From: Phycisphaerales bacterium
GTDB taxonomy: Bacteria > Planctomycetota > Phycisphaerae > Phycisphaerales > SM1A02
Length of the DNA: 64,000 bases
Direction: 5' to 3'
NCBI GenBank assembly: GCA_022446905.1
Contig: JAKVBT010000005.1
Span: 676,451 to 740,450, forward strand
In this document: positions 1 to 64,000 of the stretch, in pieces
How positions within the stretch are numbered: position 1 is the stretch's first letter
How the letters are laid out: every line of letters begins with the position of its first letter
Position numbers and translations under genes: made by a program
Notes under the pieces: generated by a model
Told to the model about the DNA's origin: nothing
Database searches by the model: none
What the model saw: only the letters and a program-made list of their open reading frames with translations

Positions 1-360
1 CCCCAATGCCAACCGCACTCCAGCGTCGGATACATCCGTACCACGGTACGTCGTGCAAGGACCAACCGGATCATCCGTAAAACTGCCGTCAGATTCCTGC
101 ACAATGAGTCGGTAGTCCGGCCCACGCACATCATGTTCCCACAACCTCAGTCCACGGGTCTGCCCACGAACAACCAGATCCAGCGACCATTGACCGTCAC
201 TCAGTGGACGTAATTGCAATGTCTGAATGGTGCATGACTCCACACTTAAGGCTTCACATGCATCTGGAATAGTGGGTGCGGCAATCGCTGCTGATGACGT
301 CAGCAGCGTGGCAACACAGGCCCCAAACAGGGCCTGACGACTCAGCGAAATGGTCAACAT
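1..360 (-). CDS. Secreted protein, possible metallopeptidase prodomain (partial)
   Basis: This is the N-terminal 120 residues of a protein that runs off the left edge without a stop. It opens with a clear signal peptide (polar start, hydrophobic stretch to about residue 27, ending SSAAIAAP). A GAGGAG Shine-Dalgarno sits 6-7 nt before the ATG. The rest is beta-rich and contains PCTTYRGTDVSDAG near residue 105. A TYRG motif of this kind occurs in the N-terminal region of planctomycete M12-like (reprolysin) metallopeptidases, so a secreted protease precursor is my best guess. The catalytic part is outside the window, so the function is inference only; the secreted nature is well supported. Confidence 0.6.
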   Translation of the reverse strand, partial: MLTISLSRQALFGACVATLLTSSAAIAAPTIPDACEALSVESCTIQTLQLRPLSDGQWSLDLVVRGQTRGLRLWEHDVRGPDYRLIVQESDGSFTDDPVGPCTTYRGTDVSDAGVRLALG

Positions 361-571
361 GGTGTCTCCTCTCGGGGGGATCAACGTTGGGCCCCAGCGA
401 GCAACTCTCAACAGAGCCCCCAACCGGTTGATACAGGCACTACAGGGTCGGGCCAAATCAGTTCTCCGTCAAGGATTTGTTTGCCTGAATCAGCACTCAG
501 ATCAACATGGGCCCCATTTGAAACGACTGGAGGCCCTTAGGAGGGCAGGACGGTACACTGCGTCGCTCTCG

Positions 572-660
572 GGACAGGTGACCGAGCGGCTGAAGGTACC
601 GGTTTGCTAAACCGGCGTAGGGCGCAAGCTCTACCGCGGGTTCGAATCCCGCCCTGTCCG
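572..660 (+). tRNA. tRNA-Ser (anticodon GCT)
   Basis: The 89-nt sequence folds as a class II tRNA. The acceptor stem GGACAGG/CCTGTCC has discriminator G. The anticodon loop TTGCTAA (anticodon GCT) sits in a CCGGT/ACCGG-type stem, followed by a long variable arm (TAGGGCGCAAGCTCTA) and a GGTTCGAATCC T arm. No CCA is encoded. A TACACT hexamer at 554-559 is a plausible -10 element. Confidence 0.97.
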
Positions 661-668
661 TTCCCAGA

Positions 669-696
669 CGGCCCCTTGCTGAAGCGCAGGGGGCCG
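669..696 (+). terminator. Hairpin after tRNA-Ser
   Basis: An 11-bp stem (CGGCCCC paired with GGGGCCG, then T-G, T-A, G-C and C-G pairs) closes a 6-nt loop nine bases after the tRNA. A short T run (ACTTTTAG) follows a few bases later. It is a plausible factor-independent terminator, though the T tract is weak. Confidence 0.55.
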
Positions 697-805
697 ACCC
701 ACTTTTAGCCACTTGCCAAGTAAGGACTTCAACACAAGTTTGTAATCCTCAGGGTGAGCAGAGTGAGCAACCCACTGCAAATCCCACCAGTATGCTCTGA
801 CGCCC

Positions 806-2017
806 ATGACTGCACCAACATCGCCTCGTCTGGCCTATCGCATCCTCGCTGGCATGGCCCTGCTCCTGGCTGGTGTCGGCATGGTTCGGTACGCCTATGG
901 CCCATTGCTGCCATCCATGTTCCATGCCAAGTGGCTTGATCCAACATCCGCTGCATACATCGGCAGTGTCAACTTTGCGGCCAATGTCCTCATGGCCATG
1001 CTGTGCCCGGCGCTGACACGTCGCTTCACAGTCGGTCGTGTAATGCGATGGACCATGATGATCGGCGTTCTCTCGACTGCCGCCAACGCATTTGACTTCG
1101 GCATTATCTGGATTGGTGCGTGCCGAGCACTCGCTGGAGCAACCGCCGGTACTGCCATTATTTTGACTCCAATCCTGTGCATCCAAGGACTGGAACGATC
1201 CAAGCGCAGCGTAGTGGTGGGGCTTGCGTTCTTTGGATCAGGCGTGGGGGTCGTTGCCGCAAGCTTGCTCATTCCAATGGTGACGACAACATCTCCTGAA
1301 GGGGGGTGGCTGCTGATCAGCGGGGTGACGCTCGCGGCCACGATCTTCACGTGGAAACTCATGCAACCGGTCCACACAACGGCCAGTGCGACCAAGCCAG
1401 CTCCGCTTGGCCCATCAGCGCGACGGGCCATGCTGGTGCTGCTGTGTGGCTACACGCTGTTTGCAATGTGCTCGGTGCCCCACGCCATCTTTCTCTCGGC
1501 CTACCTGCATGATCGTTTACATGTCGGCAGGGACAACGCAGCCATGGCCTATGCAGCCTTTGGTATTGGCCTAGCAATCGGAGGACCGCTGATATCCAGC
1601 TTGATCGCACGATTCGCAGGCCTCAGAACAGCCACCGTAGTTTCTGCAGCGCTTGGGGCTATGGCCATCACCATGGTGCTCGCCTGGGAAAGCGTGCCCC
1701 TTGTGATCGCTTCAGGCGTCATCATGGGTACTGCCCAGATGGGCATGGTTCCAGTGTGTTCCAACTGCTGCTTGGAACTGGCCGGGCCCACCGGTCACAC
1801 ACGTTGGTGGTCCATCCTGAGCGTTGGATTCACACTGGGCATCTCCATAGGAACATTGGGCATCGGTGCCATGTTCCATGCTGGCTGGGGATACCGCGCC
1901 GCATTTGAGGTTGCCGCGATCGCTTCAGCAGCCTCGATCACACTCATGATCACCTTTTGGTTCCTCTCTCAGGCTGCAAAGCCGGACGACATTGCCTCTG
2001 CGCCAGTGACAGCATGA
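806..2017 (+). CDS. MFS transporter, YbfB/YjiJ family
   Basis: A 403-residue inner-membrane protein with about 12 hydrophobic segments. The N-terminal GVGMVRYAYGPLLPSM is typical of the YbfB/YjiJ branch of the major facilitator superfamily, which are putative exporters of unknown substrate. TATGCT lies 9 nt before the ATG with no Shine-Dalgarno, so the transcript may be nearly leaderless. The stop codon overlaps the next gene's start (ATGA at 2014-2017), implying translational coupling with the cyclotransferase-like protein. Family assignment is good; substrate is unknown. Confidence 0.85.
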   Translation: MTAPTSPRLAYRILAGMALLLAGVGMVRYAYGPLLPSMFHAKWLDPTSAAYIGSVNFAANVLMAMLCPALTRRFTVGRVMRWTMMIGVLSTAANAFDFGIIWIGACRALAGATAGTAIILTPILCIQGLERSKRSVVVGLAFFGSGVGVVAASLLIPMVTTTSPEGGWLLISGVTLAATIFTWKLMQPVHTTASATKPAPLGPSARRAMLVLLCGYTLFAMCSVPHAIFLSAYLHDRLHVGRDNAAMAYAAFGIGLAIGGPLISSLIARFAGLRTATVVSAALGAMAITMVLAWESVPLVIASGVIMGTAQMGMVPVCSNCCLELAGPTGHTRWWSILSVGFTLGISIGTLGIGAMFHAGWGYRAAFEVAAIASAASITLMITFWFLSQAAKPDDIASAPVTA

Positions 2018-2400
2018 CTACAGAGCTCATCTTCGTCTACGGAACACTGCGCACCAATGCCCGCAACTGGACACGCTATCTCGCACCACAGTGTGGCAGA
2101 GCAGCCACAACCAGTCCGATCTTCACCATGCGACGCGTAGGCAGTTTTGAAAGGGGATACCCAATACTTGAGGCCGAAGGCACGACAGCCATTCACGGCG
2201 AGGTCTTTGAGGTCGATTCGGCAACTTTGGAGTCGATCGACCAGCTCGAGGGGCATCCAACTTGGTACCAACGCCAGATGATCAGCGTACGGCCTAATGA
2301 CAATACCGAAGTTGAGGCCTGGATCTACCTGATGCCAAAGGGGCAGTACCCCACAGCGCCATTGATCGAGTCGGGCAACTGGCTTGCTCCAGACCCCTAA
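2014..2400 (+). CDS. Gamma-glutamylcyclotransferase-like protein
   Basis: A 128-residue protein of the GGCT/AIG2 fold. It has the signature FVYGTLR at residues 7-13, the GEVFEV strand at 62-67, and Glu79 in IDQLEGHP, the position of the catalytic acid in this family. Members release 5-oxoproline from gamma-glutamyl amines or peptides. The start is the ATG inside the ATGA overlap with the upstream MFS gene; longer in-frame starts would sit inside that gene. The pairing with an exporter may mean both handle one small molecule, which is inference. Exact substrate cannot be read from sequence. Confidence 0.82.
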   Translation: MTTELIFVYGTLRTNARNWTRYLAPQCGRAATTSPIFTMRRVGSFERGYPILEAEGTTAIHGEVFEVDSATLESIDQLEGHPTWYQRQMISVRPNDNTEVEAWIYLMPKGQYPTAPLIESGNWLAPDP

Positions 2401-2446
2401 GTGCACCTGAGCGTTTACTGAGCCAGATGTGCCCAAGGCATCGCCA

Positions 2447-3634
2447 ATGGGCCACTACCATGGCCGCATCGTGTCCACTTGTCACACTGCCAAACGACTG
2501 CAACGCTACGGGGAATCTGTCTTTGCTACCTGGAGCCGGCTGGCACTCAAGCATGGCGCGGTCAATCTCGGCCAGGGCTTCCCCGACTTCGATGGCCCAC
2601 CCGAAGTCATTGAATCAGCTCATCGCGCGATGCTGGATGGACACAATCAGTACGCGCCAATGCCTGGCATTCAGCCACTCCGCGAAGCGATTGCCGCGGA
2701 CTTTGAAACAACCACGGGCGTGCAGCCGTGCGTCGATCACGACATCACGGTGACCTCGGGGTGCACTGAGGCTATTGCAGCGTCGATGCTCGGATTGCTC
2801 AATCCGGGGGATGAAGTCATTGTGTTTGAGCCGTTCTATGACTCGTACCCGGCCACCATCGCCATGGCCGGAGGTGTCATGAAGCATGTGACCACACGAC
2901 CACCAGACTTCGGAATTGACCTCGAAGCGGTGGAGGATCAGATTACAACTCGAACCAGAGCGATTTTGCTCAACACACCGCACAACCCCACTGGACATGT
3001 CGCCACTCAAGAAGAATTGCGCGGCCTCGCTGCACTCTGCCAGAAGCATGATCTCATAGCCATCTGTGACGAGGTCTACGACCGCATGGTCTTTGAAGGA
3101 GATCATGTGTCCCTAGCTTCGCTCCCAGGAATGTATGAGCGGACGATTACCTTGCGTTCCTTGGCCAAATCATTCTCACTGACTGGATGGAAAATTGGAT
3201 GGTCCATTGCCCCAGCGCCATTGACTGATGCCATCCGAGCTGCCCACCAGTTTCTCACCTATGCGGTTTCCACACCACTTCAACACGGTGCCGTCACTGC
3301 ATTACACATGGGCGATGACTACTACACCACGCTGCGGCAAGACTACCTGCATCGTCGCGATCTTCTCTGCAACGGACTTGCGCAAGTCGGCCTGAAGGTG
3401 TGCCGACCTGCAGGCACCTACTTTGTCATGTGTGACCACACGGCCTTCGGGCACCAGTCCTCCGAATCCTTCTGCCAGCATCTGGTCGAACAGATCGGCG
3501 TTGCTGGCATTCCCCCAGGATCGTTCTATATGAACCCTGAGGATGGACGCACATTGGTCCGATTCGCATTCTGCAAGACCGACGCTGTTCTTGAAGAAGC
3601 CATCAGCAGACTCAGTCGTCTGCAGCACCACTAG
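2447..3634 (+). CDS. PLP-dependent aminotransferase, class I/II
   Basis: A fold-type I aminotransferase of the kynurenine/methionine aminotransferase (YbdL-like) group. The N-terminal VNLGQGFPDFDGP is the hallmark of that group. NTPHNPTG binds substrate carboxylate and cofactor, CDEVYD is also present, and the PLP lysine lies in SLAKSFSLTGWKIGW near residue 240. I chose ATG 2447 because AAGG lies 9 nt upstream; a GTG at 2429 is the alternative. The 3' end overlaps the convergent symporter by 23 bp. It is a cytosolic enzyme that transfers amino groups from Met, Gln, kynurenine or similar donors. Confidence 0.9.
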   Translation: MGHYHGRIVSTCHTAKRLQRYGESVFATWSRLALKHGAVNLGQGFPDFDGPPEVIESAHRAMLDGHNQYAPMPGIQPLREAIAADFETTTGVQPCVDHDITVTSGCTEAIAASMLGLLNPGDEVIVFEPFYDSYPATIAMAGGVMKHVTTRPPDFGIDLEAVEDQITTRTRAILLNTPHNPTGHVATQEELRGLAALCQKHDLIAICDEVYDRMVFEGDHVSLASLPGMYERTITLRSLAKSFSLTGWKIGWSIAPAPLTDAIRAAHQFLTYAVSTPLQHGAVTALHMGDDYYTTLRQDYLHRRDLLCNGLAQVGLKVCRPAGTYFVMCDHTAFGHQSSESFCQHLVEQIGVAGIPPGSFYMNPEDGRTLVRFAFCKTDAVLEEAISRLSRLQHH

Positions 3635-5153
3635 ACACTGGTCGTCGACCCAGCAAACACATTCCCATCGCTGCAGCAGTGGCGATGGCCATCCGCCATG
3701 GGAAGGCCGGCGCGGGCAGGTGCGGCGTGCTGTGATCAAACCATGGCATCCAGAAGTTCCATGCAAATGGCTGCAAAATCAGCACCACCAACACACCGAC
3801 AATCAGCGCTGCCGCTGCAGATCTTGCATTACCCCGCGGAGTAAGCAGCACTGTGAGGAAAACGCCAAGAAGTCCCGCATAGGCAAAGACCATCACGCCA
3901 AGGGCAAAGTCGAGCATGGTCTCTCCGCTGACGCCCTGCCAATATGCACACAACAATGCAAAGCCAACCAAGGCAATCGTCCAGCCAGCGATCAGGCCAC
4001 GGGCCAGCCTGGTCTCGCGCTTGGGGGACATCTGGGACAAGCCTCGTGAGACGCGCCAAGGCCGAATGATGTCTGATGTGGTTGAAGCGGCCAGGGCATT
4101 GAGGGCTGAGTCAAGGCTGCTCATGGCTGCAGCAAACAGCCCGGCCATCATCAGGCCACGCAGTCCCGTTGGCATGTCGCGGAGAATGAAGTGCAGGAAT
4201 ACATCACGATCACCTGTATCGAGTCCACTGGACACAATGGGCCCATTGGACTGTGTCTCTAACCAAAGCAGCACGCCAAGCAGCAGAAATAGCAAAGTCA
4301 CCGGCCAGCCAATGAGGTTGGACAATATGCCTGCCCATGCGCCACGTTTTGGGGTCCGACAGGTCAACAAACGCTGCGCGAGATCTTGATCAGTCCCATA
4401 GGCAGCCATGAGAAAGAGCACCATGCCAATAGCAGCGCCCCACACGGTATATGGCTTCGTCCAAGACCAAGACCAATCGAGCATGGTGAGCTTGCCAGCA
4501 TCATCGAGCTGTTGCCATACTTCGCTCGCTGGCATATCAAGCCCGTACCACAACAAGCCCACTGCAATGGACACCGTCGTCACCAGCACGCCACACTGCA
4601 AGACGTCCGTCCAGATCACGGCCCGGACGCCCCCAGCCATGGTGTAGAGGCAGGCCACGGTGGCCACCATCACAATCGACAAAGCCAAACTCCAGCCAGT
4701 TGGTTCACCAAAGGCAACAAGTGAAAAGGGGATGGCCATCATGAACAAGCGAGCGCCGCTGGCCAGCAGTCGCCCAAGTCCAAACATGATCGCAGCTGCA
4801 GCGCCGGCCCCAGGACTGAGCCGCTGGGCAATCAAGCCATAGACACTGGGCGTGCCAGCGCGAAAGATGGCTGGCAAAAAGAGCACGCCGACGATGATGA
4901 ATGCTGCGAGCCCAGAGAACTTAAAGACGAGGTAGGACAGATCACCGCGAAAGCCCTGCTGGGGGCCACCAAGAAACGTGGCAGCGCTGAGCGCCGTTGC
5001 CAGCGTTGAGATCGCGACAGCCCAGATGGGCATACTGCGGCCAGCAAGGTAGAAATCATCCCCTTGCTCATGTCGACGGCTGACCAGAGCCCCAATCAGC
5101 ACCACAATGGCCAAATAGACGGCAACGACCAGCCAGTCCCACAGAGTGAACAT
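3612..5153 (-). CDS. Sodium:solute symporter (SSF family)
   Basis: A 513-residue polytopic membrane protein with about 13 hydrophobic helices. The start, with DDFYLAGRSMPIWAVAISTLAT and then SAATFLGGPQQGF, is the classical SSF/SSS core (helices 1-2), and AAAMSSLDSALNALA matches the conserved helix-8 sodium-site region. These carriers import sugars, amino acids, nucleosides or vitamins with Na+. The gene is a single unit, convergent with the aminotransferase and divergent from rplU. TAGGCT lies exactly 6 nt before the ATG, with no Shine-Dalgarno. Substrate is not deducible. Confidence 0.9.
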   Translation of the reverse strand: MFTLWDWLVVAVYLAIVVLIGALVSRRHEQGDDFYLAGRSMPIWAVAISTLATALSAATFLGGPQQGFRGDLSYLVFKFSGLAAFIIVGVLFLPAIFRAGTPSVYGLIAQRLSPGAGAAAAIMFGLGRLLASGARLFMMAIPFSLVAFGEPTGWSLALSIVMVATVACLYTMAGGVRAVIWTDVLQCGVLVTTVSIAVGLLWYGLDMPASEVWQQLDDAGKLTMLDWSWSWTKPYTVWGAAIGMVLFLMAAYGTDQDLAQRLLTCRTPKRGAWAGILSNLIGWPVTLLFLLLGVLLWLETQSNGPIVSSGLDTGDRDVFLHFILRDMPTGLRGLMMAGLFAAAMSSLDSALNALAASTTSDIIRPWRVSRGLSQMSPKRETRLARGLIAGWTIALVGFALLCAYWQGVSGETMLDFALGVMVFAYAGLLGVFLTVLLTPRGNARSAAAALIVGVLVVLILQPFAWNFWMPWFDHSTPHLPAPAFPWRMAIATAAAMGMCLLGRRPVSSGAADD

Positions 5154-5159
5154 CCGGGG

Positions 5160-5165
5160 AGCCTA
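5160..5165 (-). promoter_or_regulatory. Putative -10 (TAGGCT) for leaderless SSF gene
   Basis: TAGGCT ends 6 nt before the ATG at 5153, so transcription would begin at the A of the start codon. No -35 match is visible. Confidence 0.35.
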
Positions 5166-5171
5166 GCGTGC

Positions 5172-5200
5172 TTGGCAGGGGAGGGGGTTTCGGCTACACT
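5172..5200 (+). promoter_or_regulatory. Putative sigma-70 promoter of rplU
   Basis: TTGGCA (5172-5177) and TACACT (5195-5200) are separated by 17 nt, the ideal spacing. The predicted start leaves a leader of about 40 nt containing the rplU Shine-Dalgarno. Confidence 0.55.
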
Positions 5201-5245
5201 GCCCGATTCCCGCCCGTCAGGGGCGATTCCACAGGAGCCCTAGCC

Positions 5246-5626
5246 GTGTACGCCATTGTCGAAGACAGCGGAACCCAGATCAAACTTGCCCCAGGTGCCG
5301 TCCTTGATGTTGACCTGCGGGAAGATGCCTCCGAGGGCAGCACGATCACCTTTGATCGTGTCCTGGCCGTCAAAGGGGAAGGCGACGAGACTGCGACCCT
5401 TGGCACGCCGTATATCGACGGCGCCTCGGTCACTGCTGAGGTTCTTGGTGAAATCAAGGGCGAGAAGCTTGATGTGATCAAGTTCAAGCGACGCAAGAAT
5501 TACCGCCGCAAGCAAGGCCACCGCCAGCGCTACCTGCGGATCCGCGTTGCTGACATCGCTGCAAAGCCCAAGAAGAAGACGACTAAGAAGAAGGCTGCCG
5601 AGCCTGCTGCTTCGTCCGAGGACTGA
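5246..5626 (+). CDS. rplU: 50S ribosomal protein L21
   Basis: The protein is 126 residues and begins MYAIVEDSGTQIKLAPGA, the conserved L21 N-terminus. VIKFKRRKNYRRKQGHRQ is the rRNA-binding signature. The C-terminus is extended by a Lys/Ala tail (about 20 residues). The start is GTG, chosen because ACAGGAG lies 8 nt upstream and the conserved N-terminus begins there. L21 binds 23S rRNA in the large subunit. The usual partner rpmA (L27) does not follow; an opposite-strand lipoprotein gene does. Confidence 0.96.
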   Translation: MYAIVEDSGTQIKLAPGAVLDVDLREDASEGSTITFDRVLAVKGEGDETATLGTPYIDGASVTAEVLGEIKGEKLDVIKFKRRKNYRRKQGHRQRYLRIRVADIAAKPKKKTTKKKAAEPAASSED

Positions 5627-5652
5627 TCTCCCTCACATCGAATCCATCGCGA

Positions 5653-5678
5653 GTTGATCTGGCCACGTCCAGATCAAC
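5653..5678 (+). terminator. Hairpin between convergent rplU and lipoprotein genes
   Basis: A perfect 10-bp stem GTTGATCTGG/CCAGATCAAC closes a CCACGT loop, 27 bp after the rplU stop. There is no T run on either side, so it may act only as a processing or Rho-linked end. Confidence 0.45.
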
Positions 5679-5737
5679 CAGTTGCTGGCTGGCAATATGA
5701 CTGTTCGCACAAGCACCGGCAAGACTGCTGGGTGACA

Positions 5738-6364
5738 CTAGCGTTTTACATAAAGTGTTCGGCCCATGGCATTGGTGACCAGTTGGTTCACACTGTCTGC
5801 ATAGACCTCGGCGATGGCCGTATCACACGCTCCGCTATAGACAGCCGTCAGCTCTGCAGGGCTCAAGAGGTCTACAAAACCATCGGTGTGGCTTCCAAGC
5901 ACCATGCCCGATGGCTCAATCCGCAATGACATTGCACCATCCTCATGGGTGCCAATCGGATACCCAAAGCCGCCACCTTCGTAGATACCAAGTTCGCCCC
6001 CTGAGATGACGATGCACCGAATCGACAGATTGGTTGCCGATGCATCGATGGGGGTACTGCCGGGCAAGGGCGGAAACAGCAACTCAATATGCAGAATCAT
6101 GCCCTGATCGACATCGCCCGATTCAATTTCCTCAAGGGTCAGATCCGACAGCCATAGTGATGAATGCACATACGGATCACCACCACAGGCCATCGAAGTC
6201 ACATTCATCGACAAACTGCCACCGGCATCACCCTCGACTCGAGAGATCTCGACGTGCGGAACAAAATCACCAAGGTAGTGCCGGGAGTAGTCGACATAGG
6301 CGCAGCCTGCAATCAACAATCCCAGAGCAAAGAGGGACACGATCACCACGGATCTCATGAGCAT
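5738..6364 (-). CDS. Putative lipoprotein of unknown function
   Basis: A 208-residue protein with a lipoprotein signal: MLMRSVVIVSLFALG followed by the lipobox LIAGC, giving a mature N-terminal Cys21. I recognise no domain in the mature part, which is acidic and beta-strand-like. TAGAAT lies 6 nt before the ATG at 6364, supporting this start over the Met at codon 3. It is convergent with rplU and divergent from ubiE. It probably resides in the outer or inner membrane periplasmic leaflet; function is unknown. Confidence 0.72.
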   Translation of the reverse strand: MLMRSVVIVSLFALGLLIAGCAYVDYSRHYLGDFVPHVEISRVEGDAGGSLSMNVTSMACGGDPYVHSSLWLSDLTLEEIESGDVDQGMILHIELLFPPLPGSTPIDASATNLSIRCIVISGGELGIYEGGGFGYPIGTHEDGAMSLRIEPSGMVLGSHTDGFVDLLSPAELTAVYSGACDTAIAEVYADSVNQLVTNAMGRTLYVKR

Positions 6365-6370
6365 GCACGG

Positions 6371-6376
6371 ATTCTA
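6371..6376 (-). promoter_or_regulatory. Putative -10 (TAGAAT) for leaderless lipoprotein gene
   Basis: TAGAAT matches 5 of 6 bases of TATAAT and ends 6 nt before the ATG at 6364. Confidence 0.4.
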
Positions 6377-6404
6377 CGCTTCCGCTAGCTACCATGGGGG
6401 TCCG

Positions 6405-7178
6405 ATGCCTTCGACCAAGACTGACCGCGCCTGGACCCAAGAGGAACTCAAGGGTAACCCCCACGAAGAGGCCAATAAGGCCGACCGAGTGCGGCGAATG
6501 TTCGGCGCGATCGCGCATCGATATGACCTCAATAATCGTGTCCACTCAGCGTGGCAAGATCAGGCCTGGCGAAGACGAGTCGTTGCGATGGCCAAGATCA
6601 CACCACAAGACCGGGTACTCGATATGGCTTGCGGAACAGGGGACTTAACACTGCTGCTGGCCAAAGCTGGGCCAGAGGCCATTCTCGGCATGGATTTCAC
6701 CGAGGAAATGCTGGCCCATGCCCGAGTCAAGGCAAAGCGGTGGGGGCAGCGCCACCAAGGCCGCATTCCTGATTTTCAACAAGGCGATGCCATGGCCATC
6801 GATCTGCCTGACCAATCAATGGACGTGGTGACCATTGCCTTTGGCATCCGCAACGTCACTGATCCATCCATTGCGATTGCCGAATTTGCACGCATACTCG
6901 CCCCAGGAGGTCGGGTGCTCATCCTTGAGTTCAGCGAGCCAACGAATCGACTGATTCGGGCATGCAATGCGTTCTACACCAGGCATGTCATGCCTTGGAC
7001 GGCAAGTTGGCTGGCAGGCGATCGCTCAGGCGCCTACCGATATTTGCCTCGGAGCATTTCAACCTTTGCCGAACCACGGGAATTGGGCGTGATGATGCAG
7101 GCCGCTGGCCTGACCCACATTCAGCAGCAACGGATGACCGGCGGCATGTGCACGATCAGCCTGGCGACCAAACCCTGA
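6405..7178 (+). CDS. ubiE: Ubiquinone/menaquinone C-methyltransferase
   Basis: A 257-residue class I SAM methyltransferase. The N-terminal VRRMFGAIAHRYDLNNRVHS is the UbiE/MenG signature, DMACGTGDL is the SAM-binding motif I, and the second signature FGIRNVTD lies mid-protein. It methylates demethylmenaquinone (and 2-polyprenyl-6-methoxybenzoquinol in ubiquinone makers) in respiratory quinone synthesis; planctomycetes use menaquinone, so the MenG role is likelier. The start is the ATG after a GGGGG purine run. No other quinone genes are adjacent. Confidence 0.93.
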   Translation: MPSTKTDRAWTQEELKGNPHEEANKADRVRRMFGAIAHRYDLNNRVHSAWQDQAWRRRVVAMAKITPQDRVLDMACGTGDLTLLLAKAGPEAILGMDFTEEMLAHARVKAKRWGQRHQGRIPDFQQGDAMAIDLPDQSMDVVTIAFGIRNVTDPSIAIAEFARILAPGGRVLILEFSEPTNRLIRACNAFYTRHVMPWTASWLAGDRSGAYRYLPRSISTFAEPRELGVMMQAAGLTHIQQQRMTGGMCTISLATKP

Positions 7179-7264
7179 ATCACCGTTCTGAGGGGCGAAC
7201 CGCCCACAAGCCCACTAGAAGCCCAGTATTGAGAATTTGACATAAGAGTCATTATCGGCGGCCA

Positions 7265-7280
7265 TGGGGCGGCAGCCCCA
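7265..7280. terminator. Small hairpin between convergent ubiE and glycosyltransferase
   Basis: TGGGGC-GGCA-GCCCCA forms a 6-bp GC stem in the 124-bp gap. There is no T tract, so a terminator role is only suggested by position. Confidence 0.25.
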
Positions 7281-7302
7281 GGGACCGCGTTTCTGCCGGG
7301 GT

Positions 7303-8427
7303 TCAAATCGAGCCTTCGATCGCCGCTTCGATAGCGGCCTCAAGCCGGCACGTGGCCTCCCGCGCCACTGCTGGGGCGAGATGCAGTTTGATTGCTGCGC
7401 GGACCGCATCGGAATCTGCTGGCGGCTGCATTGGCGTCAATCCTGCCCACTCTGGCGGGGTTAATTCTGGGTAACTCAAACGCCCAGGTAACCAAGGCAA
7501 ACACCCGGCCTGCAAGGCTTCGACTACAGCCATGCCAAAGAACTCATGGTGCGCCGTAGAAACCACCCAGTCACAAGCATGCAGCCAAGTTTCATACGCA
7601 TCGCGCGGCGCAAAACCCGAGTGAATCACACGATCCCCGGCAAGCTGGGCCAATTGCGCAAAAGCTTCTGGCTGACGCTCGAACTGTTCGCCACAGATGA
7701 CCCAGCCAATCTGGTGGCCTGCACCATGCTGGCGCTCCAACTCCACTAACAGTTCAGGCCCCTTGTCATGCTCCCAGCGATGCGGCCAGATCACCAACTT
7801 CAGTCCCCGCTGCCTAGCCTTCTTTGCGTTATGTAAAACTCTCTGATCCGTTGCCTGCGTGGGTTCAACTGGCGGCCAGATGATTTGACTGCGTTCCAAG
7901 ACACGATCAATCAGATCTTCCCCCAAGCCCTCGCGATCATGCGCCAAGAGCGACGCAATACCGCTTGCAAATGAATCACGATTCCAAGCGCTGTTCCAAA
8001 GCACCACATCTGCCGCAAGCATGCTTGTCAGATTGGTAATCGCCAACTGATGATCTCGATGATCCGCTCGCCCAACTGAAGCCGGATACGCCGCCTGATT
8101 CTCATGCATGTACAAGACCCGCGGTATTTGTGCATAGGACGCAGGCATCAAAGAGATCAGATCTGAAAGAGAACAAAGTGAGCTTGCAAAGATGGCATCC
8201 CAATGGCACCCTCGATCGAACACCCCCGCTTGCTCAGCGATGGAGACCAACGCAGGAGCTCCAAGTCGCATTCGCCACCGCCAATGGCCACGCGGCAGCG
8301 TCACCCAAGCCCATTCACATCCCCCATGCCGCGACCAAGACCTCCGGGCTGCTTGGTGAGATCCATGATCCCATGGCTCAAAGCCAAGGATTTGATGCCG
8401 TGATCGATCTCGGCTCATCGCGGCCAT
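7303..8427 (-). CDS. tRNA-queuosine alpha-mannosyltransferase-like (DUF3524)
   Basis: About 374 residues. The N-terminal half has the DUF3524 pattern: ILGFEPWDHGSH, then WAWVTLPRGHWRWRMRLGA, FASSLCSLSDL, YMHENQAAYP and TSMLAADVVLWNSAWNRDSF. The C-terminal half is a GT4-type donor domain (VIWPHRWEHDKGPE, then HEFFGMAVVEALQAG). This family includes QTMAN, which mannosylates queuosine at tRNA-Asp(GUC). Starts at 8436, 8427 and 8418 are possible; 8427 has GGGG about 9 nt upstream. It diverges from a Fur-family gene. Assignment rests on motif recall, so the tRNA target is inference. Confidence 0.75.
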   Translation of the reverse strand: MAAMSRDRSRHQILGFEPWDHGSHQAARRSWSRHGGCEWAWVTLPRGHWRWRMRLGAPALVSIAEQAGVFDRGCHWDAIFASSLCSLSDLISLMPASYAQIPRVLYMHENQAAYPASVGRADHRDHQLAITNLTSMLAADVVLWNSAWNRDSFASGIASLLAHDREGLGEDLIDRVLERSQIIWPPVEPTQATDQRVLHNAKKARQRGLKLVIWPHRWEHDKGPELLVELERQHGAGHQIGWVICGEQFERQPEAFAQLAQLAGDRVIHSGFAPRDAYETWLHACDWVVSTAHHEFFGMAVVEALQAGCLPWLPGRLSYPELTPPEWAGLTPMQPPADSDAVRAAIKLHLAPAVAREATCRLEAAIEAAIEGSI

Positions 8428-8441
8428 GCAAAGCATCCCCC

Positions 8442-8447
8442 TATACT
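8442..8447 (+). promoter_or_regulatory. Putative -10 (TATACT) for leaderless Fur-family gene
   Basis: TATACT (5/6 to consensus) ends exactly 6 nt before the ATG at 8454; no Shine-Dalgarno is present. Confidence 0.45.
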
Positions 8448-8453
8448 CAGATA

Positions 8454-8960
8454 ATGATGTCCACGAGCAATGATGAGCTGATGGCCAGCGACCCACCAGT
8501 CGCTCCAATCTTGGCGCCCTTGTGCGCTGTGTTTCGCCGCCATTTGACAGCCCAATCCTTGCGCTACACCCCAGAGCGTGCCGAGGTGCTTGCTGCAGTC
8601 ATGGAGACCGATGGTCTTTTTGAAGCGGACGCTTTGCGTGACCAGTTGCGAACCGATGGGAAAGATGTATCTAAAGCGACGGTCTACCGCACGCTTCGTC
8701 TGCTGCAGGATGCCGGCATCATCGTGCCCATCATGCTGCTTGACGCCAAACAGACCCATTATCAATTGGCCTATGGTCGTGACCCATATGACCTGATGGT
8801 GTGTATGGAAACTGGACAAATCAATACCTTCCGCAGCGCCGCCGTGGCTGCGATCAGAGATGAACTTGTTGCAGAAGCTGGATGGAAAGCCGTCGGTCAT
8901 CGATTTGTCATCTACGGACTTTCACCTGAAGCTGGTGGTGGCATACCTGCCCCCCGCTGA
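8454..8960 (+). CDS. Fur-family regulator lacking canonical metal ligands
   Basis: A 168-residue protein. The N-terminal winged helix is intact (RYTPERAEVLAAV, then KATVYRTLRLLQDAGI, the Fur DNA-recognition helix). The C-terminal dimer domain aligns with Fur, but the His-rich HHDH segment reads RDPYDL, the CxxC pair reads CMET (second Cys lost), and no C-terminal CxxC exists; the protein ends at APR. One His (GHRFVIYG) remains. The DNA-binding role is well supported, but iron or zinc sensing looks lost or altered. It diverges from the mannosyltransferase, which it might control. Confidence 0.82.
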   Translation: MMSTSNDELMASDPPVAPILAPLCAVFRRHLTAQSLRYTPERAEVLAAVMETDGLFEADALRDQLRTDGKDVSKATVYRTLRLLQDAGIIVPIMLLDAKQTHYQLAYGRDPYDLMVCMETGQINTFRSAAVAAIRDELVAEAGWKAVGHRFVIYGLSPEAGGGIPAPR

Positions 8961-9391
8961 TCATCTGCCCAGCAGACTTCTACATCCCGGCCTTGGGCAA
9001 CATGCCACATGGATATGCGCACTGCGGGCAACTGCGACGGCAAAGGATCAACACGCCGCGCCCACTCGATCACAACTATGCAATCCCGCTCAAGCATCCA
9101 TTCGGACCACCCCAGCGGCAACAAATCTTCAGGACCACTTAGGCGATAGGCATCCAAGTGGATGATTCGCCCAACCTGTCCCAGTGCATATTCGTGCACC
9201 AGTCCAAAACTCGGGCTCCCTATCTCTTTCGGATCGGCCCCCATGCACTCGGCCAGGGCACGCACTAGGGTTGTCTTCCCTGCGCCAAGATCGCCATCAA
9301 TGGCAACAATGTCACCTGGTCGCAACTGAGATGCAATGCAACGACCAAGCTCGCGGGTTGCGTCAACATGAGGCAGATGCCAAGACTTCAT
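8912..9391 (-). CDS. tsaE: tRNA threonylcarbamoyladenosine ATPase TsaE
   Basis: A 159-residue P-loop protein. Walker A is GDLGAGKTT, followed by SPSFGLVHEY (switch-like TsaE motif), IIHLDAYRL (Walker B region) and VIEWARR. TsaE powers the TsaBDE complex that makes t6A at A37 of ANN-decoding tRNAs. The start overlaps the thiL stop (ATGA at 9388-9391), so the two genes are translationally coupled. Its 3' end overlaps the end of the convergent Fur-family gene by 49 bp. Confidence 0.93.
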   Translation of the reverse strand: MKSWHLPHVDATRELGRCIASQLRPGDIVAIDGDLGAGKTTLVRALAECMGADPKEIGSPSFGLVHEYALGQVGRIIHLDAYRLSGPEDLLPLGWSEWMLERDCIVVIEWARRVDPLPSQLPAVRISMWHVAQGRDVEVCWADDQRGAGMPPPASGESP

Positions 9392-10350
9392 CCGTGATCC
9401 CATCCCATTGCAGAGACATCACGAACCTCTCCATCCAGAGTTCGCACACCCACAAGCGGAGTGTCAGCAGATGCCTCAACCACTTCGCCAATGACATGAA
9501 GATGACATGACTCGGCGCTGCCGCCAAGTGCCTCTGGCAAGTTAGCCTCTGGACCAACCGCCAAGAGCAGTTCATAGTCCTCGCCATCTCCAACTGCTTG
9601 CTCCCAAGACACACCTGTACGGCATGGGACTTGCATTGCATCCAACATCATGTGCACGCCAGATGCTGCTGCAATTCGGCCAGCATCTCTGCCTAACCCA
9701 TCACTGAGATCAATCATGGCATGGAGGTCCACGCCCAGAATCGCACGCAACATCACGGCCTCGGACAAGCGCGGAGTGAATGTGAGGTGATGGCCGAACC
9801 CATCGGCGCCAACTGCCCCCCCAAGCGGGCCTGTCACCACCAATCGATCCCCAACCCGAGCCCCATCCCGTCGCACAGACTGACCACCGGACTGCTGCTC
9901 AGAGGGAGTCGCCAGCACAGTGACTGAGATGCTCAATGGCCCTGAATCGGTTCGATGGATGGCTACATCCCCCCCCACCAGCGGCGCATGGACCAACGCT
10001 GCGGCCTCAAAGAGACCGGTGCAGAGTTTTTCAACAGCATGAGCCTCGGCATCGGCTGGCAGCAGCGCCGTGGCAATGGTGGCTACTGGCCGCCCCGCCA
10101 TCGCCGCCACATCGCTCAATGCTCGACACACAGCCTTGCGGCCAATGAGATCCCAAGGAATCAGATCTGCTCGAACATGAAGTCCATCGATGACTTGATC
10201 TGCCCCAACCAGCAGCGGCGGGCCCACCTCAGGTGACTCAGGAGGCGATACCCGCACACATGCCAAATCATCACCCGGTCCGATCAGCACGCGAGGATCA
10301 TCACTGGGCGAACGCCCAAGAATCGACTTCAGCACCTCTGATTCACGCAC
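9388..10350 (-). CDS. thiL: Thiamine-monophosphate kinase
   Basis: A 320-residue AIRS/PurM-fold kinase that phosphorylates thiamine monophosphate to the diphosphate cofactor. Visible motifs are IGPGDDLACV near the start, LLVGADQVIDGLHV, NADG-type GGDVAI, and MIDLSDGLGRD, with GDGEDYELLLAV near the C-terminus, all typical of ThiL. I place the start at GTG 10350 because family members begin just before this point and TACACT lies exactly 6 nt upstream; a longer GTG start at 10422 is possible. The unusual neighbour is tsaE, with overlapping stop and start. Confidence 0.92.
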   Translation of the reverse strand: MRESEVLKSILGRSPSDDPRVLIGPGDDLACVRVSPPESPEVGPPLLVGADQVIDGLHVRADLIPWDLIGRKAVCRALSDVAAMAGRPVATIATALLPADAEAHAVEKLCTGLFEAAALVHAPLVGGDVAIHRTDSGPLSISVTVLATPSEQQSGGQSVRRDGARVGDRLVVTGPLGGAVGADGFGHHLTFTPRLSEAVMLRAILGVDLHAMIDLSDGLGRDAGRIAAASGVHMMLDAMQVPCRTGVSWEQAVGDGEDYELLLAVGPEANLPEALGGSAESCHLHVIGEVVEASADTPLVGVRTLDGEVRDVSAMGWDHG

Positions 10351-10356
10351 AGTAGA

Positions 10357-10362
10357 AGTGTA
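10357..10362 (-). promoter_or_regulatory. Putative -10 (TACACT) for leaderless thiL
   Basis: TACACT ends 6 nt before GTG 10350, the start expected from the ThiL family N-terminus. Confidence 0.4.
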
Positions 10363-10455
10363 GTAGCGGCCGTGCACCGGTTGCGCAGCCTGCATTGATG
10401 CGAGCACACAAAAGATTCTCACATCTGCGGAACAACTTCATCAAGCCTCCGTATG

Positions 10456-10478
10456 GAGCCAAGAGCCCCCTTTGGCTC
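10456..10478 (-). terminator. Hairpin downstream of waaA
   Basis: A 7-bp stem GAGCCAA/TTGGCTC lies about 110 bp past the waaA stop, in the gap before thiL. No T run follows, so the role is uncertain. I see no gene in 10,351-10,584. Confidence 0.25.
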
Positions 10479-10584
10479 GCTTCAATTTGTCCTTTCTCCC
10501 CGCATCTCCGCTGCTTGACGCAATGATCAGGCAGCGGTGGTGCTCTTTTGAGCCCCCTCAAATCCCAGATCTCAAGATCCAAGA

Positions 10585-11832
10585 TTAGTTGGAACTAGCA
10601 GAGGCATGAACAAGCAGATCGGCGCAGCGATGGGTCGCCCCCTGCTTGGACTGAATCACATCACGTCCAGCAGCCACCATGGCAGCGCGAGCTTCTGCAT
10701 CTGTCACGAGACGAGCGAGTTCACCAGGCAGTTCTTCGGCTGTGCACTGGACCAATCCCCCGCCATCTTTCAGCGACTGGACGACATCGACAAAGTCCTC
10801 GACAGCCGGGCCGATGATTGTTGCGGCTCCTCGAGCGATCGGTTCGATGGGATCAGATCCGTGAAGGGAGCCAAAACTACGGCCGACCACAACAATGTCA
10901 GCCAAGGCGTAGGCATCTGAAAGATCGCCGATGGTATCAAGCAGCAATCGATCCACATGTGTTCGATCATGCTGAGATCGACGTGAACAGGGCAATAGCG
11001 CCGAAGCCGCATCATCCCACCACTCTGGCCGACGCGGGGCGCACAACAATTGCGGGCCTTCAGGAAGACTGGCTCGAAGCAATGCATCTTCACCAGGCGC
11101 TGTTGAACCTCCAACGACAAGCAGACGATCAGAAGAAATGTGCAGATCCTCAGCCAACTTCTGAGAGGCATCTGAATGGGACAATGCACGCCCAGCACTG
11201 TCCCACTTCATATTGCCCACCACCTCTACACAAGCCTTCGGCACACCGAGCTTCTCAAATCGGCGGGCACTTGCAACATCCTGGGCCGCTACATGCCCTA
11301 CGCGACGAAACATCGGACGCACCAGCGGCGCAATCCAACCGTACCGTTTCGCGCTCCGCTGTGACAATCGGCCACTGACAACAACGGTATCGATGCCGCG
11401 TCGGGCGCAGTCAGCAGTCATGTTTGGCCAAACTTCCAACTCAACCAAACCAACAACTGTCGGGCCAACCGCATCGAGAAACCGCTTGACTGCCCAAGAC
11501 AGATCCAAAGGCCAACGAACTACCGTATTGGTCTGGCCAAATAGAGCACGCGCCCGCTCGATGCCTGTATCCGTTGTGGAGGCCACAACCACGTCGAGTT
11601 CCGTTTGAGCATTGAGTTGGTCAACCAGCCCACGGATCGCACCGACCTCCCCCACCGACACGGCATGAAGCAACACCCGTCCCCCCGATGGTGCGCTGCC
11701 AAGATCATTTGTTCGACCAAAACGTGCTGACCAGTCAGTTCGATGACGCCCACGAATCAACATGCGCGGAAGCCAAACTGGCAATGTCACCACGGCAAAG
11801 AGCAGCAGAATGAGGTCGACAAAACGAGCCAT
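10585..11832 (-). CDS. waaA: 3-deoxy-D-manno-octulosonic acid transferase
   Basis: A 415-residue membrane-anchored GT30 glycosyltransferase with an N-terminal hydrophobic anchor (FVDLILLLFAVVTLPVWLP). The family pattern is LLHAVSVGEVGA (acceptor and catalytic Glu region), VELEVWPN, and GNMKWD. The C-terminal domain has VVVGRSFGSLHGSDPIEPIARG. It adds Kdo to lipid A precursor at the inner-membrane cytoplasmic face, implying a lipopolysaccharide outer membrane. TACACT lies 7 nt before the ATG. No other LPS genes are adjacent. Confidence 0.94.
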   Translation of the reverse strand: MARFVDLILLLFAVVTLPVWLPRMLIRGRHRTDWSARFGRTNDLGSAPSGGRVLLHAVSVGEVGAIRGLVDQLNAQTELDVVVASTTDTGIERARALFGQTNTVVRWPLDLSWAVKRFLDAVGPTVVGLVELEVWPNMTADCARRGIDTVVVSGRLSQRSAKRYGWIAPLVRPMFRRVGHVAAQDVASARRFEKLGVPKACVEVVGNMKWDSAGRALSHSDASQKLAEDLHISSDRLLVVGGSTAPGEDALLRASLPEGPQLLCAPRRPEWWDDAASALLPCSRRSQHDRTHVDRLLLDTIGDLSDAYALADIVVVGRSFGSLHGSDPIEPIARGAATIIGPAVEDFVDVVQSLKDGGGLVQCTAEELPGELARLVTDAEARAAMVAAGRDVIQSKQGATHRCADLLVHASASSN

Positions 11833-11839
11833 GGGCGGG

Positions 11840-11845
11840 AGTGTA
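11840..11845 (-). promoter_or_regulatory. Putative -10 (TACACT) for leaderless waaA
   Basis: TACACT is separated from the ATG at 11832 by 7 nt (CCCGCCC); no Shine-Dalgarno fits. Confidence 0.35.
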
Positions 11846-11987
11846 CGAATCTAAGGGGGTCAGGCCGTGAAACTGAGCGAAAATAGGCCCTAATGCCTGC
11901 CAGCCCCCCTTCTGTTCAGTTACTGTTTATTTGGCGGCAACTGGGCCACGCAACTTTGCGGCACACAGACTCCCCCGCCGGGAAACC

Positions 11988-12012
11988 CCCAGCCACTTTC
12001 CACGTTGCTGGG
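11988..12012 (+). other. Hairpin in FHA leader
   Basis: CCCAGC pairs with GCTGGG across a 13-nt loop, ending 18 nt before the FHA start. The rest of the 197-bp divergent waaA/FHA gap holds GC-rich runs and no gene I can support. Confidence 0.25.
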
Positions 12013-12029
12013 AATATGGATGACTGACC

Positions 12030-12335
12030 ATGATGATGGAAGTTCATATTGTCAATGCCAACTCAGGAGAAACCCTGAAAGCCTATGCGCTGGGCGACAA
12101 GGCCGAAATCATCGTCGGCCGAGATGACAGTTGCGACATCAGCATCATGTGCCCAACGGTTTCCCGTGAGCACTGCGTCATCGAACAACAGGATGGCACC
12201 TTCCTACTCAGAGATCTGAAGTCGACCAGTGGCACTTACAAAGATGGCGAAGCTATTGATGAAGTCCGCATCGAAGAGGGGCTTGAAGTCAAGGTTGGAC
12301 CCACCCTGCTCCGCTTTCACGACTCCGGGTATTGA
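12030..12335 (+). CDS. FHA domain protein
   Basis: A 101-residue protein that is almost entirely one forkhead-associated domain. IIVGRDDSCDI gives the first loop with the conserved Arg, TVSREHCVIEQ has the Ser-Arg-x-His core, and STSGTYKDG is the position of the phosphothreonine-contacting Asn-Gly (here Lys-Asp-Gly). FHA domains read phosphothreonine from Ser/Thr kinases, which planctomycetes have in numbers. No kinase is adjacent. It starts at the first of three Met or Met-like codons; 12033 is equally possible. Confidence 0.88.
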   Translation: MMMEVHIVNANSGETLKAYALGDKAEIIVGRDDSCDISIMCPTVSREHCVIEQQDGTFLLRDLKSTSGTYKDGEAIDEVRIEEGLEVKVGPTLLRFHDSGY

Positions 12336-12358
12336 TCCGACAAAAGCGATCCAAGTAG

Positions 12359-13837
12359 TCAGACGCCACCAGGACCGCGAGGCCCCCCACCACCACGGCC
12401 ACCACCGCGGCCACCACCTTGACCGCCACCACCGCCTGGACGACCACCGCTTCTGATCGCCTTGATCCGCTCTTCCAATTGACTCATCATCATGTCCAAC
12501 TGCGTCTTATTGGTTGTCGCACGTCGCTCTATGGAAATTCGCGCTTTGGCGGCGGAGTTTCGATTGATGATGGAAATGTATTTCTTGATTCCCTTCAAGG
12601 CTGCTGCCAAACGGAAGACCTCGCCCGAATTTCGAAAACGAGAAAAGGTCATATAAGCCGCCATGGCCTGATTGTAGTCCTGCTCCCAACCCTGCCGATG
12701 CTCCTCAATAAGTTTGGACGCATCGCCGACGATCTCATAACTCTTAGCGTTCAACAGCGCCACGAGATCGTCATAGGAATCCGCAAGACCATCAGCAATC
12801 ATTAGTTCTTCGGCAGCCTCGCCGTTGAACTGCAGCACTTGCCGCGGGTCTATTTCTGTAATGGTGTCCAGAAGCAACTCCCCAGAAAGATCTCCATACC
12901 ACTTTGCCTCCCGGCCAACCCAACTGGTACTCAGGACCTTCTCTGGAATCACAAAGGCCTCAACAAAGGGCAAGCGATCTTTCTCAAGCCAGCCCCCATA
13001 GATCACCAAGCCTTCAACATCGCCAAACATAGCATCAATGTACTTGCCGTATTTATCATCATCACCCATTGAAGCCATTGCAGATCCAACCCAAGCCTTC
13101 CAGCCATTGCCGAATTCTGCATCACGAGTCATGTACAACTCATCCCAAGAAAGGGCCAGCAGCGAAGCGACGCTAAATGCATGCTTGACCCAGCAGATCT
13201 GTCGCGTGTCGCCAAGATCTTCTGCAAACATGCGGCGCAACTTGATGAGGTCCTTCATCGAAGCGACGGATTCGTCATTGGAGTCAGGCATGCCTTTCTC
13301 ATCCATGATGTCGATTTCATATTCATCAATATCACGCTCATCGTGACTCTCAATCATGATCACAATGGTGTCGGGCTTCTTCACCTTGATGTCTTCGATA
13401 ATGTCCTCATACACATCAGATCGAATATCAGTCCCAACTTGGCCACGCATTGGCACGATGTACAACTTCTCAGCAGTCCCACCACTGCCCTGACGAACTC
13501 GCTTTGCAGGACCATCCCCTGCCTCATCATCAATCGTTACATCCGTGGGCACTGTGCCAGGTAAGCCCTGTGGCTGCTCATCGACAACATCATCCTCACG
13601 CTCAACATCGCGCTCAATCGTGATGATGTCTCGCCGACTAATGGTCAAAGGAGTCGCAATACCCAAGACTGGATCTGTCCATTGGATCACGATGGAGGTG
13701 TCATTTTCGTCAAGAATCTGACCCACCACCTCACCACGGGAGCGGGTGTAGACCACATCAACAACCTTTGCCATGGCCTCTGATGTGAGACTCACCACAA
13801 CCAATAGCCAAACCAGCACAGCTGAGGAACGCAACAT
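12359..13837 (-). CDS. Secreted protein with ClpP/NfeD-like core and Gly/Arg-rich tail
   Basis: 492 residues. It has a signal peptide ending TSEAMAKV, a small domain with GEVVGQILDENDTSIVIQW, then YIVPMRGQVGTDIRSDVYEDI and DTIVIMIES, which resemble the opening strands of membrane-linked ClpP/crotonase-fold (NfeD-type) proteases. No clear catalytic Ser is visible. A helical region follows, and the last 30 residues are nearly all Gly, Arg and Pro in RGGG repeats. The ATG at 13837 has AGGAG 9 nt upstream; TATACT (minus strand) near 13893 may be its -10. It lies after rsmD-cca. Function is unknown. Confidence 0.72.
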   Translation of the reverse strand: MLRSSAVLVWLLVVVSLTSEAMAKVVDVVYTRSRGEVVGQILDENDTSIVIQWTDPVLGIATPLTISRRDIITIERDVEREDDVVDEQPQGLPGTVPTDVTIDDEAGDGPAKRVRQGSGGTAEKLYIVPMRGQVGTDIRSDVYEDIIEDIKVKKPDTIVIMIESHDERDIDEYEIDIMDEKGMPDSNDESVASMKDLIKLRRMFAEDLGDTRQICWVKHAFSVASLLALSWDELYMTRDAEFGNGWKAWVGSAMASMGDDDKYGKYIDAMFGDVEGLVIYGGWLEKDRLPFVEAFVIPEKVLSTSWVGREAKWYGDLSGELLLDTITEIDPRQVLQFNGEAAEELMIADGLADSYDDLVALLNAKSYEIVGDASKLIEEHRQGWEQDYNQAMAAYMTFSRFRNSGEVFRLAAALKGIKKYISIINRNSAAKARISIERRATTNKTQLDMMMSQLEERIKAIRSGGRPGGGGGQGGGRGGGRGGGGPRGPGGV

Positions 13838-13910
13838 GAGAGGGAACTCCTGCTGAAGAGGCAACTTCCACTGAGTCGCCGTATGGACGCAGTATAGAAC
13901 CCCAAAGGCC

Positions 13911-15137
13911 TCACGGAGCCTCAGATAACCCCGCAAGCCTGCGTGCCAGGTCCAAGGCCTCGTTTTTGGATTCAATCTCGCCCCGAAGTTGCGCGTCATA
14001 GACAGATTCGAGCACCCGTCCGAGATCTGGCCCTGCCATGTGACCGTTTGCCAGGAGATCATCTCCTCTGATCAGTCGCTCCGGAGCCAATCCAGATTGG
14101 CGAAGCACGATGAGATCTCGGTCGATTTCATTGACGAGATCAGCTTTCACACAACGCAACATCACCCGCGCAGGCTCAAACCAATCATTCGCAGCCAAAC
14201 GCTTCTGACCAGCCGTATCCAAGGATGGCCAGTCTTGACTACGAGCGAGCACATCAAGACATGCACGCATCCCATTGGTCTCGGCATTGGTCAGGAGCAA
14301 CGCTGATCGCCACTGCCCGACCAACTCCTCTGCAGAGCCTTGAAAAACGGCCCGATCCAATGCCCATGCGGCAAGTACAGCGGGAAAATCAACATCTGCG
14401 CCAAGCGAATTCAGCCGCAGCCATAACTCGCCAGCACCTTGATCTGCGAAAATCGCGTTATCCAATGACCATGCCTGGATCAGCGCGGCAGCGCGGACCC
14501 TGCTGGCGTGACTGAACATACGACGAATCTCATCTCCGATTCGCTCACGCGAGACGCCTGCAAGATTTCCAGATCGCGCCAGAATGGCAGCTTCTGTCTT
14601 TGGATCCACGGCCAAATCCAAGGCCGCAGCAAAGCGCACCGCACGGAGCATGCGCAAGTCATCTTCAACAAAGCGATCATGCGCTTCACCAATGGCCCGG
14701 AGGCAACGAGCCTCAAGATCAGCAACGCCACCAACAAAGTCATGAATCTGCCCAGTGTGTGGATCCTGAAACAAGCCGTTGATGGTGAAATCACGCCGCT
14801 GCGCATCCTCTTGCGGACCGGCAAAGGTCACTGCATCCGGGCGGCGCCCATCGGAGTACGTCCCATCGGAACGAAAGGTCGCAATTTCAATGGGATGATT
14901 GTGCCTCAGAACCAACATGACTCCAAAGGACTCCCCCACCGAGCGTGCTCGCGGGAACAACTGACGCACCTGCTCAGGTGTTGCATTTGTGGCGATATCC
15001 CAATCCTTGGGTGTGCGGCCTAAGAGTTCATCACGCACGCAACCACCAGCAAACCACGCGGTAAACCCGGCCTCAGCAAGCGTCTTGGCAAGATCTACTG
15101 CAGCAACACGCGGCGAACGATTCCCACGGCGTGTCAT
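13911..15137 (-). CDS. cca: CCA tRNA nucleotidyltransferase / poly(A) polymerase family
   Basis: A 408-residue class II nucleotidyltransferase. It has GFTAWFAGGCVRDELLGR, then PKDWDIATNATPEQV with the catalytic Asp-x-Asp, IEIATFRSDG, RRDFTINGLF (motif B), and EDDLRMLRAVRFAAAL (the RNA/nucleotide-binding motif). It adds or repairs the 3' CCA of tRNAs; poly(A) polymerase activity is the alternative within this family. Neither tRNA in the window encodes CCA, so the enzyme is needed. Its start overlaps the rsmD stop (ATGA at 15134-15137). Confidence 0.92.
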   Translation of the reverse strand: MTRRGNRSPRVAAVDLAKTLAEAGFTAWFAGGCVRDELLGRTPKDWDIATNATPEQVRQLFPRARSVGESFGVMLVLRHNHPIEIATFRSDGTYSDGRRPDAVTFAGPQEDAQRRDFTINGLFQDPHTGQIHDFVGGVADLEARCLRAIGEAHDRFVEDDLRMLRAVRFAAALDLAVDPKTEAAILARSGNLAGVSRERIGDEIRRMFSHASRVRAAALIQAWSLDNAIFADQGAGELWLRLNSLGADVDFPAVLAAWALDRAVFQGSAEELVGQWRSALLLTNAETNGMRACLDVLARSQDWPSLDTAGQKRLAANDWFEPARVMLRCVKADLVNEIDRDLIVLRQSGLAPERLIRGDDLLANGHMAGPDLGRVLESVYDAQLRGEIESKNEALDLARRLAGLSEAP

Positions 15138-15730
15138 GATGCATCTGCCTGGTGTTCTGGAAGCGCGTAGTACAGGGTTTCATGTCCACGCCGATGGGTA
15201 CGAATCTCCGGGCCGTCCAGTCCATCAATGTGATGATCAAAGGCTGCTGCCTCCACCGGCGTGCGCAAGATCACCAAGGCATCTTGAGCAAGCATGGGAG
15301 CGACTCGTGACAATTGCCCCAGTACACGTTGTCGACCTGCTTCTGTTTCCATCAACTTGTATGGGGGGTCACAAAACACTAAATCCAGTGGACGTGGGGA
15401 TCTGAGCAAGGCCACTGAGCCAAGCGCATCTCCACGCAAAAGGTCGACTCGATCCTGACATCCCAGCGCTTCTACATTCTGTTGCAATAGGCCATAGATC
15501 TGACGATCCTGCTCGACCATCAGCACCATGCGAGCCCCCCGACTGACCGCCTCTAAACCAATGGTCCCAACTCCGGCAAAGAGGTCCAGCACATTGGCAT
15601 CATCGAGCCGCTCGCGCAGAATATTGAAGACCGACTCCTTGAGTCGCTGGGTATATGGCCGACTCCGTGATGCATCGGGCGGAGAAAGGAGGCGACGAGA
15701 CTTATACTGTCCGGCAATGACGCGCAGCAT
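15134..15730 (-). CDS. rsmD: 16S rRNA (guanine966-N2)-methyltransferase
   Basis: A 198-residue SAM methyltransferase. It has [14 protein letters not shown] at the start, RPYTQRLKESVFNIL, the SAM loop VLDLFAGVGTIGLEAVSRGA, and the catalytic motif LVFCDPPYKL. RsmD modifies G966 in the 30S head. The Met at 15730 matches the conserved family start; a GTG at 15754 would add eight residues. It is first gene of an rsmD-cca pair and overlaps the 5' end of the divergent hydrolase. Confidence 0.93.
   Translation of the reverse strand: MLRVIAGQYKSRRLLSPPDASRSRPYTQRLKESVFNILRERLDDANVLDLFAGVGTIGLEAVSRGARMVLMVEQDRQIYGLLQQNVEALGCQDRVDLLRGDALGSVALLRSPRPLDLVFCDPPYKLMETEAGRQRVLGQLSRVAPMLAQDALVILRTPVEAAAFDHHIDGLDGPEIRTHRRGHETLYYALPEHQADAS
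15703..15708 (+). promoter_or_regulatory. Putative -10 (TATACT) of the hydrolase-trpB unit
   Basis: TATACT ends 8 nt before an in-frame ATG at 15717 and lies inside the divergent rsmD coding region. Confidence 0.35.
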
Positions 15731-16583
15731 GCCAGAAGGATCGGGCCTGAGCACCTCGGCGTCAATGTCCGCACGCGGTGATGATCGATTCCGTGCACTC
15801 CCAACAGCACTTCAGCGGCAATCAACCATCGCCGATCTCAATGGCGTCCCGGCACTGCTGGTGACTCCCGAGGCCGCTCCTTCCCCCCCACCGCTGTTGA
15901 TCTGGATCCATGGCCGCACCGCATACAAGGAACTGGACCCTGGGCGATACCTCCGGATGATGCGGCACGGCATTGCCGTGTGTGCAGTCGATCTCCCAGG
16001 ACATGGCCAGCGTGCTCAACCAGCTCTTCAAGGCCCCGATCAGGTGCCCGCCGTGGTCGCGCAGATGCTGGCGGAACTCGATGAGGTTGTCCAGCAGGCA
16101 ATGAACCGCCTTCATGCGGATTCCACACGGGTTGCATTGGGAGGAATGTCTGCAGGTGGCATGGTCGCCCTGTCCCGATTGTGTCAGCCCCACCAGTTTG
16201 CAGCAGCCACGGTAGAGGCCACCAGCGGCTCTTGGCAGGACCTGCCAATGTCCCGCACCCTCAATGATGCCACTTGGACACTCATGGAATCACTTGAACC
16301 AGCGACACACCTGCATGGGTGGACGCCCACCCCATTGCTGGCCATCCATTGCCGCGCCGACCAGTGGATTCCATTCCCATCGCAATGGCGTTTCCTCGAT
16401 GCGCTGGAACGGGCCTGTCCTCGACCGCCAGTCCAACGAGTCGCCTACGATTCCACCGGCGCCGAAGGCGAACATGCAGGCTTTGGCAAGCACGCTGCAG
16501 ATGCCAAACAACGCCAGGTTGACTTTCTAATGCGAACGCTTTGTGATGACCACGTACCCGACACCGGAGCGATAGGCCCATGA
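15717..16583 (+). CDS. Alpha/beta hydrolase
   Basis: About 288 residues, or 272 if translation starts at ATG 15765. [14 protein letters not shown] is the oxyanion-hole strand, [13 protein letters not shown] follows, and the nucleophile elbow is GGMSAGGM (Gly-x-Ser-x-Gly). [14 protein letters not shown] carries the likely catalytic Asp, and EGEHAGFG may hold the His. This is the dienelactone hydrolase/prolyl-oligopeptidase-like esterase type; substrate is unknown. The stop overlaps trpB (ATGA at 16580-16583), so the two are co-translated, although no metabolic link is obvious. Confidence 0.82.
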
Positions 16584-17788
16584 GTACTTCATCCTCGCCA
16601 GCAGATCCACTGGCCCCGCAAGATGGATGGTTTGGCTCCTTCGGTGGCCGCTATGTTCCAGAGACGCTTGTAGCTGCACTGGATGCATTGGCCGTGGCCT
16701 GGGAGCAAGCGAGCCAAGATCAATCATTTCTAGATGACTTCGATCGATTGCTTGTCCACTCCGTCGGACGCCCAACACCAATCAGTCGTGCACCTCGATT
16801 GACTGAAGCTGCCGGCGGCGGCGAGATCGTGCTCAAACGTGAGGATCTCGCCCATACCGGCGCCCACAAGATCAACAACACTTTTGGACAGGTGTTGCTC
16901 GCTCGTCGGATGGGAAAACACCGAATCATTGCTGAAACCGGCGCCGGCCAACACGGTGTCGCCACGGCAACCGCATGTGCCCAGTTCGGCATGACCTGCG
17001 AGGTCTACATGGGCGCTGAGGATGTTCGACGCCAATCACTGAATGTCTTTCGCATGCGATTGCTCGGCGCTACCGTGCATGAGGTCGAAGATGGCAGTCG
17101 CACACTCAAAGATGCCACCAACGCTGCCATGCGTGACTGGATGGGATCGGTTGAATCCACCCACTACATTCTGGGATCCGTTGTCGGACCACATCCATTC
17201 CCACTGATCGTTCGATCACTGCAATCAGTGATTGGCCGTGAAGCACGGCAGCAATGCATCGACCAGTTTGGCCGACTGCCTGACCATGTGGTGGCCTGCG
17301 TGGGTGGCGGATCCAATGCTGCTGGCATTTTTCACCCCTTCCTCAATGACCCCAACGTGGCCTTGTTGGGTGTTGAAGCAGGCGGGCAGGGCGACAAGCC
17401 AGGCCAGCATGCTGCCCCACTCTGCTTTGGGCAGCCAGGGGTACTGCACGGCTCACGCAGCTATGTCCTCCAAGACCAAGATGGGCAAACTCAGGACGTG
17501 CATTCGTGCTCGGCAGGCCTTGATTACCCAGGAGTCGGCCCAGAGCACGCTTGGTGGAAAGAACTCGGTCGAGCCACTTATGAGCGTGTCGATGACCAGG
17601 CTGCACTTGAGGCTTTTAGTGTTCTGTCCAAACTGGAAGGCATCCTGCCCGCCCTTGAATCATCACATGCCATTGCTGCTGCCATGCGACTGGCATCAAC
17701 ACGTCCAAAAGATGAACTCATTCTTGTCAACCTCTCCGGTCGGGGCGACAAGGATGTCCTTGAGGCTCGCACGCTGCTTGAGCAGTAA
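16580..17788 (+). CDS. trpB: Tryptophan synthase beta chain
   Basis: 402 residues, normal length. [12 protein letters not shown] is the family start, the PLP lysine is in HTGAHKINN, and [14 protein letters not shown] is the phosphate/indole channel signature. [12 protein letters not shown] binds PLP phosphate and [11 protein letters not shown] is also diagnostic. It condenses indole with serine. It is a TrpB1-type sequence that should pair with TrpA, but trpA is not next to it; instead it sits after an esterase and is convergent, 4 bp away, with the S41 protease gene. Confidence 0.97.
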
Positions 17789-17792
17789 ATGA

Positions 17793-20111
17793 TCAGGGCG
17801 CGCCGCCGATGATGCGACTGCGAAGGCTTCCGATTTCTCCGCCGGCCACACGTGGCAAACCGTGTTCGCCAACACTTGGGGTCTCGGCAAGCACCTGACT
17901 GCGAATCAGCAACACCGCCAGTTCCAATTGTGGGTCAAATCCATCGGCGATTAACCGCTCGACATCAGGCGGGCCTATATCTGCGAGATTCACTTCCTCA
18001 TCTTCTGAGGGGGTCGTCACACTGTCAGGAATCGGAAGTGCTGAAACGGCCCGCTCGGCCCGAATCATGAGACGCTGCGAGGCAGCAACATCATCAACTG
18101 ACATTGGCACAATCAAATCAGGAACCACGCCCCAATCAGATTCCCCAGGCCGTTTATGAACGAGACGCCCCGGAGTCACCCCGTCACAAGATGGAAGTCG
18201 GTAATACTGATTGGTGATCTTCACACGTGTCTCGGCGCCGATTGGATGCACCGTCTGCACACTCCCTTTGCCAAAGCTACGCTCGCCAAGGACAACTGCG
18301 GCGCCATGGGCCTGCAGACAGCCCGCAACAATCTCACTGGCACTGGCAGAGCCACCATTGACAAGTACTACAGTGGGCAGACCGCCAAGCGTACACCTGA
18401 CCGAGTGCGCATCCATGGCAAAGGTCTGCTGGCCATCTCGATCCTCACCAGTAACGATTTCTCCCCGAGGGATGAACATATTGCTGACGTACCCGGCAAG
18501 GCTCAGTAGGCCACCGGGATTAAAACGGAGATCCAGCACAATGCCCCGAAGATCTGCCTCGTGGCGCATCTGCGCTACTGCGTTCATCAAATCCGGGCCC
18601 GTCTCTTGATCAAAGCCTGCCAATTTGATGTAACCGACACCAGAATCAGCATCGACCATCCAGTCCCACTGTTCTCTGCCATCTTCATCGATGCCTGTCT
18701 TCCGCCATCCTTTGACAGTCGGCATCCGAATAATCGCCCGCGTCACTGGGACCTGCACCAGTTCATCCTCGCCTTCCCGGCGAATGCCAAGGTTGACCGT
18801 GGTGTCCTCTGGCCCAGTGATGTGTCGCACTGCATCCTGCACCGTCCAGCCTGCAGTAGAAAGCCCATCGACTTCAACGATGACATCGTCAGCCTGCACG
18901 CCTGCATAAAAAGCGGGCTTGCCTTCCAGAGGGGAGACCACCAGAATTTCGCCAAGATCGGTCTCCTGAATCTGGACACCAACGCCAACGAAGGTGCCCT
19001 GCAACTGGCGCTGAAACTGTTCGAACTCATAGGGCCAGATCACCTGGCTGAAGCGATCAAGTTCATTCATGGCACCATCGGTGAACTCCCGCCAAAGCAC
19101 TGCATCAGGCAGTTGGATGGATGCTGCATTGGCACCTTCAAGCCGATCCAAAAGCGGATCAAGAGAGACCTTGACACCTGGCAGTTCAAGAACCGCTTCG
19201 CACGCGTCCATCGCCGCCTTCCATTGAATGCGCGCCTGTTCGTCGGCAAGCCCCGGGAAGGTCTCAGTAAACGAGTCAATTTCTGCAAGCAGACGCAGGG
19301 CATCAATGCCACCCTTCAACATCGGCTTGAGCCCTTGTGATTCCACATGCTCTGCATCCGCCGTACGCAACGCACGCACTACGTGCGAGCGATCAATATC
19401 GCGCACCACTTCCTTCCAACGATCAATGAGCAACGGGCTGTATTCCGTATTGAATTCATCACCGCGAGCCTCACGGTAGTTAGACATTCGCTGGTGATAG
19501 TCTTCAAATCGATAGCGCCGTAGCAGCTTGAGTTGATCCGAAAGAGACTCATACTCTTCAGTCAATCGAGACCATGCATCCCAATTGGATGTGTCTTCAT
19601 ACACACCTCGAAGCAAATACAAGGTCTGATGCGCAAAGAAGATCTTGTCTTCATCCTTCCACGCCAATGCTTGTTTCTCGGCTTGTTCCAGCAGCGCTTT
19701 GACTTCTGGAGATTCGAGAGGAGCATCAAGCACTTCAGACAACGTCTGCACTTCAATCAATAAGCGCAGTGATTCCATCAGATCGCCAGCGGCTTGGGCA
19801 GCAAACATCTCTTCGCCAGCCTGCTGCAGACGCGTTTCGGCAAATGCGTCGTCATCACTGTCATGCTGCTTCCACAACTCAACATCAATCGCAAAGTCTT
19901 CAAAGGCCTCAATATCGATGCCATCACTTGGCGGCGTCGCCAGCAATTGCTCCAATGTCTTGGCATTGCCACCACGAGCAGCGGTCCAGACTTCATCGGC
20001 CCACTGACGAGACTCCTGTGATACCGGCGCGGCCCAACTGATCCCCGCAACAGTTCCAAGAGCAAGCACCAGACCGAGGGCACAACGTCCGAATCCACTG
20101 TCTTTCAGCAT
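17793..20111 (-). CDS. S41 family C-terminal processing peptidase
   Basis: 772 residues: signal peptide (ALGLVLALGTVAGISWA), a long helical N-terminal region of about 300 residues, a PDZ domain (GTFVGVGVQIQETD to VEVDGLSTAGWTV), then the protease domain. GYIKLAGFDQETG and GIVLDLRFNPGGLL are followed by the nucleophile in GGSASASEIVAG and the catalytic Lys in GERSFGKGSVQTV. It is a periplasmic tail-specific (Ctp/Prc) protease. The longer-than-usual N-terminal helical part may be a TPR-like partner-binding domain. AGAAGGTGA before the ATG is a Shine-Dalgarno. Confidence 0.93.
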   Translation of the reverse strand: MLKDSGFGRCALGLVLALGTVAGISWAAPVSQESRQWADEVWTAARGGNAKTLEQLLATPPSDGIDIEAFEDFAIDVELWKQHDSDDDAFAETRLQQAGEEMFAAQAAGDLMESLRLLIEVQTLSEVLDAPLESPEVKALLEQAEKQALAWKDEDKIFFAHQTLYLLRGVYEDTSNWDAWSRLTEEYESLSDQLKLLRRYRFEDYHQRMSNYREARGDEFNTEYSPLLIDRWKEVVRDIDRSHVVRALRTADAEHVESQGLKPMLKGGIDALRLLAEIDSFTETFPGLADEQARIQWKAAMDACEAVLELPGVKVSLDPLLDRLEGANAASIQLPDAVLWREFTDGAMNELDRFSQVIWPYEFEQFQRQLQGTFVGVGVQIQETDLGEILVVSPLEGKPAFYAGVQADDVIVEVDGLSTAGWTVQDAVRHITGPEDTTVNLGIRREGEDELVQVPVTRAIIRMPTVKGWRKTGIDEDGREQWDWMVDADSGVGYIKLAGFDQETGPDLMNAVAQMRHEADLRGIVLDLRFNPGGLLSLAGYVSNMFIPRGEIVTGEDRDGQQTFAMDAHSVRCTLGGLPTVVLVNGGSASASEIVAGCLQAHGAAVVLGERSFGKGSVQTVHPIGAETRVKITNQYYRLPSCDGVTPGRLVHKRPGESDWGVVPDLIVPMSVDDVAASQRLMIRAERAVSALPIPDSVTTPSEDEEVNLADIGPPDVERLIADGFDPQLELAVLLIRSQVLAETPSVGEHGLPRVAGGEIGSLRSRIIGGAP

Positions 20112-20296
20112 TCAGATTCACCTTCTAGGGACAACCAGGCGGGCAGCCACTGGACTCCAACAGCCCAAGGGCCTCCAAGGACAATCGGACCGACCTGATC
20201 TGTTGTTCAGTGAAATCACCAAGTCGGGCATCCATGACCTCTCAAGCAACGTTACGGCCTCATGAGAGCCTTGGTTCGAGGCGTCTCATGGCCTTC

Positions 20297-20302
20297 TATA
20301 CT
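20297..20302 (+). promoter_or_regulatory. Putative -10 (TATACT) for small membrane protein
   Basis: TATACT ends 6 nt before an in-frame GTG at 20309. It lies inside the reading frame that would be used from ATG 20288. Confidence 0.35.
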
Positions 20303-20308
20303 CGCTTT

Positions 20309-20518
20309 GTGGCCGTTTCGCCCCCATCAACACTGCCCGAACTGGCGATGATTGCCGGAACACTGCTGCTGATACTCATCGCAGGGGTGGTCTGTGTGAG
20401 CATTCTGAGGCGATCCAAACGCCGCCATGCCACTGGCCATCGCCCACCAGGCGATAAAATCGACCCTTGGCGTGAGGCAGCTCGCCGGCTGCCAACCCCC
20501 ACTGACCAAGATGACTAG
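20309..20518 (+). CDS. Small single-pass membrane protein
   Basis: 69 residues from GTG 20309; 76 from ATG 20288. One transmembrane helix (LAMIAGTLLLILIAGVVCV) is followed by a basic stretch (RRSKRRH) and a DPWREAARRLPTP tail. The positive charges after the helix predict an outside-in topology with a cytosolic C-terminus. I do not recognise a family. It stands alone between two opposite-strand genes. Support comes from the clean TM segment and the TATACT spacing; it could still be spurious. Confidence 0.55.
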   Translation: MAVSPPSTLPELAMIAGTLLLILIAGVVCVSILRRSKRRHATGHRPPGDKIDPWREAARRLPTPTDQDD

Positions 20519-20533
20519 CACCACCGCCGATTT

Positions 20534-21592
20534 TCAGGGCTTGCTTTCCTGATCGGGGGCATTTTCCAGTGCAGCGACGACCTCCTCCTCTGGAGCGCCC
20601 GCGCGGCGGGCCATACGCGCCATGGCTGCTGCTTTGGCGACATCACCATCACGCTGTGCCGCCTCTAAAGCCCGCACTGCCCAGACCCAACGGTCCCACC
20701 GCTTGGGATGATTGATCAGGAATGCGGCCCAAACATCAGCTACGCGATCATGCCGACCCAAAGCCTCCCAGCACGCTGATAACTCCCAGGCGATTGCTTC
20801 ATCAAGTTGTGCTTCAGCTGACAAAGCAGCCAGCACCTCCACTCCTGCTTGCGGATCTCCAGTCATTCGAAAGACCCGGGCCTGTGCCAGTCGTACCACA
20901 GAACTCGTGCGATCCAAAGCAATTGCTGACTCAATGGAAGCCATCGCTTGGTCACCTATCCCCTGCTTGGCCTGAAGCACAGCCAGCCCTGCATAGGCTT
21001 CAGGCACAGCTTCATCAATCGCAATCGCCTGCTGAATCAACCGCGCAGCCTCACTGAGATCCTCCGACTCAATGAGTTGAGACAGACACAACAAAGCGCG
21101 CACATTGCGGGGATCAAGTTCAAGACATCGCTCATAACACGCCTGGGCAAACTGCACCTGCCCAGCTCGGCTGGCCGTATCCCCAGCACTTTGGTGCAGC
21201 CCTGCCAACTCTGGCGCCAACGCAAGTGCCCTGCGATAGGACTCGGTTGCCGCAGCTGCCTCCTGCCGTGCCTGCGATTGCAGACCCTGCTGCCCCAAAA
21301 CAATGGACTGCCGCAGTCGCAGGCGGGCAACCAGATCGTGCACTCGCCAATCTGAAGGGGACTCATTGACCAAACGCGCTGCGAGCACCGTGGCATCTTC
21401 TACACGCCCCACCGAAAGCAAACGCTCTGCTCGATCAAGCCTGGCCTGCTCAGACGGAACTGGCGGCGCTATCCTGTCTCCAGGCGGAGGCGCATCATCA
21501 CTACATGAGGCAATGCACAACCCAACTGCCAGCAAGATGACAGACGGAAGCAGCCTTGGGATCGATATGATGGGATGATGTCGACGGCGCAC
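20534..21592 (-). CDS. TPR-repeat lipoprotein
   Basis: 352 residues. The N-terminus RRRHHPIISIPRLLP leads into a hydrophobic segment and the lipobox LCIASC. At least seven tetratricopeptide units follow (for example ACYERCLELDPRNVRALLCLSQL and AIAIDEAVPEAYAGLAVLQ). TPR arrays are protein-binding scaffolds. I chose GTG 21592 because it gives a proper signal peptide; upstream starts would only add residues overlapping valS. The 5' ends of this gene and valS overlap head to head by about 15 bp. Partner unknown. Confidence 0.82.
   Translation of the reverse strand: MRRRHHPIISIPRLLPSVILLAVGLCIASCSDDAPPPGDRIAPPVPSEQARLDRAERLLSVGRVEDATVLAARLVNESPSDWRVHDLVARLRLRQSIVLGQQGLQSQARQEAAAATESYRRALALAPELAGLHQSAGDTASRAGQVQFAQACYERCLELDPRNVRALLCLSQLIESEDLSEAARLIQQAIAIDEAVPEAYAGLAVLQAKQGIGDQAMASIESAIALDRTSSVVRLAQARVFRMTGDPQAGVEVLAALSAEAQLDEAIAWELSACWEALGRHDRVADVWAAFLINHPKRWDRWVWAVRALEAAQRDGDVAKAAAMARMARRAGAPEEEVVAALENAPDQESKP
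21566..21571 (+). promoter_or_regulatory. Putative -10 (TATGAT) for leaderless valS
   Basis: TATGAT (5/6) ends 6 nt before ATG 21578 and 3 nt before ATG 21575, favouring 21578 as start if the transcript is leaderless. Confidence 0.4.
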
Positions 21593-24500
21593 AGCAAAGC
21601 CTCTCTTGACCGATCCTACTCTCCCGAGGCCTTCGAGCCGAAAGTTCGGGCCTTGTGGGAGAAATGTCGCCTCGGCCACGCCGTGCCCCCTGAGGATCGC
21701 GATTCCTGTTACAGCATCGTCATCCCCCCACCGAATGTGACCGCAGCCCTGCACCTTGGGCACGCGCTAAACAACACCCTGCAGGACATTCTGGCTCGCT
21801 TTCATCGACTGCAGGGCAAACACGTTCTCTGGATGCCAGGCACCGATCATGCTGGCATTGCCACCCAGACTGTGGTGGAGAAGCGACTTCTGCGTGAAGG
21901 AACCAAGCGCACCGATATGGAGCGTGAGGCGTTTATTGCGGTAGCTCAGGAATGGAAGGACCAGTACGAAGCCATCATCCTGGGTCAACTTCGTGAATTG
22001 GGCGCCAGTTGCGACTGGGAACGGGCCCGCTTCACGATGGACGAGGTTTGCGCTGCAGCGGTGCGACACGCCTTTTTTCGCCTCTTTGCAGATGGCCTGA
22101 TTGAGCGCGGCAAACGACTTGTGAACTGGGACCCGGTCTCAGGAACTGCCCTTGCCGATGATGAAGTCGAAATGGAACAGGTAGACGGGCACATGTGGTA
22201 TCTGCAGTACCCGCTCACTGATGGGTCCGGCCATGTGACCGTAGCCACCACACGCCCTGAAACCATGCTTGGCGACACCGCCGTCGCCATGCATCCGGAC
22301 GACCCCCGCGCTGCATCACTGCGTGGTCAGTCGGTCAGACTCCCGATTGTCGATCGTGTCATTCCCATCGTGGAAGATGAGTACGTGATCATGCCGGGCA
22401 AGGGAGATGACCCCAAGGCCGAATTCGCAACTGGGTTCCTAAAGGTGACCCCAGCACACGACCCCAATGACTGGGACATCGGCCAGCGTCACGACCTTGA
22501 CATTATCAATGTGATGGCACCAGATGGATCTATCAGTGATCGCCACGGCTGGGAGGATGTATCTGATCAGGCCAAAGCCTTTGTAGGACTCAGCCGAGAG
22601 GCCGCCCGCGAGAAGATCGTCGACTGGTTCCACAATGCAGGATTGCTCGAGCACATTCGCGACTACACGCATAGTGTCGGCCACTCGTATCGGTCACATG
22701 TGCCCATCGAACCCTACCTGAGTGATCAGTGGTACGTGCGTGTGACTGATGACCGGCTCTGCGGCGAAGCATTACGGGCCATGGCCACAGAGCAGCATGA
22801 GGGCAAGGCACCAGCACGCGAGAATGCTGACGCGCGACAAGGCGACGGCCAATTGCGCTTCTACCCATCTCGCTACAGCCGGACGTTCCAGCAGTGGCAC
22901 GAGAATCTCCGCGACTGGTGCATCAGCAGGCAACTCTGGTGGGGCCATCGCATCCCGGTGTGGACACTCCGCTGCCCGCTCCAAGGCGACTTGCCCGACG
23001 GCCCACTATCCGCTGCTCCTGATGGATGCAGCTTGCCCATGTGCGACCATCAAGACGATGCCTTGTGTGTTCGACTGACTGTCGACCACGCCGAGAACAC
23101 GGTGACTGTGCTGGCATGTGTTGATCGCGGCCGGCCTGACATCGAAGAAATGCTGAGCAACGCAGGCTTTGAGCAGGACCCCGATGTGCTGGACACATGG
23201 TTCTCATCAGCGCTCTGGCCAATGAGCACCATGGGCTGGCCGGACCCCGCAGCATTCCCAGAAACCATCGGCTTACTGGATGCGTTTAACCCAACTGATG
23301 TGCTCTGTACTGCCCGTGAAATCATCACCCTTTGGGTAAGCCGCATGGTGATGTTGAACCGCTACTTCTTGGACGGCCGTCTTCCATTTACCGATGTCAC
23401 GATCCACCCCATGGTGCAGGATGGTCATGGCCAAAAGATGAGCAAATCACTGGGCAATGGCGTTGATCCACGGGACATCATGCATAGCCACGGCACAGAT
23501 GCGCTCCGCCTGATCATGGCGAAGATTGCAACCACCACACAAGACGTGCGTTTGCCTGTGGATTTGGTCGACCCCCACAGCGGCGACACCTTCACCCCCG
23601 AGACAATCACCACGGAGGCTGGACACATCGTTGCAGCCCCAATCCAACAGAGTCCATCAGTTAACGACCGTGACATGGTGACGGTCTATGGCACCTTTGT
23701 CGGCGAGGACCCAACAGACGATCGCCCGCTGGCCAAGAACACCTCGAGCCAGTTTGACGCAGGTCGTAACTTTGCCAACAAGTTGTGGAATGCAGCTCGA
23801 TTTGCCATGAGCAAAGTCGAGTCACCCGCACCGGTCGATTCACTTGACGATCTATGCATGGCAGACCGCTGGATGCTGACACGTCTCGCGCACACCTCGG
23901 CGCATCTTGAGAACGCGATGAGTGAGTATCGATTCAACGCTATGGCAGATGCCTTGTACGACCTGATGTGGCGCGACTTCTGCGACTGGTACCTCGAGGC
24001 CATCAAGCCCACCGTGGCATCCAGTCCTCAGCAACAGCACGTGCTGCTTACGGTCATGGACGCCATGCTTCGATTGCTGCACCCACTGTGCCCATATGTC
24101 ACCGAAGTCATTTGGGAACATGTACGCGATCTTGGACCACGGGGTGTTCCAGGGCTGATACTTGAAGATGGCGACTGCCTGGCACAATCACGCTGGCCAT
24201 TGATTGATTCGAACTTGGCGTGCGAGACATCGATTGCAGATACGCAATGGCTACAACGCCTTGTCGCTGAGATTCGCCGCATTCGATCTGAAAACGAAAT
24301 CCCGTCCAAGGCCGAGGTTGGCCTGCTCGCAGCGGGCGATCAACTCAAGATGGCAACATGTGAATTGGCTTTGCTAACAAACATGTGTCGGGTTGATCGC
24401 GTAAGCGATATTCAAGATTGCACGACAGGCTCGATCAACTTCACACTCGACGGCCATAAGTATGCGATCGATGCCTCTGGCAGCGTCGACCCTGAAGCCG

Positions 24501-24688
24501 AGCGTGCACGTCTCCAGACGCGTCTTGACGATCTCAACAAACGCATCGCTGGATTGAACGGACGACTCTCTAATGCTGCCTACGTAGAGAAGGCACCAGC
24601 CCATCTCGTTGAAGAGACACGCGGCCAGTTAGCGACCGCTGAAGCCGACCACACTGCCACCACGGCGGCACTCGAGGCAATCACATGA
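21578..24688 (+). CDS. valS: Valine--tRNA ligase
   Basis: About 1036 residues. The HIGH motif is ALHLGHALNNT, KMSKS is GQKMSKSLGNG near residue 620, and the CP1 editing domain contains TTRPETMLGDTAV. The C-terminal coiled coil (ERARLQTRLDDLNKRIAGLNG) is the ValRS tRNA-binding arm. Two features differ from standard enzymes: the Zn-ribbon-like region after HRIPVW is replaced by a longer segment, and roughly 60 extra residues separate TTTQDVRLP from RNFANKLWNAARF. ATGA links it to the next lipoprotein gene. Confidence 0.96.
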   Translation: MSTAHSKASLDRSYSPEAFEPKVRALWEKCRLGHAVPPEDRDSCYSIVIPPPNVTAALHLGHALNNTLQDILARFHRLQGKHVLWMPGTDHAGIATQTVVEKRLLREGTKRTDMEREAFIAVAQEWKDQYEAIILGQLRELGASCDWERARFTMDEVCAAAVRHAFFRLFADGLIERGKRLVNWDPVSGTALADDEVEMEQVDGHMWYLQYPLTDGSGHVTVATTRPETMLGDTAVAMHPDDPRAASLRGQSVRLPIVDRVIPIVEDEYVIMPGKGDDPKAEFATGFLKVTPAHDPNDWDIGQRHDLDIINVMAPDGSISDRHGWEDVSDQAKAFVGLSREAAREKIVDWFHNAGLLEHIRDYTHSVGHSYRSHVPIEPYLSDQWYVRVTDDRLCGEALRAMATEQHEGKAPARENADARQGDGQLRFYPSRYSRTFQQWHENLRDWCISRQLWWGHRIPVWTLRCPLQGDLPDGPLSAAPDGCSLPMCDHQDDALCVRLTVDHAENTVTVLACVDRGRPDIEEMLSNAGFEQDPDVLDTWFSSALWPMSTMGWPDPAAFPETIGLLDAFNPTDVLCTAREIITLWVSRMVMLNRYFLDGRLPFTDVTIHPMVQDGHGQKMSKSLGNGVDPRDIMHSHGTDALRLIMAKIATTTQDVRLPVDLVDPHSGDTFTPETITTEAGHIVAAPIQQSPSVNDRDMVTVYGTFVGEDPTDDRPLAKNTSSQFDAGRNFANKLWNAARFAMSKVESPAPVDSLDDLCMADRWMLTRLAHTSAHLENAMSEYRFNAMADALYDLMWRDFCDWYLEAIKPTVASSPQQQHVLLTVMDAMLRLLHPLCPYVTEVIWEHVRDLGPRGVPGLILEDGDCLAQSRWPLIDSNLACETSIADTQWLQRLVAEIRRIRSENEIPSKAEVGLLAAGDQLKMATCELALLTNMCRVDRVSDIQDCTTGSINFTLDGHKYAIDASGSVDPEAERARLQTRLDDLNKRIAGLNGRLSNAAYVEKAPAHLVEETRGQLATAEADHTATTAALEAIT

Positions 24689-25647
24689 GGCACTGGCATC
24701 TTCTGCTTTGTCTGGTGCTGAGCAGTTGCGCACCAAGCCCCCGCGCGGTACTGCTTGGCAGCGTCGAACCCCACCAAGCGCCCCCTGCCGGCTCTCCCAT
24801 TCGCGTTCAATCTTGGGAGTTCATGGGGGATGCAGGCCTTCGGCTTGAAACCAGCCGCTGGGACATTCGCACCACCATTGATGAGCCAACCCTGCATGCA
24901 CGCTTGCCTGTCATGCTTGAATCTGGACTCGACGCGATGTGCGACCAGTTTGTTACTAGCGCGGGGCCACTCCCCCCACCACGGGAAGTGATGATCACTT
25001 GCCTGCTTGGTGACCGACGACAGTGGTCCAACATGTCAGCGATGCTGATTCCAGCGCACGCAGAAGCGATGAAGTCATTGCAACGTGGCGGATATACATC
25101 CCAAGGAGTCGCGGTTCTGTACGACATCGACCGCCGCAGCCACTGCCGTAACACCATTGCCTTGGCGATGCACGAGGGCTGGCATCAATATGCCCAGACA
25201 GCATTGCACAGTCGATTACCTGCGTGGCTCGATGAGGGTTTAGCGACCAACATGGAAGGCTTCCGCATGCACACCGATGGCTTTGAGATTGACCACACGG
25301 CCAATCGCCAGCGGGAACGTCGCTACTGGTGGATCAAGTATCGCGGCAGGCAGATTCCTCTTGCTGATTTGCTCCGCAGTGACCCACATGTCGCCCTGGC
25401 CAAAGGCTCCCGATCGCTGCTCGATTACTACGCGCAGGTCTGGGCGTTCATGCGTTTCATGCTCGCTGATGATCAGCGACGAGGTGCGATTGCTGCGGGT
25501 CTGCACCATGCTGCCACCCCCGGCAGTACACCAGAAAGCACGCAGCAAACCATCGAATTGTCTCTGGGACAGTCACTTGTGTCGCAACAGGAAACCTATG
25601 AGGCCTGGGCTCAGGAGCATCTCACGCCCAGTTGGTGGCGGGACTGA
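24685..25647 (+). CDS. Lipoprotein with gluzincin-like metallopeptidase motif
   Basis: 320 residues. The lipoprotein signal is MRHWHLLLCLVLSSC. Mid-protein it has ALAMHEGWHQYAQTA (an HExxH zinc motif) followed 20 residues on by LPAWLDEGLATNMEG, where the Glu of DEGLA is the usual third ligand of gluzincins (DUF1570/peptidase MA type). Both elements are intact, so peptidase activity is plausible. It is co-translated with valS through an ATGA overlap, an odd pairing. Expected location is membrane-tethered in the periplasm. Confidence 0.8.
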   Translation: MRHWHLLLCLVLSSCAPSPRAVLLGSVEPHQAPPAGSPIRVQSWEFMGDAGLRLETSRWDIRTTIDEPTLHARLPVMLESGLDAMCDQFVTSAGPLPPPREVMITCLLGDRRQWSNMSAMLIPAHAEAMKSLQRGGYTSQGVAVLYDIDRRSHCRNTIALAMHEGWHQYAQTALHSRLPAWLDEGLATNMEGFRMHTDGFEIDHTANRQRERRYWWIKYRGRQIPLADLLRSDPHVALAKGSRSLLDYYAQVWAFMRFMLADDQRRGAIAAGLHHAATPGSTPESTQQTIELSLGQSLVSQQETYEAWAQEHLTPSWWRD

Positions 25648-25653
25648 TGCCCA

Positions 25654-25659
25654 TATACT
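25654..25659 (+). promoter_or_regulatory. Putative -10 (TATACT) of the GNAT gene
   Basis: TATACT ends 15 nt before ATG 25675, leaving a leader of roughly 9 nt; TTGGTG 16 nt upstream could be a weak -35. Confidence 0.35.
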
Positions 25660-25674
25660 GGCGTGGCTCCGACC

Positions 25675-26166
25675 ATGACCACGCACACCACGACTATTCG
25701 AACTGCGGTACCAGAGGACATCCCCGTCCTACGTGAGCTATTTGAAGCTGGCATGCATGAAGGCCAGGTTCAGATCAATGACACTGGCGCCGACATTGAG
25801 CAACTCGATGCCGCCTACTTTGCACCAGAAGCGCAGGGCGGCTTCTGGGTCGCCAGTCGTGGCGATGAGATTGCTGGCATGATTGGAGTCCAACGGGTCG
25901 ACGATTCTGTTGCCGAGGTTCGTCGCCTGCGAGTGCGGCCCCAGTATCGACGCCAAGGTGTGGCCACAGCACTGATGTCCCACGCAGTCCGCTTCTGCCG
26001 CGAGCATGATTTCCTCAAGGTGGTACTCGATGTCCGCGTGGAGCGAATTGCAGCCATTCAACTCTTTGAGAAGTTTGGCTTCTATCTGTCACGCATCAAC
26101 GATCATCAGGGCCGCAAGACGCTCGACTTCTTCGTTGATCTCTACTCAGAGCCGGAACAGCACTGA
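25675..26166 (+). CDS. GNAT family N-acetyltransferase
   Basis: 163 residues. The acetyl-CoA signature is VRPQYRRQGVATALM (Q/RxxGxG/A form), preceded by the beta-strand VAEVRRLR and followed by ERIAAIQLFEKFGFYL, the C-terminal GNAT motif B. The N-terminal IRTAVPEDIPVLRELF is standard. It acetylates an amine; substrate unknown. ATG 25675 is preferred; GTG 25663 would add four residues. It stands alone between the lipoprotein and tRNA-Gly. Confidence 0.9.
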   Translation: MTTHTTTIRTAVPEDIPVLRELFEAGMHEGQVQINDTGADIEQLDAAYFAPEAQGGFWVASRGDEIAGMIGVQRVDDSVAEVRRLRVRPQYRRQGVATALMSHAVRFCREHDFLKVVLDVRVERIAAIQLFEKFGFYLSRINDHQGRKTLDFFVDLYSEPEQH

Positions 26167-26293
26167 TCCGCTCGGTTCAGGTGGGAAGCGCACACACATG
26201 CATGTGGCGAATTCGGGGGAGCTCGCCACCAGTCGCTTGAACGGAGGAAGCAAAGGAGGCATGCCCCGCCACGCGGATCATGCCTCTGTAGAA

Positions 26294-26365
26294 AGCGGGC
26301 GAAGGGACTCGAACCCTCAACATTCAGCTTGGAAGGCTGACGCTCTACCATTGAGCTACGCCCGC
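26294..26365 (-). tRNA. tRNA-Gly (anticodon TCC)
   Basis: The 72-nt minus-strand sequence folds as a standard cloverleaf. The acceptor stem GCGGGCG/CGCCCGC has discriminator T, the D arm is GCTCAATGGTAGAGC, the anticodon loop CTTCCAA gives TCC, and the T arm is GGGTTCGAGTCCC. CCA is not encoded. Confidence 0.97.
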
Positions 26366-26473
26366 GAACAGCGACAGATTGTAACACGCGACCGCTTCTT
26401 TTAGCCCATTGGCCCAACTTGGCCTTGGCAATGCGCATCCTGATCAGCAAGCAGAAACGCAGTGCCCGCCGAG

Positions 26474-26479
26474 TATCCT
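26474..26479 (+). promoter_or_regulatory. Putative -10 (TATCCT) for leaderless VTT gene
   Basis: TATCCT ends 6 nt before ATG 26486; no Shine-Dalgarno is present. Confidence 0.35.
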
Positions 26480-26485
26480 GCTGCC

Positions 26486-27268
26486 ATGGCACCACGGCTT
26501 ACCCTGCACCTGCACCCCGACGCGACTGCAGAACGGCACACGTCCTGGGCACTCTTAACCTTCAAGGTCATCGGCCTGCTGGCCGTCGGCGTGGGCCTGT
26601 ACCTACTCTTCCACTTTGTCCTCGAACCCTATATCAACTCCGCCGAGGCGTTCGTGGAGTCACTTGGCCTCTGGGGACCACTGCTCTTCATTGGCCTCTT
26701 TCTTGTACTGACCAGCCTGTTCGTGCCCGAGTCCATTCTTGCAATCGCTGCCGGTGCCATCTTTGGCTTGTGGTGGGGGTTGCTTTGGGTCTTTGTTGCA
26801 GGAACGATCACAGCCACCTTCATCTTCCTTATTGGGCGCACCATGCTGCGGAGTCGGGCCGAGAAGTTGCTGGCTCGACACCCCAAGATCAATGCCATCG
26901 ACACCGCAGCATCGAACGCAGGATTCCGATTACTCCTGCTCTTGCGCCTGTCCCCATTGAACTACTCGCTGCTGTGCTACCTCATTGCCGTCAGCCGCGC
27001 TCGCTTGAAGCCCTATCTCTTGTCCTGCATTGGCATGGCTCCGGGAAACTTCTCAACCGTTTATGTCGGATTCGCCGCCAAGCACTCGGCCGACTTGGCC
27101 CGCAAGCTCAAGGAACATGGCGGCCACCTTCCAGCTGGAGACAGCATGGTCCACGAGGTCACGCTGTACCTCGGCCTTGCCGCAGCCATCATCGCCAGCC
27201 TCGTCGTGACACGAATTGCCATGAAGGCCATCCGCGAGGCCACCCAGCAGACCGCCAGCACTTCCTGA
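26486..27268 (+). CDS. TVP38/TMEM64 (VTT domain) membrane protein
   Basis: 260 residues with about six hydrophobic segments. The core pattern is SLFVPESILAIAAGAIFGLWWG, TATFIFLIGRTMLR, and LRLSPLNYSLLCYLIAVS (a re-entrant VTT motif with conserved Arg and Pro), as in TVP38/DedA relatives. Such proteins are implicated in lipid scrambling and membrane homeostasis; the role here is inference. A single gene preceding the secreted protease. The 152 bp to the next gene hold a 14-bp palindrome and no ORF I support. Confidence 0.85.
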   Translation: MAPRLTLHLHPDATAERHTSWALLTFKVIGLLAVGVGLYLLFHFVLEPYINSAEAFVESLGLWGPLLFIGLFLVLTSLFVPESILAIAAGAIFGLWWGLLWVFVAGTITATFIFLIGRTMLRSRAEKLLARHPKINAIDTAASNAGFRLLLLLRLSPLNYSLLCYLIAVSRARLKPYLLSCIGMAPGNFSTVYVGFAAKHSADLARKLKEHGGHLPAGDSMVHEVTLYLGLAAAIIASLVVTRIAMKAIREATQQTASTS

Positions 27269-27381
27269 GAGCGACCCGCCTGCCCCCATCCAAGGCACTT
27301 CGAGCGACGCTGACGGTCACTTTGCACATGCTTCTGTGAATTGCACTTGTGGCTTGATGATGTGGGGATTAGTTTGAAACC

Positions 27382-27395
27382 ATCCCACGTGGGAT
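27382..27395. promoter_or_regulatory. 14-bp perfect palindrome upstream of secreted protease
   Basis: ATCCCACGTGGGAT centres on CACGTG, 25 bp before the start codon. Its position in the leader or promoter region makes it a candidate operator; a simple hairpin with no loop is unlikely. Confidence 0.35.
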
Positions 27396-27420
27396 TTCTG
27401 GAGTAGAGAAGGAGTCTCCA

Positions 27421-30400
27421 ATGTTGATGCGCGCCCTTGTCGTGACCGGTCTGACCGCTGGCCTCAGCCTTGCTGCAACGGCGGCACCGATTGATGCCGT
27501 TCCCACGGTGTCACTTGATCGCCTCGACTTCGCGGCGTTAGAAGCTGATGACATGGTTCGAGACGCGCAGGGCCTTGCGCCCCGCTACGCCGTTCCCCAC
27601 GACACCTGGCACACCCCAGGCGGATCTGGACTGTGGTCCAAGACACCTCAGGGTCAACTGCAGTGGCAACTACGGATCACCTCTCCGGATGCCGTATCTA
27701 TCAACTTCGGCTTTGAAATCTGGAGCCTGCCGGATTCTGCTGAAATGGTCATCGGCACTTCGCATGGCGACTGGACGATGCGGCCATTTACCAGCCTTGA
27801 CAACAAGCAACACGGCGAACTCTGGACGCCACCAGTTCCAGGCGATGACACCTTGATTTGCATCACACTGGATCCCGCTGACCGTATGGCGCTGGAATCA
27901 TCTGTGGTCTTGACCAAAATCAACGTTGGCTACCGCGGCTTCTATGAGTCGCCAGGCACTGCCCGCAGTGGCTCCTGCAATTTCGACGTGACCTGCCCCG
28001 AAACCGAAGGCTGGGAAGATGAGATCCCGTGCGTGGCTGTGATTTCCACTGGCGGATCAACTTTCTGTACCGGGTTCATGGTGAACAACCTGCGCAACGA
28101 CCGCACTCCGCTCTTTATGACAGCTGATCACTGTGGCATTAGCAGCGGCAATGCCGCCTCGCTGGTGACCTATTGGAATTACGAAAATGACCCCGCTGTG
28201 AACTGCCCAGGCGCTGCTGGCGAAACCGCCACACTTGATCAGTTCCTCACTGGCTCAAGCTATCTCGCCTCCTACGGCTCAAGTGATTTCACACTTGTAC
28301 GGCTGGATGATTCGCCTCCACAAGAGTGGGAGATTTCATTCTGTGGCTGGGATGCAGGCCCACAGGCTTCTGACTGGTCCGTCGCCATCCACCATCCCAG
28401 CACCGATGCAAAGCGGTGGTCGATCGATTATGACCCAAGCAATATCTATGGATACAACGCCCCGGGCGATACCCATATCCAAATTGTCGACTGGGATCTT
28501 GGAACGACTGAACCAGGCTCATCTGGATCGCCGCTCTTTGACCAAAACCAGCGCATCATCGGCCAACTTCACGGTGGCTATGCCGCATGCGGCAATGATC
28601 TGGAAGATTGGTACGGCCGCTTCCACATCTCGTGGACAGGCGGAGGCTCACCGTCCAATCAATTGAAGGTCCACTTGGATCCAGAAAACACCGGCGCCAC
28701 TGTCTGCGACACCCTCCCTGGACGCGGCCTGGCAGTCACACCCGGAGGCAATGTGCTGCATCTCTGCACCGCTGGCTGCGAGTCCATTGAACCCGCACAA
28801 GTGCTGTACACACTCACCAATTACGCCCCTGATGCAGTGTCGTGGAGCGCTTCAATTTCAGGCAGCGATTTCCTTTCAATCCTCGGCGGAAGCTCTGGCA
28901 CCATCGTGCCCGGAGGTACTGCGGAACTGATCGTGATTGCAGAAGCGAATGGATGGAGCAATGGCACCTACGACGCTGTCTTGACCATCAACGACAACAC
29001 TTCAGGCGTGAGTGTCACACGTGAACACATCCTTGAAATTGGGCTCACTGGCTTCGAGACCACTCCTGCCAATGACTTTGTCGCAGGCGGCCCCGTTGGC
29101 GGCCCCTTCACGACAACCCAGTCATACACCCTAACCAGCACTCGCCCCTCTGCCATGGAGGTCGTAGTGTCCGCGACCACAGAGTGGATTTCCCTCAACG
29201 GTAGCACCGAACCTTTGCAAATTGAGTTCAATGAGACCGGGCAACAGTTTGTGGTTGAAGTCGGCTTCTCAGATGCCGCCAATGACCTCAACGCGGGCCT
29301 GGCCTATGGCACCGTGGTGTTTAACAATCTCGATGATCTTGGCGAGGGCGATACCACCCGCGAAGTCACCCTCGATGTTGGCCGCTACACCTACACAGCC
29401 TATGACACCCCATTGCCGATTCAGGACAACACCGAGTTCACCAGTCTCATCGAGATTGGCGACACGTACTGTGTAGGTGATGTCGATGTCGAACTTGATA
29501 TCTCGCACACCTACATTGGCGATCTGATTGTCGATCTTGAATCACCTACTGGTGTGGTGGTGCGTTTGCACGACCGCTCCGGCGGCAGCGAAGACGACAT
29601 TGCCACAACCTATGACGATGACGGCGGCACCCTCCCGGATGGCCCCGGCGAGATGTCAGACTTCGTAGGCGAAGTTGTCACTGGCACTTGGACACTGCGC
29701 GTCAGTGACAATGCTGGCGCTGACACAGGCTCTCTGAATAGCTGGACGCTGAAGATTGCTGGCACAGGAGAAGCATGTCCTCCATCAGCCGAGGACATTG
29801 CCGTAGTCACTGAAGTTGACACTCCAGTGGACATCCAACTGGCCGGCGCTTCCTCCGAAGGCAACCCACTGTCATTTGTGATCACCAGCCTCCCAGGCAA
29901 TGGCCAACTGAGCGATCCATCAAGTGGCACGATCAATTCAGTGCCGCACACCCTCGCTGGCGGCGGAGACACCGTGACCTACGGCCCAGAGAACGACTAC
30001 CTGGGACCGGACGCATTTACGTACCGCACCAATGATGGCCAACCCTCTGAGGAAGCGGTTGTCACGATTGAGGTTGGCTCGATCCCAAATCCAGACGACT
30101 GTGCAGATGCCGTCTTCCTACCAAATGGCTCCTGGGAGTTCGACACGACCAATGCCACCACCGACGGAAATAGCCATGATGAATGCCAGTTCGACGGCCA
30201 AACGTACAACGACATCTGGTACCTCTACGAGGCTTGCGGCGATGGTTCACTAACTGTCAGCACATGCAACGCTGCCGACTATGACACGGATCTGGTGCTC
30301 TATGACCGTGACTGCTTCGGAGCACTGCTCAACTGCAATGACGACGGCGACGGATGCTCGGGCTATACCTCCGAAGTCACCGTCAACGTCACCGAGGGCG

Positions 30401-30630
30401 ACATCGTGCTCATTCGAGTCGGCGGCTGGAATGAGGGCAACCAAGGCACCGGCGTGCTCACCATCAGCGGCCCCGACGGCGACTGTGGCCCCGAACCGTG
30501 TGACGGGGATTTCACAGGCGACGGCGTGGTGGGCGTTGATGACCTCCTGGAAGTTGTCGCTGGATTTGGCACGCTCTACGGCGTCGATGACATTCTGCTG
30601 GTGCTTGAACGCTACGGCATCATCTGCTGA
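27421..30630 (+). CDS. Secreted multidomain serine protease with dockerin-like tail
   Basis: 1069 residues. A signal peptide ends near residue 22 and a prodomain runs to about 180. A lysyl-endopeptidase-like S1 domain follows: His237 in MTADHC, Asp289 in SSDFTLVRL, Ser368 in GSSGSPLF. Next come a beta-sandwich (about 430-560), a proprotein-convertase P-domain (about 670-790, with DLIVDLESPTG and GTWTLRVSDN), a cadherin/Big-type domain, a PPC-like domain, and a Cys-bracketed single EF-hand module (1027-1069). The Shine-Dalgarno GGAG is 7 nt upstream. It probably degrades extracellular protein and attaches to the surface or a matrix through its tail. Confidence 0.9.
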   Translation: MLMRALVVTGLTAGLSLAATAAPIDAVPTVSLDRLDFAALEADDMVRDAQGLAPRYAVPHDTWHTPGGSGLWSKTPQGQLQWQLRITSPDAVSINFGFEIWSLPDSAEMVIGTSHGDWTMRPFTSLDNKQHGELWTPPVPGDDTLICITLDPADRMALESSVVLTKINVGYRGFYESPGTARSGSCNFDVTCPETEGWEDEIPCVAVISTGGSTFCTGFMVNNLRNDRTPLFMTADHCGISSGNAASLVTYWNYENDPAVNCPGAAGETATLDQFLTGSSYLASYGSSDFTLVRLDDSPPQEWEISFCGWDAGPQASDWSVAIHHPSTDAKRWSIDYDPSNIYGYNAPGDTHIQIVDWDLGTTEPGSSGSPLFDQNQRIIGQLHGGYAACGNDLEDWYGRFHISWTGGGSPSNQLKVHLDPENTGATVCDTLPGRGLAVTPGGNVLHLCTAGCESIEPAQVLYTLTNYAPDAVSWSASISGSDFLSILGGSSGTIVPGGTAELIVIAEANGWSNGTYDAVLTINDNTSGVSVTREHILEIGLTGFETTPANDFVAGGPVGGPFTTTQSYTLTSTRPSAMEVVVSATTEWISLNGSTEPLQIEFNETGQQFVVEVGFSDAANDLNAGLAYGTVVFNNLDDLGEGDTTREVTLDVGRYTYTAYDTPLPIQDNTEFTSLIEIGDTYCVGDVDVELDISHTYIGDLIVDLESPTGVVVRLHDRSGGSEDDIATTYDDDGGTLPDGPGEMSDFVGEVVTGTWTLRVSDNAGADTGSLNSWTLKIAGTGEACPPSAEDIAVVTEVDTPVDIQLAGASSEGNPLSFVITSLPGNGQLSDPSSGTINSVPHTLAGGGDTVTYGPENDYLGPDAFTYRTNDGQPSEEAVVTIEVGSIPNPDDCADAVFLPNGSWEFDTTNATTDGNSHDECQFDGQTYNDIWYLYEACGDGSLTVSTCNAADYDTDLVLYDRDCFGALLNCNDDGDGCSGYTSEVTVNVTEGDIVLIRVGGWNEGNQGTGVLTISGPDGDCGPEPCDGDFTGDGVVGVDDLLEVVAGFGTLYGVDDILLVLERYGIIC

Positions 30631-30638
30631 GAACACAT

Positions 30639-30664
30639 GCTCCCCCCGGGCAACCGGGGGGAGC
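30639..30664 (+). terminator. Strong hairpin after secreted protease
   Basis: A perfect 11-bp GC-rich stem (GCTCCCCCCGG/CCGGGGGGAGC) with a GCAA tetraloop starts 8 bp after the stop. No T tract follows, but stability and position support transcript-end function. Confidence 0.65.
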
Positions 30665-30743
30665 GACATCTCACAATGGCGGCCCAATCCATCAGCTAAC
30701 CGCTACTACCATGCGTGGCTCTCATGCTTGAGCACCACACCAC

Positions 30744-32141
30744 ATGGCCACGACGCAAGGCTTGCCCTACTTCAGGAGCAGCCTTGTGAATCATGCGCAG
30801 CCCAAAGATGGCATCGCGCCACCCACGGGCATCTTTGATACCTGGTGGCCGCTAGCACTGAGTTGGCTGCTGATGGGCATTGAGTTGCCTGCACTCTCAG
30901 CAGTGGTCAGTCGCCAGAGCGATCCTGAAATCATGCTCGCCGCCTTTGGCGGCGTGGTCTTCCCCATTGCCCTCCTGATTGAGTCGCCGGTGATCATGAT
31001 GCTTGCCGCCTCGACTGCAGTCTCGCGTGATCTCAATCGGTTTCGACGCTTACAACGATTCAACATGCGATTGGCCGCGGTGTTAACTGTGGTGCACGCA
31101 CTGCTGGCACTCACCCCCCTGTTTGATTTGATCGTTGTGCCACTGCTCGATGTCCCTGAAGAACTTCGTGGGCCATGTGTTCTGGGATTGACCATCATGA
31201 TTCCTTGGACTTGGGCCATTGCAGACCGGCGCTTCTGCCAAGGAGCACTGATTCGTGTTGGTCATCGCGAGAAAATTGCCCAAGGGACCGTGCTTCGGCT
31301 TGCAAGCACCCTGGCGGCAGGACTCATCGCAGCATGGCTGGGTGGCTCAGGCATTGTGATCGCCACGGCCGGACTGAGTACCGGCGTGATCATTGAAGCA
31401 GTCTTTGCTCGGTGGTTTGCGCAAAAACTGGTGCTCCCCGCATTACATAACGCAGGCCCATCTAAACAGTCAGCGCCGCCAAGTCTGCTGATGTTCTACA
31501 TCCCGCTGGCCCTCACACCCATGCTTGTATTGGCCGCCCAACCGCTCGCCTCCGCTGGAATTAGCAGAATGCCTGAGGCCTTGGCATGCCTAGCTGTTTG
31601 GGGACCTGCCGGTGGTGCTGTCTTTCTCTCACGCAGCAGTGGCATTGCCTTCAATGAGGTCGTGATCGCCAGATGTGAAGATCGAGGCGCCATTGAAAGA
31701 CTTCGCCGCTTCGCATGGGGATGGGGGTGCGTGTGGACGCTCTTGCTTCTAGCGCTGGCGGCCACCCCACTGGCAGATGTGTGGTTTGGGCCGATCATTG
31801 GCCTTGCCCCAGATCTGGTTGAGATTGGCCGCTCAGCCTTATGGCTGGCCGTGCCCATCCCGCTGCTGACCTTCTTGCAGTCCTACTGGCAAGGCCTACT
31901 GGTCCATGCCCATCGAACCAGGGCGGTGACCGGGTCGGTGGCCATCTCACTGGCAGTCATCACCGCCGTGATGGGCATTGGCCTGATGGCGGACTACTGG
32001 AACGGGCTGGTTGTAGCCATGGCTGCCTTCACCGCCGGCAACATCGCCCAAACTTGGTGGATGCGCCTGCAGTGGCAAAAGACGACCCGAGCAGGGCACC
32101 AAATCCCTGCTGCCAGTCTCTCCGCACCAGAACCCATCTAG
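30744..32141 (+). CDS. MOP-superfamily (MATE/ANKH-like) membrane transporter
   Basis: 465 residues with about 12 hydrophobic helices and Arg-rich loops between them. WWPLALSWLLMGIELPALSA near residue 34, then ALLIESPVIMMLAASTA, recall the multidrug/oligosaccharide/polysaccharide flippase superfamily and in particular ANKH-like members. No exact substrate family can be fixed by eye. No Shine-Dalgarno is evident. It lies alone between two secreted dockerin-tailed proteins, so an envelope role (lipid-linked or small-anion export) is a guess. Confidence 0.65.
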   Translation: MATTQGLPYFRSSLVNHAQPKDGIAPPTGIFDTWWPLALSWLLMGIELPALSAVVSRQSDPEIMLAAFGGVVFPIALLIESPVIMMLAASTAVSRDLNRFRRLQRFNMRLAAVLTVVHALLALTPLFDLIVVPLLDVPEELRGPCVLGLTIMIPWTWAIADRRFCQGALIRVGHREKIAQGTVLRLASTLAAGLIAAWLGGSGIVIATAGLSTGVIIEAVFARWFAQKLVLPALHNAGPSKQSAPPSLLMFYIPLALTPMLVLAAQPLASAGISRMPEALACLAVWGPAGGAVFLSRSSGIAFNEVVIARCEDRGAIERLRRFAWGWGCVWTLLLLALAATPLADVWFGPIIGLAPDLVEIGRSALWLAVPIPLLTFLQSYWQGLLVHAHRTRAVTGSVAISLAVITAVMGIGLMADYWNGLVVAMAAFTAGNIAQTWWMRLQWQKTTRAGHQIPAASLSAPEPI

Positions 32142-32335
32142 GCTTTTGATGGGTTGCATTGGTCGGATTCGCAGGGTTTTTTGGAACGAATTCCTCTGAC
32201 TTTGCGGATTACCCGTGCGAGGGAGGCCGTTCGGACTACCTTAGTGGGCCTGAGTGCCCTGTATTCAATTCCCCTGCCGATGGCCTGAGAAGCCACGGCC
32301 AACCTATTTGACTCCCAAGAAGAGGACAGAGACAC

Positions 32336-33733
32336 ATGCGATTCAATGTTGTTTGCGGAGCCACTATGGCAGCAATTGCCGGATGCCTGACAGCCAGTGC
32401 AGCAGGCGGCGGAGTAGGTGGCTTCTATGATGTCACCACTGTATTTGTTGGCGAAGAAAACTACGGCGGAGGCGGTAGCGACATCGAATACTACGGCTCC
32501 AGCAGCGGCGTCACTGGATGGGCTGCTGGGACAACTGCATGCAACCTTGGTGACATTGTGGCCCCGTGGTATGGCGGCACCAATGAAGCCCCAGTGATTG
32601 CAACCAATATGTACCGGTACAAGAACGGTCGATTTGAGCAACTCGGCACCAGTTGGCTCAAGCACAGTTTCTGTGCGATCAGTGAGCCTGGATGCGCTGA
32701 TTGCGACCCAACTGGCTGCAACACGCTCGGCGTTGGCTGTGCAGACACCTACTGGGCTGGCCTCAATGCCGACGCAGATGCGCCTCGAAGCGAGATCAAC
32801 GCAGCCACCGGCGAGTATGCATACCCCTTTAGCAATGCACCTAGTGGCCCTTCCTCGATCCGTGGCAAAGTTCAAATCTTCCCAGATGACATCGATCCAT
32901 CGTTGAACTCTGGTGCTCTGTACTTTGTGGAAGGCCAGTATGTGGTTACTGGCGAGAGCGACTTTGGGACGCATCTGAACAATGCATCATCCACTCCTAT
33001 TCGCTTTACATCCACCTCCAACTGCCAACGCATCGGTGAAACTGGCCATCAACTCTCTGCCATCATGCGATGGCCTGCACTTGACTCGAACGCCACCGTG
33101 GTCGAAGTCATCACAGAAGAGACTGGCCCCAATGGCAATGGCGTCATTGATGGCTTGCTGCATGTCGGGCATTCTGCAACCGAAAATGCCGACGGCACTT
33201 GGCACTATGAATTTGTTGTCCACAATCAAAATTCACACCGCTCAGTAGGCACGTTCAGCATTCCTGTGCCGGACTGCGTCAATATCTCAAATGTTGAATA
33301 TCGTGGCCCCCGATACCACTCTGGGGAAACCATCAGCAATGACGATTGGTCATGGAGCCGCAGTGGCGGCATGCTGACCTTCTCAACTGACTCCCACAAC
33401 GACAGCAATGACATGACTGGACCGGCAATTCGCTGGGCGAGCATGGCCAACTTCCGCTTTGATGCGGATCAGGCCCCTGTCCAGGACGATGCCATGGTCG
33501 GCCTCTGGCGATCAGGCCCTGGCGCCTCTTCCTTGGACATTTCGGTCAAGGTTCCAGACTGTGACGATACGGACTGCCCAGAAGACCTCAACGGCGATGG
33601 CGTTATTGGGGTCGATGACATCCTGATCTGTGTCGGCGCATGGGGCAGCTCAGATGGAGATGTCAACGGCGACGGAACCACTGATGTCAATGACATCCTC
33701 GCCCTGATCGGAGCCTTTGGCTCAGACTGCTGA
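32336..33733 (+). CDS. Secreted dockerin-tailed protein
   Basis: 465 residues. A signal peptide ends at SASAAGG. The body is Gly/Ser/Asn-rich, beta-type, with paired cysteines (GCADCDPTGC, GVGC), and is not a catalytic family I recognise. The last 52 residues are a complete dockerin-like module with two Ca-binding loops (DLNGDGVIGVDDIL and DVNGDGTTDVNDIL), bracketed by Cys414 and the C-terminal Cys465. AGAGG precedes the ATG. A terminator hairpin follows. Likely an extracellular structural or substrate-binding protein. Confidence 0.83.
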   Translation: MRFNVVCGATMAAIAGCLTASAAGGGVGGFYDVTTVFVGEENYGGGGSDIEYYGSSSGVTGWAAGTTACNLGDIVAPWYGGTNEAPVIATNMYRYKNGRFEQLGTSWLKHSFCAISEPGCADCDPTGCNTLGVGCADTYWAGLNADADAPRSEINAATGEYAYPFSNAPSGPSSIRGKVQIFPDDIDPSLNSGALYFVEGQYVVTGESDFGTHLNNASSTPIRFTSTSNCQRIGETGHQLSAIMRWPALDSNATVVEVITEETGPNGNGVIDGLLHVGHSATENADGTWHYEFVVHNQNSHRSVGTFSIPVPDCVNISNVEYRGPRYHSGETISNDDWSWSRSGGMLTFSTDSHNDSNDMTGPAIRWASMANFRFDADQAPVQDDAMVGLWRSGPGASSLDISVKVPDCDDTDCPEDLNGDGVIGVDDILICVGAWGSSDGDVNGDGTTDVNDILALIGAFGSDC

Positions 33734-33771
33734 GTACCTATTGGCGGTCCCCGCCATAACCTCAATGTCAC

Positions 33772-33802
33772 CAGCCCCCGTTCGCAATGCGATCGGGGGC
33801 TG
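33772..33802 (+). terminator. Terminator hairpin
   Basis: A 9-bp stem CAGCCCCCG/CGGGGGCTG with an inner CGC/GCG extension starts 39 bp after the stop. TTCATTGG follows and a TTTTT run comes 25 bp later. The remaining 280 bp up to the pseudopilin gene contain no gene I can support. Confidence 0.65.
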
Positions 33803-34082
33803 TTCATTGGTCAAAATTGGCCGTTTTTACCGATTCAAGCCGAATTTCGGGGTCTCTATCGGAACTCAGATGCCCGAATCTACGGAGGGACAATTGCATC
33901 AGGGTCCATCCGAACTATATTGGGGAAGGACTTTGAGCAGAGCCATGGAGAATCGGAACCCCCTACTGGGACGTTGCAAAAGAAACCTAAATACGTGACA
34001 CTGCTCCTTCGGCTCTGGCGACGCTTGCCGGACCAATTGGAACTTTCCGCTGGTTGGAGACCGGGCACTTGAGGCCCCTTTC

Positions 34083-35101
34083 AGGATGAATCGGATCATG
34101 AACAACAAACGTGCATTTACTCTCGTCGAACTGCTGGTGGTGATTAGCATCATCGCCATCCTGATCGCCACCCTTCTGCCGGCCCTGTCCAACGCGCAGC
34201 GTCGGGCACGTGAGGCTGCTGACATGAAGCGGCTGCAACAGGTGCATGCTGGCTGGACCACATGGGCCGCTGGCGAACAAGATGGTCGCTACCCCATTCC
34301 GGGCTTCATGGACCGCAAGCCAGTCGAAATGTTTGATGCCAACTCCGGCGGCGTAATCGCTCAGGAAGTCGCCGACCGCGGCGAACCCAACTGGGGCTAC
34401 AACCACCAGGCTGCCGTTCACTCCGCCAGCATCATGCAGGGCCTCTACAGCCCCAAGGACATCGTCGCTGACGGTGATCCCAGTGCTGCGGTCTACAACT
34501 TCGATCAATATCGCTACGACGACTACAACCCAAACCCCAACGTCACCGGTGGCGAAGACGATGTCCACTGGGATTCGACACTTCAAAGCGACCTCGATGA
34601 CTCTCAGATCTCCAATGTGTCCTTCTTCTCGATGCCCCTGATCGGCGAGCGATTCGACCAGAATTGGCGCAACAATGGCAATTCGGGATTCGCCATCATT
34701 GGATGGCGTGGACCCATCCGCAATGAAACTCCTGCGGATGTCGATGACTTCTACCCAGACTGCTTCCGGGCCTATGGGCCGCAGCGTCAATGGGTCGGGC
34801 CGGTCGTCTACAACGATAATGCGATCAAGACAGAAAAGACCTTCTACCCCGCGACCATCCCTTCCATCCAGAAAGAGCCGCTGATCAATGACAGTCTCTT
34901 CTGGTACGAGTGCGGTTCAGACGAAAATGGCGGCGTCTGCCTGCCGGACAACTATGACGTCCTGCTGTGCTGCTTCCGCTACGTCGAGGGTGGCGATGAT
35001 GGCACTGGACGACTGGACATTCTGGACAAGAATCCTCGCAAAGAGGACATCGGAGTCTCAGACTTCAGCGATGGAACAACATGGGATCCCATCAACTGAG
35101 T
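34083..35101 (+). repeat. Pseudopilin gene duplication, copy 1
   Basis: This 1019-bp stretch matches 36787-37805 except at three positions (34478 T/C, 34730 T/G, 34803 G/A in copy 1/copy 2). Identity begins 3 bp before the ATG and ends 2 bp after the stop; flanks are unrelated. Confidence 0.97.
34086..35099 (+). CDS. Type II secretion-like pseudopilin, copy 1
   Basis: 337 residues. A short basic leader MNRIMNNKRA precedes the prepilin-peptidase site A/FTLVE and the hydrophobic helix LLVVISIIAILIATLLPAL, with Glu5 of the mature form present. The soluble part (about 300 residues) has paired cysteines (FWYECGSD, GVCLP, LLCCFRY) and many Asp/Asn. After PilD-type cleavage it would assemble in a pseudopilus or surface fibre. 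It is an enlarged planctomycete pseudopilin but lacks the DUF1559 C-terminal pattern. The second copy differs by one residue (Val240 here, Ile there). Confidence 0.9.
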   Translation: MNRIMNNKRAFTLVELLVVISIIAILIATLLPALSNAQRRAREAADMKRLQQVHAGWTTWAAGEQDGRYPIPGFMDRKPVEMFDANSGGVIAQEVADRGEPNWGYNHQAAVHSASIMQGLYSPKDIVADGDPSAAVYNFDQYRYDDYNPNPNVTGGEDDVHWDSTLQSDLDDSQISNVSFFSMPLIGERFDQNWRNNGNSGFAIIGWRGPIRNETPADVDDFYPDCFRAYGPQRQWVGPVVYNDNAIKTEKTFYPATIPSIQKEPLINDSLFWYECGSDENGGVCLPDNYDVLLCCFRYVEGGDDGTGRLDILDKNPRKEDIGVSDFSDGTTWDPIN

Positions 35102-35119
35102 CCATAACAGACACACACC

Positions 35120-35145
35120 ACTGGCTGGGCGAAAGCCCAGCCAGT
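35120..35145 (+). terminator. Intrinsic terminator after pseudopilin copy 1
   Basis: ACTGGCTGGGC-GAAA-GCCCAGCCAGT is a perfect 11-bp stem with a stable GNRA tetraloop, followed by TGGCTTTTA. It lies 20 bp after the stop. Copy 2 has no counterpart. Confidence 0.75.
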
Positions 35146-35189
35146 TGGCTTTTAGCGACTGTGGGACGCCCCCCCGAGAGGAACGAAAT

Positions 35190-36533
35190 ATGAAAGCCCA
35201 TCACTTGCTTTCCGCCGGCCTTGTGCTGGCTTCGACCACCACCCTGTCCACCGCTGCCACTCGTTTGGTCCTTGGCGAAGAATTCACTGCGACTTGGTGT
35301 GGCTACTGCCCATCCGTGGCCGACGCCATGCTCCAAGTACATGAAGCTCGGCCAAATGAATTCATCGGCATGATGATCCATGGCGGCGACAATTACACAA
35401 CATCATGGGGCAATAGTCGCATTGGCTTTTACGGCGTTGGCGGCTACCCAACCGTCTGGCTCGATGGCTGGAATCTCAAATACGGCTCAAGCGGATCCGT
35501 CGCGGCCAACTACGCTGACATCAACAACAAAGTCAACCAGTGCCTTGCACGCCCCTGCGATGTCTCCATCACGATGTCTGGCGAAGAACTGAGTGGATCC
35601 CAGTACCAGGTCTCGGTCGATCTGGGAGTTGATGCAGGCGGCACGAGCAAGACCATTCGCGTCCAACTTGTCCAGTGCTACAACGCCGAGAACTGGCCCG
35701 AAGCAAACGAAGCCCAGTTCAATACGGTCCGACAGGCGGCCAGCTCCTTTGATGTCTATGTTGGTGCAGGAAGCTCCCACTCCTTTAATCACACCTTTAC
35801 CCTGTCTGGCGAGAGTCTTGCCAATGACAACGACGTGACCTATATATGCATCGCGCAAGAAGCAAGCAATTCCGGCCCTGCAGATATTTACAACACCGCG
35901 ATTCATGAACATGGCGCACTGCCACCAGCCAACGTCACAGTCGGCCAGGGCGGTGACTACAGCACCATCCAAGAGGCCATCAATAATGTCGGCACAGGCA
36001 GCACCATCACCGTAGCCCCTGGCACCTATGAAGGACCCATCGATTTTGATGGCCGTTCCGTCAATTTGGTATCCAGCGACGGCGCTGATGTCACCATCAT
36101 CGATGCCATGCAACAAGGCAGAGTGGTGACCATGATGAGTGGTGAAAATGGCACCATCGACGGCTTTACCATTACTGGCGGCTATATCCATGCCGGATCT
36201 GCGATGATGATCTTTGGAAATCCAACGATTCTCAATTGCATCATCCGTGACAACGTGGCCTATTTGGACTACTGCATCGCCTCTTATGGATATCCAGTGT
36301 TCCAGAACAACTTGTTCTGCAACAACTCGCCGAACAACATCGAAATCTCCTGGGTCGATGGAGGTGGCAACATCTTTGACGATGTGTGCCCTGGCGGCGA
36401 GTGCCCTGGGGATCTCAATGGTGACCAAACCGTCGGCGTCGATGACATCCTTGAAGCAGTTGCTGGATACGGCGATCAGTATGACGTTGACACCATTCTC
36501 GAAGTACTCAACAACTTCGGAAACAACTGCTGA
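35190..36533 (+). CDS. Secreted thioredoxin-like / beta-helix / dockerin fusion
   Basis: 447 residues. A signal peptide (to about residue 23) is followed by a thioredoxin-fold domain with active site TATWCGYCP (Cys37, Cys40) and YPTVWLDG as the cis-Pro loop. From about residue 250, GQGGDYSTIQEAINNV opens a pectin-lyase/DUF1565 right-handed beta-helix (TITVAPGTY, GFTITGGYI, NPTILNCII). Residues 405-447 are a Cys-bracketed half dockerin with one intact Ca loop. GAGAGG lies upstream. It sits between the two pseudopilin copies. Probably a surface disulfide oxidoreductase or carbohydrate binder. Confidence 0.85.
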   Translation: MKAHHLLSAGLVLASTTTLSTAATRLVLGEEFTATWCGYCPSVADAMLQVHEARPNEFIGMMIHGGDNYTTSWGNSRIGFYGVGGYPTVWLDGWNLKYGSSGSVAANYADINNKVNQCLARPCDVSITMSGEELSGSQYQVSVDLGVDAGGTSKTIRVQLVQCYNAENWPEANEAQFNTVRQAASSFDVYVGAGSSHSFNHTFTLSGESLANDNDVTYICIAQEASNSGPADIYNTAIHEHGALPPANVTVGQGGDYSTIQEAINNVGTGSTITVAPGTYEGPIDFDGRSVNLVSSDGADVTIIDAMQQGRVVTMMSGENGTIDGFTITGGYIHAGSAMMIFGNPTILNCIIRDNVAYLDYCIASYGYPVFQNNLFCNNSPNNIEISWVDGGGNIFDDVCPGGECPGDLNGDQTVGVDDILEAVAGYGDQYDVDTILEVLNNFGNNC

Positions 36534-36580
36534 ACCCATGGATTGATCCTGCCCTCGGGCAGACCAAGATGCTCAACCCT

Positions 36581-36611
36581 GCGGCCTCGAATCCCTGCGA
36601 TTCGAGGCCGC
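36581..36611 (+). terminator. Terminator hairpin after thioredoxin/beta-helix gene
   Basis: A perfect 13-bp stem (GCGGCCTCGAATC/GATTCGAGGCCGC) with a CCTGC loop. A smaller hairpin CTGCC-CTCG-GGCAG lies just before it at 36549-36562. Confidence 0.7.
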
Positions 36612-36786
36612 TTCACATGCCCCAAGGGGCCAAGAAGACCCTTGATCTAGCAATTTCAATGCTCTTCCTGCCAAAGTCAAATTGATCCCTCTCAAGAGCC
36701 AAATCAACAGTAGGCTTGGCACAACTAGCCGAAACTCCGTCGTACATGGTGGACTGATCTCAGCAAGCACCCAGAATGGCCAACCA

Positions 36787-37805
36787 AGGATGAATCGGAT
36801 CATGAACAACAAACGTGCATTTACTCTCGTCGAACTGCTGGTGGTGATTAGCATCATCGCCATCCTGATCGCCACCCTTCTGCCGGCCCTGTCCAACGCG
36901 CAGCGTCGGGCACGTGAGGCTGCTGACATGAAGCGGCTGCAACAGGTGCATGCTGGCTGGACCACATGGGCCGCTGGCGAACAAGATGGTCGCTACCCCA
37001 TTCCGGGCTTCATGGACCGCAAGCCAGTCGAAATGTTTGATGCCAACTCCGGCGGCGTAATCGCTCAGGAAGTCGCCGACCGCGGCGAACCCAACTGGGG
37101 CTACAACCACCAGGCTGCCGTTCACTCCGCCAGCATCATGCAGGGCCTCTACAGCCCCAAGGACATCGTCGCTGACGGTGACCCCAGTGCTGCGGTCTAC
37201 AACTTCGATCAATATCGCTACGACGACTACAACCCAAACCCCAACGTCACCGGTGGCGAAGACGATGTCCACTGGGATTCGACACTTCAAAGCGACCTCG
37301 ATGACTCTCAGATCTCCAATGTGTCCTTCTTCTCGATGCCCCTGATCGGCGAGCGATTCGACCAGAATTGGCGCAACAATGGCAATTCGGGATTCGCCAT
37401 CATTGGATGGCGTGGACCCATCCGCAATGAAACGCCTGCGGATGTCGATGACTTCTACCCAGACTGCTTCCGGGCCTATGGGCCGCAGCGTCAATGGGTC
37501 GGGCCGATCGTCTACAACGATAATGCGATCAAGACAGAAAAGACCTTCTACCCCGCGACCATCCCTTCCATCCAGAAAGAGCCGCTGATCAATGACAGTC
37601 TCTTCTGGTACGAGTGCGGTTCAGACGAAAATGGCGGCGTCTGCCTGCCGGACAACTATGACGTCCTGCTGTGCTGCTTCCGCTACGTCGAGGGTGGCGA
37701 TGATGGCACTGGACGACTGGACATTCTGGACAAGAATCCTCGCAAAGAGGACATCGGAGTCTCAGACTTCAGCGATGGAACAACATGGGATCCCATCAAC
37801 TGAGT
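36787..37805 (+). repeat. Pseudopilin gene duplication, copy 2
   Basis: Direct repeat of 34083-35101, 2704 bp apart, with three substitutions in 1019 bp. Upstream and downstream sequences differ from copy 1 completely. Confidence 0.97.
36790..37803 (+). CDS. Type II secretion-like pseudopilin, copy 2
   Basis: 337 residues, identical to copy 1 except Ile for Val in WVGPIVYND. The ATG at 36790 is chosen because it matches the copy 1 start and the leader/cleavage pattern KRA/FTLVE; an upstream in-frame ATG at 36682 would put 36 residues before the leader and is unlikely. Its 5' flank, unlike copy 1, contains CTTGGCACAAC about 70 bp upstream (discussed and rejected as sigma-54). It converges with the redoxin-like gene 44 bp downstream, with no clear hairpin between. 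Confidence 0.9.
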   Translation: MNRIMNNKRAFTLVELLVVISIIAILIATLLPALSNAQRRAREAADMKRLQQVHAGWTTWAAGEQDGRYPIPGFMDRKPVEMFDANSGGVIAQEVADRGEPNWGYNHQAAVHSASIMQGLYSPKDIVADGDPSAAVYNFDQYRYDDYNPNPNVTGGEDDVHWDSTLQSDLDDSQISNVSFFSMPLIGERFDQNWRNNGNSGFAIIGWRGPIRNETPADVDDFYPDCFRAYGPQRQWVGPIVYNDNAIKTEKTFYPATIPSIQKEPLINDSLFWYECGSDENGGVCLPDNYDVLLCCFRYVEGGDDGTGRLDILDKNPRKEDIGVSDFSDGTTWDPIN

Positions 37806-37846
37806 ACACAACGCCGTCTGTGTCAAATGATGCCGCATGAATTGGG

Positions 37847-39136
37847 CTACTCGGCTGGCTTGTCAGGCTCTGCGCGATGCAAAGCACGAAGCACCCGCTT
37901 GGGCCATCCCTCATCCACGCCAATCTGCTGATCAATGATGACTCCATCTGGACCAATCAGTACCAGATATGGCACGGTGGTGATACCCCATGCTGTCAAG
38001 ACATCTTGCCCAGACTCCACCAGACTGGGAACAGTCAGCCCAGCTTGCTCCCAGAATTTCTTCGCCTGCAATCTCCGAGGCTCATCATCTGGAATCCGTT
38101 CCATGATGTTGACTGCATAACAGTCAACTGAGATGTCATTGGCTGGATCGAGCGACTGTCGATAAATCGACTCCAACTGATCTATGCCTTTCCGGCTCAC
38201 CGGCGCCGAAGATGTCCAGAAGCCCAGGAGCACATGTCTTCCTCGAGTCGTGGATAGATCAAACACCTTGCCATCTGTGTCGTACAACTTGGCAAGCGGA
38301 GCCTGATCACCAATCGAGCGACGATTGCGAGTCACTGGATCCAGATCTCTCCTGGTTGCCACCGGTGTTCGAATGCCTGGATCAAAGACAATCTCGCTTG
38401 GCAAGGCATCCACAAATTGAATCTCTGTGGTCATATTCATAACCAGTTCAAATGGCTCAAGATCCTCATTGACAACGACAGACATCTCAGCATGAGACCC
38501 CACAATCTGCTTGAGATCAGGCCGATAGTCGATCCACCCGGTGCCATACCCCCCAGCAACGAGTATCCGATTGATCGGCTGACCCTCCTGCGTCTGAAGC
38601 ATCTCCAGACCCGAAATCACAGGCTTTCCGAGGCTGCGCATCATCACCACTTCCAACCACTTCCCTGGATCGAGTCCTTCCCGAAGCATGGCCTCAAAGC
38701 CCGCCATGGCTGGATCACCAATCACCGCCTCAACCCCATCAACCATGCTATTGCCGATTGGAACTTCAATGTACCGGTCATAGATTTGATGAAACACGAG
38801 TCTCATGACCCCATTGCGAACATCGACAATCGAGTCTGGCGATTCAATTCGAACGAAACCATCTGGACCAAACATGGATTCGACGACGACTTCCTTCCTC
38901 GATTGCGCCGTGGTATTGACTACCGTCGTCTTTGCAATGACTGCTGGGGCTGACCGAAAGGCATCGGCCGCCTGCCGCAATAGAAGAACTGCAGCAGCCT
39001 GCGTTGCTGGGTCAGCCTCCGAAATCTCCGGAGCCGCCGGCATCGTGAATTGAGCAGGGCCAACATCTTGAGCATGCCCCATTGAAGCCGTGCTCGCGAC
39101 ATACAAGAGGATGATTGAGATAACTGGATAACGCAT
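37847..39136 (-). CDS. Periplasmic redoxin-like protein lacking catalytic cysteines
   Basis: 429 residues. A signal peptide ends SMGHAQ. The N-terminal domain (about 30-270) is LolA/DUF2092-like in strand pattern. The C-terminal TlpA-type thioredoxin domain has GDQAPLAKLYDTDGKV, LLGFWTSSAPVSRKG and TTVPYLVLIGPDG. At the WCxxC position the sequence is SAPVS: both Cys are replaced (Ala, Ser), although the cis-Pro is kept. It is therefore unlikely to exchange disulfides. A TTG start at 39175 overlapping the upstream stop is possible, but ATG 39136 gives the signal peptide. Confidence 0.8.
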   Translation of the reverse strand: MRYPVISIILLYVASTASMGHAQDVGPAQFTMPAAPEISEADPATQAAAVLLLRQAADAFRSAPAVIAKTTVVNTTAQSRKEVVVESMFGPDGFVRIESPDSIVDVRNGVMRLVFHQIYDRYIEVPIGNSMVDGVEAVIGDPAMAGFEAMLREGLDPGKWLEVVMMRSLGKPVISGLEMLQTQEGQPINRILVAGGYGTGWIDYRPDLKQIVGSHAEMSVVVNEDLEPFELVMNMTTEIQFVDALPSEIVFDPGIRTPVATRRDLDPVTRNRRSIGDQAPLAKLYDTDGKVFDLSTTRGRHVLLGFWTSSAPVSRKGIDQLESIYRQSLDPANDISVDCYAVNIMERIPDDEPRRLQAKKFWEQAGLTVPSLVESGQDVLTAWGITTVPYLVLIGPDGVIIDQQIGVDEGWPKRVLRALHRAEPDKPAE

Positions 39137-39171
39137 GGGACCACAGCATAGCCCGCTCACTGAAACTGCGC

Positions 39172-41034
39172 TCAACGAGCCCGCTCGATTCGATAGAGAC
39201 GGTCGACTGCATCAACCTCAACCACCTCGGAGACGCCATCTGGCCAATCGATCACGACTGAATCCACAACCTCTGAGTCTCCCAGACCAAAAGTGAGTGG
39301 CAATTCAACCTGCGAGAGATACGACCGCGTGGGCATGACCTGACGTCGCTGCGTCACACCACCTGACACCACCTCCACCCATGCGCCAATCGCTCTGGTA
39401 TTGGACGACTGGGGATCACGCAAATCAAGGCGAAGCCAATGGTGGCCAAGTTCCTGATCATTGCGAAGAAGTACTGGAGGAAGACCAGGCTGAGTCACAA
39501 TTAAATCGAGGTCCCCATCGGCATCAATATCGGCGTGAGCTGCGCCCCGACCGACAATCGGTTTTGCCAACGCACCAGCCGAATCGGAAGGCACAATTTT
39601 AAAACTCGCACCCTGGTCACTCCCCGCATTCCAGAACAACTGACCTGGCTGACGGTAATGCTGGCTCGCCTGCACTTCCTCGATATCTTCTTCCAGATGA
39701 CCATTGGTTTGAAATAAATCAAGACGGCCATCTAAGTCGTAGTCAAGCATGATCAAGCCAAACGAGAGCAGAGATCTCGTCGGACCCCCAATACCCTCAA
39801 CTACTGCCTCATCCGTAAACCATCCATCAGGAGACTCTGCCACATAGAAACTTGTCATTTCATTTGCGAAGTTACCAATGCCAATTCCAAGCGCAGTGTC
39901 ATTTCGATAGTGGGCAACATCAATGCCCATGGCACCAGTCGCCTGCCCGCGGGGATCGTACGCAAGGCCTGCCGTGACCCCCTCTTCAGTGAACACACCC
40001 GATCCATCATTACGATAGAGAAAGTTACGAGTTGTATCGTTGGCCACAATCAGATCCATATCGCCATCACGGTCGATATCGACTGGCGCCACAGCAAGAG
40101 ACTTGCCAACGGCAGTGCCAGTAGCCGAATTGAAAACTTTCATGCCTGACTGGGCAGACACATCAACAAAGGTCCCATCTCCCTGATTCTCAAACAACGT
40201 GGGATGCGTACCCTCGTACTGCTTTGGCGGACCATAGGCTCGATCGGTACCGTTAATTGTAAATCCAAGAGCCAAATCCTTTTCTCGAGACCACTGCACA
40301 TAGTGCGGCACAAAGAGATCAAGATCGCCATCGCTATCTACATCAATAAAAGCCGGACTAGTACTCCACTGTGGTGGCAATGCTGACAAACCCGCGACCT
40401 GGGTGACATCCTCGAGCCCGTTGCCGGTATTGCGATACAGCCGATCTTTATGCAAGCCTGCCAGATAGATGTCAATGCGACCATCACTGTCGTAGTCGCC
40501 AGCAGCGACCCCTGTGGCATACATATTTTGACCAATATTCCATGCGGGGCTGGCAGGCTCAAAGTGGCCACTGCCATCATTCATCCAGACGCTTGTTTCT
40601 GTATCGGCAGATTCATCCCCTTGATCATGAGGCCACCAGGCACCGCTGACCAGTAAAAGATCTTGATCGCCGTCATCATCAAAGTCCACAAATGCCACCC
40701 CTCCGCCCATCGTTTCTGGCAGCAACTTCTCACCGCGTGCACCCGAGACATGGGTAGTCTGAAGACCAACCTCATCGCCGATACTTGCAAACGCAACATC
40801 TGGAATAACAGCCAGATCTGCAACCAATGCCTCTGGCGCTGCAATCTGCTTCTCTATCACTGCTTCTGTAGGCTGTTCACGAAAAGTAGTTGCCACCCAG
40901 AAAGCTCCGCCAAGCACAGCAATGCCCAGAAAGACCACCATCGACCAACCAAACGCACGACCGATGATGGCGTCATTCTGTCGGTCAAATTCGTCGTTCG
41001 GGTCCGGTGTTTTTGACGGAGGATCAGTGGTCAT
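39172..41034 (-). CDS. Membrane-anchored CRTAC1/UnbV FG-GAP protein
   Basis: 620 residues. One N-terminal transmembrane helix (about 27-49) leaves a large periplasmic part. It holds about seven FG-GAP/VCBS repeats with Ca-binding loops (DFDDDGDQDLLL, DYDSDGRIDIYL, DVDSDGDLDLFV, DIDRDGDMDLIV, DADGDLDLIV). The ASPIC/UnbV domain closes the C-terminus (WVEVVSGGVTQRRQV, then LTFGLGDSEVVDSVVIDWPDG). This is a beta-propeller of the CRTAC1 type, binding role unknown. Its start overlaps the stop of the multihaem gene (ATGA at 41031-41034). Confidence 0.9.
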   Translation of the reverse strand: MTTDPPSKTPDPNDEFDRQNDAIIGRAFGWSMVVFLGIAVLGGAFWVATTFREQPTEAVIEKQIAAPEALVADLAVIPDVAFASIGDEVGLQTTHVSGARGEKLLPETMGGGVAFVDFDDDGDQDLLLVSGAWWPHDQGDESADTETSVWMNDGSGHFEPASPAWNIGQNMYATGVAAGDYDSDGRIDIYLAGLHKDRLYRNTGNGLEDVTQVAGLSALPPQWSTSPAFIDVDSDGDLDLFVPHYVQWSREKDLALGFTINGTDRAYGPPKQYEGTHPTLFENQGDGTFVDVSAQSGMKVFNSATGTAVGKSLAVAPVDIDRDGDMDLIVANDTTRNFLYRNDGSGVFTEEGVTAGLAYDPRGQATGAMGIDVAHYRNDTALGIGIGNFANEMTSFYVAESPDGWFTDEAVVEGIGGPTRSLLSFGLIMLDYDLDGRLDLFQTNGHLEEDIEEVQASQHYRQPGQLFWNAGSDQGASFKIVPSDSAGALAKPIVGRGAAHADIDADGDLDLIVTQPGLPPVLLRNDQELGHHWLRLDLRDPQSSNTRAIGAWVEVVSGGVTQRRQVMPTRSYLSQVELPLTFGLGDSEVVDSVVIDWPDGVSEVVEVDAVDRLYRIERAR

Positions 41035-43841
41035 GGTGTCTCCGCTCCAGGCTCAGATACACGCTGAAGATCGTAGATGACAACTGCTTCAGCCGCCCGG
41101 TTTGCTGCTGGATACCTGCGACGAGCTTCGGAGATTGCATAATCACGAGCATTGTCATCTGGCTTATACGTTGCATGCTGGACTTCATGATGATCTGCCC
41201 GCTCTGTATCCCCTAAATCTCGATACACCTGCATGAGCCCGAAGTGGGCCTCCACGTTTTCTGGATCGAGTTCAAGACTACGTTCAAACATCTCCGCCGA
41301 TTCCCCAAGGAATGCCTCTCGCTGATCTTGGCGTTGTGCACCACGGGCTTGACGCGCCCGCTGGTACAACGTGCTACCAAGTTCGTTAAGCACGCGCCAA
41401 TCCTCTGAGAAATCAAACCCTCGGCCTGCAGCCTGCGCAAAACCGCCATCGATGATCTGTCGATACTTCGCGATTGCTTCATCTAAACGACCATTTTGCC
41501 GGTCTACCTGAGCACCGAACCAGAGCAGATGCCATTGGCGCGCCGCGGGGTCCTCCATCGCGCCTGCACGTGCCAACGCCGCTGGGGCTTCCTCAGTCAC
41601 ACGGCCCTCTCTCAGATAAACACGCGCGAGATTGATCGGCCCATCCGGATGACCTAGCGATTCCACCTCGACAAATGCCTGCTCGGCACCACGCAGTTCT
41701 CCCGCGCCAGTCTTACGCAAGAGGCCAATGCCATAGTCATTCCAACGAACCCATTCTGGAATGTCCACAGGAAGCATCTCAACTTCTTGCTCTCCCCCCT
41801 TCACTGGAAGCACAACCTCATCGACGGCAAGCGTGGTCACTGGCAGATCATTCACCCAGCCTTCATCACCATGCACAAATCGCATTAACTCTGTATCGAA
41901 CTTGCGGTACTTCAACTCAGCTCGAATCGTGACGGGCTGATCACAGCGCTCAGGCAACTGAAATCGGTAATGCACCACGTCAGCTGCACCTGGGGGAATC
42001 TGGTTGTTGTAAAGCGAAGTAAAGATGTCTTGCGCATTTCGACGAGAAATTCGGCGCCCTTCACGATCAATGACAAATGAATTGACAAAGTGAGACCATG
42101 GGTCAACTTCCCCATCGGAATCCATACTGCCACTGCGGCCAATCACCTCGTCACCACAACGAACCGTCACATCCATCCATACCTGATTGGAATCCGCTGT
42201 TCCCTGTGTAAACAGATGGCCCATCTTGACCGTCCGAATGACAGCATCAAGCAGGTAGGTCTCTCCAGGCACCAGTTCTGGGGTCTGATCTGGGCCAATA
42301 GGGCCAAGCAACGGATCAGTGATCCGACCACCTTCACGCAGAGCAAAGAGATCCAAACGCATGACCCCCTCGAGAAACTCGCGATGCTTGGCAATCGCCT
42401 CATCACTGCGCGGCATATCAACCAAAGTTGGCATGGCAGTGTTCGCAGAGGGGAACATGTGATCGTGCACTGTTGGCACGCCACTGTCATCACGCACCAC
42501 AGCCCCAAAGTCGCTCGATGGCATCAGTGGCATATGGCAGTCATTGCAATTCACTTGAGCTATCGGGGGATAGTAGAAACTTGCCACCCCATGCCCTGAC
42601 ACTCCGCTGAGATGGAATGAATCTTGATGATTCTGCCCGCGTAACCACTTGTAATGATTGAGCTCTTCAGGGAGATGCACCTTGTGGCAGGTGCCACAGA
42701 AGATGTCTGACTGGTGCAGCGGCTTCAGGAATGATTTCTTGTGAAACTCTGGCTTGGCCTTAACGAGCTGACGATTGACCCAGCGAAGGACTGGATCCTC
42801 ACTAAAGGTAAAGGGGTAATGCGGGGGCTCATCAATCGTGTAATCAGCATTACCACGGGGCGTATTGACATGCGTAATCCCATGGCAAGCCGTACATGTG
42901 ATACCCGCATGCGCCGTTGGATCATGCACCATGTCGTAGTCAGGATCATTGAATGCCCCACTGAAGAATGGAACAGGGTCGTGACAGCCCGCACAGAATC
43001 TAGATGCAGCAACATCGCCGTCACGCTCCAGAGCCACTTCGCGTGTCTCACGCACCGATGCCAAATAGACCGGATTGTTGAAGGATGAAAAACGATGGAC
43101 ACTGTGCATCCATGAGTCATGAATATCAGCATGGCACTCAAGGCAGTACTCATCATTATCGAGCACATGCGATGGAATAAAGTCTCCACTGACAGTTCTT
43201 GCAAGCGATGGGAAGAAGTATTCATCCCCCGCTTCATTGCCCTCCACATTCCATTGGCGAGGGTCCTGAGACTGCAGCACCAACATGACCACCGCGAAGG
43301 TTGCTGCCACGCCCCCCCAGGCCAACCCAATACGCCACTTGATGCGCCGACCAGCGAGCCGGTGCAAAATAAAGAGCCAGATGACCAGTAGCGGCACGAT
43401 CACATGAAGCCACCAGGCGGTCTCTCGAATCGCCGGATCTCGCACATCGATCAACCCCTCAATCCGAAGCAGAACGATGCCTGTGCCCAAAACAATCAGC
43501 GCAGCGACAAACAAGGCATAGCCTGCCTTGACCGCACGACGATTGGGGTGGTCATGTACCCGCCGCATGTGCATCAGGCCAAAGATGATGATGGGCAGAA
43601 TGATGATCAGCCCCAGCACCAGATGCGCAAGGAACATGGTCAGATAGAACCAATTTTCGTAGGAGGCTCCAGTGGCCAATCCCATGACCCGGATGCCAAC
43701 GAGGTAGACCGAATTGACGATCAGCAGCGCAAAGAGACCAAAGCTCGACCAGAGCAGAAAGCCCAGTCCACCCACCGGGGCTCGCCATCGACGACGACGA
43801 TCCTCCATATCAACCTGATTTGGACGTGCGGCATCACTCAT
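41031..43841 (-). CDS. Membrane multihaem cytochrome c with TPR tail
   Basis: 936 residues. About five N-terminal TM helices (26-190) carry His residues (LAHLVLG, LMHMRRVH, WWLHVIVPL, ILHRLAG) that could hold b haem. A periplasmic part follows with five CxxCH motifs: Cys233, Cys283, Cys316, Cys382 and Cys432. The spacing and CHADIHDSWMHSVH resemble the cytochrome c554/NapC-like group. A beta-rich domain is next, then TPRs (about 770-900). It could pass electrons from quinol to a surface acceptor. TAGGGT lies 8 nt before the ATG. Domain calls are firm; the role is inference. Confidence 0.88.
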   Translation of the reverse strand: MSDAARPNQVDMEDRRRRWRAPVGGLGFLLWSSFGLFALLIVNSVYLVGIRVMGLATGASYENWFYLTMFLAHLVLGLIIILPIIIFGLMHMRRVHDHPNRRAVKAGYALFVAALIVLGTGIVLLRIEGLIDVRDPAIRETAWWLHVIVPLLVIWLFILHRLAGRRIKWRIGLAWGGVAATFAVVMLVLQSQDPRQWNVEGNEAGDEYFFPSLARTVSGDFIPSHVLDNDEYCLECHADIHDSWMHSVHRFSSFNNPVYLASVRETREVALERDGDVAASRFCAGCHDPVPFFSGAFNDPDYDMVHDPTAHAGITCTACHGITHVNTPRGNADYTIDEPPHYPFTFSEDPVLRWVNRQLVKAKPEFHKKSFLKPLHQSDIFCGTCHKVHLPEELNHYKWLRGQNHQDSFHLSGVSGHGVASFYYPPIAQVNCNDCHMPLMPSSDFGAVVRDDSGVPTVHDHMFPSANTAMPTLVDMPRSDEAIAKHREFLEGVMRLDLFALREGGRITDPLLGPIGPDQTPELVPGETYLLDAVIRTVKMGHLFTQGTADSNQVWMDVTVRCGDEVIGRSGSMDSDGEVDPWSHFVNSFVIDREGRRISRRNAQDIFTSLYNNQIPPGAADVVHYRFQLPERCDQPVTIRAELKYRKFDTELMRFVHGDEGWVNDLPVTTLAVDEVVLPVKGGEQEVEMLPVDIPEWVRWNDYGIGLLRKTGAGELRGAEQAFVEVESLGHPDGPINLARVYLREGRVTEEAPAALARAGAMEDPAARQWHLLWFGAQVDRQNGRLDEAIAKYRQIIDGGFAQAAGRGFDFSEDWRVLNELGSTLYQRARQARGAQRQDQREAFLGESAEMFERSLELDPENVEAHFGLMQVYRDLGDTERADHHEVQHATYKPDDNARDYAISEARRRYPAANRAAEAVVIYDLQRVSEPGAETP

Positions 43842-43903
43842 CTCAACCCACCCTATCGGGAAAGAAGCCCCACTCGGATGTCTTTTTTAAGCCTGAGACC
43901 CAC

Positions 43904-46900
43904 TCAGCGGCCGCTGCGATACCGCGTCCGGCCTGTAGATCCCTCCCCAGGGACAGGCTCCACTGAGCCACTATCACGGGTCATGAGATCCATGTCCTTA
44001 CACCAGCCATGAAATACCAGCACATGCCGCCTGACCCAGCCTGCTGGCTGCTCCCGCACAGGATCAAAACGGCAGCGAACCGCATCCCCGGTTCCAAAGA
44101 CCGCCACCGTTCCATCTGGCGTACCCACATCAGCGAGTACATCGCCCAGTTGGTCATACCACCCTCGCTGTGTCCGGGTATCCCACAAAGGCGAACGCCT
44201 CGCCCAATCAAAACCGGGCTTTCGGAGCGCTCCATCAATCCGCCTAGGGAAGCCAGCTGCTTCTAGATTCGCCTGCAATGGGGTGCTCAAATGCACGACA
44301 GCCTCAGCACAGGGCTCGACCCACACCACGCTCGCCGCATCTACGTACAACTCTAAATCCGTAGAAAGTCGAATGGCCCGACAACCATCTGGAAGTCCGT
44401 GCAATGGGAATACCGACCGCCGCGGCATACCGGCGGGATAGCCGATTTCAGTATGCAAACGAACCCAGTCACCATCACTGCCCTGCGCATCGATGGAGAT
44501 TGGACGATAGGTCCGGCCAGCCTGCCACGCGGCGAACATCGTCTGGGAATATGGATACTCAACCCATCCATCAATCAACAACATTGGCTCGCCCGAGCCA
44601 CTCCGCATTTCATCGAAGCGAAGTTCCATATTGAGTGGTTCCAACAACCGCCCCAAGAAACGAACATCCCGGTGGCCAGGATCCAGGGCAACACCATCGG
44701 CAACAGCAGCCTGCTCAGTGACGGCCACCCCATGAAGGAGCACCTCATCTGGCACCTGCTGATGGCGATAAAACAGAAGTTCGGAACTAGGCATTGGCTC
44801 CCCAGTCCCCATGCGCTCATCAGGTACGACCTGCCAGCCTGGCGGACAGTCAATCGTCTCCAACAACACCGCATCGAGATAGCAGGTCTCTTGCATCGGC
44901 TCGGCAATGATGAACTCATAGTGTCCGTCACGCGGCTTGATCACATCAGCGGACAACAACACACGCTCAAGGGGGCGCGGCGGGGCGTAGCGATCTGGCC
45001 CTAGAAGAAATCCCAATCCCGCAACACCGAGACAGTCCGTCATGAATTGCATCGAGCTGCCATCCCACGCGAAGATGACTGGGCACGATGACAATTGGCG
45101 TTGTGTCTCGGCAATCTCATGAACAGGGCCTGGCGCCAGTCGCGATTCCGTCTGGAAAACCCCATCTGTCCAATCGATGGCCACAAAGTCCACATCAGCT
45201 GCGCCCCCAAGGCCGATGGCGTAGGGCTGCAAACTTTGCCCTGGACCTGCATTTGAACGAACACCACCTGTAATGGTCCAGCGATCCTCTACACGCGCCG
45301 CAATATGAGTTCCAATACCGCTCATGTTGCTGCGCATCGACTGCCCAGTGTCTGTGCGACCTTGAGGCAAGACATTGACAAATGAAAATCGTCCCGTCCC
45401 AGGCGGATAGCACTTCATGCCCTCAGATTCCGCAACCAACAAGCCCGGCCCTTGACTACTGCCCACATCACAGAGCATCCACCGCTGCGCCGCAATGGGC
45501 AACATCTCACGTTGGCCAGAGCCTCGAAGTACCTGAAGCAGAGGCATCGCACCTTGTTGATCAGGCAAACCCCATGCAGACTCCGCTACGACATCGAGTT
45601 GACCATCACCATCGAGATCCGCAACCGCCAGTTGTCTCGGCAATGGGTCATGACGACGTACTGCTGCTGAATGAGGAGGCGTTGCCATTGGCGCAGCTAA
45701 ATCTTCACTGGACCACACGGCCTCCCCACGTGACCAGATCTTGACCGAAGCATCTGGCTGACTAGTGATCAAATCGATCTGCCCATCTGCATTGAGATCC
45801 GCCGCGACAGCGGCTGACACTTCAGCTTGCAGCAACCCATCCCAGCCCTGCTCAGGCTTTGACCATGCCCAAAGTCGATCATTGGCCCACAGCATGTGCG
45901 GCGGTGATTGCCCGATTAAGAGCACATCCGTATCCAAGTCTCCATCGAAGTCGGAAACAACAACCTGCCGACCTTGCACCATCGACTCTGGAAACCCTGA
46001 GGTCTCATCGCGAATCGTCCGCCAACTGCCATCGCCATTGTTTCCCAGCAATTGACAGGGCTGACCATCATTGACCATCAGCACATCGAGGTCACCATCG
46101 TGATCTGCATCAAAGAGAGCACCGTCAACCGTATTGGCCTTGGAAGTCTCAAATCGCTGGTCTAACTCATAGCCGCCGTCACCACGACCCAGCCAAAGCT
46201 GATTGATTCCGTCACCACATAGAACGACATCGAGTTGCCCATCACTATCCACATCCCCCCACAGTGCAGCTGATGCCTTCAGATCAGAAAACGGCGATGC
46301 CATCGGCCCCCGAATCACCATCCCCTTCGATTCGTCCCCTTCTTGCTCAAGGCGATACATCGACGAGCCATCTCCAGCAGCAAGCACATGCAGGGTGCCA
46401 TCAATCCAGCCTGCAGAAAGGGCGTTCACTGTTACAGCCTCAGCCGATTGCAGCACGCTTGCAGATGCCTCATCAAACAAGGGGCCTGGAGGCTGTGGCG
46501 GTGGTGGCCCAAGCTGCGCATTTAAAACCGCAAGTTCAGCCTTTGGCCCCATGCGGGTGTATTTCAGTTCTGCCAGATGCGCTCTTGGATTGTGTTCCAT
46601 CCGCTGGAAAGTATCCAGCCAACTCGCTGCTAACCCCGTGTCCCCAGCTCTTCGTGCAGCTTGCGCTCCGGCATACAGGGCGCTGCGGAGATATGGATCC
46701 AGATCAATCGCGCGACGAAGTGAGGTCAGCGCGCCGGGCATGTCTCCCAACTGCATACGAGTTTGGCCCAGGTAGTAGGCGGCAAAGGCATCCTCAGGAT
46801 CTTGGCTAGCTACGTCCGCAAACAGCTGCTGCGCCCCTTCGATATCCCCTGCATTGAGCCGTAGCAAACCAGCGGTATACGCTGCACGCATATTGTCAGG

Positions 46901-47212
46901 CTGCCGCGACAAGACTCCCTCAAGCAACTGCAATGCCACCGTCTCATCGCCTGGCATCTGACGGTTCAAGGTCGCAATCGCAAGATCAACCTGAAATTGA
47001 TCTCTTGATGGATCTTCATTGGCGAGTTCCTGCAGGATGTCAACTGCGCCCTGATAGTCAAAGGCGCCCATCACCGCGACCGCATCATTGTGTTTCGCCA
47101 GTTGTGCAGCCGTGAACTCTTGTGCTGGAACAGGGCCATCCGCTGGCGGATCCGACTTGCAGCCAAGGAGAAGAACGAAAAGTACATAACAGCCCAGAGT
47201 GGCTCTAATCAC
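43904..47212 (-). CDS. TPR-CRTAC1/UnbV giant lipoprotein
   Basis: 1102 residues. The lipobox is LLLGC at residue 18. TPR units occupy about 35-235 (ANEDPSRDQFQVDLAIA, QDPEDAFAAYYLGQ). FG-GAP repeats with Asp-rich loops follow (DVDSDGQLDVVL, DADHDGDLDVLM, DFDGDLDTDVLL, DLDGDGQLDVVA), then a UnbV-like region (YAIGLGGAADVDFVAIDWTDG) and an extra C-terminal domain of about 400 residues ending in VRRHVLVFHGWCKDMD. That last pattern recurs in large CRTAC1/TPR proteins. It is coupled to the upstream nitrilase gene by ATGA (47209-47212). Confidence 0.87.
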   Translation of the reverse strand: MIRATLGCYVLFVLLLGCKSDPPADGPVPAQEFTAAQLAKHNDAVAVMGAFDYQGAVDILQELANEDPSRDQFQVDLAIATLNRQMPGDETVALQLLEGVLSRQPDNMRAAYTAGLLRLNAGDIEGAQQLFADVASQDPEDAFAAYYLGQTRMQLGDMPGALTSLRRAIDLDPYLRSALYAGAQAARRAGDTGLAASWLDTFQRMEHNPRAHLAELKYTRMGPKAELAVLNAQLGPPPPQPPGPLFDEASASVLQSAEAVTVNALSAGWIDGTLHVLAAGDGSSMYRLEQEGDESKGMVIRGPMASPFSDLKASAALWGDVDSDGQLDVVLCGDGINQLWLGRGDGGYELDQRFETSKANTVDGALFDADHDGDLDVLMVNDGQPCQLLGNNGDGSWRTIRDETSGFPESMVQGRQVVVSDFDGDLDTDVLLIGQSPPHMLWANDRLWAWSKPEQGWDGLLQAEVSAAVAADLNADGQIDLITSQPDASVKIWSRGEAVWSSEDLAAPMATPPHSAAVRRHDPLPRQLAVADLDGDGQLDVVAESAWGLPDQQGAMPLLQVLRGSGQREMLPIAAQRWMLCDVGSSQGPGLLVAESEGMKCYPPGTGRFSFVNVLPQGRTDTGQSMRSNMSGIGTHIAARVEDRWTITGGVRSNAGPGQSLQPYAIGLGGAADVDFVAIDWTDGVFQTESRLAPGPVHEIAETQRQLSSCPVIFAWDGSSMQFMTDCLGVAGLGFLLGPDRYAPPRPLERVLLSADVIKPRDGHYEFIIAEPMQETCYLDAVLLETIDCPPGWQVVPDERMGTGEPMPSSELLFYRHQQVPDEVLLHGVAVTEQAAVADGVALDPGHRDVRFLGRLLEPLNMELRFDEMRSGSGEPMLLIDGWVEYPYSQTMFAAWQAGRTYRPISIDAQGSDGDWVRLHTEIGYPAGMPRRSVFPLHGLPDGCRAIRLSTDLELYVDAASVVWVEPCAEAVVHLSTPLQANLEAAGFPRRIDGALRKPGFDWARRSPLWDTRTQRGWYDQLGDVLADVGTPDGTVAVFGTGDAVRCRFDPVREQPAGWVRRHVLVFHGWCKDMDLMTRDSGSVEPVPGEGSTGRTRYRSGR

Positions 47213-48189
47213 GATTGCCCCTTCGCCTTCTTGATTCGATCACGCAACGATGTCGTGGAAATGGGATGTTGGGCTGGTCCCATTCGTCCAGAGTTCTGAC
47301 TATAGGAGTAGGCTTCAGGCCGATGATGAGCAAGCGTGTCATGTCCGAGACGACGTAAGCGATCCTCACGTAGCGCCTCAATGTCAATGGAGGCCACAAC
47401 CACACGCTCTCCAGGACCTGCTTCAGCCTGCGCCAAAATGCGGCCGTCATAGTCCACCACCATGCTGGCGCCCGGCCAAGAGAATGGAGGGAACTGCTTC
47501 ATGGTTGCTGCTTGATTTGATGCCACGACATAACACCTGTTCTCTGCGGCCCGTGCTCGATTAAAGAGGGTCCACCAGTCCATCGGCGGCGTTGCCCCCC
47601 ACGGGTCCATATAGGCCGAGACCCGACACAACACTTCAGCACCATTAAATGCCAATTGTCTGGTCACTTCAGGAAACAGCCAGTCGTAGCAGATGGCACA
47701 GCCAATGCGTCCAATCTCGGTATCAGCAACTGGGAAGTGGTCCCCAGTCGGATCGAGATCATGCGGCGAGGCGTGCACTTCGTGAGGAATCCAAGGATTG
47801 ACTTTGCGATAGATCGACTCAACACCCTTTGGACCAACCAACACAGAAGTGTTGAATACAACATCCGGGCATTGCGGATCCCGCTCAAGGAAGGTCCCCG
47901 TCTGAATCCAGCATCCATGAGCCTGACAGAGTTGAACATATTGATCGATGTAGTCGTTTGGTATCTCGACGGCCAAATCCGCCAATAGCCTGCCCACATC
48001 TTCATGAATCGGAACTACATGAGCAAACTCAGGAAAGACCAGAAGCCGCACATCACCAAATGGTTGGTATCCGGCAATGGTCTGCTCAACCATGTGGCAC
48101 ATTCGGTCGACACGGCTGCCGATTTGATCTCTGTGCGTCGGAGGTTCAAAGGCCGTCTGGATCGCAGCGGCGAGATAACGCAGTGCCAT
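47209..48189 (-). CDS. Carbon-nitrogen hydrolase (nitrilase superfamily)
   Basis: 326 residues. The catalytic triad is visible as Glu54 in LLVFPEF, Lys in YRKVNPW and Cys in GCAICYDW. This is the amidase branch that includes N-carbamoylputrescine amidase and beta-ureidopropionase; the exact substrate is open. The start is ATG 48189, with TATGAT exactly 6 nt upstream; longer starts would overlap the divergent TPR gene. It leads a leaderless-looking unit nitrilase - TPR/CRTAC1 lipoprotein. No signal peptide, so it is cytosolic. Confidence 0.88.
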   Translation of the reverse strand: MALRYLAAAIQTAFEPPTHRDQIGSRVDRMCHMVEQTIAGYQPFGDVRLLVFPEFAHVVPIHEDVGRLLADLAVEIPNDYIDQYVQLCQAHGCWIQTGTFLERDPQCPDVVFNTSVLVGPKGVESIYRKVNPWIPHEVHASPHDLDPTGDHFPVADTEIGRIGCAICYDWLFPEVTRQLAFNGAEVLCRVSAYMDPWGATPPMDWWTLFNRARAAENRCYVVASNQAATMKQFPPFSWPGASMVVDYDGRILAQAEAGPGERVVVASIDIEALREDRLRRLGHDTLAHHRPEAYSYSQNSGRMGPAQHPISTTSLRDRIKKAKGQS

Positions 48190-48195
48190 AGGTGA

Positions 48196-48201
48196 ATCAT
48201 A
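48196..48201 (-). promoter_or_regulatory. Putative -10 (TATGAT) for leaderless nitrilase gene
   Basis: TATGAT ends 6 nt before ATG 48189, within the 64-bp divergent intergenic region. Confidence 0.45.
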
Positions 48202-48240
48202 CGCATTGATGCAACATCTGCGGCACTTCGTAAGCGGAGA

Positions 48241-48246
48241 TACAAT
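48241..48246 (+). promoter_or_regulatory. Putative -10 (TACAAT) for leaderless TPR lipoprotein gene
   Basis: TACAAT (5/6) ends 7 nt before ATG 48254; it sits back to back with the nitrilase -10, about 40 bp apart. Confidence 0.45.
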
Positions 48247-48253
48247 CAGAGCG

Positions 48254-49711
48254 ATGAAGTCTCTCCGCTGGCTATTGGTCCTGTGTTGGTCCATGAGTGC
48301 GTGCGACTCAGCACCTCCGGACGTTGGACCGCCCCCATCACCTGGGGAACAAATGCTCGGTGGCGAAGTCATGGAAGCCGTCACGGCCCAATTGGAGGCC
48401 GTGGCTACCAACCCCTCTGACCCAGCCCATCGCCGCACCCTTGGCATGCTCTACCTTGCCAATGGCATGCCTGCCGCTGCTGCCATGGCCTTTGAGCAGG
48501 CAATCGAGCTTGGAGATGCCACCGCGGCGACCTATTACCTCCTTGGAATTGCCATGGAAATGAGTGGGAATCTTGACCAAGCCCTCATGGCCATGGCCCA
48601 AGGACGCCAGTTGGATCCCTCCGCCCGACAACTGTGCTGGCGGCCTGGCTTCTGGCTGCTGGAGGATGGCCAAGCCGATCGAGCGCTGGCTCTATTTGAA
48701 CAGGCTGGCGTGCTTGAGCGGCAGACCGGACGGCCCCAAGCGGATGGCGCCGCTTGGCGAATTGGCCAAGCTCGCTCGCTGATGGATCTTGATCGTCCAG
48801 AGCAAGCAGTACCGGTGCTTGAGGAACTGGACAATTTGTTAGACCACTTTTACGTCGACTATCTGCTCGCACAGGCGCGTCGCCGCGCTGGGCTGTCAAA
48901 CGCTACCGCGACGCAGGCAAGCACCGGGGCCATTGAAGCGCCAAGTTATCCTGATCCCTGGTGGGACGAGGTCTCTGACGCCCAACGTGGCCTTGATGGA
49001 CGCATTGCTCGCATCGATGAGTTGCTCGATGCCAGTCGATTCTCCGAAGCTTCATCGGTCATCAATCAAGCTCGCGCCAGATGGCCGCGAGACGTCAACC
49101 TGCTCAATCGACAAAGTGAACTCCACCGCCGCCAAGGCGACACCAAAGCCTGGGTCCGAGCACTCAAACAAGCTGTCCGAATCGAGCCAACGCACGCCCC
49201 ATCACACTACAACCTATCGATTGCGCATCAACAATCCGGTGATTTGGATGCAGCCCTGAACCACGCCTACCAAGCTGTCGCTGCCAATGAATCCATGGCC
49301 AGCGGCTGGCTCCAGATTGGACGTCTCGTGGTACGCATGCGTCGCCTCGATCAAGGAAACAGCCCGGGCCAAGAGCAGGCCATTGCCGAGGCCCTGGCAC
49401 CGCTGGACCGCGCCTTTGCACTTGGGGTGGAGTCTCCCAATGAACATCTCATGTACGGCCATCTTCTGCTCCGCGGGAATCGACTGGATGATGCCCAGCG
49501 TGTACTGGCGCGGCTGACTGAGCGCCCCGATGGAGGCCCGCCAAAGTCCTGGGCAGTGCTCAGCGAGGTCTATGCAGCCCAAGACGACCATGAGTCTGCA
49601 CTGAAGACGGCGCTCATGGGACTCAATCGCTTTCCACAACAACCAGAACTCATCCGAATCATCAACCGATACCGACTTGGTCGCCCCACAAGCGAAACTC
49701 CCGATTCATGA
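48254..49711 (+). CDS. TPR-repeat lipoprotein
   Basis: 485 residues. Signal MKSLRWLLVLCWS and a lipobox-like MSAC place a mature Cys at about 17. At least eight TPR-type helix pairs follow (for example RRTLGMLYLANGMPAAAAM, YYLLGIAMEMSGNLDQALM, HYNLSIAHQQSGDLDAALN). It is a likely scaffold at the periplasmic face. Its stop overlaps the next CRTAC1 gene (ATGA at 49708-49711), so both are made together. It mirrors the opposite-strand TPR/CRTAC1 gene, but as two proteins. Confidence 0.86.
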   Translation: MKSLRWLLVLCWSMSACDSAPPDVGPPPSPGEQMLGGEVMEAVTAQLEAVATNPSDPAHRRTLGMLYLANGMPAAAAMAFEQAIELGDATAATYYLLGIAMEMSGNLDQALMAMAQGRQLDPSARQLCWRPGFWLLEDGQADRALALFEQAGVLERQTGRPQADGAAWRIGQARSLMDLDRPEQAVPVLEELDNLLDHFYVDYLLAQARRRAGLSNATATQASTGAIEAPSYPDPWWDEVSDAQRGLDGRIARIDELLDASRFSEASSVINQARARWPRDVNLLNRQSELHRRQGDTKAWVRALKQAVRIEPTHAPSHYNLSIAHQQSGDLDAALNHAYQAVAANESMASGWLQIGRLVVRMRRLDQGNSPGQEQAIAEALAPLDRAFALGVESPNEHLMYGHLLLRGNRLDDAQRVLARLTERPDGGPPKSWAVLSEVYAAQDDHESALKTALMGLNRFPQQPELIRIINRYRLGRPTSETPDS

Positions 49712-51477
49712 AACGCACGCTTCTGATAGCACTGATGCTCAGCGTGGGATGCCAGGGCGAGCCAGCACCCCCGAACGCCGAACCTGCTGCCATCAGTGCT
49801 CCATCATCAGCCCCAGCAGCGTGGGTCAAAACACACGAACCATTTGATTTCAAGTGGATCTCTGGCGCTTTAGGCGAGTTTGCAATGCCTGAAATCATCG
49901 GTGGCGGAGTCGCTCTGATTGACTACGACGGTGATCGGGATCTCGATGTGTATTTCATCCAAGGCGGCGATCTGCTCGCTGCCCGAAATGCAGCCGCATC
50001 CAACCCACATCAAAACAGACTCTTTCGAAATGATGGGCAGTTCCGTTTTGTCGATGTGACTGAGGAAACAGGAACTGGAGATCGGCGGTACGGGATGGGC
50101 GTTGCTGTGGGCGATATCGACAACGACGGTGATCCAGACCTCTATATCACCAATGTGGGCCGCAACACCATGCTCCGAAATGACGCCGGCAACTTTGTCG
50201 ACGTCACAGAAGAGACCGGCACCGGCGACCCGGGCTGGGGCGCCAGCGCCGTCTTCTTTGATGCAGATCTCGACGGCGACCTCGATCTCTTTGCCACCAA
50301 CTACCTCGATTGGACCCCTGAAACAGAACTGACCTGCTTCAACCCACTTGGCGGGGAGGACTATTGTTCCCCACGAAACTACCTCTCACCAGCCATTGAT
50401 GTGTTCTACCGCAACAAAGGCGATGGCACGTTTGAGAATGCCACCGTCGATACAGGCTTGAATGAATCAGCTGGTACTGGACTGGGTGTGATCTCTGCCG
50501 ACTGGACCGGAGATGGCTACCCAGACCTCTTTGTTGCCAACGACGGCATGCCGGACTTCTTCTGGGCCTCCAATGGCGATGGTCGCTGGAGCGAACACGG
50601 CATGGACCGTGGTTGCGCATTGGACGACGAAGGAATCGCCAAAGCTGGCATGGGTGTAGACACAGATGATATTGACGATGACGGCGATCTTGATCTCATC
50701 GTGTGCAACCTCACAGGCGAATCCGATTCGATCTTCCGCAATGATGGAGACTACTTCATTGACATGACCGCTCGTACCGGTGTCCGCAAGTCCACGCGCC
50801 ATGCCACCCGCTTCGGGTTGGGCTGGGTCGATCTCAACAATGACGGATGGCTAGATCTTTTTGAAGCAAATGGACGTGTCATGCGATCCGCCGATGCGAA
50901 GACACATGACCCTTACGCCCAACACAATCATCTGCTGCAAGGAGATCAGCGTGGGCGTTTCACGATGGTGCCCCACGCGCTGGACAGTACTGATGCCCAG
51001 CCAAGAACCAGTCGAGCAGCAGCTTTTGGTGATCTCAATAACGACGGGCGGATCGATGTGGTCATTTGCAATCGAGATGCCCCTGCCATCCTTTTAGAAA
51101 ACATCACCAATCCTGAACATCACTATGTTCGAATCGATGTCATCAATGAACATGGCCGTCCAGATGTCGGCAGCCTGGTTGAATTGCGTCTCCCTGATCG
51201 CACGATCACCAGACCCGTACAACGAGCGGGGTCCTATATGGCCTCAAATGAGCCGACCGTTCATATCGGCATTGGCCCACATGAGCGTTATGAGGCATTG
51301 AGCGTGATCCGCCCGGATGGCACTCGTCAAACCTGGCCCGATGCAGCCCATATCCTCAACGGACAGTTCCGGATCGAGCCCCCCATATCTACACCCTCCT
51401 CTGCTGCCCACAATGCCGATGCAGTGGCCCCAAAGGCCCCATCAACAGAACCGGACGTTGGCAGAGAAGAAAAATAA
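49708..51477 (+). CDS. CRTAC1/UnbV FG-GAP lipoprotein
   Basis: 589 residues. The lipobox is MLSVGC (Cys15), then a Pro/Ala linker. The propeller starts at EIIGGGVALIDYDGDRDLDVYFIQGGD and has about seven repeats with Ca loops (DIDNDGDPDLYI, DADLDGDLDLFA, DIDDDGDLDLIV, DLNNDGWLDLFE, DLNNDGRIDVVI). The UnbV domain follows (GSLVELRLPDRTITRPVQRAGSYMAS). A low-complexity tail closes it. It is a surface-exposed putative adhesion or enzyme-partner protein, co-translated with the TPR lipoprotein. Confidence 0.9.
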   Translation: MKRTLLIALMLSVGCQGEPAPPNAEPAAISAPSSAPAAWVKTHEPFDFKWISGALGEFAMPEIIGGGVALIDYDGDRDLDVYFIQGGDLLAARNAAASNPHQNRLFRNDGQFRFVDVTEETGTGDRRYGMGVAVGDIDNDGDPDLYITNVGRNTMLRNDAGNFVDVTEETGTGDPGWGASAVFFDADLDGDLDLFATNYLDWTPETELTCFNPLGGEDYCSPRNYLSPAIDVFYRNKGDGTFENATVDTGLNESAGTGLGVISADWTGDGYPDLFVANDGMPDFFWASNGDGRWSEHGMDRGCALDDEGIAKAGMGVDTDDIDDDGDLDLIVCNLTGESDSIFRNDGDYFIDMTARTGVRKSTRHATRFGLGWVDLNNDGWLDLFEANGRVMRSADAKTHDPYAQHNHLLQGDQRGRFTMVPHALDSTDAQPRTSRAAAFGDLNNDGRIDVVICNRDAPAILLENITNPEHHYVRIDVINEHGRPDVGSLVELRLPDRTITRPVQRAGSYMASNEPTVHIGIGPHERYEALSVIRPDGTRQTWPDAAHILNGQFRIEPPISTPSSAAHNADAVAPKAPSTEPDVGREEK

Positions 51478-51632
51478 GCCCCAAGATGTAGTGGGTCTCG
51501 CTATCGACCTCCACCCACCATCGTGTATGTCCACGCCTCAAAGTGCCTTCAAAGCCTGCCAGGGCCATTTATCCGTTCTTGAGGAGACTGCCACGTGGCC
51601 GACAAAGAGGACACCGAAGGAGCGAGCGGACT

Positions 51633-51830
51633 ATGGACTACAAGAACAACCTGATCGACACCATCCAGACCCACAATCCCACTGCCGACCGAATCTGGCT
51701 GGAGGGATTCTCAGCAGAGTCGCTCCGCACCTATCTGGATCACCTGGTCTCCGCGAGTGAACCACGTGGGTCACACTGGGTTCGCCCCGGCGATACACCT
51801 GCAATTACCTTCCGCGCCACTGCAGCCTGA
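51633..51830 (+). CDS. Small conserved-looking protein (65 aa)
   Basis: 65 residues from ATG 51633, with GAAGGAG about 8 nt upstream, one of the better Shine-Dalgarno sites here. The sequence MDYKNNLIDTIQTHNPTA..., with WLEGFSAESLRTYLDHL and PRGSHWVRPGDTPAI, looks globular and soluble, with one or two helices and a basic turn. I know no function. The 155 bp upstream, after the CRTAC1 gene, holds no other gene. It converges with the response regulator across a palindromic region. Confidence 0.7.
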   Translation: MDYKNNLIDTIQTHNPTADRIWLEGFSAESLRTYLDHLVSASEPRGSHWVRPGDTPAITFRATAA

Positions 51831-51861
51831 TTAGCTGTTGTCAACATTTCAGACTTCGATG

Positions 51862-51907
51862 GCACCGGTGCATGCCCTGTTGGGCAGTTTGGTGAGACAC
51901 CGGTGTC
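51862..51907. terminator. Bidirectional hairpin between convergent genes
   Basis: Two copies of the self-complementary CACCGGTG (51863-51870 and 51898-51905) can pair as an outer stem around TGCCC-TGTT-GGGCA (51873-51886). The element lies midway in the 101-bp gap. Each CACCGGTG is itself a palindrome, so cruciform or protein binding is also possible. Confidence 0.5.
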
Positions 51908-51931
51908 GTCGTGCGCCCACTCAATGATCAG

Positions 51932-52462
51932 TCAGTTTTCCTGCTCAACCTCATCGACCAATTCTGTCGGAGGCGGCTCGATCTGATCCCCTTCGTCAGT
52001 CAGGCCGATGACATCCGCTGCCCGGGGCTGCCACTCGGGCCCAGTGCGAACACCCAGCTTTTGCCCAAGTCGAAGTTCAAGGAATGAACGCACTCGAGTC
52101 AGCAGTTCCAATTTGTTGACCGGCTTGGCAATAAAATCATTGGTACCACACTCAACCGCTCTCTCGAAGTCACCGACACCATTTAAGGCTGTCACCATGA
52201 TGACGATGACATCGCGCGTCGCCGGCTGCGCTTTGATCTTCTGACACACCTCAAATCCGCTCATGCGAGGCATCATCACATCAAGAAGGACCAAATCAGG
52301 TGGCTGGCGATCAATCTCCTCAATGGCAGCAATGCCATCACTGGCCGTGCGAATCGTGCAGCCAAGCCCGTCGAGATAGGCCTGCATCAGTTCCAGATTC
52401 TGCTGGTTGTCATCAACAATCAGGACCTGGGCCTCAGCGAGCGTGGAGGATGCTTCTGTCAT
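51932..52462 (-). CDS. Single-domain response regulator
   Basis: 176 residues. The receiver domain has acidic pocket Asp17-Asp18 (IVDDNQQN), phospho-acceptor Asp61 (LVLLDVMMPRMSG), Thr in IMVTALN and Lys in IAKPVNKLEL. After residue 130 there is only an acidic tail of about 45 residues with no output domain. It is a DivK/CheY-like signal carrier; the kinase is not adjacent. TAGGAT lies 6 nt before the ATG. Confidence 0.93.
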   Translation of the reverse strand: MTEASSTLAEAQVLIVDDNQQNLELMQAYLDGLGCTIRTASDGIAAIEEIDRQPPDLVLLDVMMPRMSGFEVCQKIKAQPATRDVIVIMVTALNGVGDFERAVECGTNDFIAKPVNKLELLTRVRSFLELRLGQKLGVRTGPEWQPRAADVIGLTDEGDQIEPPPTELVDEVEQEN

Positions 52463-52468
52463 ACGCGA

Positions 52469-52474
52469 ATCCTA
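52469..52474 (-). promoter_or_regulatory. Putative -10 (TAGGAT) for leaderless response regulator
   Basis: TAGGAT ends 6 nt before ATG 52462; no Shine-Dalgarno is present. Confidence 0.4.
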
Positions 52475-52578
52475 CCACCCCAGAGTCGTGGCTTGAGCCT
52501 TCAGAACCACCACAATCGTGCATCTAGGCGTATCAACGCTGCTTGAAGTACAATGCAGGGCTGGCGACGGAGACCCCA

Positions 52579-53043
52579 ATGGCCCCTTCACACGAAAAGC
52601 GACCACCTTGGCAGAACCAGTTTGAGATCCCCTCGACGGACGACCTGCGGACCGATCTTCCGCTCCCGTCTGTGGAGCTGTTTGATGACATCCGAGAGGC
52701 CGTGCTCAAGCACGAAGACATCGTCGAAGAGAAGCGGTGGTACGGCGAATGTTGGTTCTGGACACTTGGATTCTTTCTGAAAGATGAGGCCACTGTCGAG
52801 GATGAGCCCCTGCTCTTACTCATTCCCACCCCGGAGGACCTCCAAGTCGCCATGCCCTTTGATCGTGAGTGCCTTGAATCGCTCAATACCAGGCGCATGA
52901 AACGAGCCATCCGAGATGGCCTCGATCTCGCCTCTGACCCATACTCCACCAACTGGGCGATTTGGCCGATCAATGCGCGCAATATGCTTGATGATCTGTA
53001 TTCCATCATTCGGCATCGCATCAACTGGCTGCGTGGTACCTGA
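52579..53043 (+). CDS. Uncharacterised soluble protein
   Basis: 154 residues from ATG 52579, with CGGAGA upstream. It contains RWYGECWFWTLGFFLKD and ends DLYSIIRHRINWLRGT. Tryptophan content is high and there is no signal peptide or TM helix. I do not recognise a family; the central aromatic strand loosely recalls YdhG/DUF1801-type folds, a weak guess. TACAAT at 52549-52554 may be the -10. It stands alone, divergent from the response regulator and convergent with the ExbBD operon. Confidence 0.68.
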   Translation: MAPSHEKRPPWQNQFEIPSTDDLRTDLPLPSVELFDDIREAVLKHEDIVEEKRWYGECWFWTLGFFLKDEATVEDEPLLLLIPTPEDLQVAMPFDRECLESLNTRRMKRAIRDGLDLASDPYSTNWAIWPINARNMLDDLYSIIRHRINWLRGT

Positions 53044-53049
53044 GTTTTT

Positions 53050-53676
53050 CTACGGGATCGGTTGCGCCAGTTCCACCACCGGAAGCCAATCCACATCCAT
53101 GCGGATTGACATCGTGTCGATTGACTCCCAGTCGGTCCCCCAACCCAACAATGCCGCTCGAGCTGCAAGCCATGGATCATCTGCCCGAGGCTGACGGTCT
53201 CTCAATGCGGCATCGCGTCTGACCGCTGGCAAACCACCTGGCATCAAACCCGAAACGGTACGCAGCACAGCCTCTACATTTGGATCTGCCAATTTCTTCC
53301 GAGCTGCGGCCCGCCGGCCCGCTGCAAGGTCGCCCAGCAATCGCGCAGCCTTGACTCTTGCCTCTTGTTGCAGCACAGGCTGAGGCCGCGCTATCGCAGG
53401 GAGTAATCCGCCATCTGCTTTCAACGCTGAATGATTTCCGGATGTGGCGTGCTGCCCGGCCGCTGGACTCACTTCGATAATCAGCAACGCTGCAGATGTC
53501 GCGTGTGTTACGGGCGACGCCGACGCTGCCTCCAGCGCTGCTGCTCGAATTTCAACTACCGGCGCCCCTGCAGACTGCAGGCGCTCCGCCTCCAGTAGCC
53601 ACTTCTCAGCAATATCCACAGCCGCAACATGCATCGCAGTGAACACCGTGAGCACATAGAACACCGAGCACATCAT
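53050..53676 (-). CDS. Secreted protein of unknown function, last gene of ExbBD operon
   Basis: 208 residues. A signal peptide (MMCSVFYVLTVFTAMHVAAV) precedes an Ala-rich helical mature part with AARLLGDLAAGRRAAARKKLADPNVEAVL and a C-terminal ESIDTMSIRMDVDWLPVVEL. No family is recognised; the helical part could be TPR-like. The start overlaps the upstream gene's stop (ATGA at 53673-53676), so it belongs to the eight-gene operon and is probably periplasmic. Confidence 0.75.
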   Translation of the reverse strand: MMCSVFYVLTVFTAMHVAAVDIAEKWLLEAERLQSAGAPVVEIRAAALEAASASPVTHATSAALLIIEVSPAAGQHATSGNHSALKADGGLLPAIARPQPVLQQEARVKAARLLGDLAAGRRAAARKKLADPNVEAVLRTVSGLMPGGLPAVRRDAALRDRQPRADDPWLAARAALLGWGTDWESIDTMSIRMDVDWLPVVELAQPIP

Positions 53677-55718
53677 GGCAGGCCTCCTCCACTGAGCCAT
53701 TGATCCCACAATGTGGTCATAGCCCGCTCAATCATCAGCAATTGATCAACAGCATCCCGCGATGAAACAAGGTCAATTTCAACTGCAGGCTGTTCAAGTC
53801 GTTGTGCCATCGCCTGCAATGTGCGCAGGCGAAGCCGCACCACGTCGTCCAATTGGAGAGACCAACGACCATCGGCTTCAACAGGCAGTCCAGTCCATCC
53901 ATGAGTCACCGCAGCGACTACGTGCTCGCCGACACCGCCAATCAATGCAGCCTCACGACCAAGAGATTCTTCCCACTGATCCCACAGAACTTTGGAAGCA
54001 AGACGAGCAGCATGTAACTCAATGACCCGCCGCGCAATGGACTGCTCTGCAGCAACAGCCCAATCTGGCGATGCCTCCTGAAGAACGTTGTCATCAGCAA
54101 TTGTTGCCACAAAGTTTCTGACATCGCCCGACGGACTGCTTGGGGGCGGCGCATCAAGCAGCGCGCGTATGACACCAACATCATTCATGTGCCGGTCAAT
54201 CAACAAGGATTGCATCGCAGTACGTGGCCGCAGATCGCCATACATGGCCTGTCGAGCGGCTGTCTGCGCATCAGATGCGCTCAGTGGCCCGATCGTATCC
54301 TTGATGCGCCGCAATGCCCCTGACATACCTTGCATGCCACGTGACGGCCCGAGATCCCCTGGAGCATCGCCGTCCCGAATCTGCGACGGCAGTATGCCAT
54401 CGCCAAGAGGACGAGCTTCAAGTTGACTCAACTGTCCTATGGCCGTCGAGTGAAGATTGCGACCTAATGCAATTGACAATGCTGCTTCATTTAAAAGTCG
54501 CTGTCGACGCAGAAGAGCAACACGCTCAATCGTTGATGATGGCTGCTGATCGGCGAGTGATTCCTCTACCGATCGCCAGGTGGCAGACCAAACCAAATCG
54601 CCCTGCGTGATTTCTGTCGACCAGTCCACTGGCCCTAAGGCCGGGTCCAATTCACGCATCGGCCTCTGCACTTCATGGGCAGCCAGAGCGCTGTCAAGAA
54701 CAGGATCGTGACTGACATCAGCAATGTCCGCCATAAGTGCATACCAAGCCTCTGCATCAACACCTTCTTGGGATGCTGACAGGAGCGCATTTAAGTGTGT
54801 ACTTCCAGTTGCTGCCAGAGAGAGGGCATCAACCAAGGCCAATACGATTTGCCCGCGACGGGCCTTGTTCATATCGGGCCATGCACGCACGACTTGCCTG
54901 AGCAACTCCACGAGATCCTTATCAGCGGATGGCGCCGCTGACACCAACCCACGCCCCACTTCAAGAACGCGCGACATAGATACATGGTTCATTGGCAGCG
55001 CAGCATTTGACGCAGGGAACGATTCTTCCTTGGCAACAAATGCTGGCTCAGGTGCTGGCTGCATTTCAACCAGCAAAGGTGGACTGCTCGAAGCGACTTT
55101 AGGCTCATCCACAAGCGCAACAGACTGCTGAGATGATGGCTCAGGCCAGAACAGGATTCCGGCGACAAATATCGAGAGGACGATCCAGGCAAATGGCATC
55201 CAACGCCGAGCTGAACTCCCTTGGACAGCATTAGGTACTGATCCTGGAGTGGAGACACCCGCCGCCATCCTTTGTGAGCGCAACCAATCTGCCATGCCAT
55301 GCAGCACGGGAACGAAGCGATCGAGAGGCAATCCATGCCGAGCAGCAAGGCCTATTGCCCGCCGCCTAGTGCGGGGAGTCCAACCACCACGAAGTACCGC
55401 GAGCAAACGACGATCAAATGCAGTCAACTGCCTTCCATGGGCTCTTGGATGATGCTGATGAGCCCCAAGGCTGGTTAATAGAACTGAACGTGCATCCGTG
55501 AGTGTGGTCTCCGCAGCAATCCGTATCGCCTCAGGAAGTTCGCTTGCTCGCACTATTTCACAGGCATGACGCCATGCATGCTCGACACCCTGCCGATCGT
55601 ATTGAAGATTCCCAAATCCCAGCAAAACTTGCGGTGGCGCGGACTGTGGCACATCCAGCAGTTGTGCTGCCGGCAGAGGTAGACGCATCAATGCACTTGG
55701 TCGCTGCGCCTGATTCAT
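53673..55718 (-). CDS. Single-TM protein of ExbBD operon, function unknown
   Basis: 681 residues. The N-terminal cytoplasmic part (about 1-170) is helical and rich in Arg/His; one TM segment (WMPFAWIVLSIFVAGILFW) follows near residue 175. The periplasmic part of about 480 residues is helical with no motif I know. The start at 55718 sits in an ATGA overlap with the preceding TPR-like gene; longer starts would lie within that gene. Topology suggests it links a cytoplasmic element to the periplasmic machinery. Confidence 0.75.
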   Translation of the reverse strand: MNQAQRPSALMRLPLPAAQLLDVPQSAPPQVLLGFGNLQYDRQGVEHAWRHACEIVRASELPEAIRIAAETTLTDARSVLLTSLGAHQHHPRAHGRQLTAFDRRLLAVLRGGWTPRTRRRAIGLAARHGLPLDRFVPVLHGMADWLRSQRMAAGVSTPGSVPNAVQGSSARRWMPFAWIVLSIFVAGILFWPEPSSQQSVALVDEPKVASSSPPLLVEMQPAPEPAFVAKEESFPASNAALPMNHVSMSRVLEVGRGLVSAAPSADKDLVELLRQVVRAWPDMNKARRGQIVLALVDALSLAATGSTHLNALLSASQEGVDAEAWYALMADIADVSHDPVLDSALAAHEVQRPMRELDPALGPVDWSTEITQGDLVWSATWRSVEESLADQQPSSTIERVALLRRQRLLNEAALSIALGRNLHSTAIGQLSQLEARPLGDGILPSQIRDGDAPGDLGPSRGMQGMSGALRRIKDTIGPLSASDAQTAARQAMYGDLRPRTAMQSLLIDRHMNDVGVIRALLDAPPPSSPSGDVRNFVATIADDNVLQEASPDWAVAAEQSIARRVIELHAARLASKVLWDQWEESLGREAALIGGVGEHVVAAVTHGWTGLPVEADGRWSLQLDDVVRLRLRTLQAMAQRLEQPAVEIDLVSSRDAVDQLLMIERAMTTLWDQWLSGGGLP

Positions 55719-58072
55719 GGCGCATCCCCTTGAGCTAGATCCGCCTCTAAACGAAGCAGAAGTTCGCCCCATGGCGAAGGCCCCCCAGTCGGATACAGAC
55801 CAACATGTTGTCGCGCTGCAGCAGTTGCCCGCGGCAGGTCGACAAAGGACAACGCGTAAATGCCCTCGTAACGTGACCGAAACCACGCATCGCTTGTAGC
55901 TGGCAATGCATGATTGGCCCGTTGCCACCACAGCACCGCAGAATGCCAATCCTGCTGAGCCGATGCCGCCCCCGCCCGCGCGATCAACAACTCTGACGAC
56001 CCCTTCCCCAGCTCCAAGACACCCTCAAGAAGCTGGAGTGCTACTGTGTCCCTCGGGTTCCGGCGAAGCATCATTGAAGCCAGCATGCCGATCTGTGCGC
56101 GGACATTTGGGGGCACTTCTCCAAGTGGCATTGCCAGCGCTGCCGCGACTGCGGCCAACACATCCTCGTCTGTGAGATCATCTCGAGCAGCAAAGACGAT
56201 CTCCCGAAGGGCCGTCTTGACTGCAGGATCACTGCGATCCAAGATCATTGCTGCTCGCGCATCGCTTTCAGCCTGAACCAGGTCCCCCTGCTGCGCATGC
56301 CATCGTGCACGCAGCGATCGAAGTTCGACAGAAGTATCTACCACACCAACTTCTTGCGCATAATTGAGCGCTAGCTCACAGTCATCAACGCCACCAGACC
56401 CAAGTGCCAGAGATACAGAGGCCACACGGGCCGCTACTAGTCTGACCTGCGCCGGGTCACTGCTCTCAAGAAGTATGGGCATGACGGTACGCACATAGGA
56501 TGCCAGCACCTCTGGAACTTCAGGCTGCTGAAGCACCTGGTACCAAGCCACCACCTCCAGCGCCTGATCGATGAGCGCACGGTCTGGATCCGTACTGGGA
56601 ATCGCGAGCAATCGATCCATGACATCTGGACCAAGTCGCCCAGAAAGCGAAGCAAGTTGCAGTACATGTCGACGCCACCAACGGCCCGACGGCTGTTCAT
56701 GAACTGATCGTTCCAAGAGTTCAATCAACCGTGGACTGCTCGGCTGCGCTTCTGCCATCGCATCGATTGCCAGCGCCAGACACTCATCGACCTGAAATCC
56801 TGCGTCCGCAGAAGCCACATATGCAGCGGCCGCTTCTATCGCCTCGCCTGCCTTCCGCCACGCCCAACCAAGTTGATAATCGTACGTATTGGGCAGACCA
56901 GTTCCGCCGCTGCTTGCATGATTCCCAGCCTCCGCCATGCGAACCGCCACCTCACGCCATGCCTCAGGCTGCGCATCACGCTCTAGTGCCTGATCCCATG
57001 CAGCCAGCGCCTCGGCCAATGCCGCCAACGGACCAGTCACCACCAAGGGGCAGCGGCGCGCGACCAATCGCAAACGCTCTAAATCCTGCAATTCATGCAA
57101 CCTGCCGATCGCAGTGGACACTACTTGCGTTGCCTCAGACGTTGACTGGGCACAAGACTCCAAGGCGGCCAAGACCAGAAGATCTGGGTCATCCTCAGCA
57201 GATTGCTCAATTTCACGACTGATCAGATCAAAACGACCTGCTGCAGCAGCGACAAAAACGTGCCATCTTGCGGCCTCAGCTCGAACGACATCTGGAACCA
57301 CTGTATTGGTCGCCGCCTGTATCCACTCCAAAGCAGCATCGTGTCGATCAGTAGCAGATTCAACAAGGGCCAACCCAAGCATGCTGCGGGCAACCGTTGG
57401 ATCACGACGCAAATCCAACGAAGCATATTTTGGCGACAGCCGATTGGCCGGGAGTTCCAGCACCCGAGCAAAGGACTCTGTGGCATTGCGCCGGGCAACA
57501 ATATCGCCAGAGGCAATGCTCTCAAGCAAACGTGCCCACCCATTCAAAGACCATGCCCTTCGAATCAGCCGATCGATGGCCACCATTTCATCACGACGGG
57601 CTATCGCCACAGCGGCAGTGCCTGCACCTGGCGTATCAGCCAACTGATCACGTCGCCGCTCCAAGTCACGAATCAACAACTTGATGCGTCGACTTGAAAA
57701 AGAGGAAGTGGCTGGCACATACTGCTCCGCCTTGCCGAGTCGACGCATCCACTGAGCTCGATGCATGGTTCGAATTGCAGAGGAAGCCAACTCCAGTTCG
57801 AGTTCTGCAGCAAGCAATAAATTCAGCTCGCCAAGGATCGCCTCTCCCTGCGCCTGACGATGCTGCTGCAACATTGGGTCAGCCAACTCGCGCAGATCAG
57901 ATGCGATGGCCTGCGCAGCTAAAGCGACATCCTCGGGTGACTGCCGGTGCCGCAACATGGCCTCTACTACACAATGGCTCATGTCCTGCTCTCGCAGCCA
58001 ATCAGCCACTGTCTGGCCATCGCCAGTAAGCATGCAGGTCGCAAGAACCACTTCAAGGAACATCAAGATCAT
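55715..58072 (-). CDS. TPR-like helical protein of ExbBD operon
   Basis: About 785 residues. A weak signal (MILMFLEVVLATCMLTGDG) may export it. The body is an alpha-helical solenoid with TPR-like units (ALEWIQAATNTVVPDVVRAEAAR, LNYAQEVGVVDTSVELRSLRARW, ARAAMILDRSDPAVKTALREIV). Starts at 58072 and 58063 are possible; both overlap the end of the second ExbD gene. It is likely a periplasmic partner of the energised complex. The specific role is unknown. Confidence 0.78.
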   Translation of the reverse strand: MILMFLEVVLATCMLTGDGQTVADWLREQDMSHCVVEAMLRHRQSPEDVALAAQAIASDLRELADPMLQQHRQAQGEAILGELNLLLAAELELELASSAIRTMHRAQWMRRLGKAEQYVPATSSFSSRRIKLLIRDLERRRDQLADTPGAGTAAVAIARRDEMVAIDRLIRRAWSLNGWARLLESIASGDIVARRNATESFARVLELPANRLSPKYASLDLRRDPTVARSMLGLALVESATDRHDAALEWIQAATNTVVPDVVRAEAARWHVFVAAAAGRFDLISREIEQSAEDDPDLLVLAALESCAQSTSEATQVVSTAIGRLHELQDLERLRLVARRCPLVVTGPLAALAEALAAWDQALERDAQPEAWREVAVRMAEAGNHASSGGTGLPNTYDYQLGWAWRKAGEAIEAAAAYVASADAGFQVDECLALAIDAMAEAQPSSPRLIELLERSVHEQPSGRWWRRHVLQLASLSGRLGPDVMDRLLAIPSTDPDRALIDQALEVVAWYQVLQQPEVPEVLASYVRTVMPILLESSDPAQVRLVAARVASVSLALGSGGVDDCELALNYAQEVGVVDTSVELRSLRARWHAQQGDLVQAESDARAAMILDRSDPAVKTALREIVFAARDDLTDEDVLAAVAAALAMPLGEVPPNVRAQIGMLASMMLRRNPRDTVALQLLEGVLELGKGSSELLIARAGAASAQQDWHSAVLWWQRANHALPATSDAWFRSRYEGIYALSFVDLPRATAAARQHVGLYPTGGPSPWGELLLRLEADLAQGDAP

Positions 58073-58469
58073 CCCATCGCACAGATTCAATTCCTGCTGC
58101 CCGAGCCGCCTCTACAACGGCCACGCCTGCGCCGACTGGCACATTCCCATCAGGGGACACGGTGAGCCCTGCATCCCCAGCAAGATTGGCCATCACAATC
58201 TGAAGATCCTCAGGATCCTGAATCTGATGCGCCCCGATGCGCCATTCCGGCTGGTCACCAACCATGACAATGCGTACGACCTGTGGCTCCAGACTCGCCG
58301 TCTGAGAAGAGCGACCAGTCAGGTGCGTCGTCAGTGTGGCCTCCTGTGGCCGAATGATGGTCGCCACCATAAAAAAGATCAGCAACAGAAAAACCACATC
58401 AATCATGCTTGCGAGGCTGAGGGTGGCCCGCTTTCTAGAATGAGTTTGTTCGGTCCCAAAATGCATCAT
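58053..58469 (-). CDS. exbD: Biopolymer transport protein ExbD/TolR, second copy
   Basis: 138 residues. A short cytoplasmic N-terminus leads to the TM helix LASMIDVVFLLLIFFMVAT with the conserved proton-path Asp, then a periplasmic TolR-type domain ending at the conserved AGIESVRWDDLD. The start overlaps the first ExbD stop by one base (TGATG). Two different ExbD proteins with one ExbB are common in planctomycete and Bacteroidota systems. Confidence 0.92.
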   Translation of the reverse strand: MMHFGTEQTHSRKRATLSLASMIDVVFLLLIFFMVATIIRPQEATLTTHLTGRSSQTASLEPQVVRIVMVGDQPEWRIGAHQIQDPEDLQIVMANLAGDAGLTVSPDGNVPVGAGVAVVEAARAAGIESVRWDDLDVP

Positions 58470-58879
58470 CAGCGATCCGTCACCACACCAAGATCGAGTT
58501 GACGCACCCCAAGTGACCGCAAGGCATCAAGCACAGGGTCAAGTTGCATGGATAGGCATCTCCGATCCGCACGAACAAGCACACGACGGTCACTGGGCGA
58601 ATCACCAACTACTGATCCCAACAAGCCCACCGGAATTGGTTCGGGTAGTTGACCACGTCGGATCACGCCCTCGGCATCAACATGCAATACCAAATCATGA
58701 ATGTCCGAAACCACGCGCTGTCCTGTCTCTTCTGGAAGCAACATGTCTTCTGGCCAACGATGCGCTACAGTTGCAGCAACCATAAAAAACACAATCAGAA
58801 GGAAAACGACATCGATCATGGCCGTCAAATCAATTGACGAGCCCGCTGCCGTAAGGGATGAAGTACGACCGAAACGCAT
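58469..58879 (-). CDS. exbD: Biopolymer transport protein ExbD/TolR, first copy
   Basis: 136 residues. TM helix DLTAMIDVVFLLIVFFMVAA with the conserved Asp, then a periplasmic domain with VLVRADRRCLSMQLDPVLDALRSLGVRQLDLGVV, the ExbD C-terminal pattern. It starts one base inside the exbB stop (TGATG). With ExbB it forms a proton-driven motor in the inner membrane. Confidence 0.93.
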   Translation of the reverse strand: MRFGRTSSLTAAGSSIDLTAMIDVVFLLIVFFMVAATVAHRWPEDMLLPEETGQRVVSDIHDLVLHVDAEGVIRRGQLPEPIPVGLLGSVVGDSPSDRRVLVRADRRCLSMQLDPVLDALRSLGVRQLDLGVVTDR

Positions 58880-59553
58880 CAGGCCCCACCACTCCGCTCA
58901 ATCAACCCAGCCATACCATCAGACAAGTCGGCCACTTCACTTGCCAGCGCCTCCACTCGATTACGAAACCATGAATGCGCCGCCACACACGGAATGGCCA
59001 GTGACAGACCAAGCAGTGTGGTCACTAGCGCCATACTGATGTCCCCTGCCAGTTCCGCATACTGAGAAGAACCCCCGTCTGAAATGGTGTCAAAGGCGCC
59101 CACCATTCCAAGGACCGTGCCAAGCAAGCCCAGCAGCGGCGCGATCGCCGCAACAAGCGACAATGGTTCCAGGGAGCGTAAATATCGCGCGACCTCTTCC
59201 CTGCCAGAATCTTCCATTGCCGTGCGAACTTCAAATACGCCCATCGGAGAAGCGATCTGCCGTTCTAATCCAGCACCAACTACATGCGACAGCATGCTGC
59301 TATTGGCCGGATCCCGAGTGAGACGAAGTGCCACAGCCAGATCCCCAGCCGACAGCGATTGCCGCATGGACTCGACCAACTCGTCCGGCATCATTGCGCC
59401 GCGACGTATTTGAATGAAATGTACGAGCACCAAGGCCAAAGCGATAACGCTTAGGGCAATGATGATCCAACCAACCAACCCCCCATCCTGCACAATATCC
59501 CACCAAGATCTTCCAGGTGAGACCACAGTGGATGTGGCAATCAAAATCTTCAT
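58879..59553 (-). CDS. exbB: MotA/TolQ/ExbB proton channel protein
   Basis: 224 residues with three TM helices: GGLVGWIIIALSVIALAL near residue 25, LVAAIAPLLGLLGTVLGMVGAF (the ExbB/TolQ signature) and ISMALVTTLLGLSLAIPCVAAHSWF. It forms the pentameric channel around ExbD. Its start overlaps the preceding gene's stop (ATGA at 59550-59553). The first in-frame Met is used; no signal peptide. Confidence 0.93.
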   Translation of the reverse strand: MKILIATSTVVSPGRSWWDIVQDGGLVGWIIIALSVIALALVLVHFIQIRRGAMMPDELVESMRQSLSAGDLAVALRLTRDPANSSMLSHVVGAGLERQIASPMGVFEVRTAMEDSGREEVARYLRSLEPLSLVAAIAPLLGLLGTVLGMVGAFDTISDGGSSQYAELAGDISMALVTTLLGLSLAIPCVAAHSWFRNRVEALASEVADLSDGMAGLIERSGGA

Positions 59554-60614
59554 GGTGTCGTTTTCTCCTCTTGATGTGTTCGCATAAGCAACTGGGTCAG
59601 GGAATGCGCATTTGAGACTGCTGGATGAGTCGGATAACGAGCCGCCAGCATGCGATGCAATGTCTGTGCAACTCCAGGGCGATCATCTTGGCGCATATGA
59701 GCTGACAATGCAGCCAGCGCCCACCCTGTCAGCATTGGGTTGGCCTCTCCTTGAGTTGCAGGCAGCCAAGCCAGTTCTGCCACCCCTGCTCGCTGTCGGC
59801 CGCGACCAGATTCAGACAGTAATGACCAACCGATCGCAAATCGAATCCAGATTTCTTTTTCAGCATCCGCAGCAGCGAGCATTGATTCCAGCTGTTGGCG
59901 CGCCTGCTGACGGTCCCCACGATCACCATAGATCGCGCGCACAAAACACATCAGCAGCCCTGTGTCATCCAACTGCTCACCCTCAGCAATAGCAAGCCAC
60001 TGCGCCACCAAAGACCCCATAAGGGGATCCGATGGCGTTCCATAACCACGCAGGTCATATGCCAGTCGGTCTCGCGCTACATTGTCTGGAAGAAGTGGAG
60101 GCAGCCAAGCACACCACCCCGTCTCAGAGTCGACAATAGGTTCCCAGTCGGCAGACAAACCTGAACGCAATCCACGCGTCACATCAAGCAGCGGCACCAC
60201 TGCCTCAGCCAACGCTCCACGATTGAGCAGGCATCGCAATGTGGCATCGGCTACAAACAGATCGGACCTGTCCATCTGGGCGTGCTCACGCGCTGGCAAC
60301 TCCCGTAGCAGCCGCTCGGCCCCTGTGAAATCACCGCGTTCCATGCGACGGCGAATGAGATTCAGCTGCTCCCCACGGGCTCCCCAACGCTGCCAACCCA
60401 CTCGTTCGCCCAGCTGCTCCCCCTCGATCTGTGAGATGCGATCCCATGGAATGGACTCGGTGCCGCCAACAACGGATACCAAAACGCCTCCCCGATCAAT
60501 CGAAGTGATCTGCCCATTGACTGGAACCTCCGAGCCAATAATCCGCAGCAGGTCGGCGCTCACCAGGGAAGTGCCCACCCAAAGGAGAACCACACCCATT
60601 GAGAAATACTTCAT
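59550..60614 (-). CDS. Secreted protein of ExbBD operon
   Basis: 354 residues. A signal peptide MKYFSMGVVLLWVGTSLVSA precedes a small beta domain (VNGQITSIDRGGVLVSVVGGTESIPWDRIS, resembling the SHD1/SLA1 or Sm-like folds seen in planctomycete secreted proteins) and then a helical TPR-like part. Function unknown. It lies between the vWA protein and exbB with ATGA overlaps on both sides. Confidence 0.78.
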   Translation of the reverse strand: MKYFSMGVVLLWVGTSLVSADLLRIIGSEVPVNGQITSIDRGGVLVSVVGGTESIPWDRISQIEGEQLGERVGWQRWGARGEQLNLIRRRMERGDFTGAERLLRELPAREHAQMDRSDLFVADATLRCLLNRGALAEAVVPLLDVTRGLRSGLSADWEPIVDSETGWCAWLPPLLPDNVARDRLAYDLRGYGTPSDPLMGSLVAQWLAIAEGEQLDDTGLLMCFVRAIYGDRGDRQQARQQLESMLAAADAEKEIWIRFAIGWSLLSESGRGRQRAGVAELAWLPATQGEANPMLTGWALAALSAHMRQDDRPGVAQTLHRMLAARYPTHPAVSNAHSLTQLLMRTHQEEKTTP

Positions 60615-61591
60615 GGTGCAACCCCGCCAAGAGGCACAATGGTGATTGAGCCCCCAGTTGGGCCCACCAATCGATCGAGGGGCGAATCCGGTGCTGCTTG
60701 TTCCAAAGCAGCTGCTGCATCATGAGTCAGAACCACTGCGTGAATAACCGACTCCAAGCCACGCCTGCGGTTGGCAGCAGACACACGATCAAGCATCAAT
60801 GACGCCGGACCAACCTCCCCATCCGTAAGAAAGAAAATCGCATCTGGCCGGTGCTGCCCTTCCATCACAGCAAGAAAGCCCGGCCCAGGCACGGTGCCAC
60901 CTGTGACCAAATCCGGAATCTCGTTGAGCAAGCGCCGACACATACTGTCGGCAATCCCCGCCTCGAGAGTGACCCAGCCCTGCCCAAAGGGTTGATAGAG
61001 ATCATCGCTATAGAACACCACACGCACACTGGCAAAGTCTGGCAATCCTCGAAGGGACTGACAGAGCTCACCAAGTGTTCTTTCGATGCGGGCCCCTGTC
61101 ATGCTGCCTGACATATCCACTACAAAGGCAATACGTCTGCCCTCTGCCCGCGCACCAAAAAACCCAGTCTCAGGCTCATCGATGGATGAAGGCAGTTCAA
61201 GACCGCCCCACCCGACACCATCTGGCCCTTGGCTATTTCCCGATGCCATCCCCTCCAGACTGGGACCAGATGGCAGTGGCGATGGCAAAAGATCCAGTGT
61301 TGCCGTCGGCAGGGTGATGCTGGACAAAGCTGAATCCAAACCTGATTCTGGCTGGACGGCGGGCATCTCAGACACAGAGTCCGCCATCAGTGGCGGTGGG
61401 CCCAGTTCGATACGAACAAGTGTCTCCCCGGACGAATTCCCAGGCATCCAACGTCCAGCAAGCCACCAGACCAGCACCAGATGCACCAGAACCGAGCCCA
61501 AGACCGCAAGCAGAAGCAAGCGATACCCTTTGGGGGATCTGCCTGTTTCCGCCGTCCACGCGTCCGCTTGCTGGGCTGAACCTACCTGCAT
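60611..61591 (-). CDS. TonB-like membrane segment fused to a vWA domain
   Basis: About 326 residues. A cytoplasmic N-terminus leads to one TM helix (LLLLAVLGSVLVHLVLVWWLAG) with Ser-x3-His (SVLVH), the TonB/TolA contact motif for ExbB/ExbD. A Pro/Ser/Leu linker of about 90 residues follows. The C-terminal half is a vWA domain: IAFVVDMSGSMTG (MIDAS DxSxS), the Thr position in VTGGTVPGPG, and FFLTDGEVG. ATG 61591 is favoured (TACGCT 7 nt upstream), ATG 61597 being the alternative. First gene of the eight-gene operon. Confidence 0.88.
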   Translation of the reverse strand: MQVGSAQQADAWTAETGRSPKGYRLLLLAVLGSVLVHLVLVWWLAGRWMPGNSSGETLVRIELGPPPLMADSVSEMPAVQPESGLDSALSSITLPTATLDLLPSPLPSGPSLEGMASGNSQGPDGVGWGGLELPSSIDEPETGFFGARAEGRRIAFVVDMSGSMTGARIERTLGELCQSLRGLPDFASVRVVFYSDDLYQPFGQGWVTLEAGIADSMCRRLLNEIPDLVTGGTVPGPGFLAVMEGQHRPDAIFFLTDGEVGPASLMLDRVSAANRRRGLESVIHAVVLTHDAAAALEQAAPDSPLDRLVGPTGGSITIVPLGGVAP

Positions 61592-61598
61592 ATCCATC

Positions 61599-61604
61599 AG
61601 CGTA
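61599..61604 (-). promoter_or_regulatory. Putative -10 (TACGCT) of vWA-ExbBD operon
   Basis: TACGCT lies 7 nt before ATG 61591, consistent with a leaderless operon transcript. The match to consensus is modest. Confidence 0.3.
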
Positions 61605-61665
61605 CCGCTGGTGGGGTTGACCCGGCAGCTCAAGCCGTTTCCAATAGGCACAGAACGAGGACACC

Positions 61666-62412
61666 ATGGCCGATACAGACCGACCTGACCGAATACTGCT
61701 CAAAATCAGCGGCGAGAGTTTCTCTGGACCAGATGACGGGGGCATCGACGCCACCGAGCTGGACACCATTGCCAGAGAGATTGCCGACGCGGCCTCTCAG
61801 GAGGTAGAACTGGCGGTTGTCGTCGGCGGCGGGAATATTCTCCGCGGGGCTCATCTTGCCAAGCGACTCAAGATTGACCAATCTTCAGCTGACTACATGG
61901 GCATGCTCGGCACCGTCATGAATGGCATTGCGTTGAAGGAAGCATTAGAACGACTCGGCCAACCAGCCCGGGTCATGTCCGCGATCAACATGCCAGCCAT
62001 TGCTGAACCATTTATTCGCAAGCGTGCCATTCGACATCTAGAAAAGGGTCGCGTGATCATTCTAGTAGCGGGCACGGGCAACCCATTCTTCACGACTGAT
62101 ACCTGCGCGTCTTTGCGCGCCATCGAACTGAACTGCACTCGACTCCTAAAAGCAACGAAGGTCGATGGAATCTACTCCTCTGACCCATCCAAGGACAAGA
62201 ACGCCACTCGATATGAAAGTCTTTCCTTCAGTGAAGCGATCGAGCGGCGACTTGGTGTCATGGACTTGACAGCACTGTCCATGTGCATGGAACACGATCT
62301 GCCTGTCGTTGTCTTTGACTTCAAAGAAACTGGCAACATCCGCCGGGTCGTCGGCGGCGATGCCATTGGCACTCTTGTCACCAACTCAGCAACACCAGTT
62401 GACACACACTGA
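61666..62412 (+). CDS. pyrH: UMP kinase
   Basis: 248 residues of the amino-acid-kinase fold. It starts ILLKISGESFSG, has VELAVVVGGGNILRG (UMP/ATP binding), DYMGMLGTVMNGIAL, and GTGNPFFTTDT, all typical of bacterial PyrH. It phosphorylates UMP to UDP. AACGAGGACACC before the ATG provides a Shine-Dalgarno. frr follows 46 bp on, the usual pairing, but rpsB-tsf, which often precede it, are absent. The upstream vWA operon is divergent. Confidence 0.96.
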   Translation: MADTDRPDRILLKISGESFSGPDDGGIDATELDTIAREIADAASQEVELAVVVGGGNILRGAHLAKRLKIDQSSADYMGMLGTVMNGIALKEALERLGQPARVMSAINMPAIAEPFIRKRAIRHLEKGRVIILVAGTGNPFFTTDTCASLRAIELNCTRLLKATKVDGIYSSDPSKDKNATRYESLSFSEAIERRLGVMDLTALSMCMEHDLPVVVFDFKETGNIRRVVGGDAIGTLVTNSATPVDTH

Positions 62413-62421
62413 ATCACCATC

Positions 62422-62436
62422 CGGGCAAACAGCCCG
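62422..62436 (+). other. Small hairpin between pyrH and frr
   Basis: CGGGC-AAACA-GCCCG could form in the 46-bp gap and modestly attenuate read-through; no T run. Confidence 0.25.
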
Positions 62437-62458
62437 ATAGCAAACTCTGGAGCGACCT

Positions 62459-63022
62459 ATGGCCGGCGACATCATTAAGGAAGCCAAAGCGGACATGAGC
62501 CGCTGCATCGAGTATCTCCAGAATGAACTTCGTGGAATTCGAACCGGTCGCGCCAGCACTGCGCTACTGGAGTTCCTGAAGGTCGAGGCCTATGGCAGCC
62601 AGTGCGACCTCAGGGATGTCGCCGCCGTGTCGGTCCCCGAAGCCACCCAATTGCTGGTGAAGCCATTTGATCCAACGCTTAAGAACGGCATCGCTAAATC
62701 GATAGAAACTGCCGAACTTGGACTCAACCCACAAGTTGAAGGCGAGTCCATTCGCATTAATATTCCGCCGCCCTCGGCAGAGCGACGCAAGCAGTTGTCT
62801 GGCCAGGTCAAGAAGATGGCCGAAGAGACCCGCGTGGCCATTCGCAATGTTCGACGCGATGCCATCAAGGCAGTTGATAAACAGGTCAAGGACAAATCTG
62901 ACTCGATGTCCGAAGATCAAGGCAAGGATCTTCGCAGTGAAGTCGACGATTTGACCAAAGCGCAAATCGGAAAAGTCGACGAACTGTGCGACTCAAAAAC
63001 GACTGAGATTGAAGCGATCTGA
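62459..63022 (+). CDS. frr: Ribosome recycling factor
   Basis: 187 residues, normal length. MSRCIEYLQNELRGIRTGRAS is the family N-terminal helix, NIPPPSAERRKQLSGQVKKMAEE and VAIRNVRRDAIKAVDK are the C-terminal domain-I helices. RRF splits post-termination ribosomes with EF-G. A TGGAG Shine-Dalgarno is 6 nt upstream. The gene ends 8 bp from the convergent rpoN. Confidence 0.97.
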   Translation: MAGDIIKEAKADMSRCIEYLQNELRGIRTGRASTALLEFLKVEAYGSQCDLRDVAAVSVPEATQLLVKPFDPTLKNGIAKSIETAELGLNPQVEGESIRINIPPPSAERRKQLSGQVKKMAEETRVAIRNVRRDAIKAVDKQVKDKSDSMSEDQGKDLRSEVDDLTKAQIGKVDELCDSKTTEIEAI

Positions 63023-63030
63023 TCGACGTT

Positions 63031-64000
63031 TCAATAGGTGCGGCGTAGGCGTGCCGGGGGAATTCCCAGCCGCTGGCGATACTTGACCACAGTGCGACGC
63101 GCAATGTCAACGCCCTGCTCCCGCAGTGCTTCTGCAATAGCCTCGTCTCCAAGTGGCTTCGCTGGATCTTCGCCTTCGATAATTTCAACCATCACTTGCC
63201 GCACAGCTTCCCATGACATCTGTTGACCGCCTGAAGTCTCCGTGCCTCCGGAGAAGAAGCGCCGCAGTGGAACAATGCCCCGCGGGGTTTGCATCCACTT
63301 ATCCGCCACCGCGCGGCTCACTGTGGCCACATGTACCCCAAGAAGATCTGCCACTTCCGTCATCGGCAATGGCTTGAGTCCTCGCGGACCAACATCAAAC
63401 CAGGCCCGCTGCCGATCAATCACGACCTCGACGACACGCAAAACGGAGGTCCGGCGCTGATTAATGGACTCAATGAGCCAGCGTGCATTATTGACGTTCT
63501 TGGACAAAAATGATCGTGTATCACCATCAAGATCTTTGTCCTTGGACATGTCTGAATAACGAGGCGACACACGCAGCGGAGGTATCAAGCCGTCACACAT
63601 TGCAGCAAAGTACTGATCACGCTCTTGATCGTATTCCACGATGACATCTGGAATAACTGGTGGCACACTCTCATCAACAAGAGTTCGCCCAGGAGACAGC
63701 GTCAGACGATGCATGTATTCCATGGCGGTCTTGATGTCATCCAGACCTAGGCCAGTCTCACGCGCAATGACTGGAAGTCGGTTCTGTACTAGATCATCAA
63801 GATGCGATTCGACCACCATGGCCACACGATCCCAAACCGCTGTGTCCTCCGGCTCACGCTGTTTCCAAGCTTCAATCTGCAGGAGCAGGCTTTGCTTGAT
63901 GGTCTGCGCGCCGATACCGGGCGGATCAACCAAATGAACCAGCAGGCCATGTGCCTGCTGCAAGGTTGCAAGTGGCAGTGCGCCCTGCGACTCCTGACGC
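63031..64000 (-). CDS. rpoN: RNA polymerase sigma-54 factor (partial)
   Basis: The visible part is the C-terminal 322 residues; the start lies beyond the right edge. LLVHLVDPPGIGAQTIKQSLLLQ is the core-binding region. The helix-turn-helix VADLLGVHVATVSRAVADKWMQTPRGIVPLRRFFSGG recognises the -12 region, and the RpoN box is ARRTVVKYRQ (canonical ARRTVAKYRE). The protein ends GIPPARLRRTY. It directs transcription from -24/-12 promoters with AAA+ activators. It is convergent with frr; no activator is in the window. Confidence 0.95.
   Translation of the reverse strand, partial: RQESQGALPLATLQQAHGLLVHLVDPPGIGAQTIKQSLLLQIEAWKQREPEDTAVWDRVAMVVESHLDDLVQNRLPVIARETGLGLDDIKTAMEYMHRLTLSPGRTLVDESVPPVIPDVIVEYDQERDQYFAAMCDGLIPPLRVSPRYSDMSKDKDLDGDTRSFLSKNVNNARWLIESINQRRTSVLRVVEVVIDRQRAWFDVGPRGLKPLPMTEVADLLGVHVATVSRAVADKWMQTPRGIVPLRRFFSGGTETSGGQQMSWEAVRQVMVEIIEGEDPAKPLGDEAIAEALREQGVDIARRTVVKYRQRLGIPPARLRRTY

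Follow-up and report, generated by a model that had tools for sequence, protein, structure and literature searches.

A membrane-bound pentahaem cytochrome encoded side by side with a CRTAC1-type propeller protein in Phycisphaerales and other bacteria

Gene content and layout of the cluster

The DNA under study, here called the window, is a stretch of 64,000 nucleotides from a Phycisphaerales genome (G000:C45:676451-740450 in our genome set) whose closest relatives among named genomes are MAGs of marine Phycisphaerales. It contains a cluster of seven genes, with NIT, TPRFG, CYT, UNBV1 and RDX following each other on the minus strand and TPRL and UNBV3 on the plus strand. Pfam domains comprise a nitrilase domain in NIT, TPR and FG-GAP in TPRFG, Cytochrome_C554 and TPR in CYT, FG-GAP and UnbV in UNBV1, Redoxin in RDX, TPR in TPRL, and FG-GAP and UnbV in UNBV3; all genes listed in a first-pass annotation of this DNA were recovered in sequence and domain searches.

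At the head of the minus-strand genes, NIT (47209..48189) encodes a nitrilase-superfamily amidase that is likely cytoplasmic. It is followed by TPRFG (43904..47212), the gene for a 1102-aa lipoprotein composed of TPR repeats, an FG-GAP propeller, an UnbV-like part and around 400 residues of beta structure, and then by CYT (41031..43841), which encodes a 936-aa cytochrome with five transmembrane (TM) helices (about residues 27-191), five CxxCH motifs, a beta domain extending to about residue 680 and a TPR tail to residue 931. UNBV1 (39172..41034) encodes a 620-aa FG-GAP/UnbV (CRTAC1-type) propeller protein with an N-terminal TM anchor and looks like an obligate partner gene of CYT, while RDX (37847..39136 if starting at the ATG at 39136, with a TTG at 39175 as the other possible start) encodes an exported redoxin-like protein without active cysteines. 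On the plus strand, TPRL (48254..49711), divergent from NIT, and UNBV3 (49708..51477) encode a TPR lipoprotein and an FG-GAP/UnbV lipoprotein, respectively.

Most of these genes had been described as joined by ATGA overlaps, which is true of CYT/UNBV1 and of TPRL/UNBV3, whereas NIT and TPRFG overlap by GTGA, TPRFG and CYT are 62 bp apart, and an overlap of RDX with UNBV1 requires the TTG start, with the ATG at 39136 carrying a clear signal peptide. The start of NIT is most likely at 48189, which leaves a divergent gap of 64 bp to TPRL at 48254; a promoter and terminator scan of this gap found nothing. Since the whole source genome has just four Pfam UnbV matches, two of them inside the cluster, and dozens of genomes show this gene order, chance clustering can be ruled out.

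CYT and UNBV1 form the conserved core

Of the order's genomes, 151 were searched and 43 contain CYT, 40 of which are among the 46 genomes of the host's own family (37 with a full-length and three with only a distant CYT). As a wider set we used the best 80 of at least 548 CYT relatives in named genomes, and these 80 come from Planctomycetota, Acidobacteriota, Verrucomicrobiota and Pseudomonadota bins. Neighbours were counted by alignment, and only loci with room for them were considered. UNBV1 is located immediately downstream of CYT and in the same orientation at 32 of 36 own-family loci and follows it at 67 of 73 named-genome loci (among the best 80 of at least 548), which amounts to 99 of 109 loci for both sets together, with 4 bp as the commonest overlap. 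The pair also occurs in cultured Pirellulaceae (Rhodopirellula, Stieleria, Roseiconus and Roseimaritima), and a distant class of shorter CYT proteins (26-32% identity, 767-793 aa) likewise has a UNBV1 relative adjoining. TPRFG is located upstream of CYT at 25 of 34 own-family but only 22 of 74 named-genome loci, and NIT at 23 of 31 and 10 of 53, respectively (named-genome loci again from the best 80 of at least 548). The order NIT-TPRFG-CYT-UNBV1 is common in the host's own family, and recurrent neighbours outside Phycisphaerales are lineage-specific (e.g., a transpeptidase, an NHL propeller or DUF1501). Because UNBV1 is near-constant while TPRFG and NIT become rarer outside the host's family, the conserved core consists of two genes, CYT and UNBV1, to which the rest has been added.

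The first-pass annotation had proposed one envelope complex and had staked this on the genes being neighbours in other Phycisphaerae. They are neighbours there, and the CYT-UNBV1 pair is conserved far beyond, so that the conserved unit is narrower than first thought in comprising two genes yet wider in spanning phyla. We rejected one complex comprising all seven gene products as too wide, given that the TPRL/UNBV3 pair lies opposite the cassette only in near relatives and that RDX is neither part of the conserved set nor equipped with the active cysteines. The active CxxC of the latter has been lost (SAPVS in place of CxxC, within FWTSSAPVSRK), and RDX was not found beside the CYT-UNBV1 pair elsewhere save for one loose case, a homologue of 47% identity near the cluster at locus L072 that is not adjacent to UNBV1. 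We therefore rejected RDX as a working thioredoxin partner, and it probably does not belong to the conserved module.

Across 96 loci, the pairwise identities of CYT correlate with those of UNBV1 at r = 0.91, compared to r = 0.55 for CYT-TPRFG and r = 0.52 for CYT-NIT in smaller sets, though the correlation includes shared ancestry, for which the comparison with TPRFG and NIT controls only partly. Co-divergence this tight is what would be expected of subunits and argues against a role of the UnbV and TPR proteins as assembly or maturation helpers of the cytochrome instead of electron-transfer partners. The gene order would suit a cytochrome with its helper, and the TPR parts weakly resemble the TPR domain of CcmH/CycH, but genes for general cytochrome maturation are not recurrent neighbours of the pair, and we consider such a helper function quite unlikely.

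In the CYT tree, Verrucomicrobiota group together and Acidobacteriota and Pseudomonadota account for two changes each, while members from the host's own family are split between the group with the other phyla and positions far away from it. The CYT of the window is 58-59% identical to Acidobacteriota copies versus 41-55% to many copies from its own family. One reading of these data is that the CYT-UNBV1 pair has been transferred between phyla as a whole, and another is that old paralogues are being compared; the labels of MAGs may also be wrong.

Architecture of the CYT cytochrome

CYT had initially been described as a five-CxxCH membrane cytochrome with its own TPR tail, and our analysis confirmed the five motifs and the tail together with five N-terminal TM helices. 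The AlphaFold2 model (mean pLDDT 87, pTM 0.84) predicts these helices at residues 27-57, 64-95, 101-125, 136-162 and 169-191; the structure models of CYT contain no haem. Four histidines of this region are invariant among 96 CYT sequences from several phyla, His73 and His91 on predicted helix 2 as well as His146 and His160 on predicted helix 4. Two b haems in a membrane bundle would be expected to have their ligands placed in this way, and the invariance of all four residues makes a di-haem b quinol site in CYT plausible as judged from the histidine pattern. The TM region of the window's CYT gave no match to a Pfam cytochrome b family, and one distant CYT relative weakly matches the membrane family DUF4405 (E 0.0034).

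The five CxxCH motifs (Cys233, 283, 316, 382 and 432) are invariant in the same 96 sequences, as are the further histidines His249, 367, 461 and 542, and His405 is conserved in 97% of them. These five histidines are candidate ligands that could cap all five c haems and leave no open site, which speaks against CYT being a terminal reductase of nitrite, hydroxylamine or a related small molecule with UNBV1 as its structural subunit. Propellers do serve as structural subunit in hydrazine synthase, and CYT shows weak similarity to c554 and nitrite-reductase-associated cytochromes, but we regard this role as rather improbable. Genes of the CRTAC1 type have also been reported next to homologues of hydrazine synthase in Planctomycetota (PMC12758564), which provides a second instance of CRTAC1-type propellers encoded beside multihaem redox genes; different from those clusters, however, no hydrazine-synthase alpha subunit was recognised at the CYT-UNBV1 cluster.

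Residues 223-678 of CYT align to the pentahaem cytochrome c552 of Thermochromatium tepidum (PDB 5ze8; Z 15.7, 341 residues, rmsd 3.6), and the CYT family profile matches MccSep (1.2e-7) and c552 (3.2e-7), while Foldseek matches of the whole CYT model were dominated by TPR proteins. With five CxxCH motifs and the fold of the haem/beta domain both present, the haem part of CYT matches the pentahaem cytochrome c552/ExtKL family; the pentahaem cytochromes (PHC) of cable bacteria have been grouped with ExtKL and show structural homology to c552 (PMC11976967). CYT shares the five motifs and the combination of haem and beta fold with c552, Geobacter ExtKL, PHC and MccSep (PDB 9wt8) but, unlike all of these, adds an N-terminal TM bundle with four invariant histidines and a C-terminal TPR tail, and its gene is followed by one for an UnbV protein.

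The inner-membrane quinol oxidases known in extracellular electron transfer at the time of a previous study were CymA, CbcL and ImcH (PMC6295460). CbcL, as defined there, begins with its c haems followed by six HydC/FdnI-like TM helices with three conserved histidines. CYT is similar to CbcL, MtoC and MtrH in that a single chain joins a proposed di-haem b membrane part to several c haems, but its membrane part comes first and has five helices and four invariant histidines, and no match to those families was found. In contrast, the sequence of an N-terminal membrane part and then c haems is shared with CymA (NapC/NirT) and ImcH, and a role like theirs is proposed for CYT, but the five TM helices and five CxxCH motifs of CYT differ from the short single N-terminal TM segment and four haems of CymA as well as from the three TM helices and about seven haem motifs, including CX3CH, of ImcH (PMC6295460). 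CYT thus fits neither CbcL nor CymA nor ImcH in how its parts are ordered, in its number of TM helices or in its pattern of histidines.

Propeller proteins of the cluster

The first reading had counted three FG-GAP/UnbV proteins. Two of them, UNBV1 and UNBV3, have FG-GAP repeats and pass the Pfam cut-off for UnbV_ASPIC, whereas TPRFG gave no UnbV_ASPIC match over this cut-off and is UnbV-like by profile and fold, as seen from the comparison of its UnbV-like part with UNBV1 (hhalign probability 99.9, E 4e-34) and from its fold match to murine CRTAC1 (9etn; Foldseek E 2.7e-14). UNBV1 itself matches murine CRTAC1 by sequence (E 1.2e-13). The earlier observation that TPR is paired with UnbV in a fused protein as well as in two separate genes is correct, the fusion having a divergent UnbV part. 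The last 400 residues of TPRFG (about 700-1102; 43907-45115) are conserved and nearly all beta, without any Pfam match. Like murine CRTAC1, the cluster proteins have an FG-GAP propeller and an UnbV domain, but they are bacterial, membrane-anchored and encoded together with a cytochrome, and TPRFG has additional TPR repeats in front and 400 residues behind.

Among 96 UNBV1 sequences, the aspartates of the DxDxDG loops are invariant and a TM-like segment is found near the start of 87, while neither an invariant cysteine nor a haem motif was found in the family. Because of this combination of features we infer that UNBV1 serves for docking rather than for redox chemistry. In the literature searched, there is no established role for bacterial UnbV/CRTAC1 proteins and nothing on their pairing with a cytochrome.

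The NIT amidase

NIT matches the Pfam family CN_hydrolase (E 9.5e-39), its triad Glu54-Lys129-Cys167 and Glu137 are invariant in 18 of 18 aligned members, and the nearest solved structures are formamidases. It is encoded in 31 of the 46 genomes of the host's own family, all 31 of which also have CYT, and at the threshold used it is absent from the order's genomes outside this family (151 genomes searched). With intact catalytic residues, formamidases as relatives and such a distribution, NIT could be viewed as part of an amide or nitrile utilisation unit in which it frees ammonia from an amide and the redox parts handle the product. However, NIT has no signal peptide and would therefore be on the opposite side of the membrane from the redox parts, and most CYT-UNBV1 pairs elsewhere lack NIT, so that we see very little chance for this explanation. 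The amide substrate suggested in the first-pass annotation is unsupported on the same grounds, with NIT beside the pair at just 10 of 53 loci outside the family (best 80 of at least 548). The position of NIT at the operon head shows linkage, not shared chemistry.

A possible route for quinol electrons

The reading that we lean towards, with moderate confidence, is that CYT and UNBV1 together make up one inner-membrane unit, in which quinol electrons reach a periplasmic partner by way of two b haems and five c haems. The two b haems, with His73 and His91 of helix 2 and His146 and His160 of helix 4 as ligands, would oxidise quinol and hand the electrons on to the five c haems, which CYT would carry in its pentahaem domain on the periplasmic side, at the outer face of the inner membrane. 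UNBV1, as a membrane-tethered propeller of the calcium type, may bind CYT, perhaps at the TPR tail, and would hold or select the next periplasmic partner, and in Phycisphaerales the unit would be enlarged by the propeller lipoprotein TPRFG and the cytoplasmic amidase NIT. Of the original proposal that quinol electrons reach surface propeller proteins, a di-haem b quinol site is plausible from the four invariant TM histidines and the CYT-UNBV1 pair is conserved, but a single complex of all genes has to be given up.

In Phycisphaerales, a candidate for the next partner is DHOR (PF06537, two CxxCH motifs, dockerin-like end), which is encoded close to the module at 18 of 29 own-family loci with room. 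The usual DHOR block adjoins UNBV1, with UNBV-TPR and DHOR-FG845 on opposite strands. By family, we take DHOR to be a putative di-haem peroxidase and therefore a candidate electron acceptor, perhaps the one for CYT electrons. Because DHOR and another propeller adjoin in many relatives, a quinol-driven periplasmic peroxidase would be the likeliest use of the unit in Phycisphaerales; other phyla mostly lack this arrangement, with DHOR beside the pair at just 3 of 46 named-genome loci with room (best 80 of at least 548). In the source genome, the DHOR block is located on a separate contig (C2:8630-15203; L152; G000:C2), where a TPR/UnbV pair lies divergent to the genes for DHOR and an FG-GAP protein, whose products both end in dockerin-like repeats.

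A DHOR-type peroxidase would be an electron acceptor, which is at odds with the reverse flow from a periplasmic or extracellular donor over the c haems and b haems of the CYT-UNBV1 unit into the quinone pool, and no donor-oxidising enzyme is conserved beside the pair. We consider this reverse direction unlikely, although CbcL/MtoC-type proteins have been argued to run both ways (PMC6295460) and the sequence is silent on direction.

More broadly, it is possible that quinol-oxidising CYT represents a widespread further class of membrane quinol oxidoreductases (four-histidine TM bundle, pentahaem c domain and TPR) that relies on a CRTAC1-type propeller of its own, and we put this forward as a tentative proposal. 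If true, it would give bacterial UnbV proteins a first defined molecular role and, provided that the quinol reading holds, add a respiratory branch to the current list of CymA, CbcL and ImcH. The conserved pairing is in any case a concrete lead on the role of bacterial CRTAC1-type propellers, and its near one-to-one occurrence over four phyla, together with its presence in cultured Pirellulaceae, makes this role testable at the bench.

Further observations in the window

Two regions of the window (32336-33733 and 35145-36533) encode exported proteins with dockerin-like terminal repeats (LNGDG..VDDIL) as in the DHOR and FG-GAP proteins of contig C2. Separately, a prepilin-like gene (FTLVELLVVISIIAILIATLLPAL) is present in two copies at 34086-35099 and 36790-37803 that differ at 3 of 1014 bases; beyond the start and stop codons, identity falls almost to chance level over a few bases, i.e., the duplication is almost exactly gene-length.

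Follow-up and report, generated by a model that had tools for sequence, protein, structure and literature searches.

The eight genes at 53050–61597 of the window, which is the whole stretch of 64,000 nucleotides of Phycisphaerales DNA analysed here, are best explained as encoding an ExbBD-driven transducer that spans the periplasm and carries a vWA head, a reading to which a probability of about 0.78 is assigned, with a Tol-like part in envelope maintenance as its most likely role. A motor of the ExbB/ExbD type is commonly read as a sign of iron uptake, through TonB, or of Tol-Pal. If the machine is a true Tol equivalent, it would bear on the way in which planctomycetes hold their envelope and divide it, and in cultured Planctomycetota and Phycisphaerae the operon offers a defined set of eight genes for knock-out and pull-down work.

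According to the ORF and start calls, all eight genes lie on the minus strand, each overlapping the next head to tail, as a preliminary description made from the sequence had proposed, except that the operon ends at the best ATG of vwa, 61597, and not at 61604, which falls 7 bp beyond it. In order from vwa, the overlaps are of 4 bp (ATGA), 4, 1 (TGATG), 1, about 20, 4 and 4 bp, and the longest one, between exbD2 and g6, is shortened to 11 bp if g6 starts at the later ATG, 58063. A promoter and terminator scan of the operon gave no signal above chance and no internal break. Beside the operon, and divergent from it, are pyrH and frr (61666–63022), and an ORF at 63031–63999, convergent with frr, resembles by eye the C-terminal part of sigma-54 (RpoN).

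The first gene, vwa (60611–61597), encodes the putative force transducer, having an N-terminal TM helix with SVLVH inside it (S35 to H39), a linker and a vWA domain whose MIDAS is composed of DMSGSM (D161/S163/S165), T235 and D259, in agreement with the SxxxH helix and intact DxSxS that had been read from the sequence. The Pfam vWA match of the single window protein is weak (E 0.0014, under the gathering score); the family profile A3, for which 35 vWA relatives were aligned, finds solved vWA domains, the best of them at 8e-12, and the predicted fold is thus a sound assignment. Within this alignment, with a mean identity of 26%, S35 is invariant and H39 is present in 34/35, while all five MIDAS residues are invariant. 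Regarding the metal-dependent adhesion domain earlier suggested as the output arm, this conservation makes metal-dependent ligand binding likely, and adhesion stays putative.

The SxxxH motif belongs specifically to this helix, as it occurs in 77/80 TM segments of vWA proteins compared to 10/461 of the best TM segments of other genes from the same loci. Its exceptions include the lipoprotein-type vWA proteins of L065, L087 and L104, one member with no neighbouring exbB (L096) and one with an H-to-N change (L068). In TonB, the segment that binds ExbD follows the D-box pattern, whose definition was taken from PMC10907165. Such a pattern stands just after the TM in 33/77 vWA proteins, against 4.1 expected from shuffles, nearly all of them in Phycisphaerales; the linker of the window protein is degenerate at this point (VRIELGP), with no strict D-box.

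The motor genes were identified as first described, one ExbB and two ExbDs. ExbB, the ExbB/TolQ-like proton channel subunit (58879–59553), matches PF01618 (MotA_ExbB) at 1.3e-28, and ExbD1 (58469–58879) and ExbD2 (58053–58469), which are distinct from each other, match PF02472 at 2.5e-13 and 1.6e-15, respectively. Among relatives, the pore threonines of ExbB are found in 59/59 (T146), 58/59 (T178) and 59/59 (T179), and the TM aspartates in 50/50 (D23 of ExbD1) and 49/50 (D24 of ExbD2), the predicted proton-path residues of all three subunits being intact (98–100% kept).

Of the remaining four proteins, the shd1 product (59550–60614) has a signal-peptide-like N-terminus, and its AF2 model (pLDDT 90, pTM 0.87) consists of a five-strand β-barrel (residues 21–64) followed by a helical-repeat, TPR-like solenoid. 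From its description as a secreted SHD1-like/TPR-like protein, the helical repeats are therefore retained, TPR matches on single operon proteins being below the Pfam gathering scores; SHD1 as a Pfam family was rejected, with no match in any of 33 members, leaving the small β-barrel alone. The 785-residue g6 product (55715–58072, or from ATG 58063) is also a helical-repeat, TPR-like protein, with a hydrophobic N-terminal segment, and its family profile matches in 63 loci. A lipoprotein nature was considered for both and discarded, as lipobox-like N-termini were found in 0/52 shd1 and 4/61 g6 members.

The single TM attributed to the 681-residue g7 product (53673–55718) was located at residues ~172–190, between a cytoplasmic helical N-terminus of ~170 residues and a long periplasmic helical part, in a structure model of moderate quality (pLDDT 72); the family is present in 51 loci with a conserved TM position and has no Pfam match. 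Foldseek searches of shd1 and g7 against the PDB yielded generic helical repeats and no match at E <= 0.001. The consensus LLG...HP...LLDP at the g7 N-terminus is faintly suggestive of a J-domain, a candidate rejected by hhalign as not significant (probability 1.2%, E 0.042). Lastly, g8 (53050–53676) encodes a small secreted protein whose family is the largest of those following g7 (29 loci, the window included). In some relatives of g8 (L037, 14061–15086), the secreted protein has a zinc-ribbon-like CxxC...CxxC module, which is absent from the window protein.

Gene maps of about 100 loci, obtained from ExbB and vWA searches followed by family profiles, indicate how far this arrangement extends, the named relatives of the window being Phycisphaerales MAGs. 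In Phycisphaerales, the order vWA, barrel/TPR protein, ExbB, ExbD, ExbD, g6 and g7 recurs in about 40 loci (map tally ~39), an approximate number because ORF calling at times merges neighbouring genes, and a g8-like gene often follows g7. The order is identical up to g6 in another family of the phylum (L127–L129), and a shorter form, consisting of vWA, a 400-aa protein, ExbB, ExbD, ExbD and a protein of ~900 aa, occurs in further families within the order and the class. Moreover, wherever pyrH was matched, it adjoins the operon (51/51), and in 48 of these loci it is divergent. The proposed association of vWA with exbB/exbD was borne out by synteny in Phycisphaerales and in further orders, as these genes are adjacent in most loci examined, with a few members lacking an adjacent exbB. 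Neither of the conditions named beforehand as breaking the link to an Exb motor, vWA homologues lying apart from exbBD and a TM SxxxH that varies among them, was thus observed. Other Planctomycetota (L130, L131, L132, L134, L135, L140 and L141) have TM-vWA proteins with SxxxH beside which no exbB was found; proteins of this kind may share a motor encoded elsewhere.

Across 61 genomes of the order, the vWA profile is matched in 54, a count that a lipoprotein-type vWA paralogue can satisfy in a few genomes (e.g., G137), compared to 29 for TonB_C, 31 for the receptor barrel and none (0/61) for TolB_N above the cut-off, while the barrel/TPR family of shd1 is present in 36/61. In Phycisphaerales, TonB is outnumbered by the vWA-headed machine, which has a fixed place beside pyrH and is present where TolB is undetected. 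In addition, 28/32 genomes lacking TonB_C have the vWA family, a distribution that argues against the energising of receptors and would favour a general envelope role.

The genome from which the window derives is a 2.58 Mb draft, 96% complete, in which absences are not absolute. It contains four MotA_ExbB loci, the present operon among them, and three of the four adjoin a vWA gene (3/4). One is a second vWA-ExbB-ExbD-ExbD-TPR operon (L066, 2814–7576, on C78) with SILFH as the TM motif, and the MIDAS of its vWA protein looks degenerate in the later loops. In another (L065, 4484–12113; ~602.5–610.1 kb of C45), a 714-aa lipoprotein-like protein (LTGC), whose C-terminal vWA domain is close to that of the operon, is convergent with a set made up of a 981-aa gene, a divergent ExbB gene and genes for two single-TM proteins; L087 and L146 have gene sets that resemble it. 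The fourth is an orphan, an ExbB/TolQ gene that lacks a neighbouring ExbD (L067, 5167–5844, on C56). The statement that no TonB-dependent receptor, Pal or TolB is present holds for the operon, and the 96% complete draft gave no match to TonB_C, to a TonB-dependent receptor barrel or, at E <= 0.01, to TolB_N, but it does encode two Pal-like lipoproteins elsewhere, with a coiled coil and an OmpA domain (L143, 7397–8113, and L144, 7002–8585), neither of them beside tol genes. The second of these genes adjoins an MlaE-type permease gene.

From these data, we infer a complex in which an ExbB ring and two different ExbD subunits would form a proton motor in the inner membrane, the vWA protein acting as its force transducer. 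The latter would dock on ExbB through its TonB/TolA-type SxxxH helix. In the majority of relatives from Phycisphaerales, a D-box-like strand just after the TM would also pair with the periplasmic domains of ExbD. Proton flow may then shift the linker or put it under tension, whereby the MIDAS-bearing head would exert a pull on a ligand in the periplasm or outer membrane, or would bind and release it in cycles, with shd1, g6 and the periplasmic part of g7 as a possible scaffold or as ligands in the periplasm. The most likely role would be the maintenance or remodelling of the envelope, as for Tol, rather than nutrient import. A bolder version, which we regard as tentative and rather doubtful, is that in Phycisphaerales this near-universal, vertically inherited and proton-driven trans-envelope machine functionally replaces Tol-Pal, maintaining or constricting the envelope with a MIDAS head and helical-repeat scaffolds in place of TolA, TolB and Pal, and with g7 as a link to the cytoplasm.

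Other readings of the same genes were weighed. A machine powering surface adhesion or gliding motility, with a vWA head like the myxobacterial gliding adhesin, is suggested in PMC12204202, and in other systems vWA/MIDAS domains do mediate adhesion; however, a near-universal, vertically inherited locus beside pyrH fits a housekeeping role better than one in motility, the operon encodes no adhesin or OM barrel, and its vWA head is tethered to the inner membrane. We consider such a function unlikely. It is very improbable that the head serves as an alternative TonB, opening transporters of the outer membrane so that nutrients are imported, even though the motor and the TM docking motif are common to both, as the vWA fold differs from the C-terminal domain that binds the Ton box, the draft genome has no TBDR barrel match and the vWA family persists in nearly all genomes without TonB_C.

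Bat operons likewise encode TM-vWA proteins together with TPR proteins, and the operon could be read as a Bat-type (BatABCDE/MoxR) complex to which exbBD are incidental neighbours. Nevertheless, Pfam detected none of the MoxR ATPase, DUF58 and BatD families among the eight operon proteins, the SxxxH motif goes with the vWA helix and exbBD are its conserved neighbours, and this interpretation has a minimal chance of being right. A role in anti-phage defence of the Zorya type was also tried and rejected, as no PADLOC model matched.

Compared to known systems, the operon is similar to BatA/BatB operons in its TM-anchored vWA protein beside a TPR protein, but has a TonB-type TM motif instead of MoxR, DUF58 and BatD. 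It has the motor and the SxxxH helix in common with TonB-ExbB-ExbD, as do the majority of its Phycisphaerales relatives the D-box-like strand; unlike that system, it has a vWA head in the place of the TonB C-terminal domain, two ExbDs and no receptor, TonB_C not being found in the draft genome. As in Tol-Pal (TolQRA-TolB-Pal), a motor, a transducer and a periplasmic TPR protein belong to one operon with a probable core envelope role, but the TolA C-terminal domain, TolB and Pal are missing from it, in line with the TolB_N result in the order.

The closest likeness is to the SHLS-TM-vWA “force transducers” of the PVC group, which are encoded next to a TPR gene, tolQ and a tolR pair and whose TM is predicted by AF3 complex models to dock on the motor edge (Mol Biol Evol 2025, msaf138, PMC12204202). 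The central idea of a vWA-headed, proton-driven transducer is therefore already published, and the mechanism reached independently in that article matches the proton-driven machine with a vWA output arm of the preliminary description, which is supported by our results. Both have a TM with the S/H motif, a disordered linker and a vWA head where TonB and TolA have their C-terminal domain, as well as one ExbB/TolQ, two different ExbD/TolR, a co-encoded TPR protein and a PVC distribution. The differences are that vwa is the first gene here, compared to its position downstream of the motor genes in the published systems, and that the operon has the extra conserved g6, g7 and g8 and a fixed locus beside pyrH in Phycisphaerales. 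As far as the accessible part of the article goes, this layout, these genes, the fixed place beside pyrH and the comparison of vWA occurrence with that of TonB, TonB receptors and TolB are not described there. What the present analysis adds to the published idea is a form of the operon that extends over nearly the whole order Phycisphaerales and has additional conserved components.
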